From NCBI RefSeq assembly GCF_003144195.1, contig NW_020290090.1, forward strand, positions 7,521 to 57,056: a stretch of 49,536 nucleotides of DNA, written 5' to 3'. The position numbers were made by a program, and so were the translations under genes. Source of the DNA: Ceraceosorus guamensis. Taxonomy: Eukaryota; Basidiomycota; Exobasidiomycetes; Ceraceosorales; Ceraceosoraceae. How positions within the stretch are numbered: the first letter of the stretch is position 1; each line of letters starts with the position of its first letter. Below are positions 1 to 49,536 of the stretch, piece by piece. The notes under the pieces are model-generated. The model made no database searches. It saw nothing but the letters and a program-made list of their open reading frames with translations, and had not been told where the DNA came from.

Positions 1-802
1 CCCCCCCCTTCGAGTTGAGCTGGAACGTGAGGCCGTGGTGGTGTGATGCCAAAGTGCTTTGGAGGCACCTTGACCAGACGAGACGATCGTCGATACACGC
101 CGAGGCTGAGCGCCACTACTGCGGGATCAATCAAGCCGCCTATAGACGCGCGACGGCAGCGGGGAGCGAGCGCCACGCGCGTGTTCTGGGCCAGGGGGGG
201 GGGGTGCGAGACGCGCATGCCCTTGTTGTTCTTGGCAGTCGCGAAAGCTTGGAAGGGGGGTGGGGGGGCAAGGAAGCTTTTGTATAGTTATGTACCCTCG
301 ACACACACCCCCCTCTTTGCGCTTTTTTGAACCAAAAGAGCAGGGCCCCATGCGCCCAGACTTTTGCGATCGAGTATGGCGAGGGGTTAGGGTTAAGCGG
401 GGCGGGGATTGTGCATGGTGGGAGGAGGACCCTTGATTGTGCGCCGTACGTACGTGCTGCTGTGTGCGCTTTGATTCCCCGTCCATCTCGAGGGCGATGC
501 ATCTCTTGCCTTTATTCACGAAAGGATACAAAAACTTTATGAGAGGAGCTTTGCGTGGAGTGAAGATGACGCGCAAGAGTACGAGGTTGATTGCCAGCAC
601 GTCAGACCTCGGCATGTACAGTCACGAGTAGCGCGTTGCGAGCACCTGATCAGAAGCCTTTGCATGCGCACCACTGGCGATTGCGGACCTGCTGTAATCA
701 CGTGAATGTTGAATGCACCCATGCACCCGCAATTGTTGTACGCACGGTGAGATGAAGGTCACGCACGACTTCGAGACATGCGACTGATGTGACTTGATAG
801 AC

Positions 803-844
803 CAACGAACGACTCGCAACGAACGACTCGCAACGAACGACTCG
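803..844. repeat. 14-bp tandem repeat, three copies
   Basis: Three perfect head-to-tail copies of CAACGAACGACTCG lie at 803-816, 817-830 and 831-844. The repeat is intergenic. It sits next to CTCGTGACTC-type sequence that belongs to the dispersed motif family described in the findings. Confidence 0.9.
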
Positions 845-2840
845 CGAACTCGATCGTGACTCGTGACTCTCTTGAATCGTCAGAAGCGGAGCTGTCACAC
901 GGCCGGGCAGCAGCGGCTCCCATGGAGTCGATCGATCGGTACCGCGCAGCCGCGGAAAAGACAAAACGCGCCAGAGCAAATACGAATTAAAGCAGGTGAT
1001 TGCGCGTATACAGCACAGCTCGACTGTGCGAGAGACATCTGCATGCATGCATCTGCAGGTATGCAGCATATGCAAGCCTCATGCAGCGCCACGCTCTGAG
1101 CATCCCGCCCGACCTCTTTGCATATTCATAACGTATCTGTTTCGTGCTGGTTCTATTTGCTCAAGTCACAAGTCGACTCAGCAATTACTCGAGCGGGCAT
1201 CTCCGCGCGCCACCCGCACGCGAGTCTCGCCAGCATGATGCTCACGCGCGCGCATGAACATTCTGCCTTTGCCGCCCGCCGCGCCCCGGCGGGGATGTGC
1301 GGTCGCGGGCTTGCTGGCCGTCCAAAGGCCCAATAAGCCATCGCGAGCCTGGACCGATGGATGCACGAAGATGCATATGCGCGCTCGAATTCATGTCCCG
1401 CCGCGATGAGGCCGCCTCGTTGCCCGAATCGCACCCAGCAGCAGCGCAAGAGCCCCGGAGATCTGCCTCGATCGAAAATCGCGAGAAATGAAGGGCATTT
1501 TCACGGCATGAATGAAGGGAGATCGACGTTGTGCGACTACTAGACTAGCGTTTGAGCTCGGCCTTCTTGTAAGCGTGACTTGAGAAGCGGCAAGCTGAAA
1601 TCTGCCGACCGCAACATGAAGCACAAATACGCATCAAGCAGAGTGCAGAGGTGGGGTGATCGTTTCTAAATCTGGACGCTCTTCTCTCTGTGTGACGACA
1701 GGACAGTCTTCTGCGGATACTGCATGTGCCCAGCTGCTGGCTGGCTGGCTGTTCTTGCTGCTGCGGTCTTAAAGTTGATATCATGTCTGCCAAGCAACTC
1801 CGAATGTGTACGCCGAAAGACGTTCATCGAGCATTGCGAAAGGCTCGTTATTGTTGCTGGAGACGCCAGTTTCAATTGTAATGGCCACGGGACCCGGTAT
1901 AGAAGAATTGGCTGTTGCTTAAACGCGGAAGCATGTGAGCATGGCTGAACGGATCGCGCCCGCCTCTCTGACATTCACAAGTCTCTGGTCGGAGGGAAGC
2001 AAGCCCCTCAGCCCCTCGTCCTTGGCTAGCTGATGAGGGGGCTTGGGGTTTGCGACGGGTCAGTTTGGAACGTGAGTGGGGTTGCATGGTGTTCCATGGG
2101 TTGGTCTTCCGGGGCGAGGCGAGGCTGCTCGTGCTGCCGAACTGATGAACCAAGCCCCGCGGTTCCCGTCCATGCGCGTAGGGTGTTGCAGTGCCGACGG
2201 TGCTGAGCCACGGCACCGCCATGCATCAGCGGTCAGCCGCCGTTTGCAAGGCGAGGCTCGAGGCTCGAGCTCGACCGACCGACCGCTACATATACAAAAG
2301 ATTGAGGCGCGGATAGAGCAGCCAGGCCACTTCACTCACACTGGGAGGGCGGGGAGAGGCTCTTCTGATGCGAATATGCAGGTCATGCATGCAGGTTCTC
2401 GCATGTCCGCCCCCTTCGCAACGTAGCTCGCATGAGATGCACAGAACTTCTGGCGCGCCCCTGCCAGCCACTGCGACAGTCTCTCTTCTGCTGTTGTCTG
2501 GCTCATCAGTCTCGAGGGATGAACCCCCCCCCCAAAGAGACAAACACCCACGCTGCCCACGACGCTTACGAAGGCAGGCAAGCATGGCACGCACGCTCTT
2601 GTGCGTCGATCAATGGTCGCCGAACATACACACGAAGTGCTGATGCCAACTAGCACCCGAGCGCGACCGTTCAGCAGCTCTCATACATGCAGTACACTCG
2701 TGACTACGCACCAGTCCTGCAGTGCAATGCAGCGAGCGCATCGCAGTAGGGCAAAGGCTGCCCTGAACGAGCCTGCCGGCGCAAGGCCGCACACAGAGCT
2801 TGCAACTCTCAAACCCAAGGCTGATATCACCCCGCGCTCT

Positions 2841-2874
2841 GCCCCTGCCCCTGCCCCTGCCCCTGCCCCTGCCC
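2841..2874. repeat. GCCCCT hexanucleotide microsatellite
   Basis: Between five and six perfect copies of GCCCCT occur about 230 bp upstream of the glycoprotein start codon. It lies in the putative promoter or 5' UTR, so length changes could affect expression; that is inference only. Confidence 0.9.
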
Positions 2875-3099
2875 ACTACCAGATTTTGATTCAAAGCCAC
2901 GCAAATACAGTCGCTCTCACCCGTCCCTCATCTCCACAACACTCCTCCCCGAACCCCACTTCCACTTCCCGTACTCAAGACCTCACTCAACTTCTCCCAG
3001 CCCCCGTATCGGCTCTTGATTCTTCAAAACAACCACACACTCTTTCGCATTTGCCCCTCCTCCGAAACCCTCAACACACACAAACCTTCGATCGCAACA

Positions 3100-4315
3100 A
3101 TGGTTCAAATCTCTTCTGCTTTTGCCGTCCTGGCTGTGGCCGTATCTTCGGCCGTCATGGTTGAGGCTCAGAACAAGCCCAACTTCTCCGTCAGCAACCT
3201 GCCAGACAAGTGGGAGGAGGTGAGTCAAGGTTGTTGGACGTCGATGGAGGGAGGGACGACGGTTCTTGAAGCTCCCTTCAAGCCCTAGTACGGGGCCGGT
3301 GATCTATGCCGCTTTGCACATGGCATGCTTTCCTACGCGAAGCCAGGCATGCCTGTTTCGTGGACGACTTGGATGGCTCTTCAGCGCTGGTCAACAGACA
3401 TCTTCAGTATCGCTCGTGCTGACTCACACACCCTTCGCGTTCACCATCAGGGCCAAATCGGTACCAACCAGTGCAAGCAGTACGGCGCTTCCAACCCCAA
3501 GTCCAAGTGCCAGAACATCTTCATCAACAGTGTCTCTGACTTCTGTCTCTGGGGTGAGTGTATGCCAGGGATGTTGTATCGCTACCCGCACGGTTCCTAA
3601 TTTCGTCCTTTCACCATCATCACACACAGCTCCCCAGAAGCAGGGAACCGTCGGTGCTCAAGAGGAGAAGATGTACTCTTACTGCACTCGCTCCGGCTAC
3701 GGCACCCGTCTCATTCCCGACGGCACCATCAAGAAGGCACACTTCCTCAAGACCCCCACCTTTGTTCAGGTCACTGGCTTCGGTGACTTCACCAGCATGA
3801 AGATTGACGCTGGTGATGAGGGCGGTGAGCTCGACCCCCACGGTGCTACTGGAGCTGGTAACCCTCCCGGAGGCCTCGTCTTCTCTCGCAACTTCAAGGG
3901 TCGCGAGGGACAATGGGTCCAATCCAAGGAGTGGTCCAGCTTCATGTCCGCCACCGAGTTCTCCTTCCGTGCCTGCCTGAGCGGCACTCCTGGAAAGGAC
4001 GCCAAGAAGCTCTGCCCCCACATCTACGACGTTATGGGAGCTATGTGGAACCACCCCGGCAACTACGGTGACGGTTTCGATGACTGCGAGGGTGAGAACG
4101 GCGGCTACCCCGGTGTTTACACCAAGAAGAACGGCTCCGTCTCCACCTTCTACCAGGGCCAGGCCAAGACCCCCGGAGCTCACGCTCCCGGAGCTTCCTC
4201 CAACTGCGTTGCTCGCGCTTCCGTCAAGAACCGCGCTGCTACCCAGACACCTTACCGCAGGAACGCACACGCTCGCTCTGCGCCCACCGGTGTCCCCGAG
4301 CCCGACTTCGACTAA
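3100..4315 (+). CDS. secreted 'macrophage activating glycoprotein'-type protein
   Basis: Three exons, 3100-3219, 3451-3553 and 3630-4315, give 302 residues. Introns are GTGAGT...CAG (phase 0) and GTGAGT...CAG (phase 1). Residues 1-23 form a signal peptide (MVQISSAFAVLAVAVSSAVM, then VEA and cleavage before QNKPNF). The mature part matches the basidiomycete secreted family annotated as macrophage (often spelled macrofage) activating glycoprotein. Family landmarks seen are DFCLWG at the exon 2/3 junction, YCTRSGYGTRLIPDGTI, VQVTGFGDF, GGELDPHGATGAGNPPGGLV, FSFRACL, HIYDVMGAMWNHPGNY and DCEG. Conserved cysteines suggest a disulfide-bonded extracellular domain, and a Ser/Ala/Thr-rich tail is typical of these cell-wall or secreted proteins. 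The biochemical function of the family is not known to me. Codon use is strongly biased to C-ending codons in exon 3, suggesting high expression. Family assignment is firm; splice sites are well supported by frame. Confidence 0.9.
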
Positions 4316-5001
4316 GCAAAGCGCCCCTAGCTTTGCCATTCGTCACGGTCATCTGGGCGCCGCATTACCGGCAGCAGCTCCCTCGCCCAATGGACAATCG
4401 TCGTCATCAACACGCGTTCCGCATCTCAAAGTGAGGCGCACCAGCCCCCGAACGCAAATCCGCCTCGTCTCTTTTTTCGCCTCCACACTTGCCCAACCCA
4501 CAGATCATGGTTCACACCAGCCAACTCTCAAGCCTTTTTGCCCATATGCGTCCCTTTTTGTCTGCGATTCGACAAACTTCTAATCCTCTCCTAGTTCGCA
4601 TCTCCGCACAGCGCAGCTGCGCCACCCCCGTCACGGACGCATCAATCCCAATGTTTGTTGACCTCCGCTTTCATTTCCGTGTGAACCGTGGCGCTTACGT
4701 GGCGCTTACCCGGCGGGTCGCTCGCCCCGCCCGCCTCGTGTGCCTGAATTGAAATGCCGGCTCGAGAGATTAAGTTGATCACGGACCGTGGTGCCTGCTC
4801 ATATATTGAACAGCAGTCGATTTCCCGTGGGGCCCTTGCACCGCGGCCCATGCCTCTCCAGGCACAAGACATGAAGCCTCACGAAAGAAAAGACTGTGAC
4901 AGCAGCAGCATGAAATGCAAAAGGCGATTCGACTACTATACACACATTCGGTCTGCTAGGATTTGCGGGGTTGTGCGGGTTGTGGGAAAATAGGACAGCT
5001 T
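4316..5001. other. convergent intergenic region
   Basis: This lies between two 3' ends (glycoprotein gene on plus, REV3 on minus). No coding pattern is seen. It should hold the terminators and poly(A) sites of both genes, but I cannot point to a specific signal. Confidence 0.6.
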
Positions 5002-8000
5002 TCACTGTTCGAGCATCACCTCTACGTATTGTTGAATCCTAGCAGCCCTATCCAAGTCTCTTTTAGCTCCGACGCGCTCGTACAGTACCGGACAATCGAC
5101 GGATAGGCAGGGAGGAGGAGGAGGGTGATTGTGATTGTGGCAATTGTGCCTGCTGCTGCTGCTGCTTTGTGGGTGTGCGGGCGTGTCGAGGGATGCGGCG
5201 AAGGAGGAGGAGGAGGAGGAGGATTGACCAGTGGTAGAGGCGCACGAAGCGCATACTCGCATGATGCTGATCAGACGGCACGTGCTGCGCGATACGTCCG
5301 TCAAGAGCATGGAGAGCGCGTCGCGAGGTGATTGACGACAATCGATGCACACGCCTGGGCAGGCGTTCGAGGAGCGGGGGCGCAAGCGCGTGAGCATGCA
5401 TGCATGGGCTGCTGAGATTGGGGGAGTTGCGCGGAACGTCGTAAAGACGAGAATCTGGCGCGAGATTCCTCACTCACCCTGCTCGGTCTTGTGTCCGCAG
5501 ACGAGACAATGATCAGATCGATAGTGATCCGTCAGCGTCATTCTGCCAGCCATTGGCAAGTCCGAGGACGCTTTGAGGCCCACATCCTTGCCTTTGACGG
5601 CATTCGACTCTGCTGGAGATGGTGGCCCAGCAAGTCCAAAATGAAGGCTGTTGCTCTGCACCACTCTTGGCATCTCTCTGTACCAGGACCAGACGTCGGC
5701 GCCCATCAAGTTGAAGATTCTCTCCAACGGAGGCAGCAGACCACGCTCAATGTAGTACGTTGCGTTGATGCGTAGTGCGCTGGGCCATGAGGAATGGACA
5801 CAGAGGGTGCGCACTTTTAGTCACGATTACGTCCTAGGCTCCGACGCACACTTGCCGACTCACGGATTCTCGAGCATCTGTTCAGGCGAAACGGCTTGGT
5901 CGTTCAGCTTCGCTCTGGGTTGACCCTGGCTTATAATGTACGGAACACGCTCGGCATGCTGGGGCTCATTGCGTCTGTCCATCATGAGCCGCCTGGTAGC
6001 GATCGCCGCACCAGGCGGCGGAACGCCTTTCTCGCTGCAGGTGGGAATGAATCGCTTTGATTGGCATGCCATCGATCACCGCCAGAAATTGCGCGCAGAA
6101 CCACACCTACCTGTATGTGCCCAGCCGAACCTCTTTCGCGATGATGAAGTCTTGAAAGGGGACCAGGCCTTCCATGATCTTTCTCCACTGTCTCTGGCAG
6201 TAGGATTTGATGAGAGACAGATCCTGCGTGCGGAACAAGATGCGAATGCAAGCTTCGACCATTCTCTGCTGCGCTGGAAAGCCATCCCGACGGACGGTTT
6301 CGATGCCCTTGGCGTTGAAGGCAGGCTCTTCTTGATTTGGCGTCTCGTACATGAAGCCAACATAGCGTTTCTTTGCCATGAGAAGACACGGCAGGTAGAC
6401 CTACGCCGTTTCAATCGCCCACGTCAGTACCTTTCAGCGTGTGCAGAGGCAGGGGTCATGCTCACCTTTTCAAACTTGAGCTTGACAGGAGCAGGATTGT
6501 CGGCAGAGATGGTCTCGGCCATCGCGTTTCCTACACGAAATGCATCGTCCTTGCTGCGCCCAGGAAGGTATATGAACAGACTGTCCGTGTCCCCATACAC
6601 TACCTGGGCACCCCATTCTGCCGTTGCATGAATGGTAGTGATGGCCCTCTCCAGGGTTTCTCGGCCGTACTGCACGATGCTGTCCGCTACCTCGACACAT
6701 GGCATGCGCCCAGAGAATGTGGCGCTTGTGTAGCCATAAGTCACATTGGCGAGGAGCTTGAGGGACAGCTGCCGAGCATTCTGGAGCCGCTTGAATGCTC
6801 GATCTTTGGAGCCCTTCATACTACCTTTGACCATGACGCGCGTGTCCAGGATCTCGGTCAGCATCTTCGCAAGTAGACTCTTGCGCAAGTGTGGCTTGGC
6901 GTACACCAGTCCATTAGGAGACACAAAGCAATCCTCGATCAGCAGCGAAAGCAGACCGTCGGGTGGTGCATACTCGGTAAAGCCAAGCTTCCAAGTGTCT
7001 TTGAACTTGTTAACTCTGCCCAAGCACGTCGAGTAGCAGATGTTGTACGCTATCATGATGCTAGGATAAAGACTTTGAAAGTCTAGCACTACAAGCGGCC
7101 CTTTATAAAAGGCGCTTTGAGGTTCCATCACGAGAGGAAGATCCTCCGCCGCATTTTGTTCTCCCACCTGCTGCTGACTCGGACTAGGAAGGATAAAGTT
7201 TTCCGGCTTCGCAATGCGAAGCATGACCGACTCCACCTTGAATTGACTACCCCTGCTGATGACGGAAAAAAAGTCCACGCCGTATATGCGAGCAAATTCC
7301 GCTGTGCGGAAAATGAGCTCCGAATTTTCCAGGATTTCCAGATCCGTCTCCACTCTGTCCATCCAGTACAGCAGCGTCTTTCTGACCAGGTGCGGCACGC
7401 CAGACCTATACCACTTTGTTAAAGTCGCATGGTCAAATCTAGGCGTTCGCCTTCTCAACAATTGAAAGACGACGTTCTCAAACGTGTACTGGCCAAGAGT
7501 CAATTCGCCGCGCATCAGTCTCCAAATGTTCAGCAGATGTCTGCCCGTCACTCTCATCGCTGATGATTGCGTGTAGCCCCACTTGTCGCCCTTGATGCCA
7601 GTCGAGCCGGTATTGACCCTACCTAGCTCAGCAATGAGCTCAAAATCCAGCTCTCGAAGTGCTCGTTCGATGACATAGCCCCACGAGCTGTTGTGAATTT
7701 CCCAGCCTACAAGTATCTCTGGGTCTAGCGCCCTGACCAGATCGATAAGACTGTTGAAAAGGTCGAGTTCGCTGGAAACGATGTCAACTTTGAGCCTCCC
7801 CAGACCTAGTCGTTCCGGCTTGAGCAGACCAGCGCCATTTTCGGCACCCTCGTCCGGCGTACACAGAATCAGTCCGCTGAGCAGGTTCGGTCTGCTACCC
7901 GTGTCCTCTAAATTCTCGTCTTCGTTTTGGTAGCTGTAGGCAATGGCGGAGATGGGATCTTTGCGTGGGTCGGGCATGAGCGAGCCTCTGGTGCAGATGT

Positions 8001-10927
8001 GCACTTCGATAGCAAACGTGGTCATGTGTTGCTTCTCTTCAGCCAGCACAGTGGGCTTTCGCTGACTGAGCTTGAATCCGGTGTTGGCAGCTTGAGTAGC
8101 TTTTCCGCCCTGTTGCCGCGGGGGAGCCAAGTTGGAGGTGCGCGTCGTAGGCGCAGCTAGCAGACCGGCAGATGACTGCCGATGCTTCCCGCACCATTCC
8201 TGCACACGATGTCGAGGTGGTGGAGAAGCGCAGAACGTCCACTGGTACTGATGCTTACTCAGCGCTCGAGCATGCCGAGCCGCCTTTTGCGCTTCTCTTG
8301 TATCCCGAGCAGCCTTTGTAGGGCTCAGCACGGAGTCGCTCTCATCCGGCGGTGCTGCAAAGAAAGGTTGCAGAAATTTGACAGTCTTGCTGCTGAATTT
8401 GAAGTTCCTTCCTGCGTACTCTCGAGCTGATTTGGGTACGTCGGCAGGATTAGAGTAGTACGGATCCTGGTAGTCAATCGTTGGCAATCCAAAGAACCCG
8501 AAAGAGTTGACCACCTCTGAAGTGAGGGGAGCTGGCACTCCGTACTGCCAAGCTTTCGTAGGCTTGGCGGAGCGATCTGAAGCGGATGCGAGAGAGTCGT
8601 GCGATGCGCTGGGTTCCGTCACAGAGGTCGAGCTTCCAGTGTTCTTACCCGTCGAGCTGGACGACTCCACACGCTGATGCGAGATACGAACGCTTGGCCC
8701 TGCGGAATCCATTGCCGAGTCCGCAAATCGCACGCCTCTGGATGCCTCTGTGGCTGAACTACCATCAGATTGGTTGCTGATCATTCGATCCCTCCGAGTA
8801 CTCCGGTCACGTCCATCGCCCGTCTCTGAGAGCTGACTATGACTATTTTGACTCAGGTCGCTATCCGGCCTGACCCTCCATTCCTGGCTGCTCCCCAGAT
8901 ACTGGCGCATCTTGTCAGCGCCACTGCCTGGCTGTATAGGATCCGTGGCGCTCCTTTTTGGCGTGGCCTCATCCTCGGCATCGGGTGAACGCGCTTGTGC
9001 TCGTGTCACAGACGTTTCAGACGCTTTGCTTTCGCTCAGTTTGTGCTGCTTCGTCTTCGTAGGCGTCACAAACGCATCGCTGGGTCTCTTCGCAGGCGTC
9101 GATTGGGTCGAAGTGGGCGTCTTTCGAAGCGAAGTGGGCGTTCGTGGTACAAAACGTCCTCCTCTCGAAGGCGTAGTGGGTGCAGACCTGCTTGCGTCCG
9201 CAGTGCGCTCTTTGGGCATCAAATCGAGCGGATCGTGTTCATCTCCAAGATTTTCGCCCCTCTCGGCACCAATCGCTGCCTTCTCCACCTCTCGCATCGC
9301 CTCTTGGAACGCGCTGCTCTGGAAGAAGCTGGTATCCACATCTTCATCTAAGCTCGTAGAAGTGTGCTGCGATGCAGACAACAAGTCGTCGAGGCTGCTT
9401 CCACCCGCATGAATGACATCGTTGCCCTCTGCGCTCTGGGAGCTTGGTACGGAGTCCAATTTGGTCGGACTGCCAGAGACCGACGAAGCGGGATTTGAAC
9501 GTGCCTGCTGCTGTGTGGCGCGGCGCTGTGTTAGAGTAAATTCCAAATCGTACATTCGGGGGCCTATCGATCCCTCAAATTCTTGTTTTGGTCCAGCCTG
9601 GTTCTGCGTAGGCTCTGGCTCATACTCGTGTTCACTGTGGTGAAAGAGTTCGACAGAATCGAAGGCACTGACAATGTAGCGATCGTAAGAGGTGCCGCCT
9701 TCGTACATTTTGCTGTCCCATCCTTTTTCCTCTCTGATCTTTGTATCCACAGCTAGCCTCTCGCTCAACGAGGCATCGAACCTGTCGCTCGCCATCCATC
9801 TAGGAGCTTCGCCTGATTTGTACTTTCTCTTCTCTCCCACCGAGTCCGGCTCCGGGATACTAGGCGGCAGTCCATCCCTTTTCCGCCGTTTTTGCTCTTC
9901 CTGCCATAGATCGGTTAATGAAGGTACTAGCTTTTGCGCAAGCGCACTGGAGGAAGGTCTCGCTTCGGGTATCTTTGAGTGGATCGGTCGTTCTTTCAGC
10001 AGGCGTCGATTTAAGATGGAGGAAGCCTTGGTGTCGATCTCGAGCGCGCAGAATGAGATGCGGTGGTACAGGTCGTCCTGAATAAGTGATGGCGCGATGG
10101 TCTCCTTCGTCCACAAATCTGCGCCAAGATTGTTCCCTGCCGATTCTAAAGGTTGTTGGGGACAGAGTGTACTTCAATTGAAATGCCTAAGCATGGACGG
10201 GCTTTGCCGAAATCGCTCACCAGGAACCGGCAGCCTGAATTTGACATGCTCTAGATCCACAAAGTCGCAACCGTACAAGTTGTAGTCGAGCATGAATTGG
10301 AGTAGATACCGAATATGGCACTCGTACGGCTGGAACTTGGTGCCGAGCACCTTGCCGCTCTGAAGGATCGTGGCCAGGCGAAAGTTGTGGGTGGGGTCGA
10401 CAAAGGAGATTTTGAGAAAGTAGTGCGGAGCGACATGGTAGCCGTAGAAAGGCACGCCTTGCACCAAATGGATGGATGCGATGTGGGAAGAGGTGGTGGA
10501 CAGCTTGCGCAGGGAGGCTGAGATGCATGCGTTCAGGCTCCTTCCGAGGCGCGAGATGTAGGAAAGGACTGCGAGCATGGGTGCGATGCGTCAAGTGAGT
10601 TGCGAATGCATGAAGGCGGATCGTGTGTGCTTGCTTACCAAAATCTGGTCGAAGACTGCCAGTGTATTCGATGTACGTGTAGGGAAACACGCCGTGGACA
10701 TGACAGCACACTCTTTGTCCCTGCGGTGTGGCACCAAAGATGCGTAGCACGGGCACTTTGCGCAGCAGAGGCTGGTCTGGCGGATTGAAAGCTGATGTAG
10801 CTCGGTCGTAAGGTGTTGGGTCGCACAGCACGTGATCGATGTTGATCAGACGCAAGCGGAATAGAGGAGTCTGCTGAAGGAGAGACGTTGCGAACTCATT
10901 CTTTGAAGCCTGACTGTGCTGCTCCAT
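5002..10927 (-). CDS. REV3: DNA polymerase zeta catalytic subunit
   Basis: Seven exons on the minus strand (10927-10639, 10568-10221, 10118-6466, 6400-6111, 6034-5864, 5779-5478, 5354-5002) encode about 1801 residues. Rev3 is the B-family polymerase that extends mismatched or lesion-containing primers in translesion synthesis, working with Rev7 and Pol31/Pol32. The N-terminal domain shows VPVLRIFGATPQGQRVC and YTYIEYTGSL. A long disordered region follows in exon 3. Polymerase motif A is DFQSLYPS at about residue 1225 and motif C is YGDTDS at about 1387. KFEK joined to VYLPCLLMAKKRYVGF across the exon 3/4 junction is diagnostic. The C-terminus carries the zinc site (CLVCG plus CIDC, split by the exon 6/7 intron) and the CysB iron-sulfur site (CASC at about 1719, then CLSVDC at about 1767). 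All seven exons join with consistent phases. The start at 10927 is chosen because MEQ precedes the conserved FRLRLINIDH; in-frame Met codons at 10954 and 11128 are possible. A low-complexity insert in CysB is unusual (see findings). Confidence 0.95.
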
Positions 10928-11680
10928 CGTCTCGTCGGATGCGAAGATGACCATGCAGCTCCTATTCAGGATGCGACAAGCGATCCGAGATCCTACAATT
11001 AATTCGCCCACGGTTGGCGTTACATCTGTCACCTTGCGTCGATGACCTGTGCTCTTGACCCTTGAATGGCTTCCGTCTTGAAGGACAGACACTGGACACC
11101 CAGCCGGTAAATCAGTACCAGAAGACACATATCTTGAGCCTTTTTCGCGCTCTGGGGCCAGCCATCGGCACCTTCCTCACCGTTGAAGTTGGTACATGGA
11201 AAGAGCGCCATTTGTTGTTGCATCCATGATCGACGGTCGATGCTTCCAGGCCAAGTCCCTGCACGTCGGGCGCAGCACGCAGCCGCCGTGCCGCTTCTCT
11301 ATCGGCCGAGAGAGATTGCGCGCATTCGACTCTTTGACGCGTCCGCGCGTGCAATCACGAAGTCACGAGTCACGAGTCGCGAGAGGAGTATCGCGAGTGT
11401 GCACGGACTGAATCACAATCAGAATGTGAATCTTGAATGTTGAATATGGACATAACGCGATCCTGGCCATTCAATTCACCATTTCACGTACGCGATGCTT
11501 CACGACTCGTGATTGTATATATGCGCTTGTCGTAAGTGCCGCTGGTGCGTGACATGCTAAATTGAGCACTTGCTGCTTGCTGCTTAATTGCTGCACGTCT
11601 GCGTCTGTCTATACCTGCTGTGCGTGTCCCACCACTTGTAAGCTATTCAAGATTATAGGGGCTTCCAATCCACACAGAGC

Positions 11681-11760
11681 TGAGCCACTGACGACAGTTT
11701 GAGTAGTCTGATGAGTCGAGTGAGCCACTGACGACAGTTTGAGTAGTCTGATGAGTCGAG
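11681..11760. repeat. perfect 40-bp tandem duplication
   Basis: Positions 11681-11720 and 11721-11760 are identical 40-mers beginning TGAGCCACTGACGACAGTTT, and a third copy starts with TGA before diverging. Perfect identity suggests a recent duplication. It is intergenic. Confidence 0.93.
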
Positions 11761-12071
11761 TGAATCACAAATGGTGATCAGCATGGTGTGGTCGTAGATG
11801 GCTCAACTGCAGAAGAAGCTTGTCAAGGCCAGGCCCCCGCGCTCGAGTGCGCGCTTCATGGTAAGGATGACCATATATATATATGTATATGCATGTTCAC
11901 AAAGTGCGAGGGAGGATGTGTTGCTGGAGTCTGATGATGACTTTCTTGCCGACACGCTGCACATCCGCTCACGATAGAGTCATGTTCGTGTTGGGGATTG
12001 TGATTGCGATTGCTGATCCTGGCGCTGCTCCAGCCAAAGAGCCAGCAGTCACACAGTCACAGCAGTGTGAG

Positions 12072-12090
12072 TAGCAGCAGGAGCAGCATC

Positions 12091-12143
<53 letters not shown>

Positions 12144-12166
12144 CAGAGCATGCAGCAGCAGAGCAT

Positions 12167-12198
<32 letters not shown>
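12072..12198. repeat. CAG / GAGCAG microsatellite
   Basis: A purine-rich array of GAGCAG hexamers passes into pure CAG. It creates long spurious open frames on both strands (poly-Leu on minus, Ser/Arg on plus). It is intergenic, about 470 bp upstream of the eIF4A-like start codon. Confidence 0.9.
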
Positions 12199-12665
12199 TC
12201 AAAATTTGCCTTGCATCGCCGCGCTAGGCGCGCCTTCGTCAAGATTGCGGTTCTGACTGTGACTGATTCAGAGTCCGCAAATCACGAGTGCGCGCGCGTT
12301 TGTGTGTGCATTCACGATTGGTGATTCGCGATCCACATTCATCCGAGTCAAGAGTCACAGTCAAGAGTCAGCAGTCGCGAGTCTTGAGTCCAAAATCCAG
12401 TTCAGAGTCACAGCAGCACGGTGAAGCAGTCAAGTCACCAGTCGCGAGTCCAGGGTCGTGAGGGGCCGCTTCATTCTTGATTGTGACTGTGATTGAGCTC
12501 TGCTTAGCCTCGTGCTCTTGTACACTTCTTGTCGAACCCAAGAGGTCCCCTGCATCATCGTTCACCATCTCATACTCAAGGCCATACAACGACGCTTGAA
12601 GATCGCCAAGGGTGCTGTGCTCGACCGCTGCAGCTTCTCTTTTCATTTGTGCACGGCCCTTGACC

Positions 12666-15600
12666 ATGGCCAGCTCTCTAGCTTCTCAGCTTTCGCCAGG
12701 AGTCAGCGTCGAGCGTCGCCCTTCCAGAGCAGCGCAACCTTCCTCACGCAGCGGCACGCCAACCCTCAGCGGCGGTCCATTCGGTGCGATAGGCGGTCAT
12801 CGCGGTAGCGGAGCCGCTTCACCCAGCCCTCAAGCAAGCTCGGACTCAGTCTTTTCGTCCGGTGGTCTAGGCACTGGCACTGCAAACCTGTTCAATCGCC
12901 CCAGCCAAGGCTCTCAGTCGGGTGACGGCGCCGCGAGGGGACTAGATAGGGCTGCATCACCCTATCGCTCAGCCAGCCTGAGGTCCCCTTCACCCAGCTT
13001 TGTCAGCGCCTCGTCTCATCTACAAATGCCATCAAGCGGGGAAGCGAGCGAGCTTGCCAGTATGCCTGCGCTGCTAGTGGAAGACAGATCGCCCGACATC
13101 GATCAGACACCTCGAGCAGATCTCGCAGACGCATCACAGCGACCTGCCATGCGCAACATTCCCAGCGCTGCTGCCCTCGCGGCTTCTACTGCGGAAGAGA
13201 CGGATGACGATGCGGACCATCGCGGCGCGAGTATGGTCGGTCAGCTGGTGGATGGTGACGAGGAGGAGGAGGCGGAGGAGGAGCCACGGATGACCACGCA
13301 TGTATCCTCCAACAATGCCGACTCGTCAGAGGTGACAGCGAATCCTAGAGTGATGAATGCATCGAGCAGCAGTGGAAGCTTAGGTGGTGGTGCAGCACCT
13401 CACACATCAGCGCGAAATCGCGAAAGCTCTGTCGGAACCCCCGTCAGCCCTGCAGGATACGGTTCGGTCAATGGCCAACAACCTGGCAACGCAAGCTCGG
13501 GAAGCAGCGGCAGTCTCAACACAGACAGCTATCCATTCCCAGCAGCCAGATCGGTGCACTCGCCATCACTCGCTTCCTCGGGCGCCTTCTTATCACTGCC
13601 AGCCGCAAATTCCTCCGCTCAACCACAGGGCGGTGCACCACTTCCCAGTCTGACTATTCCCAACAATATCGGTGCGACGGGTAGCTCGACCTCTGTCGCC
13701 GCTACGCTTGGCGGACCGCCCAGCAACCCGGCTTTCTCGCCTTTCGGAAGTCCTCCTCACGATCGTCCCAACTCTTCAAGTAGCATACAGTCGCTACCAT
13801 TTACTTCTCATCAGAGCTTGGGTCACGCAGCAGCCGCAGCTGCTACTCCGGTCACTGATGCGCACACCGCAACTTTCGATGGCAATCGCGGCGGTGTTGC
13901 AGGCAACCTTAACAATGCTAACGACGCTTTGCTCCGATCCTCCCCGTTGTTTACCGAAGTCTTGGATCGCATCATCAGGCTTGAGGGCGGACTCAAGGAT
14001 GTCACTAGGACCCTCAGTGGGCTGAGCAGGAATGTTAGCCTTTTGCTGGATCGAACCCGGCACATGCACCAACCGCAGCCTCAGGGCTATGGACAACAGA
14101 ATTACCCACCACCAAGAGGACAGGCGCATTCCCCTCTTCCTTTTAGCGATGTCAAGTCGGCTGCGGTCGGAACCGGACAAGCACAAGACGAGGTTCGTTC
14201 GCTCAGCATGCAGATGAGCGCACTGACTGGGAGCGTAGCGCAATTGCTGGCTATTCAGCAAGGACAACAGAGTGCGGGTAGTCAGGGGGCTCCGTCGCAG
14301 CATGCGCCACCAACTCAAGGACTGGCGGGACTCGGTCTAGGCCCTGGCAGCACGCCACAGCTCGGAGGCAACATCTCCACGCCGCAATTGGGAACCATGC
14401 CTGGCACGCCTCACCTGTCGGGACCAGCTCACGGACGTCCAAACTCTATGCACCCCTATGAGCGCTCCGTCAGCCCTCGCGTGGGGGGCCCGGGTCCGGC
14501 GCATGGCATACATCCGGGACATGCATCGCAGGTCATGAGTGGCTCGGAAAGCAGGCTGAGCCCCCGCCCAGGAGGAGGGGCAGGGAACAACCCGAATCGC
14601 ACGAGTTGGGGAGCGGGACCGCCTGGTAATCAAGGTTCTCAGGGCGGATACCAGGCGCCGGGGCAAAAGGATTCTCTGGGTCCAAATGACCCTCGCAGAT
14701 GGAGTGGAGTAGGTCAAGGTGCCTTTTCGCCTGCTCTGAATCCCAACATTCGCCGTGAAAGCATGGGCACGCCTGCGCTTGGAGCTGCGCGCAATGGCAC
14801 TCCGGACATCGAGTCTACTGGTAGATTTGCCGGACCGGGTGCTCACGTCGGTTCCCTTAATGGTCCAGCGGCCAATGCTGGCAGCGCCTTGTCCATGGCA
14901 CCTCCCGACGCCAACGTGGTCGTCACGAAGTGGGAGCACCTTAACCTACACATTGATCTGCTTCGGTGCATACTCAAGTACGGCCTTGGACCGCCCAACA
15001 AGATTCAGCAGAGAGCCTTGCCTTTTCTTCTACGTGGGAGCGACATCATCGCGCAAGCCCCGCCCACGCAGGAACGCATCGCTAGCTACGTCATCCCTGC
15101 TCTGCAGCTGACTTTGAATGTGCTCCGTGGAGAGCCACAGATTGCCAACAACAGTACACGTGGACCCATTGCAGTCATCATCAGTACTACCGTCGACCAG
15201 GCCACGCAGGCACAACGTATGGCTCTGGGTCTTGGAGCAGCACTGGGCCTGAGGGTCCACATTGCGGCTGGAGGAGGTGTGGAACCCACTCAGGAAGCGA
15301 ACAATATCGTCTCCGGTCGGCCTCACTTGATTGTTGGCACGCCTCAAAAGATGAATGAAGTCTTCCATCATCTGTCCCTGAGAGGCTCGAATGTCATTAC
15401 ACTTGCCGACATCAGACTAGTCGTCCTCGACGAGGTCGATCAATTGATCGCAAGGAATTTGGCGGACTATGTCTCTACTCTTTTGAGGGCACTGCCACCT
15501 GCCCGAGGTAGTGCACCGCGAAGCGCGTCTGGCGACGACCTTGCGCGCAGTCCACTTGTATCGCCCGGATTGCCGGCGAGCTCCGGTCCAGGACATCCGT

Positions 15601-17030
15601 ATACTTCGTTGGAGAACAGCTTGAGCACTGTCGAAAGGCAGACGGCCATCTTCTCTAACACCGTCCCGCAAGACGTTTTGAACTTTGCTCAGTCCATCCA
15701 CTTGAGGGAAAGCGTCAGGGTGCTTGTTCGTCGTGAAGGCAGCGGAGGGGCGCTGCTCGCCACGACAACATATGGTAATCCTGGTTCAGGCTGGAACGCG
15801 GTCGCTTCTGGTGCCGTTTCTTCGCCGAGTGTGGGCTCCGGTACGATGGGACTTGGTAACAATCACGGAAACACACCCACCTATCAAAGTCCGAACCCTC
15901 AAGGTCAATCTGGATTTGCACCGCTTCAGATGCACTCCCAACAACAGCAGGCTCACAATTTTGCTAGCGCTCATTCGCAACCGCAACATTATGCCCATGC
16001 CGTCAGCGCGCCGCCTGCTCAGAACGGTGCCATGACCGATTCCGTCATCGCGGCCCTGCGCGGACTTCGACAGTACTACGTATATGTCGCCATAACGGAA
16101 GGAAGCAGCGGGAAAGCGACGCCTTCGCTTGGTCAAGGAAGCTTCAATCAACATGGCATGGAGATGAAATTGTGAGCCTGGATGCGTGGCGCGCGACTTG
16201 CACGTGCCTCTGATAGACCCTCGCCTCTCTCCCTTCAGGGACGTGATTACGGACCTTTTGGAGGACATTGATTTTGGTCAAGCGGTAGTGTACACCTCTT
16301 CCTCCGCAAATCTGGAAGCTGTGACGTACAAGCTGGCCAGCAAAGGCATCGAAGCGTTGGCCCTTGTAAGTAGGCGCGTTGCGAATATTGCTTCAGGTAT
16401 GACCCGCGTCTGATCAGAGTCACCGTATCAATATGCTCGACCGCACCAGTCCAAGGAAATGGCACCATCTACGCGTTCTGGCGTTTTGGCCAAGTTCAGG
16501 GGAGGCAGCACGACGGGCAACGCTTATCAAGCGGCTTCACATGCGGTGGTTGGCGGGCCGGGCTCGGCGGGCAACGTGGCGGGCAGGAAATGTCTTGTGG
16601 TGCATGACCTGGCCGTCAACCCTAGAGATGTTCATCAAGTGCCTCTAGTAGTCTTCTATGACCTTCCGAGGAGCGTCGAGGAGTACAAGGAAAAGTGAGT
16701 CATCTGACCAAGCGGGCCTGCCTGTGAGAGCGCCGCTCATGTGAACATCATCCCATCTTCCCCCATAGAATCTCTTGCGCTGCTTCTGCAGGCGCAAGCG
16801 CGGGACTGGGCAGACCCAGCGTATGTATCAACGTCGTCACCGGCTCGGGTGGCTCACGCGGGGATGTGGAAACGCTGCGCTCCCTGGAACTAGCACTGGG
16901 ATGCAAGATGGGTGAGCGGCTTGGGCTTGTATTCTGCTGGCGCGAAAAGTGCTGAGAAGTTCTCACAATTGCAAATTCGTCTTCTGCAGCCGAATTGCCC
17001 ATGCACCTCGGACAAATCCTGAATTTTTGA
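12666..17030 (+). CDS. eIF4A-like DEAD-box pseudo-helicase with long disordered N-terminus
   Basis: Five exons (12666-16171, 16239-16365, 16450-16694, 16769-16911, 16990-17030) encode about 1353 residues; all phases agree. The ATG at 12666 is preferred over 12612 for its ACCATGG context. Residues 1 to about 750 are Ser/Gly/Pro/Gln-rich and probably disordered, with helical stretches near 426-465 and 510-535. From about 756 the protein follows eIF4A: WEHLNLHIDLLRCILKYGLG, a Q-motif (NKIQQRALPFLLRGSDIIAQ), a motif II region VLDEVDQLI (about 918-926), a motif III region FSNTVPQDVL, and RecA-2 segments VVYTSSSANLEAV, FRGG and VVFYDLPRSVEEY. The catalytic motifs are lost: Walker A, normally AQSGTGKT, reads AQAPPTQER at about 796; DEAD reads DEVD; the HRIGRxGR arginine-finger motif is absent. 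I infer a non-ATPase scaffold, perhaps binding eIF4G-type partners or RNA. The C-terminus (AELPMHLGQILNF) fits eIF4A (IDEMPMNVADLI). The family resemblance is clear; the function is not known to me. Confidence 0.85.
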
Positions 17031-17612
17031 GCAAGCGCTTTCCGAATCATTTCGTACCGTACATGCAATGTTCTCCGTCGCGCCACCAGACTATGAGTCG
17101 CAAGCGCCATGGATCCCGATGACGACCTCATGGCACCTGTCAGACCTAGATCGCACCAAATAACTTTCGACATCAAGATCAACATGTAGCTTTTGATACA
17201 CCCACTGCTTCAAGAATTCGCACACGCTATCGATACGGAGCCCTTTCGACTCGCAAATTCTTTCCTTTTGACTCGACCAACGAAGCATCCGTTTCATGTT
17301 TGCAGACTCGCTCAGCTTTTGACGCAGCAATTCTACGCATCTTCACCGAGTTTTGCGGTCTGGCGCGCGAGAAGATGTCCGATCTGGAGTAAAGCTTGAT
17401 AGGGGATAAAGCAAGGATTGTATTCGAGCACGCTGACTTGCATGACGTGGTGTACGTACAACGTGAGCACATCTCAGGGATTCAACGAACCATGATATGA
17501 AGCCCACTCCACTCCACCTTCCGTGTTTGCTCAGCGCGGCAAATGCGTCATAATCACCTTGCCCCGCGCTTTTCGTGCAGTCTGCAAGGGATCACTGCGT
17601 GCCGTGCCGTCC
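17031..17612. other. convergent intergenic region with a doubtful minus-strand coding fragment
   Basis: This lies between the 3' ends of the pseudo-helicase and the snRNP protein gene. On the minus strand an ATG at 17443 opens a 36-codon frame (MQVSVLEYNPCFIPYQALLQ...) that stops near 17333. An overlapping frame at 17330-17091 reads LSESANMKRMLRWSSQKERI and later FLKQWVYQKLHVDLDVESYL. The composition looks protein-like, but no canonical intron joins the two frames. It could be a small gene that I cannot assemble, a decayed gene or 3' UTR. Confidence 0.3.
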
Positions 17613-19028
17613 TCACCGCCTCTTGGCGAATCCAATGCTCAACTCTTCTCCACTAGCAAGCTTGAAATTCCTCATCTTTTCCAGCGCCAATGTCGCCTCT
17701 TGCGTCCCAGAAAATGCTACGAGCGCATACGCCGTCGGCGGCTTGCGCGATGCCTCGGCTGGGAAATGCTGTAGCGAGACGTAGCCTTTTTGCCTGGTTG
17801 GGAATAGAGCGCAATCCAACGCACGGAGGGGAGGGTGCACTATTGTCAGCGCGATTCGGTTTGTGATCGTGGCGAGATAGCTGCTTTGCCCGGTACGCGC
17901 CCCACTCTCCGGATGATCAGCATCCATTTGTGCAGTAGGTCTCTCACTGTCCCTTCTACGCCTCTTTCGGCTTTGCTTTTCGCCTCAGACATTGAATGCG
18001 ATCTCACACACCGTGTCCCATTTCCGCGACTCACTGGCTGAACAAGACTCCCAGAGCTTCTTGCGTAACCTTTTCGGGTACATCTCCGCAAAAGAGAACC
18101 TCGTTGGGCACCTTTCCTGGCGCTGCCAACGGCGCTCCCAGCGCTTTGCCATTTCTTCTGCGCTCTCCTTGCGACTCGGCATCCGAGTCCGAGTCCGAGT
18201 CCATTTGCATAGCTGCACGCGTCGCACAAGTGGGAATTGACGATCAAGTCGGTGAGATCTGACTGAGCTGGTGTCGAGCTCGTAACGCATGACAAAGACT
18301 CACCCTCTCCCTCATCGCTGTCACCCTCTTCCCCCTGCACCTTCTTTCTCTTGTTATCCGCCTCATCTCCTTCGCCCACATTTCCTTCTGCCTCCCTATC
18401 TCTCTTGCCGCTCTTTTTGGATTCCGCCTGAGCAGAACTGATCGTCACCTTGCCCGGCCCGGGCACGCTATTGGAGCCACTCGCTGTGCTCAGCACCCCG
18501 TTGGAGCCCAGCTTGGCTTGGGAAAGCAAGACGGGATCATACAGAGCTGTGGGACCGTGCTGATCTACCAATGTAGCTTTCGAGATGGTCCGAGCGTATT
18601 CGATTGACTGCAAAGAAGAGTGCGGAGCTTAACCTCCTCGTCACACACACCGCACAAGAGAGCTCGCGCTGCTTCCCGGTGTCGCTTACCGATCCCTTTC
18701 GCTCACTCACCAAGCTCTTGCCATAAAATTCAAGCCCTTCTAGAGCTCTGAGGGCTGTGGTAGCGTTGGCCAGATCCTGAAAGACGACAAACGCCTGACC
18801 TCTCATGCCATCCGCCCGAGTCGCTACGACATCTAAAACTTTCCCATACGCATTGAAGAGGACGTACAATTGTCTTTTGAGCTCTGAGAAAGAAAGAAAG
18901 AAAGGGGGGCGAGGTTTGCATGAGGCAAATAGAAGAAGACAGCAAGCGCAGTGGGACTCACCAGGTTTCTTTATCCGATTGTCAAGATTCCGAACGAAGA
19001 GCGAAGGGTTGGGAGCATTCTTCGACAT
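17613..19028 (-). CDS. U1A/U2B''-type snRNP protein with two RRMs
   Basis: Five exons on the minus strand (19028-18962, 18883-18711, 18607-18304, 18212-18035, 17793-17613) give 300 residues with matching phases. RRM1 begins SLFVRNLDNRIKKPE and LKRQLYVLFNAYGKVLDVVA; its RNP1 is RGQAFVVF, the U1A/U2B''/SNF form, followed by ALEGLEFYGKSL and IEYARTISKA. An acidic and basic low-complexity linker follows (KRDREAEGNVGEGDEADNKR, DSDSDSD). RRM2 starts NEVLFCGDVPEKVTQEALGV and ends LSIGFAKRR, the usual C-terminus. The protein should bind a stem-loop of U1 or U2 snRNA in spliceosomal snRNPs. Sequence alone does not tell U1A from U2B''. RRM2 looks short between LFSQ and GYVSL, so one residue block there may be mis-spliced in my model. 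The start at 19028 is chosen because the family begins close to RRM1; an upstream Met at 19082 is also in frame. Confidence 0.9.
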
Positions 19029-19634
19029 TGTGAGTCGCCTACTCGCTGCTCGCTGCGTGTACACGTATGCGTTTCCTTGCACAGGCTAGCGCAGAGATTT
19101 GGAGGTCGCACAATGGAGTGCTCGAGAGCGAGAGACAGATGGGTGGGCTACGGCAGCTGCTGGACTGGATGTGGCAGTGGTGAGTGGAGTGAGAAGGATG
19201 CGGATCGTGAGCAGGCGACAGGTCAGAACAGAGGCACCGCGTGCACCAGCAGTCACAGTCGCGTATTTGTTGGATCGTCGCGTCCGCGTCCACTCTCGTA
19301 CGAGATAACTTGCAGTAATGATCATAAATTCCAATCGTGAATCTTGAATCCTGGATCAGAATCAAGAATCGACTGGACTCACCACAGACTTTTTGGTTTG
19401 ATTCCAAATTAAAAGCAAATCTCGGCTGCTTGATTCAACTGATTGTCAATACCCCGCCGGTAGTCGAGGGGTAGCTCGTCCCTTCTCGCACCCTTCCTTC
19501 GTTTCGGATTGTGAACAACCAAACCAAGCAACGTCAACGTGGCCAACATTTTGCTTGCCGACTTGACACTTTGAGCCTTCTTAGCTCCCACCCTGGCATC
19601 CAAAAGCGCGGCCTAGGCGCTCACGGCGAGGTTG
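19029..19634. other. divergent promoter region
   Basis: It separates the divergent snRNP (-) and AFG2 (+) start codons by 606 bp, so both promoters should be inside. No gene is seen. Copies of the GAATC/GATTC type dispersed motif occur near 19335-19385. Confidence 0.6.
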
Positions 19635-23140
<3,506 letters not shown>

Positions 23141-24122
23141 ATATTTAGGGACTCGGCTGTCGCACGACCTTAGCTGTGTGGCACCGTTGTTCCAGAGGTA
23201 CTTCCTCATTCGGAGGGCACTTAGCTCTCATGTTCCAGGCAGCTAGAACGCGCGACCAATCAAAGAAACCGCAGAACCTGTCATCATCAGCTCGTGTCAC
23301 TGTAAGCATTCTCTCAGCACGCTCGTCGACCGCCAATCCATCTCCGCGGAGCCTCCAATGAAGGACGTCGACTCCATCCGCAAGACAACGGCCGGACCTT
23401 TGGAAGCTCTTTTCTGCACATGGTTCATTTGCTTCTAATCTCCGGCTATGCGGGCTCCAAGTAGCCGGTCAAGACACGCAGGAACGAGCATCTGACATCA
23501 CGCTCGCGCCGGCTACGACGGCATTGGAAAGGCGCGTCCGAGAGCAATGCTAGGCCTCATTGACGGGCCGCTTCGATCAGGACTCTGTACTCAGTCCCCG
23601 ACAAGACGCCGGAGTTCATTTGCACAGTGTACCTGGGCACAAGCATCTTTGGTCTCTGCTCGTTTCAAGGTGGCCTTTGCTATGCTCAGGAACCACATGT
23701 ATCCTCATCGCCGCCGTCACTTTCCCTATGGAACATGTGATCTTGCTTGGACCTGAAGGTCATTGGAGCTGTGGGCCGCCGAAGTAGAAGCAGATGGAGC
23801 TGGCACCTTGACCATCTCAGACTAGCATTCCATTCGGATGTGTCATTCCGGACGAACGGGTGCTCGACCTACAACACTGCGCTCAATGAGAAAGGAGCAT
23901 CCATGATGATGTATGGGCAGTGAAGGGCAGCTGTTGATCGGGCAAGGGGAGGGTCAACGGTTTGAATCTCGATACCGCTTCTCTTACGAAAGGCCTAACG
24001 TTTGCTCGATTTTCGAGCATATAAAGGCAGCGTGCCACCTACTTGCCCACACGCCTCAGTTTGTGTGTCGCACGACCAACATCGAACAGGTCCATCACTC
24101 GTAGCTTACTCACCTCGTCAAC
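23141..24122. other. intergenic region before the secreted-protein array
   Basis: No assignable gene is seen. Several 60-75 codon frames exist but lack splice logic or recognisable sequence. The region marks the change from compact housekeeping genes to the gene-poor middle of the window. It ends with the promoter of the first array gene. Confidence 0.55.
24020..24025 (+). promoter_or_regulatory. TATA box of array gene 1
   Basis: TATAAA (in CATATAAAGGCAG) lies 103 bp upstream of the ATG at 24123. All four array genes have such an element 103-152 bp upstream, supporting it as the core promoter. Confidence 0.55.
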
Positions 24123-24616
24123 ATGCTCACTCAAAACTTTTTGCTCATTGCCATCGCTGCTTCGATATTCTGGAGCTGTGTGCAGGGGTTTGACGACCCA
24201 GGTTACGGCAATCTCTTCAGTACGTACCCTTGAACGAAGCTGACGAGGCTTGTGCTTTTGCTCTGCCTGCTATTCCTCTCTGAGCTCCGTGCGTTTTGCG
24301 TTTTGCAGGAGTTTTGACCTACCCGACAAATCTCTGGGATGAGAACAAGCTGAGAGCGGTCTGGACGGCCAACTGCGGCGCGGTCAACGGAAAGAAATGG
24401 GAGCTCGGCAAATTCTCACACGACACCACCATTTATTGCTATTGCAAAGCCGCGTGAGTAGCGCTCAATCGATCCTCGCACATGGAAGCTGATTCTGACC
24501 AGCATGCTTGCGCTCACAGGGATGGTACGAGCTTGGCTGTGACTGCAGCCAATGCGACCGACAGTGACACCCATGCCCTTGGTCTCGGGACATTCCTAAT
24601 AGCCTATGTGCGCTGA
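24123..24616 (+). CDS. small secreted protein, YCYD family, copy 1 (divergent)
   Basis: Three exons (24123-24219, 24309-24453, 24520-24616) encode 112 residues. Intron phases are 1 and 2, as in the other three copies. Residues 1-22 (MLTQNFLLIAIAASIFWSCV then QG) are a signal peptide; the mature chain starts FDDPGYGNLFR, with the arginine codon split by intron 1 as in the paralogs. The domain has W, a lone Cys (WTANCGAV) and ends exon 2 with IYCYCKA, where the other copies have YCYDE or YCYDR. Exon 3 ends FLIAYVR, close to copy 3 (VAYVR) and copy 4 (TAYVS). Copy 1 is the most diverged and shortest. I do not recognise the family. A secreted, plant- or host-facing effector role is inference from size, signal peptide and tandem duplication. 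Confidence 0.8.
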
Positions 24617-25473
24617 GTTCACCCGCCTGCCTCGCCCGTACTTCAACAATGGGGCCGTTCGCGCTGCGAGGTCCCACAGACTCTGTCCAGATAATAGCTG
24701 CCATTGTTGAGGCTGAATTCCACAAGTCTTCGGTATCGAACCATTGGCAACAGGCCACCTTCGTATCCGTACGCTCAGACTGCTTCATGTAATGTCAAAG
24801 ACTGCAATCTGATCATTTTAGTCAGAACTCGACCCATCGTCCTCGGTTTGTGTGGCCTAAAGGACTGCCGCGGAGTTTGACAAACAAGGTTTCGACATGC
24901 CCATGTACCTTTGGCGATGGCCAAGCAGCGTCGAGCGGCTCGCGTGCACTACGATGAGAACATTTCCACGCTTCTTTGCGGTCACCATTCAATCGAAGCT
25001 CATATGACCGGGATGTGGGCCCCAGGTACACACGTCATTACGATCTCTCATTCGCGCAGCATTGGTCGCTGCTCTCTCGTGTAAGAATAGTGCGGAGGAG
25101 CAGAGCCGCCGCAGCCTCTCTACCGAGCTCCATGATGTGAACCTCGTGGTGACGGCGGTCCGGTGGGCCAGGGCGCTTGTATCAGAAGGGGCTGAACCGA
25201 GCATCCAATGCGCAATTGTCTGCCCTCGATCACGGCCGCGCCTCTCGGGTGCGGAAGCAAGCTGCAAAGGCCGAGTGTCGCAGACGGGTGCTCCTGGTCT
25301 GGCGTAAAGGGAACGTGGACTGACTTCTTAAAAGGCTTCATTTCCTTGTGCTTCTCCATCACTTCCTCCTTCAATCAATTCAATCACTACGAGCGGCAAT
25401 ACGTACCAGCAACCAATACACATCTCAAAAACCTCATCCTTCTTTACTGGGCCTGCTTGCTTTCACGACCGAC
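24617..25473. other. spacer between array copies 1 and 2
   Basis: No gene is assignable. Minus-strand open frames here are not supported by splice sites or composition. The spacer ends with the copy 2 promoter. Confidence 0.55.
25328..25335 (+). promoter_or_regulatory. TATA-like element of array gene 2
   Basis: TTAAAAGG lies 146 bp upstream of the ATG at 25474, the same distance as the TATA boxes of copies 3 and 4 (152 and 144 bp). It is a weaker match than in the other copies. Confidence 0.4.
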
Positions 25474-26026
25474 ATGCTCTCTGTTCGCCTCTTCCGCAAC
25501 ATTTCGGTAGCTTTGCTTGGTATCCTTGGAGTCAAGGCCTTTGAGAATCCCAAACGTCACCTCCTCTACCGTGAGTGACGTCAGTCTGACTCGCGTCTCG
25601 AGTTCGGAGCGGACATCTGGCCCACAAGCTGACGCATCTAAAATTGGTACAAAAGGTGTCGTCAACGCCCCTCAGGAATGGGGAATCAATGACATCAAGA
25701 AACACTGGGCAACACATTGTGTGAAAGCCTGTAAGGATCAAGGATCGTTCATCGCGACTGAGGATGTTGGTTATTTTTCCTATGACCCAACGACCTACTT
25801 GTACTGCTACGATGAGTGAGTCAACATTGCTATGGTCGCACGACGTGGCTTCACAACAGACATCTTACGTGAGGCTGCTCGTCTTGCATCTTCGCGCTCC
25901 GTTGATGATCGCAGGCACGAGCACAGCTGGGCCACTGAAGCGGCAGACTCACTCAACCAGGAGAACATTGCAAACAGGCAGTGGGGTCAGGTGATAGGCT
26001 TGTTCTCAGTCGAGCGTGTCAGCTAG
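25474..26026 (+). CDS. small secreted protein, YCYD family, copy 2
   Basis: Three exons (25474-25570, 25656-25815, 25915-26026) encode 122 residues; introns are in phases 1 and 2. The signal peptide is about residues 1-22 (MLSVRLFRNISVALLGILGV then KA), with mature start FENPKRHLLYR. Exon 2 encodes QEWGINDIKKHWATHCVKAC, then ATEDVGYF and DPTTYLYCYDE. Exon 3 encodes HEHSWATEAADSLNQENIAN and ends SVERVS. It is closest to copy 3: exon 1 is 97 nt and exon 3 is 112 nt in both. It has an extra Cys (CVKAC) that copy 3 lacks and copy 4 has. The acceptor of intron 1 (ACAAAAG) has a poor pyrimidine tract, but the junction rebuilds the conserved arginine codon. Function is unknown; an effector role is inferred. 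Confidence 0.82.
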
Positions 26027-27166
26027 ATCGTCATCGACGCCGAGTCTCTGGAGCAAAGCGAGCGTTCAGAGACTATGCGCCCGAGATCGATTGCGATGGT
26101 CTGCTCACACTCTGACTGCACATCGTACGCTCGCACAAACAGCTGCATGTCTGCTGCATAAATGTGTGCTGAATGCACAATAGTACGCCGCAGACAGCCT
26201 ATCCCTCGCCATCCACCATATTTCCTTAGGCGGGTCTTAGTACCGAATCCGATCTTGGCACAACGGCTGTGAATGGAGTGCCTGTGTACAGGCAGACGTC
26301 CACCCGATCGCGCTTAGAGGCCGTCTGCTATTTGCCTCACCCCTTCTTACAAAACCCCGCCAGCATTCGTGGCTCTTGACTGCACGCTCTCGCCTTCGTG
26401 ACTCTTTGAAGTACAGATTCCAATCCTACCGTAAATGCACTGGGCTGAGCCTTGCGCAGAGGTCTCGAAATCGTAGGCGAGCTCAGATTGCCTGCGAGCT
26501 GAAGTAGGACTTCAATCAGGAATGCTTCTTGGGACTCCCACCGAAGCCTGTCGAGAAGGAGGAACGCGCATATGCGCCCTATCTTTTGAAAGATGCTGAC
26601 ACTCTTGATGCTCATCTATGATTGGGCATGAGCAGGCCGCATAGCTTGTGTGATGGGTTCATTGCTGAATGGACGCACGGATGGTTGGCTGACGATGCCG
26701 CACCCCGCGAGCTGTTGCTCGCGCGTCTCCAACGGCGAATTTTGATGAAGCGTAGAAAGAGAACCTGTCCTGTCTTACAAGTGGCGGAACGAAAGAGCCG
26801 CTGCATCCCCCCTAACGGCTCTACCTAGGTCTCATGACCTCATCACATTTCGGCCTGGTGGGTCCGAGGTTTTGTTGTGGGGGCCACATCCGACCGATGG
26901 ACCCCCGCTGTTTGATGGATACCTACTGCCCTGGGCTTCTGCCCAGACATGCAAGCTGTCCCTCGCATTCATTTGTAAGAAATCTGCGAATGCGGCGGCA
27001 TGTGTAGATGCGCCTATAAAAGGGGATGGTCTGCGCGTCGATTCGTCATATTTCCAACAAATTGGCTACCGCAAGCTGTCTATTATCAGCGGCTAAAATT
27101 CAGCGACAGACGCTCCCTGCGCTCTGTTTGGTCAACCATCGACGCTACTTCGGCAGCAGCCCCGAG
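26027..27166. other. spacer between array copies 2 and 3
   Basis: This is the longest spacer in the array (1.1 kb). No gene is assignable; a 92-codon minus-strand frame at 26337-26615 has no supporting features. It ends with the copy 3 promoter. Confidence 0.55.
27015..27021 (+). promoter_or_regulatory. TATA box of array gene 3
   Basis: TATAAAA (in GCCTATAAAAGGGG) lies 152 bp upstream of the ATG at 27167. It is the best consensus of the four array promoters, together with that of copy 4. Confidence 0.6.
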
Positions 27167-27709
27167 ATGGTATCTCTTCAACTTCTTCGCCTCATTTGCA
27201 TCGTCATGCTAGGAGCTATGACAGCCAAGGCCTTCGAGGACCCAAAGCGTGGTGTTCTCTACCGTGAGTGCTGTCCATGGCACTTGTGAGACTGATGCAA
27301 TGTCGAGAAATACAAAGGAGCTACGCGACCTGCTCCGAAAGGTCTTGTGAGCTATCCCCCTCAGTGGGGCATTGGGACTGTCCGGCACACTTGGGCGCAG
27401 TACTGCGTGCAAACCTTGAATGACAATCAAATGCAACTTGCAACGGAGGATGTGGGCTACTTTCCAAAAGATCCTACCATCTACCTCTACTGTTATGACG
27501 AGTGAGTCGTAAAAGCCGCACCGACCTGTAGGCCCTGTACTTGGCGCTCAACGCAATTGTATACTCACACTACTCCCATTCCCACTTCTGAGAACAGAGA
27601 GGATCATAGTTGGGCTGTTGAGGCTGCAGACGCCATCACTACGGACACCATGGCCAGTGCGCCCAAGGACACGCCGATGGTCCCTTTCCGAGTAGCATAT
27701 GTCCGCTAA
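27167..27709 (+). CDS. small secreted protein, YCYD family, copy 3
   Basis: Three exons (27167-27263, 27318-27501, 27598-27709) encode 130 residues with intron phases 1 and 2. The signal peptide is MVSLQLLRLICIVMLGAMTA then KA, with mature start FEDPKRGVLYR. Exon 2 is 24 nt longer than in copies 2 and 4, adding residues just after the split arginine (ATRPAPKGL). It carries PPQWGIGTVRHTWAQYCVQT, ATEDVGYF and DPTIYLYCYDE. Exon 3 starts EDHSWAVEAADAITTD, closely matching copy 2 (HEHSWATEAADSLNQE), and ends VAYVR. It has only two cysteines in the mature chain (YCVQ and YCYD), defining the conserved pair. Function is unknown. Confidence 0.84.
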
Positions 27710-28601
27710 GCGCTCGCAAAAGCCATATCCGATGACATCTGATCAGGCCTAGCATCCACAATCTTCATGTACTGGTAACTTGGGCGTTCACTTGATCCAA
27801 ACTCTTGGTGTCAATGATGACGGACGTACCCGCAGATATTCAATGCACGAGCCGCATCCAAAATTCGGGAAAGCGGCGAGCAGTTCACAAGATTGTGACC
27901 TTCTGGTGATCTCAGCGACCCATCTTCAATGACGACTCAGGATTTACCGTAGTCACGTGACGGGCAGCTTGCCACGCGAGTCGCGCTCCAATGGCGATTA
28001 CATCTTCGACGCCATCCGCATGCCACTTACAAGACTTCTATTCAAGATCCTACTCGCGGCCTGAGCAGAATGGAACCCATCACTGGCCTGCCTGTTTGGA
28101 ACGTTTGTTCGGACAAGCTGCTCCTTGCACATTGGTTCCCACAAGATCTCACAGATAAGACTTATCGAGTGCCGGCCCACATGGAGCTCACTGGCATCGA
28201 GAACTGTCAAGAATGGATCAAATTTTTTCCAGAGTGGCTCCAATGGCTGTCCGTGGGACGCAAATCGCAAGCCCTCGGCCCGTCCCGCGTAGTTACGCCC
28301 GCCCGGCACAATAGATGAAGGCGGATTCTAATTAGTCCAACGAGCTCGGAATCAATCAGAAGAGAATTTGGGGCAGACAAGCAAGTGGTGTTGCTGCTCG
28401 TCCGCTGCTATGTGCGTCAGCGCCTAGTCCAATCATCGACATTCCCCTTGCGTCGTGTATAAAACGGCGCCCTGGGCAAGGATTCTTCAGCCTTCACGCG
28501 CATCCCCATTCAAGTCAATTCAAGTCATCAAAACAGTCTGAGTACTTGTCGAGCGTTGCGACCCACGAGACAATCAAGAGCGAAAAGAGCACCAACTCAA
28601 C
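27710..28601. other. spacer between array copies 3 and 4
   Basis: No gene is assignable. Frames of 80-100 codons on both strands at about 27998-28318 overlap each other and show no family resemblance. The spacer ends with the copy 4 promoter. Confidence 0.55.
28458..28464 (+). promoter_or_regulatory. TATA box of array gene 4
   Basis: TATAAAA (in GTGTATAAAACGGCG) lies 144 bp upstream of the ATG at 28602, matching the position in copies 2 and 3. Confidence 0.6.
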
Positions 28602-29130
28602 ATGAAGTCCTTTGCTCTTCCGATCTTTCGCCTCGGCGTGGCCTTACTCGCCACCAGTCTCGTTGGTGTGCAAGCATTCATCGATCCCGGGTATCATCTG
28701 CTTTACCGTAAGTCAAAACACCTTGCTCTAGGTCGCGAATATTGCCTCGATGATGGTATAATCAACTGGCAGTCTTTGTTCCATGTAGGAGTCATCGATC
28801 GTCCCGTCCAATGGTCGTTCAACGAATTGGCAAGCCGATGGGCGAAGCAATGCGAGGACACGTGTAAGAAAGCTAAGTCCGACGAATACACTTCAGACAT
28901 TGGCCGTTTCCCCGGCGACCCCACCCTCTACATTTACTGTTATGACCGGTGAGTGGATGTGAAGACCAGCTGTGGTAAGTCAGTGAGCTAGATGCGCGCT
29001 GACTTGGTCACGCGGCACCATTCTGTCCAGAGCTGCTGTCAGCAAAGTCACGGAAGCAGCCAAAGGTCTCAATCAGCAAATTCGAGACAGTGGCATACTG
29101 GGCGCGTTCAGCACTGCGTATGTCAGCTGA
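28602..29130 (+). CDS. small secreted protein, YCYD family, copy 4
   Basis: Three exons (28602-28707, 28789-28948, 29031-29130) encode 121 residues with phases 1 and 2. The signal peptide covers about 25 residues (MKSFALPIFRLGVALLATSL then VGVQA); mature start FIDPGYHLLYR. Exon 2 (160 nt, as in copy 2) reads VQWSFNELASRWAKQCEDTC, SDIGRF and DPTLYIYCYDR. Exon 3 encodes KVTEAAKGLNQQIRDSGILG and ends STAYVS. Intron 1 can be read through in frame for some distance, but the acceptor at 28788 (CCATGTAG) restores alignment with copies 2 and 3, so I prefer it. Function is unknown; the gene closes the array before a gene-poor stretch. Confidence 0.82.
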
Positions 29131-31910
29131 ATGATATCAGTAGTAGGGGCTCATACTGCCAGCTCGAAACCACAGAACAACGTTGCCAGTAAGGCGCGAA
29201 TAAGGCATGCCAATTGACGTCATCCTACAAGTTGGATAGCAGTAAATGAACATACATCTTAACAGACTGCCATCGGTGTCATGTTTGCTTCGTCTGTCTT
29301 CATGTGTCCCAGCTGCAAAAGTCAATTGTTTGAGACATGGTGCTGTGTTTATGAGTCTTGAAGACTTGTTGAGAGGTCACAACTGAATTCGTTACGTGCG
29401 CCTGCGGGCGAAGGCGGAAGCCGTGTGACGATGATCGCGCTGGTTTCAAGTTTCTTGCAGCCTCATCGCCCAAGGGTCTGCAGCGAATGCACACCATTTC
29501 CACCGTGTCTGAGACCTGACCTGTAAGACAACGCGTATTGCAGCTTGTCACCTCAGTAGACTTGTTTGACATGCCAGTTTTCTGGCCCGCGTGAAGCAAG
29601 ATACGGCGCGCCCGACCAGCGGCCAAGAATCTAATACCATCAGATAGGTGTATAGCTCTGAAGTTCATGACTCAGGTGGATTGTTGCCAATTCTTGGGCC
29701 GGATAAAAACCGTCGCGCTACAAGACTAGGTGGACTGTACTACTCTCCAATTAACACCAGGTGCCGACTTGCCTGAAATAGTTGTCGTTCACACGTCATG
29801 ATCTTGAGATGTGAGGCGACTGTCTATCACTTCTGCCTCCCCTGGAAGCTAGTGGGATGAGCAGCGCCATCGACGCACAATAGGCGATGTGCTGGCGTGT
29901 CTCACAAATACCCAATTTGGCCCCTCCGATGCTCAACCCGATTGCGAACTGAAAACCGGCTTGAAGATGACTGATGCAGCCTTTTGTTCGGAGAGTCGTT
30001 GTCTTCACGATTTAGATTTCACGACTTCATGCTTCTGGACGATAAGTAATGAGATTGAAACACAACTTCCAAGCAGTACAGTAATCTGAAAAATGCTCGT
30101 GTCTGTTGTAGCGTGTCTCAGGCAATTATGACGCTGCAAAGCTCCGATTTTCGTCTGAGCTGCAATGAGAACCCCGAAATTCAGTATTTTGCGCTTTTGA
30201 GCAGCCTGTACTCGCCCGTGGTGCAAATTGGCGTGTTGGCTGGTACTGCATCGGCGCGTCTGTGCTCGCGGCCAAGTTTCTTTCGACCTCCAGAACGCGG
30301 GCGTCATTTTGATCCCGACCTGTTTGTGTGTTGTTGAGCCAGTAACCTGTAGCTCCGATAGCTGCCCGGGAAGCAATTTCAGATATCCGGCTTTTCAGCG
30401 GACCGAAAGAGTTTTGGCATACTACCTTGGGATGAACTCTGGTACTTGAGCAACCATGCTCAGAACGCAATTTGAACAGCGGTATCGAGGCTGCGTAGCC
30501 ACGCTTTCACATCTATGATTGTGTAATGACGTTTTCTTGCTGAGCGAAAGAGAGCTAGTGCATATTATGATATGATATGACGTCTGACGTATTTGTACGT
30601 GCTGAAATATTCAGCGCCGTTGCTTCACAACTTCACATTGGCCTCTTTGAGCCCTCTCTCAATTACAGGCGACATCTATGCACCACCAACAGCGAGCAGC
30701 CCAGATGTAGGCTTTCAGATGCCTAGAAGCCAAGCTGACACTCGTCAGGACCAGGATTGGCAATGCGTCGATCGCGGAAGGGCGACATTAGGTAAAAGTA
30801 GTCCCAAGCATTACTTCTACCCTTGCGACTTCTTGTCGCCCATACCTTTCTTTTCCTTGCCCGCGCAAGTCACCCAAATTCTACACAAGGCGCGTTTTGC
30901 ACTTGCCACGGATAAGTGGTGGCGTGGCAGCAGACTTTGTCGACGTTTCGCGAATATCCCTAACCCCAAGACATCTCCATTGACATTTTCGAGACTCTGC
31001 CCGACCTCAGCACTGTGGATACTTTTCCGCGCGAGAGACGCACTGCTGCCGACGAACGTCATCCGTCACCTTCCTTCAGACCGTATACTCGCCAAGCTCA
31101 ATTGATGAGGACATTTTTTGCTCTTGCATTCTTTCAATCCGACAACTTGGGCGCCACATTGTGGTGCACAGAGGGATTTGATCGTTTTCCATCTAATCTG
31201 ACTTTGTGTGTACGCGTCCAGGGCCAAATATATTCATGTTTTCAGTCCTGCGGCCCCAGATAGTTCTCGCATCTGTCCATCTACGTGATGATGATACGCA
31301 GTCTCTGTCATTTTAGTCTCTCTTTTTGAAGAGCGTTCCTCCCCGCAGGGACAGATCAGAATTTCAGCAGTAAGGGACAGACCAGATTCTATACTTCCCC
31401 ACAGCTTCGCTAGACACGACCCCCGCTAGATCAATCAACACAATTACCGGTTATTACGTTTCTTCGCTTATGATAGTTTGAGGACGCAACGCAAGAGCAA
31501 GTTCAGGCGAAAGCCTGAGACGGTGCGCTGCTGTTGGGAGCAGAGCATCACAATCACGCCATGGTCAGGACATCGATTGCAATAGAAGCAATGAGTGCAA
31601 GGAGCAGAGATCATGTCATTCTGATGCTTTGGAGCACCGCAGGCAGCCGCGAAGGAGGTGAACTCTGAATACAAGCGCAAGAGGCGCACAAACAAGAAGG
31701 TGAAAGAAGAAAGACAAGAGTTGCAAGCCAAGGGGTTGAGCAACACAAAGCTTGCCAGACTTGGAAAACAGCTGGTGAGAAAGGAGTCTTTGCAACTTTG
31801 CAAAGCAGCAAAGCGCGCTGCAATGGCGATTTCTAACCTCAAAATGGCCCATCTGGTCCTCCATCGGCAGCTCAAACGAAGCGCCCGCGTGAGATCCTGC
31901 TTTCACACTC
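29131..31910. other. gene-poor stretch downstream of the array
   Basis: No gene can be assembled. A 170-codon plus-strand frame at 30593-31105 opens at TTG, has its first good ATG near 30720 and resembles nothing I know. A Lys/Arg-rich plus frame at about 31474-31900 (TQRKSKFRRKPET, then KRKRRTNKKVKEERQELQAK) could be two exons joined in phase 0 at a CGCAG acceptor near 31640, but it lacks a convincing start and overlaps the 3' exon of the next minus-strand gene. I searched for further YCYD-family copies and found none. Confidence 0.5.
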
Positions 31911-32827
31911 TCAGAAGCACGCAATTGTCAGCAGATTGTCTGGTCCAAGCATGACATTCAAGATTGAGGCCCGGCCGATGAGGAAGAAAGAGACAGGCAT
32001 GATTTCTTGCGGTCTAATTTTGCGTGCCTGAAATCATGAGTACAGCAAGGCAGTAGGTAGACTTGATGGAGACGAACTAGCAACAACAAAAGACGCACCG
32101 GAGTTGGGCTTCGCTGGTTTTTTGGTATATTTTTTCTTTTTGGTTTTTTCAACGCGTTTTCAAGGTCGGCGGGGCCATCCTTCTCTTCGGAAGGGGGACT
32201 GTAGGCACGTACAACCTCATTCAGCAGGATGTTTGCAGGCATGCAAAGCACAACACTCATGTTACAAGCCTGTCAAACCACCCATCCTTGTTCGGCATCT
32301 GACTTGAGTCAGGGGCTGCAGGATTCTTTTTCTTCTTCTGATGGATGTGCATGACATTCAGCACTAGCGTCACAAATCCTGTTGCGTGATCACTCACGCT
32401 TGCTCTAGGCTTCAGAGACTTTTTTGGTCTTGCTGCTGCATTGTACAAGGAACATAACAATGTCTGATCAGATCTGCTTGTCTAGACGTGCTCGTGACGG
32501 CAAGCTGGGCACAACTCACGATGGTTCTGCGGCTGAGGGCTGGGTGGATGATCTGCAGGGAGAAGCACATGTGCGATTAGATGTGCTCAGGATGGCAAGC
32601 TGGGTACAACTCACAAGGTCGTCTCTCTGGCCACAGCTGTTGGTGCTGTCGGTGCTTGCGGTGCAGGCTCTGCTGGTGGTCTGCAGGAGAAAGTCAAAAT
32701 GGATTATCAGAGCTGAGTTTTCTGGCACGCTATGCACAATTCACGGCTCTGGGGTAGCCAGCACCAAGGTGAGGATGATATGACTGGCGATGAGAGAAGA
32801 CATGGCTAGGACGAGATTTGAGCTCAT
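31911..32827 (-). CDS. probable secreted Lys/Pro-rich protein, seven small exons
   Basis: Minus-strand exons 32827-32745, 32680-32615, 32552-32520, 32428-32398, 32337-32266, 32215-32099 and 32027-31911 join in phase to 172 residues. A signal peptide (MSSNLVLAMSSLIASHIILT then LVLA) is followed by TPEPPPAEPAPQAPTAPTAV, a linker with SSTQPSAAEPS, then basic segments PKKSLKPRAS, KKKKNPAAPDSSQMPNKDGW, SPPSEEKDGPADLENALKKP and KRKNIPKNQRSPTP, ending GRASILNVMLGPDNLLTIAC F. Introns 2 and 3 are alike over their first 25 nt (GTGAGTTGTRCCCAGCTTGCC), so an exon-intron unit seems to have been duplicated. Exons 2, 3 and 4 begin in the same phase. Weak points are the GTGAAT donor of intron 1, the CAAG acceptor of intron 3, and intron 5 (50 nt, GTAACA donor). 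No family is recognised. A secreted effector or wall-associated peptide is inference. RNA evidence is needed for exons 4-7. Confidence 0.5.
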
Positions 32828-34177
32828 GTTGGCAGAGGCGGGGGCGGCGGGGGGGATGGTGAAAGTCAAAAAAGGAGGAAGCCTCTGCTGTGCGTGCATC
32901 AACATGACACTGGAGTTGCGTACGAGTCCACCGTGGCGGCATCTCATCTGGGTTGCTGTTGTTTGATGAGTGACACAGTCTATCATGCGTGGATCCTGCA
33001 AAACACACAAAGTATAGTTGCGAGCATGCGCGTAAGCATCAATGAGACCGATACACACGCGGCGCACGCGTCACTGACCAGACGATGGACAATTAATCTG
33101 GAAATGCGAATCAACCCCTTGTCCAAGCGCACTCGGCCATCTCCTCTTCCTCGCGCGCGCGCGTGATTGAGCAGCAATCTGCTGAATTGTGACTCGATCG
33201 TGACTACTCACCAATCGAAATCACAGTCACGAGTGAGAGTCACGAGTGAGAGCCACGCCGCGTGATTCATTTGTTGCCCAAAGTGAAACATGTGCAGCAA
33301 GGTGAGACACATGCAGTAAAGTGGCAGCGTGCATGGCAGCCATCAAGAGGCGGTGAGATTTGCAACTTGGTAAGATTAGCTGTAGCTCAGAGTTACCCGC
33401 TGCGTTGACGTCTGCGCAGCGGTCAACGCAAGAGCTACTCGCAAGGCGCGCGTTGATGATGCTTGTGAGATCCATGATGCTTGCTGCGTGGACGCTTGCA
33501 GATGCGCGGCCACATCGGTGAGTGCGATTTGTGATCAACGCTTTGGATCTCATGATGGACGCGATGCCGAGGCGCGCGGACCTGCATGCGCTTTAAACCC
33601 CCCCAATCTTTGGTGCGCTGAGCGGCGCGTGCGCGGTAGAAGATCTGCTTTCCAATGAGTTGCGCGCAGATATGCTTTCCAACAAGATGCGCGCAGATCT
33701 CCTTTCCAATGAGTTGCGCGCATCCCGCCAAGGGGTCTGAGGCAGCAAGTCGATGCCGTCCGCTGAGGCCCGGAGAGCCAGCGCACGAAATACGGCAGCG
33801 CAAACGCGCGACGCTCCCAACCAGTGCACCCTCCCTCACCACCGCTCTCGACTAGCCCTTGCAGCATTTGTGATAACAAGATATTTGCACTTGCACTCAT
33901 CGCATCGACCGCATCGCATTGCATCGCACCGCACGTACCTATACAGTTCCCTGAGCGTCACCTTGCAAGCCTCGCCTTGCAAGCCTTGCCATGTACCTCT
34001 GATCCTTGAAACCATGTCATTGGTGAAGTGCACGCAGCCAGAAACAAGAAAGAGAATGTGTGAATCCTGTGTTCCGAGGATTGCAAGTTTGATCAGACGG
34101 TGCCAACTTGAGCGCACCACTCATCTTGCTCACTTTAAAGCGCCTCTCCCTGCCTCCTCAAGAGCCCTTCATAGAAT
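32828..34177. other. gene-poor stretch with 27-bp repeats
   Basis: No gene is assignable with confidence. Around 33435-33924 the minus strand is open in three overlapping frames because of a 27-bp repeat (33641-33721), so the frames give no evidence of coding by themselves. Motifs of the CACGAGTC family cluster at 33189-33254. Confidence 0.5.
33641..33721. repeat. 27-bp tandem repeat, three imperfect copies
   Basis: Copies at 33641-33667, 33668-33694 and 33695-33721 share AGAT-x-TGCTTTCCAA-type sequence and end GCGCGC; copies 1 and 3 differ by a single base. The 27-bp period is a multiple of three, so on the minus strand a frame reads a nine-residue repeat (CAQLIGKEI, CAHLVGKHI, CAQLIGKQI), and another reads ARNSLERRS, ARILLESIS, ARNSLESRS. 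Codon-compatible spacing hints at an origin inside coding DNA. Confidence 0.88.
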
Positions 34178-34478
34178 TCACGCACTGGGTGAGGCAACCG
34201 TGGCTGTTGCAGTGTCCTCGGGTGAGCATGCAGCAGCCTGCAAAAAAGATGCGTGACAAAGTTACTCACACGGCCAGCCCTGGCCTCCAGCTCCGCCAAT
34301 TCCCCCTCCAATTCCTCCAGGGTCTCCCGCAAGCACCGCATCCTCTCTTCAAGGATCGCGTACTGTGCTCGACGCTGAATGAGAATGCCGCAAAGGCGTT
34401 GGATTTCTCTGCAGGAAGGAGGATAAGCAGGTGCTAGTATGCAATGCATCTCTTGCAAACTCACTCTTGGTTGGTCAT
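34178..34478 (-). CDS. 70-residue coiled-coil protein, unknown
   Basis: Three minus-strand exons (34478-34465, 34408-34270, 34237-34178) with GTGAGT donors and CTGCAG / TTGCAG acceptors give 70 residues. The first exon is only 14 nt (MTNQ plus two bases). Exon 2 encodes a continuous amphipathic helix: EEIQRLCGILIQRRAQYAIL then EERMRCLRETLEELEGELAE, strongly predicted as coiled coil by heptad pattern. The tail is short and Ala/Thr-rich. The size and shape recall small subunits of coiled-coil complexes (kinetochore DASH or BLOC-type), but I see no diagnostic motif, so no identity is claimed. Clean splice sites and phase agreement are the main support. Confidence 0.5.
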
Positions 34479-36868
34479 TTTGGAAAGATGGTGTGAAGAG
34501 GAGGTGCATGGATGCATGCGCACAGAAGAGTGTCTTTGTATATTGCGCACAGAAGGGCGTCTTTGTATGTTGGCATGCTCTTCACTTGCACGCACGGGAG
34601 ATGCATTGGTGATTGAGATGAGCTTGGTGAAAATCACGAGATGAGCTCGATGAAGCAGGATTCTCTTATTGCCATTACCTGATGCGCGCAAGCATGACTG
34701 AGATGAGCTTGGCCCGCTTGATTGACATGCGCTTGATGAAGCAGCTTTCTGTGCTCAGTCGAGGGCAGCCTGATTGACATGCGCACATCGAGGAAGTCAC
34801 CAGCTTGTCAGCGAATCACCTGCTGGCGATTGCGGCAAGACTGTGGCGATGGCGACAAGTCTCGCCAGGGCGTCCCTGTGTTCTTTAGGGCGCTACATGC
34901 TATTCTAAGACTGCAAGCGGATGTCAATGGCGCACCGCCGCTCCCTGCGCTGATCGCTCTTGCATTACTGGAAACGCTACCGCTTTTTGTGTTCATATTG
35001 GACAAGGTGCGCTGCCTGCCTTAGCCCGAATACCACAGTCAAGCGCGGTATCCTGCCCTTTCACGAATAGAGCGTGTGTCTGTTTGAGCTGACTGATCGT
35101 GTCGCTGTTGCAGCGCGCGCCTGCGCCTTGCACTCTTGCAATCGCGCTCTGTGTACGCATCATCTTGACCTTTCTGATAACTATGCCAGACATTCGCGCT
35201 CAGCGCACGGAGACGTTTACAAGCAACATACTAAATTTGTCAAAGCGTTGCTGTAGGACAACATGGCTTGTGCAGACCCTATGGTGCTGGACAAGTAAAT
35301 GTCATAGAATGGAGCAGAAAAAAAAAGTCTGACCTGAGGGATGATGGTATGGGCAAGTCATTGGCCCCTCTCAGACCTAGCGTGCAGCGATCGACCTTTG
35401 GTCAGACAAAAAAAGAATTTGAGGCAGGCTCACGCAGCAGCAGACACCGCCGGCTCCTGCAAGGACGCGTGATGTTGGGGTGACCAACGGAATGATGAGG
35501 CGCAATGTTTACGCGTGAGACTTGACGGCTTCCCGTTTTCACCTTTTTTGCTCTTGTTTTGTTCTCTTCCTGTTTGAATGCGGCTGCTGCTTTTGCAAGA
35601 AGCATACAATAGCGCAAATCAGGAAGCGTTGGTGGGCATCGGTCAGCGAAGATGCATTGACAACAATACGACGGGAATGCTATCTTCCTAGGCAATTTAC
35701 CAGAGTCAAAGGCTAATAGCATAGGGGCGATCATTGATCTGCAGTCGAAAAGGCACTGCAAAGCAACTTATCTGGCGGAATCCCTTTTCTCCACATGAGG
35801 CCGACGGATCTCGCGGAGACTGATAGATTTGCCGTGATGGGCAGTGAAGTGCCCGCTGGTGCCACAAGAATTGATGGCGAAGAGGCAGATAGATGGAAGT
35901 ACAAGGTATAGAAAATAATGTACATACACTGACCTCAATATCTTGCACAATCCCAACCGAGGGAAGCGATCAGATTAACACACGAATCTACTTAGTCTGA
36001 GTCACAATGCAGATAGACGCTCTCTTTTCGGTTAATACCAAGAATAAGCCATCGATCCTCAGGAATCTCTAGGTCGTTCATTTCAATTTTGCCTTACGCC
36101 AGCTGCCTCGCGCCCGAATAGGCCCCGTTCGCCTTCTATAACCATAAATTTATGAGAGCCATCTCGTTTGTGCTGCATACCATCCCAGAAGAAGCTGTCG
36201 CGTTGCGGACGCATACTCAATGCCGGGAAGTGTGATCGATGGTGACGCGGAAGCCGACAGCTCACTCACTTCTCCTTGTTCTGTGCCTGCAGCCAATGCC
36301 CTGCTCACGGATCGACAAGCTCTCCAAGCGCGCATAGGCTTCTGTCAGAATCGAAGCGCCGTAGCTCAGCTAGGCATGAGCTGCACGCTTAGGCTTTTAA
36401 AGGACATTCTTTATGTCGCCTATTCACAGGTTCGTGCGACGGGGTGACGGACAAGTAGGTCGCGCATTGCCGGGGATACCAATTTGTTGCAGCATCGCTT
36501 TATCTGATCTTCGAGTATTGTATGCTGACATGCAAATGACTCGTGGCGAAGCCCGTGACTCGCAAGACAGTCTCTGCAGAGGTGTTGTCCATGCTGAGAG
36601 GACTTGACGAGCGATAGGACTCGTCAGGGAGAAACGGACACTTGTGCTAGACTCAAGGCGTATTCAATCTTGAGATCGATTCACATACGCTCAGCTTGAG
36701 CACACTTTTGGTGGCACTTGACGGAGGTATGAATTGGTAGGAAGTGCTCGCCGGACCAGTGGCAAAGGATTACAAATGCATCACTGCGCGTCTCTCAAAC
36801 CGCTTGTGGGAAGACCAACATTGTCCCTCTTACCAACAATCTTGACTCGTCAGCTCAAGCATATCGTT
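34479..36868. other. gene-poor stretch before the SerRS gene
   Basis: No gene can be assembled. Coding-looking scraps exist: plus-strand 34890-35010 reads LPALIALALLETLPLFVFIL before a GTGCGC donor-like site, but the antisense strand there is equally open (Ser/Ala-rich from a Met at about 34999). A Lys-rich minus-strand piece lies near 35520-35600 (FKQEENKTRAKKVKTGSRQ). A plus frame at 36220-36447 contains VPAANALLTDRQALQARI after a CTGCAG. None has a supported start and stop. These could be exons of small unrecognised genes or decayed genes. Confidence 0.45.
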
Positions 36869-39325
36869 TCATCTGCGTGAGCCAGCTTTGGTTCCCAACT
36901 GCCTACCAAGTCGCTTGAGCGGCTCTATGGTCAGCCTTGCAAAGGGACCGGCAAGCCATATACACGCCGCAATACGTAGAGGGACGATCGCCTGCAAACA
37001 TGGCCAAAAGTTGTCTAAGCACCGAAGATGGCCTCGCAAACTTTCAGCATCGACTCATCTCTGATAGCAAACGCACCTTGACGACCGCGTAGGCTGCCAC
37101 GGCATTTGCGAATCCTCCAACGAGGATTGCACCATCCACACCTTCCCCTGTTGCCTCGCTGCCCTTTTCAAAGCCGAACCAGCCTTTCTTGCGCCCAATT
37201 TTTTCTGCCCAGCGTGTCCCGTCATCGACCCAAGCGCGAAGACGGTCTCGTATTCCATTTGAAGCGGGGCCGGCGTCTTCTACAACGCTCGCCTCCACTG
37301 CGTTGGCTGGTAAGAGCCAATCAAGGACCGTCTTTCCTGCCCCAAAGAAGGCGAGGATCCAAAAGATGATCAACAGAGGTATGATTGCGCTAAGCTCGTG
37401 TAGGATCAAAAAGCTGATGACCATGCTGCCTGGGTCTGTCCCGCTTCTTGCTGCAGCCTCGCGGACGCGAGCTATGCTTCGAGCAAGGATCGAGCTGGCC
37501 GGCTGCGAAGGCGAAGAAGGGGACGAAGGCGAGGACGAGGATGGCGGTGGGGGAGGCGGAGAAGCCGTGCCTTTCTGGGGCACCTTCGTGGAGAATGTAC
37601 GAACAGATCCTGGGACACTCTGGGGTGCGTCCACAGAGCGATTGGCGACTCCGGAGGCACTTGTCGTCTCCGCATCCGCAAGCCAGTGCACCTCATCCTG
37701 GTCGCCAAGCCAATGCTCCTTCAATGCGCTTGGAAGCAGCATCTTGCCATCTCGGAAGCCATGCTGCTCGACGAGGGCCACGAGTAGACGTGGTATGGCA
37801 GCTGCAGTAGCGTTGAGCGTATGAGCATACTCCGGAGAGCTAGCATCGGCTGCAGCTGATTTGTATTTGATGGACAGACGGCGAGCCTGATAGTCGGTGC
37901 AATTGGATGCGGAGCAAACCTCGCCCCAATCTCCTCTGCCTCGCATGTATACTTCGACGTCGATCTTCTGATATGCGCTCGCACCCAGCTCGTGTGGCGG
38001 CATGTGAAGCGCCCTGTTGGCGAGAAAAAGGCGGTCAAAATCCGTGCGGCACCTCTGTCCCTCCCCTCGACTCACCTCCACGTCAATTGTAGTGCATCTA
38101 GGACGCGTAGCTGAACAGCTAGCAGCCTGTCCAACCAAGCTTCGCTGTGATCCGGCGTGCACACGACAAACAGCTCGGCTTTTGAGAACTGATGCACTCG
38201 AAAAAGTCCCCTCGTCGCTTTGCCTCGAGAGCCAGCTTCGGCTCGGAAAGCGTGTCCAGAAGCCACTTCGAAGATTGGCAGCTGCTTGGTGGAGTACTGC
38301 CTGGCCGCATGGAGACCAAGCAAAGGCAGCTCCGCTGTGGCAGCCAAGGCCAACGGCAACGCCTCGCCAGCGGCCGCTAGGGTGTATATCTGCGCGGCAT
38401 CGGCTTGCCGAGGCGCAAAGCCGCTGCGCTCTAGCAACTCTGTTGGGATCACGTCTGGGACGACGCGCAGCCGGGCACCTTCTGCAATGGCAATGCTGAG
38501 AGAGAGGCGTTCGATGGCGTGAGAGAGGATGGCGAGATGAGAGCCGAGATGCGGGAAGCCCGAAGCAGCGACCTGCTGGGGCAAGGCGGACGGGTGCAGC
38601 AGAGAGCCAGGAGAATGCTGGTGCAAAAGGTTGACGTGATCGTATTCAGGCATGGCTTTGCCTGCGCCATGCAAGTCCGGCCCGGGAACGCTTGCAATGT
38701 CGCCGCCATATCTGAATGCTTTTGGTGACACCTCCACGTCCAGATCTCCATCTCCAGCAACGCCCAACTGTTCCAGCACGTGAGCAGCGGTCCGATTGGG
38801 CAGCTTGAGCCGAAGCATCCGCGCCTCTGCCGTCACAGCTTCTTGCTCTTTCAACAGCCTCTGGTAGTCTGCCTTTGCTTCCTTCTGAGTGGCCGTCGCT
38901 GTGCTGCTCTGATCAGACAGACCGTCCACCTGATCTGCTTTTGTGCGCTGGCTCGACGACTTTTGCGCATCCCTCGCAGCAGCCAGACGCTGGTTGACAT
39001 CTACAAGTCGCTGTTTGAGCTCCACCAGGCGATCTTGATCCTCTGTGTTCAATGCTGCTCTCCTCTGCCGAGCATTGCGAATACCATCTCGCAAGTCGTC
39101 ATCATTCCATGACCACGCGGGTTGGGCTGGTGGTAGCTGCTTGTACTTGATTTGTGGAGCTGCTTGGGCATGCTGCCGTGCCGTCGTCGCAGCGGTCCTG
39201 ATAGCGAGACAAGCGCAGCGCTGTTCAAGCTCGCGACGGCGTGGCGGAGATGATGGCAGCAGGCGAGCGTGGCATGCTGAGAGGATGGAGCGGGGCACGG
39301 CGCTGCTCCGTGCAGAGACGGACAT
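36869..39325 (-). CDS. DIA4: mitochondrial seryl-tRNA synthetase fused to a FLILHELTA (Mrx11-type) membrane domain
   Basis: Three minus-strand exons (39325-38076, 38013-37077, 36991-36869) encode about 769 residues. Residues 1-35 are Arg/Ser-rich, like a mitochondrial presequence. Then come a SerRS N-terminal coiled-coil arm (RQRRAALNTEDQDRLVELKQ) and the class II core: motif 2 FRAEAGSRGKATRGLFRVHQ and motif 3 region RGDWGEVCSASNCTDYQARR. The synthetase ends near residue 527 (DQDEVHWLADAE). The frame then continues without stop or Met through a linker containing RTFSTKVPQKG and poly-Pro/Ser into MVISFLILHELSAIIPLLII (FLILHELSA at about 618-626), an IGRKKGWFGFE segment and AVAAYAVVK, joined to AIVPLRIAACIWLAGPFARL in exon 3. 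This is the Pfam FLILHELTA family, to which yeast Mrx11 belongs. Both halves share exon 2, so the fusion does not rest on a splice guess. Reaction: charges mitochondrial tRNA-Ser; the tail should anchor it in the inner membrane. An alternative is two overlapping genes, if the tail has its own 5' exon. Confidence 0.88.
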
Positions 39326-41187
39326 GACGAAGTGTGCAAGGATTGAGGGAGGGCAAGTGTTGAGGACGAGCAGAATGCGTACATGTGAGCTATGCGATCA
39401 TGATGCGACTCGCATGATGACGATGTCACAAGCACAAGCATCAATCGTGGATGAAAGGAAGGCGAGTCAAGAGTCTTGGGTCATGAGGTGAGTGTGATTA
39501 CTCAAACGTCACGTCACAAGTCGAGAAGGAGCGTGTGAGAGGTCAGGTCCACGCGCATGGCTCTAATGAGTCACGTGACTCGTGTAGGGGATGCGCGCTA
39601 CTCAAACTTTGACTATATACACAAAATAGTGAATGAGTCGTGAGTTGAGAGCTCTGGAAGTGTGCATGATCGTTGAATTCTGAATTGTGAATCGAGAGTT
39701 GTGATTGTGATTGTTGTGGATGTCGATCTGGACTCTGAGCTTCCTATCGGTACTGCTTGTCCGCGAACGGAGTGGCCACGCACACGTTGCGATATCCAGC
39801 GCTTCTCTTCGAGATTCGGAAGGGTGGCCCTGCTGTTCCACAATCTGAATCGATATGCGGGAGTGGATACAAACAGGTTCGGAGGCACGAATGAGGATTC
39901 CAGATAGTCAAAGGGCCACGATGACAAGAAGCATTCAAATTCTAGATTTTCAATTGAATGCAAATATCGAGCAAGGATTTCCTTGTCTGGTCACTAGACC
40001 TCAAGTGGCGTGGATCACGGGACATCTTCGGAGGGAGGTGTGGCGACAGGTTGTCAACTCTGAGGGCAGTCACGAGTGCACTCACGACTGTGACTCGAAC
40101 TACTACTCAACTGGTGCGGTACAGCGCAGCTAGCCGATCCATGCGCCCCATCTTGCACTCAGCCTCGATTCAGATTCGTTCGCGAATCGATTGGCCATCA
40201 CGAATCACGAATGTGCTGTGACGATATTCGATAATCTGAACGTTATGCATGGACCTCGCCACCGCTTCTCACTTCAATTGCCGCCTTGTACGCCCTTTGC
40301 CACTCATCCCCCGCGCTCACGACTGCCGCTCCCAATAGGGTCGCCATAAGCGATAAGGCGGCAGCATAGAATCGCTTTGCGAGCGAGCTTGACTGCGTTC
40401 AGTGCACCGGGACACTTGCGGCACGACGATGGAAACGTGCAGCATGCAAGTATGTCATCAATGATGGCATACAGCAGCAGTAAGTGTGAGTTGTAGTCAC
40501 GAGTCGCTGTGAGTATGAGTCACGAGTCCGTATAGCGACGGGTAGGCGCTGACATGCTATGCGTCACCTCGCCCACACCTCCACGCCAGGCCGCAATCAG
40601 TGAATCACGAATGGTGACCCCTTGGGTCTTCGCCCGCCCGCCCATCTAAACGCCCACACGCGGGCGCAGCAATTAACGTGATTGCGTGTGGCTGCGTATA
40701 CAAGCAGCTATAGTATACGCGTGCGCATACGTGATGGGGTCGGTCATCGCTATACGCCCGCGTGCCAGCGCTCTTCTCTGCGCGCTATCAGCTATGAGCC
40801 ATAGCTTCTTCTCACACTTCACGAGTCATGAGTCTATGGAGGTGGCAATACGCCATCCTCCCACAGCGCTATATATAGTTGTGCCCAACAAGGCAACGGG
40901 CGCGCGCGCGCAAAATCCAAACCGCATCGATGGTCACAACAGTTTGCTTCCCTTCTCACCTTCGCCCTTCTCGCCTCCGCGCGAGCTACAGCTAGGTGTC
41001 AGCTTCAATAAGCAGCTCCTCCTTCTCTTCTACCTACATCGCAGCGCGATTCCCAAGCTGGCTCTTGGGTGGTTGTTCCAAGCTTCCTCCTCTTGTTCCA
41101 GACGTTCTTCAAGAACACAATACAACTCGCGAGCATACAAGCTGGTCTTGTGCTTCTTCGATTCATCAGCCTCATCTCTGCTTCGCC
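39326..41187. other. divergent intergenic region, motif-rich
   Basis: This is a 1.86 kb region between divergent genes; it should hold both promoters. No gene is seen. It is the densest area for the dispersed CACGAGTC / AATCACGA motif (about 39480-39570, 39640-39715, 40060-40110, 40170-40220, 40490-40530, 40600-40617, 40820-40835). A pyrimidine-rich stretch at 40945-41110 precedes the downstream gene. Confidence 0.6.
40870..40878 (+). promoter_or_regulatory. possible TATA box
   Basis: TATATATAG lies about 310 bp upstream of the ATG at 41188 and just before a pyrimidine-rich stretch. The distance implies a long 5' UTR, so this is tentative. Confidence 0.35.
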
Positions 41188-41640
41188 ATGCGATTCTCAA
41201 ACATCTTGATACTCTACACGGCAGTCGCGTAAGTCGTGCCGCTCACCTTTATACAGCGCCTATGTCTCTCGCACAAGCTCACCTCGCCCAACTATTCCTT
41301 GCACAGCGCCGCTTCCACTTCTGCAGCTCCTATCCCAACGCAGGGCGAGCTTGACCAAGTAAGTATGTGGTCGAGTGCGGCTCACAGTGGTGCCAGTGAC
41401 CACGCTAGCGCCTTGTTCAAGCGCCATGGTAAGGCTGCGGGCAAAGGTTGGCACAGCCCCATTCCCGGCTCGCTCAGACAGTGGGGCTACGCGTTGAGCG
41501 CTTTGGGCGTTGGCTACCTCTTTGGCCACCTTGCAGGTCACGGTCATCCCGCCACGGTTCCCACCGCCACGCAGGGCGAAAAGGTTCCCCACCATCCTGT
41601 TGACGGCGCAGCACACAAGCTGAACGGCAGGTCCGAGTAG
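41188..41640 (+). CDS. small secreted or membrane protein with Gly-rich hydrophobic segment
   Basis: Two exons (41188-41228, 41307-41640; GTAAGT donor, CACAG acceptor, phase 2) encode 124 residues. The N-terminus MRFSNILILYTAV plus AAAASTSAAPIPTQG is a signal peptide. A KR dibasic site (ASALFKRHGK) could be cut by a Kex2-type protease. Near residue 80 a Gly-rich hydrophobic segment (RQWGYALSALGVGYLFGHLA) may be a second membrane helix. The tail is His/Pro-rich. A strong donor-like GTAAGTATG lies inside exon 2 at about 41361; an alternative splice there is possible. No family is recognised. Only 36 bp separate its stop from the earliest proposed start of the next gene, so the two may be co-transcribed or wrongly divided. 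Confidence 0.6.
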
Positions 41641-41676
41641 GGATTCGCGGGCAGCGTCATCATCCAAAGCAAAGGG

Positions 41677-43411
41677 ATGAGAGAGGCGAGGGAGAGGGCG
41701 ATGACGCTGCCCCACGTGCTAAGCCATGCGGGCACATCAGGACTTCGACGGTGGAGCTATGCTGAGACGCGGGGTTTCAAAGAAGATGCGCAGGCCAAGA
41801 GTAGGAATGACGAGGGATTTGGAAGAGGCACCGGCACTGAACATGATACACTCTCCGTTATTCAAACTGCAAACACTCGGCAGGTAATCGTGAGTCATCG
41901 ATGTCGACCCGCACAGAACATCGTGCACCGTGCTGACGAATCGAGGCTGTCCTTGCAGCTTTCACAATCAAGCAACACACGGCGAAGTAGCGTCGTCAGA
42001 TCAGTGCGTGTTCGTGTCTACTGTGATAGCTCTTCAAGGACTCATCATCTCACACTTGTACTCACAGTCTCAGCTCGAGCGTCGCTTGGTCAAAGCCAAG
42101 CTTCCCTTCTGGCAGACTTCGAAATTCAAAGACGCGCGCAACGCGCTGGCTTTCGTGGGCGTGGGTGGTGGAGTCTATTATGCACAGCGCAAAACGCACT
42201 TCATCACGAATTGGCACAACAAGTTCAAGAATTGGCGTAGCAAGGGCAAGGAGGAAGACTCCAAGAAGACGGATGGTAAAGAGCAGCCTGCGAAGACGGA
42301 TGGCAAGGAGTCGCCGCCCAAAGCGGATCCAGGCCAACCAACAACGCCCACAGCTCCTGCATCCGCGCCAGCCACACCGCAGACCCAAACCGGCGGAGGC
42401 GCGAGCGTGCCGACGGATGCTGGCACGACTTCGCTGAATAGGGACCCAGCAGCGGTGCAGCGCCGATCTTTACTGTCCAGCACTGATCTTGAGGTGAGTG
42501 CAGTTTCATCCGAGAGCTTCACCGTGCCGCCTTCGTTTGACGCAGTGACTTGGTGTCGATATCTAGCCTCGAGGCATTGGCAACTTCATGGCGGCTGGTG
42601 TGGGTCTAGGGATCGGCCTGTTAGGCGTCAAGTACTTTACTGGTGGATTTTCTTCAAAACATCCCAAAGAAGCCAAGGACTTTGCAGTGCACCGTGATCC
42701 TGCTAGCTTGCCCGGTGCGGACAAACTTACTCCGAAGGACGTCACATCGACTCAGAACACAAAGCCGAGCGAAGAAGCACACGCGGATAAGGTGGAGCAA
42801 GCCGAGACAAAGACGAAAGATGCACCGCTGCCAGAGAAGAAGACGGACGAATCGCATCCAGCGAAAGACGTCGTTCCGACGACGACGCCACCGGCTGCCG
42901 CTTCGCCAGAGAAGAAAGAGGAAGTGGCCCCTCCAGCAAAGGAACCGGCGCCACCTGTGGCTGCATCCACTGCTCACAATCCTGATGGATCATTAGTGTA
43001 CCCGGCCGTCGTTGACGAGCATCATCACGCCCACCATTTGAGGGAATCGGAAATGCTTCAACAAAGAGCAGTGGCCGGTAAAGTGAGTGTGCGCGAGGGG
43101 ATAGTCTTCGCGCACTGCACCTGGCTGACCCGTCGATCGTCCCCGCGCAGACTCGGCTGGAGCGACGCACACCCATCCGTCTCGGCTTTCCGAATTGGTT
43201 CGAAAAATGGGCACCTTACTTTACAGGTATCAGCACGGGAGCCGCAACGACCATGCTGATGAGACAGCACCGCAAGAAGCCGAGCCAAGTCAAGCCAGAG
43301 CTGATCAAGGGCGACTTTCTTCCCAATCTGGGCAAGGGTCGCAAGAACAGCGGACGGCGCAGTCTTCAAGAAGATCTGTTAGGCGCTTCGCTGGTCGATC
43401 TGGACGTCTAA
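41677..43411 (+). CDS. lineage-specific protein with repeated hydrophobic modules, 5' end uncertain
   Basis: The well-supported exons are 42068-42493, 42567-43082 and 43151-43411, all phase 0 with GTGAGT donors. Two weaker 5' exons (41677-41889, 41959-42003) also join in phase 0. The full model has 487 residues. Three similar modules are visible: QLERRLVKAKLPFWQTSKFK with FVGVGGGVYYAQRK; NFMAAGVGLGIGLLGVKYFT; and RLERRTPIRLGFPNWFEKWA with FTGISTGAATTMLMRQHRK. Modules 1 and 3 align from (Q/R)LERR to a terminal basic patch, suggesting internal duplication. Lys/Pro/Ala-rich linkers separate them (KKTDGKEQPAKTDGKE; PPAAASPEKKEEVAPPAKEP). Gly-rich hydrophobic stretches may span a membrane, and no catalytic motif is seen. 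The neighbouring 41188 gene has a comparable Gly-rich segment, so the two may be related. Function is unknown. Confidence 0.6.
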
Positions 43412-43576
43412 GCGCTTTTTGCCTCGTGTGTGTTCTTTTTCATCTTTTCGCGCCCCAGAACCCGCACAGGAAAGCGAGATAAAAAGCGTGTACATTGAAG
43501 AAAGCCTGCTGTGGGTATGATGTAATGATGTGTATGTGGTTCAAAAATTTGTGCGAACGCTAGGGCCGCTGAATGA

Positions 43577-46500
43577 TCAACGAAAGTTGAGCCTGATGAG
43601 GAAGAGCAGACAATCTTGCAAGACGTGCACGGATGTCCTGCGGGATTGGACCAAGACGCGGGGCGTGTGAGTGGAAAGCATTTGCTTGCGCTCTTGGCGA
43701 GCGCTGCTCCATCTGCTCGACGGTGCGCAAGCAACGCACCAAACGACGCTAGTGACGAGTTCCGGATGCTGTCTCATCTCATCCAGGCCAAGATTGGTAA
43801 TGTCGACGGAGAAGCAATAGAGGCAGAGCCAACGGGCCAAGAAGCTGCTCACCAGCTCGCTAGCCCAGATGGCCAGCGAACCGAGCATGGTCAGCTGGTA
43901 GTTGTAGGGATCGCGCTTATCGTCAAACGCAAAAAAGGGGTACAGGTCTAACGCAAGAAGAGAGGGGGAGGGGAAAGAGAAGACGGCTTTAGCAATGGCA
44001 TGGTGCGAATCGCTGGAGCACATCGGCTCCTCCGACTCACGCTGATTGCTTCCAAAGTGCAGGATGGATACCCAACCCAAAAAGGCTAGCATGGTCGTAT
44101 TCTGCGCCAAATTGCGCAGGTAGAACGCTACATTGAACTCGTGCGTAAGCGGTGCGTCGAGATGGCAAAAAAAAAAAAAAGTGATGCACGCTCGCATCAT
44201 CTCACCCAGACCGACGCTCTCGACGTATTCTTCCCAGGACCGAGGATTTGGGTTAAAGTATTGTGTGATGCGGTGACACAGGCTCGTCATGCTGAATGAG
44301 AGCACGAGATAAAACGTCAGAGGGACACTACAGAGGCCAAATATGGCACCATGACCGTACTCGAACGCACCTAAAGGGATACCAGATGCAGACCCAGAAA
44401 GAGCTGAGCAACTGGATCAATGCGAATTGGTCGAATGATCGCAATCGAGCAAAGAGATTGCGATAGAAGCTGTAGTGTGTGCGCAGGAAATGGGTGTGAG
44501 TCGGCCGTCGCAGGCTGCGGGCACACGCCTTCCACTCACATAAAGTAGACCTGCAACAGCGAAGGGGGAGGCACGAACAACAGGCGCATCAGAGGTGCGC
44601 GCTGCACAAACGTTACTGCACTCCAACTCACCAAGAAGTAGTAGTACTTGAAGCAAAATAGCAGCGCTCTGCTTCGCACTTTTTCTTCGAGGATCCAGAT
44701 GCTGATGAGCATGAGGACGTTGACATTGACAGTCCAGAACATGACGTATGCCGTTCCTTCGAAGCCCGTGTGGGGCAAGGAGGAGAGGTAGATGCTAGCA
44801 TAACCCTGACCTGCCAAGAGCGCCACGAGGGCAAGACCTATGGTGGTCATGAACCAGAGGAAGCGAGTGTAGGAAGCTGGAATACGACGAGCAAGTTGTC
44901 GTTCCAAGAACGCTGACCGGGGTGGGGGAAGCAGCGCAGTCGCAACGTGAGACAAAGCTGCGGCGAGGCGCTTTGTACATGCCGCCACACTCACTCTTTT
45001 GGGCTTCCGTGAGGCTGTGCCGATACGTCTGCCTTCCGCTGCGCCTGAGCCCGGCCAGACAGACTAGCGCGGGCATGGCCATGGTAGCAAAGGCGAGGCC
45101 TACCCAGAGCGTCTTGCGCTGCCACTGGATATCGTCGTCGGTGGTGGGACGATCTGGAGCCTTGTCGTGACCCGTGCCTCCGCCCGCTCCACCGCCCAGC
45201 CAGGGTGGCAACCATCCTGCATGGGCATCGAGCGAGAACGTGTGCAGAGTGTAGCCTGCGCCTAGACTCAGCAGCCAGAAGGTGAAGTAGCTGGTTCGAG
45301 CACCCAATGCGCGCGGCCACCAATTGAGGCGGTACAGGGAGAATAGCTGCGTGATGTATATCAGCGCTGTGGGCAAGAGCAGAGAGCGTGTTGATCAGCA
45401 ATGATGCGTCAGATGCGTCAGATGCGTCACCAATTGCGTGCCGGCGCTGAATGGACGCACCGACGGCGCAGTAGATGCCGTAGTAGAAGAGCAAAAAGAA
45501 CCAAAAGTTGGCATCCACCCTGTTGGGACTGTCACCGTTCCCATCGCCATCGCCGCACCATGGAGCTTCAAGACCGCTGCTTTCAGGATCGCACCAAGGT
45601 GGATTGGGGTCGTAAGGATCGGTCTTTGGAAAGGGCATGGCGCACCAGAACCATACCTGTGGGGGAGAGAGGGGGAGAGAGGGGGAGAGAGGGGGAGAGA
45701 GAGAGAGAGGCAGCGTCAAGGTCACAACGTCGCTGCGGCATTGTTGCTAATTTGCCAGGTATCAGACTGACCACGAGGCTGGGCGCAACTGCGAGCACCA
45801 CCCATCTCTTCCACCAGCTGTTCAACCACCTCTCCACCGTTGACATGTGCGGTCTGAAAGCGTCCTTCCACAGTGGCTGATTGGCGTGCCTATCATCGCT
45901 GCCTAAACGAGCATGACGCGATCTGTACCTGGCTGCAGGTGCGGACTGCAGCGATTCGGTAGGAACGTGATGCGATGAAGAGTGAGCGTGCGGCGAGGGG
46001 GATGGAGCAGCAGCAGAAGCAGCATCGCTGGGGAATGTTGGCGTGAAGCCGGCGCCGGTGCGGCCGCCGATCATGCGCTCCCTGTTGCCGCTGAGCAGAG
46101 ATGTCCTCTCGTGAGCGTAGGGGTGATATGCTGATCGAGCGGACTGCAAGGGCGACAAGCGTGCGGATGGTGGAAGACGCTGCGTGCTCGTGCTCGTGCC
46201 CGTGCCTGCGCCTGTGCTTGTGCTGCTGCTCGCGCCTGTCAGGTTGGCAGCATCGTGAAGCCAAGCCCAAGATCGAGGTGCACGCTTGGGTGCTGTGGAT
46301 GATGATGACGATGATGCTGCTGCGTTGCCAGCATGGGTAGCGGCGGCTGATGCGAACGAGGCGCTGTTGAGGTTTGCAGATGCGCTGCCGACATTGCTGC
46401 TGATTGCTGGAGCACCACCTTTCGCCGCCGCCGCCGCCGCTGCTGCTGCTGCTTGTCTCCTGCCTGTCACTGCTGCACCCGCACCTGCCCCTTGCCCTGC

Positions 46501-46599
46501 CCCTACACCGCGATGATGCCTGCGAGGGGGTAACAGCGAGGGCTGCTCATCCTCTGCCCAACGGTCTGACCCGCTAGACATCGGGGTGAATGTAGCCAT
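43577..46599 (-). CDS. multipass membrane protein of unknown function, ten exons
   Basis: Minus-strand exons 46599-45772, 45656-45461, 45366-44995, 44912-44632, 44550-44540, 44469-44371, 44327-44206, 44127-44041, 43947-43740 and 43637-43577 join in phase to 754 residues. Residues 1 to about 260 are low complexity (poly-Ala, poly-Ser, Gly/Thr) and cytosolic-looking. Then follow many hydrophobic helices: WWKRWVVLAVAPSLVVWFWC, FWFFLLFYYGIYCAVALIYI, YFTFWLLSLGAGYTLHTFSL, LWVGLAFATMAMPALVCLAG, and later YVMFWTVNVNVLMLISIWIL and SVPLTFYLVLSFSM. Distinctive loops are PKTDPYDPNPPWCDPE, FEGTAYV, RSWEEYVESVGLAFYLRNLA and FDDKRDPYNYQ. Exon 5 is an 11-nt microexon (VYF plus two bases). The protein ends LFLIRLNFR after a GTGCGT...CGCAG intron. 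It looks like a conserved fungal polytopic protein, but I cannot name the family. A transporter or ER-resident role would be a guess. Confidence 0.8.
45661..45711. repeat. GGGGGAGAGA minisatellite inside intron 1
   Basis: Four to five copies of GGGGGAGAGA lie directly next to the 3' splice site of intron 1 of the membrane-protein gene. On the transcript strand the array is a 50-nt run of C and T ending in CCACAG, so the repeat itself forms the polypyrimidine tract. Confidence 0.9.
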
Positions 46600-47317
46600 C
46601 TCGATGGGAGGTGTGCGCGCAAGGGTCTACGTGTAGTTGAAGGAGGGATGATGGTGGATGATGAGATGTGTGTATGTAGGGGTGTGCGTGTGGGTGGGTG
46701 TGGGTGTGGGTGTGGGTGTGGGTGTGCAGATCACAGCGCCATGACCAAGTCTCAATCGTGAATCACAAGTCACGAGTGCGAATGAACATCAATCGCGAAT
46801 CAGTCAGAGTGCGTTTGAGTCGTGAGTGCGAGTCGTGTCACGAGCCACGAGTACGCCGAGATAGCGCGACGCAGCGAGCGAGCGGCCTTCTGTGTTGCTC
46901 TTGCGCTTCTTATTGCTCCGTGCCGTGCAGCTCTGTGCTGCTCGAGCGACATCATCATCATCGTCAGGGGGCGGCGGCGGCGCACGCCCGGTGCATGATA
47001 TGTTGCAGCTGCAGCTGCAGCTGCAGCTTGATTCTTGATTCTGAATCACGATTCACGATTCTTGATCCAAGATTGCAGCGGTGCCAAAGACGCCCGTCAC
47101 GTGAAAGCGGCGATGCACACAAGGCGTTGTAATTGCTGCATGGCGCGTGGTCTTGCTGCACTGCACTGCACTGCACTCGTGACTCTTGACTGCACACATG
47201 CCTGCCCTCCACCTTCGCAGCTTCCACCTCATCTTCCGGTCTGGGCCATCACCATCGCTACCGCCATCATTGCTTTCTCCGCACCACAGCGCACACTGAA
47301 AATCCTGCACCAGAAGA
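46600..47317. other. divergent promoter region
   Basis: It lies between the start codons of the membrane-protein gene (-) and CAF17 (+). No gene is seen. It contains a GTGTGG repeat (about 46689-46726) and two clusters of the dispersed CACGAGTC / AATCACGA motif at 46749-46860 and 47033-47075. Confidence 0.6.
46689..46726. repeat. GTGTGG microsatellite
   Basis: About six copies of a GTGTGG unit occur roughly 100 bp upstream of the membrane-protein start codon on the minus strand. Confidence 0.88.
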
Positions 47318-48885
47318 ATGTCGAGTAGCGCATGGCATGCATTGCCACAGCGAGGTCATCTGACCCGTCTGCTGAGCTCTTGTTCATGTTCTCCCGCCGC
47401 CCGCCTTCCCGCCCTTGCTCCGCACTCTCAGCAGCAGCCCGCTCCTTCCAAGCTCAAACGCTGCTTGCACACCAGTCACGCACACGCACACGCACACGCA
47501 CACGCACACGCACACGACAATGACGCTCAGATGACCGTACCTCATAGGGCGCTAGTCAGCGTGCACGGTCCGCAGACGGTCAAGCTGCTTCAAGGTCTGC
47601 TCACGTGCAACGTCGCACCCGCCGCATTCACCATCGACGCACCTCCTCCTCCTTTGGCCCCTGAGCAAGCAGCGCCACCACCTCTCCTGTACGGAGCGTT
47701 CCTGCAACCTTCGGGTCGCATGCTCGCCCCCGTATTCTTGCATCCTCATCCGCAACGCTCTCGATTATCGCAAGAGACGGATGGCGAAGCTGTGGTGTTG
47801 GATCTGGACGAGCGAAATTTGGAAGAGGTCATGCATCACATTCGACGCTTCAAACTTCGTAGCAAGGTCAAGCTGGATGCGCAACATTTCAACAAGCAGT
47901 GGCGCGTCCATGCGCATTTGGCACTCGATCAAAGTCAAGCGTCGAGTCTGCGAGCAGCAGGAGCAGCAGCAGCCAGGGATGCCCGAACACCGCAGATGGG
48001 TCATCGCTTGCTGGTGCAGGCTGAGCGTGGCAATGGTGAGCAATGAGCAGTGAGCGATGAGCGCTCGAGCGCAAAGCACAGCGAGCGCATTCCAGCTCAT
48101 CCCCCTCGTACCTGCCGCCATGTCCCTCATCAAGACGATACAGGAGATGCGCACACCGTTCATCGCTATCTTCAAGGAGTGGGCGAGGGTCCCATCGAAT
48201 TCGTGCCCGGTGCAAGTCTGCCATTGGAAGTCAATGTGGACTGGATGGGCGGAGGTGAGTTGGCAGAGAGAGAGGGCCATGCGACGTTTTCGCCCCCCCC
48301 CCCCCCCCTTTCCATCACGCGCTCTTGCTCACGGTGCAGCAATCGCTTGCCACAGTCGACTACAAGAAGGGCTGCTACGTCGGACAAGAATTGACGGCGC
48401 GCACACATCACACGGGCGTAGTCAGGAAGCGCGTCGTTCCCATCACTCTGTACGATCCTCAGCTCGGGTGAGTTGGCCAGCTTTTGCGCTCCGGCTCATT
48501 CGCCCCCCCGCGCGCTCTGCTCCCATGCTCACGCTTGCCTTGAGCCCCTTTTAGCCCTCCCTCCGAGCACGCTTACGACCCTTCATTCGATGCCACGACA
48601 ACTTCGGGGGCAGATGTGCGGTCTACGGGCGCGAGCAGCAGCAGCAGCAGCAGCAGCAGCGCGGCAAGGGGTCGATCAGCAGGACGTCTGCTGGGTAGCA
48701 TTCACAACGTGGGACTGGCCTTGCTTCGTCTGGAACAAGTGCACAGGACGCTCTTGGCGCCAGGTGCGGAAAATGCGCTCGAGATGAGCGTACAGACGCA
48801 AGATGGAAAGACGCTGGGCGTGAGACCTTGGATACCGTATTGGTGGCCAGAGCATGCCAAGAAAGCCGAAGCGAGCGGCGAGTGA
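47318..48885 (+). CDS. CAF17: CAF17/IBA57 mitochondrial iron-sulfur assembly factor
   Basis: Four exons (47318-48035, 48135-48254, 48356-48467, 48555-48885) encode 426 residues, phases consistent. Caf17/Iba57 is a folate-fold (GcvT-like) matrix protein that works with Isa1/Isa2 in making [4Fe-4S] clusters for aconitase and lipoate/biotin synthases. The signature [20 protein letters not shown] is present in exon 3, preceded by [20 protein letters not shown] and followed by [10 protein letters not shown]. The N-terminal domain starts [22 protein letters not shown] and has [18 protein letters not shown]. Residues 1-50 form an Arg-rich mitochondrial presequence, which ends in an (Ala-His)n run coded by an ACGCAC repeat. 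A poly-Ser run near residue 345 comes from a CAG repeat. The acceptor of intron 1 is CATCAAG, weak but fixed by frame; intron 2 contains a poly-C run of about 18 before its acceptor. It ends [18 protein letters not shown]. Confidence 0.93.
47476..47516. repeat. CGCACA coding microsatellite in CAF17
   Basis: About six CGCACA units code for alternating His-Ala in the presequence region of Caf17, just before the conserved fold. Length changes in steps of six bases keep the frame. Confidence 0.9.
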
Positions 48886-48987
48886 TCGCAACTCGCAAGC
48901 GACGAGAGGGAGGGGTGGGGGCCCAAAAAAGAGGTGAAAGAGCGGTACAGCGCGGATGATGAAAGATCTGTCAAAGGCATTCCAAGA

Positions 48988-49405
48988 TCAATCGTCTGGA
49001 TACAATGCTCCTGGGTTCATGATGTTGAGAGGGTCCAACGTGCGCTTTAGCGTACGCAAGAGGTCCACGGTGCCTTTGCCAAGCTCGCGCTCGAGCAGAT
49101 CTCGCTTGCCTCTACCAATCCCGTGTTCCCCCGTGCACGTGCCTCCCAACGCTTGTGCGGCGTACGCAAACTGCCCGGTGGGGGGGGGGGAGGGAAAGGG
49201 CGCGCGCAAGCAGTAAGAGAAAATGTCAAGCGTGTGTGTGTGTGTGTGTGTAGGGAAAAGGCGGAAATTTTCGCTCCGCCCCTGCTCGCTGCGCGCGCGC
49301 GCTCGCTCGCACGCACTCACAGAGTAGACCAACTGCTTGACACGCTTGACCTCTTCTGGCTTGCTCTCGTCGAACATCAGCAACGAGTGGACATTGCCGT
49401 CGCCG
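48988..49405 (-). CDS. D-lactate dehydrogenase-type FAD-linked oxidase, C-terminal part only
   Basis: Two 3' exons are visible on the minus strand (49405-49321 and 49170-48988); the gene continues beyond the right edge. The encoded 89 residues begin GDGNVHSLLMFDESKPEEVK, continue VKQLVYS, and after the intron read ALGGTCTGEHGIGRGKRDLL, TVDLLRTLKRTLDPLNIMNP and GALYPDD. This is the FAD-linked oxidase C-terminal domain (cap and GEHGIG motif) of cytochrome-type D-lactate dehydrogenase (Dld1-like) and related D-2-hydroxyacid dehydrogenases, usually in mitochondria. The fragment cannot separate Dld1 from D-2-hydroxyglutarate dehydrogenase-like members, though the short spacing and NPGALYP ending favour Dld1. 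The intron between the exons holds poly-C and CA repeats. Bases 49406-49536 look like the upstream intron, ending in GATGCAG. Only 102 bp separate its stop from the CAF17 stop (convergent). Confidence 0.85.
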
Positions 49406-49536
49406 CTGCATCGGCAGCCGGGAGGGGTGGCAGAGCGAGTCAATCATCCGAAAATCACCGCTCGACTCGAGCAAAGAAGGTTGCACGCCTGCGCCCTCTA
49501 TCGCGTATCGGAAAAAGAATCATTTTGACTGTTCTG

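Follow-up and report, generated by a model that had tools for sequence, protein, structure and literature searches.

Four head-to-tail genes in the basidiomycete Ceraceosorus guamensis (Exobasidiomycetes, Ceraceosorales) are a real family of common descent, with intron positions shared by every copy and small products that are predicted to be secreted and to adopt one and the same fold. The explanation preferred here, to which even chances are given, is that these are the members of an old tandem family of secreted, ferredoxin-like, single-domain binding proteins that work at the cell surface or out on the leaf, with plant or microbe contact likely. Within the reach of the database and literature searches the family appears undescribed, and it has so far been seen in Ceraceosorus only; its kind (lineage-specific, tandem-duplicated, small and predicted secreted proteins in a smut relative) is a familiar one.

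The sole known source of C. guamensis, according to the available part of PMC11687029, is an asymptomatic leaf surface. The same genus holds two leaf pathogens of Bombax, C. bombacis and C. africanus.

Organization of the gene cluster

The window, by which is meant the entire stretch of 49,536 bases that was analysed, covers positions 7521-57056 of a 57,056-base contig in an assembly of 23.8 Mb and 199 contigs. The initial annotation had described four three-exon genes arranged head to tail, and this arrangement is borne out, with all four on the forward strand (positions are those of the window):

24123..24219, + strand: copy 1 (YC1) exon 1, predicted signal peptide, FDDPGY mature start and the one base of the split Arg codon that precedes intron 1
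24309..24453, + strand: copy 1 exon 2, with W, W, C and YCYC-KA, ending in phase 2
24520..24616, + strand: copy 1 exon 3, ending AYVR-stop
25474..25570, + strand: copy 2 (YC2) exon 1, FENP mature start
25656..25815, + strand: copy 2 exon 2, ending YCYD at a phase-2 donor
25915..26026, + strand: copy 2 exon 3, ending ERVS-stop
27167..27263, + strand: copy 3 (YC3) exon 1, FEDP mature start
27342..27501, + strand: copy 3 exon 2, with YCYD
27598..27709, + strand: copy 3 exon 3, ending AYVR-stop, as in copy 1
28602..28707, + strand: copy 4 (YC4) exon 1, FIDP mature start
28789..28948, + strand: copy 4 exon 2, with YCYD
29031..29130, + strand: copy 4 exon 3, ending AYVS-stop

The exons measure 97/145/97 nt in copy 1, 97/160/112 in copies 2 and 3 and 106/160/100 in copy 4, in agreement with the earlier statement that exon 1 is 97 nt long in three copies and exon 3 is 112 nt long in two. 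The encoded proteins have 112, 122, 122 and 121 residues (copies 1 to 4), so that the size range first given, 112-130 residues, is corrected to 112-122. All eight introns have GT...AG ends; intron 1 lies in phase 1 and splits an Arg codon in every copy, and intron 2 lies in phase 2 in every copy, both as originally described. The alignment has no gap in any of the four copies between the conserved Cys encoded by exon 2 and an invariant Ser encoded by exon 3, and intron 2 therefore splits the same codon column in each; the proposal that intron positions are fixed thus holds. The mature start F-x-(D/N)-P likewise recurs as FDDP, FENP, FEDP and FIDP. The motif reported at the end of exon 2 needs qualification: YCYD stands in copies 2-4, but the ‘YCYC’ of copy 1 begins two residues ahead of the aligned position and is out of register with YCYD, its true counterpart there being YCKA.

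The public annotation of these genes is uneven. The proteins of copies 1 and 2 are identical, letter for letter, to IE81DRAFT_349863 and IE81DRAFT_349864, respectively. The public model of copy 3 (IE81DRAFT_332095) lacks the first 13 residues, so that its start falls within the signal region, and has the end of exon 3 replaced by unrelated sequence; that of copy 4 (IE81DRAFT_332096) uses an upstream acceptor and retains 57 nt of intron 1, adding 19 residues between the Arg and a Val, which would place them inside strand 1 as it is predicted in copy 2. The models given here for copies 3 and 4 are favoured because their start and end are common to the family, and the comparison suggests that two of the four public gene models at this locus are wrong. 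Wrong models of this sort would conceal such families from secretome surveys.

The nearest gene with a recognised domain to the left of the cluster encodes an AAA ATPase (ORFs within 20.9-22.8 kb), and the nearest to the right, on the opposite strand at 37.0-39.4 kb, a mitochondrial-type seryl-tRNA synthetase fused to a FLILHELTA domain. Five ORFs tested between these, at 30.6-34.6 kb, gave no Pfam domain, and the window gave no Rfam match at gathering scores. Copies 1, 3 and 4 have TATA-type boxes 103, 152 and 144 bases upstream of their start codons, and copy 2 has only TTAAAA, 146 bases ahead of its start codon; the four upstream regions have no 6-mer common to all and no 8-mer common to three.

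Common descent and age of the copies

Pairwise identities among the four copies are 27 to 47%, in line with the strong divergence of protein sequence noted at the outset, and common descent was examined with leave-one-out profiles, in which the copy under test is kept out of its own profile (the E-values refer to that small set). Copies 2 and 3 scored 106.6 bits (7.5e-32) and 103.0 bits (1.1e-30), copy 4 86.9 bits (1e-25) and copy 1 49.0 bits (5.5e-14), and CBOM_03087, a hypothetical protein of C. bombacis, scored 41.5 bits; a profile made solely of copy 1 and this C. bombacis relative still gave copies 3, 4 and 2 scores of 36.7, 33.7 and 21.5 bits. Shuffled mature sequences, of which there were 2000, reached 10.7 bits at best over the five profile runs. 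A repeat finder that was blind to the gene models also reported the stretch of exon 2 and donor as a four-copy family, and the initial description of one four-copy family with a common architecture is thereby upheld. A DNA pattern for YCYD plus the donor has three matches in the 23.8 Mb assembly, all of them in the cluster, and the control gave none.

CBOM_03087 has 112 residues, is 84% identical to copy 1 and keeps all three of its mature cysteines and its mature Trp, with a Ser in place of the Arg that intron 1 splits in copy 1. Between the two there are 7 differences over the 22 signal positions and 11 over the 90 mature ones; the C. guamensis copies differ from one another at over half of aligned positions. 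In a five-sequence tree (in which lengths are saturated and copy 3 forms a long row) copy 1 groups with CBOM_03087 (100/92). From this grouping and closeness it follows that copy 1 probably parted from the other copies before C. guamensis and C. bombacis diverged. Two word-based protein searches found no counterparts of copies 2-4 in C. bombacis. The neighbouring seryl-tRNA synthetase, taken as a control for rate and synteny, gave no row named Ceraceosorus among 71 (8000 candidates scored, many rows being nameless), perhaps since the fused gene is longer than the length filter allows.

The picture of a fast-evolving family gains no support from the substitutions. Replacement change is below silent change in all six paralog pairs (pN 0.34-0.49 against pS 0.68-0.83, the latter near saturation) and is nowhere in excess.

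Searches for further members returned little beyond the cluster. Copies 1, 2 and 4 (copy 4 as its public model), compared with the genome translated in six frames, matched only exons of the cluster; the copy 1 query matched itself alone, and copies 2 and 4 matched copies 2, 3 and 4 and missed copy 1, so that a distant fifth copy may have been missed in the same way. The profile search against proteins that had been proposed with the initial annotation recovered, from 642 candidate proteins, the four copies and CBOM_03087 and no relative beyond the genus, and copy 2 as a single query found only itself among 2 candidates; these protein searches rest on common short words, which distant relatives may escape. 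Among viral and prokaryote contigs, 38 and 23 stretches carried a peptide pattern, and tblastn confirmed none of them as a relative. None of the family's five locus tags is mentioned in the literature searched.

Predicted secretion and fold

Signal peptides were judged by hydropathy and by the residues at -3 and -1. Every copy has a hydrophobic stretch followed by VQG, VKA, AKA or VQA (copies 1-4, in that order) at -3 to -1 before the mature start, so that each of the four N-termini is signal-like with acceptable residues at the putative cut, as first proposed. In size and N-termini the four copies would thus fit the class of fungal effectors, secretion being a prediction.

Structure models were made for copies 1 and 2, both from a single set of five sequences that includes the two doubtful public models. 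The elements predicted for copy 2 (E31-36, H43-60, E66-73, E76-85, H92-108 and E117-121) describe a beta-alpha-beta-beta-alpha-beta order, with blocks 31-100 at pLDDT 85-93 and residues 101-122 at about 74. The model of copy 1 has six elements in the same order, with blocks 31-110 at 80-90, and its five models ranged from 74.5 down to 55.3. The solved structures nearest to the model, among the matches listed, have the same fold order. Hydrophobic moments and Chou-Fasman averages were too weak for use alone.

Nineteen residues are invariant across the five sequences (the four copies and CBOM_03087), among them C54 and C83 (copy 2 numbering), and none of the invariant residues is His, Lys, Arg or Glu. 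In helix 1 of copy 2, as predicted, I46, W50 and C54 are spaced four apart, and in predicted strand 3 T79, L81 and C83 alternate with Y80, Y82 and Y84. The mature protein has two cysteines in copy 3 and three in copies 1, 2 and 4 and in the C. bombacis relative, and one disulphide at most can therefore form per copy. The third cysteine lies two residues ahead of a conserved one in copy 1 and the relative and in helix 1 in copies 2 and 4, so that a C54-C83 pairing is putative. The mature proteins have isoelectric points of 4.6-6.8.

Comparison with known protein families

The initial annotation did not recognise the family, and the databases offer no name for it either: Pfam and NCBIfam gave no family for any of the four proteins at a limit of E 10 (in practice few matches weaker than about 0.1 pass the filters of the program), and the PDB gave no match to the family profile or to copy 2, with two chance-level rows (E 1.2 and 1.5) for copy 1 as query. 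The one public label that bears on this point is the UniRef title of copy 2, ‘EthD domain-containing’, by which all four proteins would belong to the EthD family of dimeric alpha+beta barrels; inspection by eye adds the same order of elements and a Trp in helix 1. The EthD profile (PF07110), however, matches none of the four proteins at a limit of E 10 and nothing in the C. guamensis genome. A profile-profile comparison, for which 19 bacterial EthD domains were assembled from 21 matches in 7 of 94 genomes (two partial domains being dropped), scored 11.0 locally and 6.5 globally, inside the range of 100 column shuffles (medians 10.4 and 2.2, 95% points 14.8 and 9.7), the global score being above its median yet not unusual. 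Membership in this family is accordingly rejected, and next to no chance is left to it.

A secreted RNA-binding domain of the RRM type is very improbable as well. The beta-alpha-beta-beta-alpha-beta order of that fold is found in the predicted models, and the aromatic face of strand 3, together with an (F/Y) in strand 1, presumably resembles RNP1 and RNP2. The RRM profile (PF00076) matched none of the four proteins at a limit of E 10, and the likeness to RRM and other ferredoxin-like domains is one of predicted fold only, in proteins that carry a predicted signal peptide and have acidic to neutral isoelectric points.

Among secreted proteins, KP6-like fungal effectors and the KP6 killer protein offer a partial parallel: according to the available parts of PMC9632046 and PMC10942635, they are small and secreted, and their chains have two helices and at least four strands. 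The KP6-like proteins of Venturia inaequalis have two to four disulphides (PMC9632046, same part), in contrast to one at most in the four copies. The KP6 entries (4GVB; Zt-KP6-1, 6QPK) were not among the matches listed of the nearest solved structures, at most 50 in number, a listing too short to count against a KP6-like fold. No ferredoxin-like secreted effectors were found in the literature searched, and the terms ferredoxin and KP6 do not occur in the available part of PMC9816061. Cluster 19A of U. maydis, described in the available part of PMC4081774 as encoding 24 secreted effectors, resembles the present locus as a cluster of genes for novel small secreted proteins; no sequence link to it was found, and C. 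guamensis is known as an epiphyte.

Proposed role and its alternatives

In the preferred explanation, each protein would be exported by its N-terminal signal peptide, cut directly ahead of F-x-(D/N)-P, and the mature chain of 90-100 residues would fold in the ferredoxin-like arrangement described above. C54 in helix 1 and C83 in strand 3, both able to face the core, may form a single conserved disulphide that pins helix 1 to the sheet, and the invariant tyrosines Y80 and Y82 of strand 3 would then lie on the opposite, exposed face. Such a protein would act by binding another protein, a wall polymer or a ligand and not as a catalyst, with either the cell surface or the leaf as its place of action; binding is likelier than catalysis because no His, Lys, Arg or Glu is invariant. 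The proteins would most likely serve the fungus in contact with the plant or with other microbes, the duplicates having diverged towards different partners. Of the effector-like role first suggested, the small size, signal-like N-termini and clustering stand, and the substitutions lend no support to fast evolution; a role at a plant or microbe interface would be the likeliest single idea.

Three narrower readings refine the role that this explanation leaves open. That the proteins are plant-directed effectors, which would dampen defence in the apoplast or host cell and would be the legacy of a pathogenic ancestor, with C. bombacis employing them on Bombax, is a tentative possibility: small, predicted secreted, novel and clustered products are the usual form of a smut effector locus (PMC4081774, available part), and copy 1 is retained in the pathogenic C. 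bombacis, but C. guamensis is on record only from symptomless leaf surface (PMC11687029, available part), replacement change is not accelerated, and neither Pfam families nor PDB chains match by profile. The retention of copy 1 in epiphyte and pathogen alike would also suit proteins secreted to bind or inhibit competing leaf fungi or bacteria, in which a small fold held by a disulphide would be put to use in the manner of killer proteins; we regard this reading as unlikely. Typical antimicrobial proteins are cationic, unlike the four mature proteins, which are neutral to acidic. An oomycete is antagonised by a secreted hydrolase of an epiphytic smut relative (PMC7870139, available part), and KP6-like proteins, which are named for an antifungal protein, combine two helices with several strands, but also have more disulphides than the present proteins could form (PMC9632046, available part). 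The same conservation between the two species, together with the constraint on replacement sites, would suit a constitutive role, the proteins then being unremarkable components of the yeast-stage cell surface or wall that serve no particular interface, and the putative TATA-type boxes of copies 1, 3 and 4 would suit strong expression; the searches made found no relative beyond the genus, which is unusual for general wall components, and this reading, too, has a low probability.

Implications

A more specific scenario, distinctly improbable as it stands, would make this a genus-restricted, ferredoxin-like secreted family with one disulphide, perhaps a branch of the KP6-like killer/effector fold that is poor in disulphides, directed mainly against leaf microbes and kept by a harmless yeast and a pathogen alike. 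If it were true, an ‘effector’ of pathogen type would predate pathogenicity and be distinct from it. More generally, the locus provides a small and clean set of orphan secreted genes (secretion being predicted) in an epiphytic smut relative, one of which has a counterpart in a pathogenic congener, and so allows the question of whether effector-like families in this group may support a leaf-surface lifestyle ahead of disease or in its absence.

Gene models and names within the family

The public models of copies 3 and 4 of the gene family, both of which conflict with the splice pattern that the copies share, are probably wrong:

27167-27709, + strand, copy 3, public model IE81DRAFT_332095
28602-29130, + strand, copy 4, public model IE81DRAFT_332096

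The copy 2 protein (25474-26026) is titled ‘EthD domain-containing’ in UniRef, an identity that was supported by none of the tests run.

Elsewhere in the window

Two other open frames stand out in the window:

6424-10173, - strand, large frame of a B-family DNA polymerase with an exonuclease domain
37044-39397, - strand, mitochondrial-type seryl-tRNA synthetase and FLILHELTA (PF10306) in a single open frame

The polymerase, identified by its Pfam families, resembles REV3 in domain content. In the nearly 8 kb to the right of the family (29131-37000), recognised domains were found in none of the five open reading frames tested; short tandem repeats with a 27-base spacing lie at 33641-33722 and 34517-34570.

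The mitochondrial-type seryl-tRNA synthetase seems to be continuous with the FLILHELTA domain. Because a single frame spans both, and because two database proteins (P0008 and P0030, from the synthetase protein search) combine PF10306 with PF00587 on the same chain, this looks like a fusion that is present elsewhere too.
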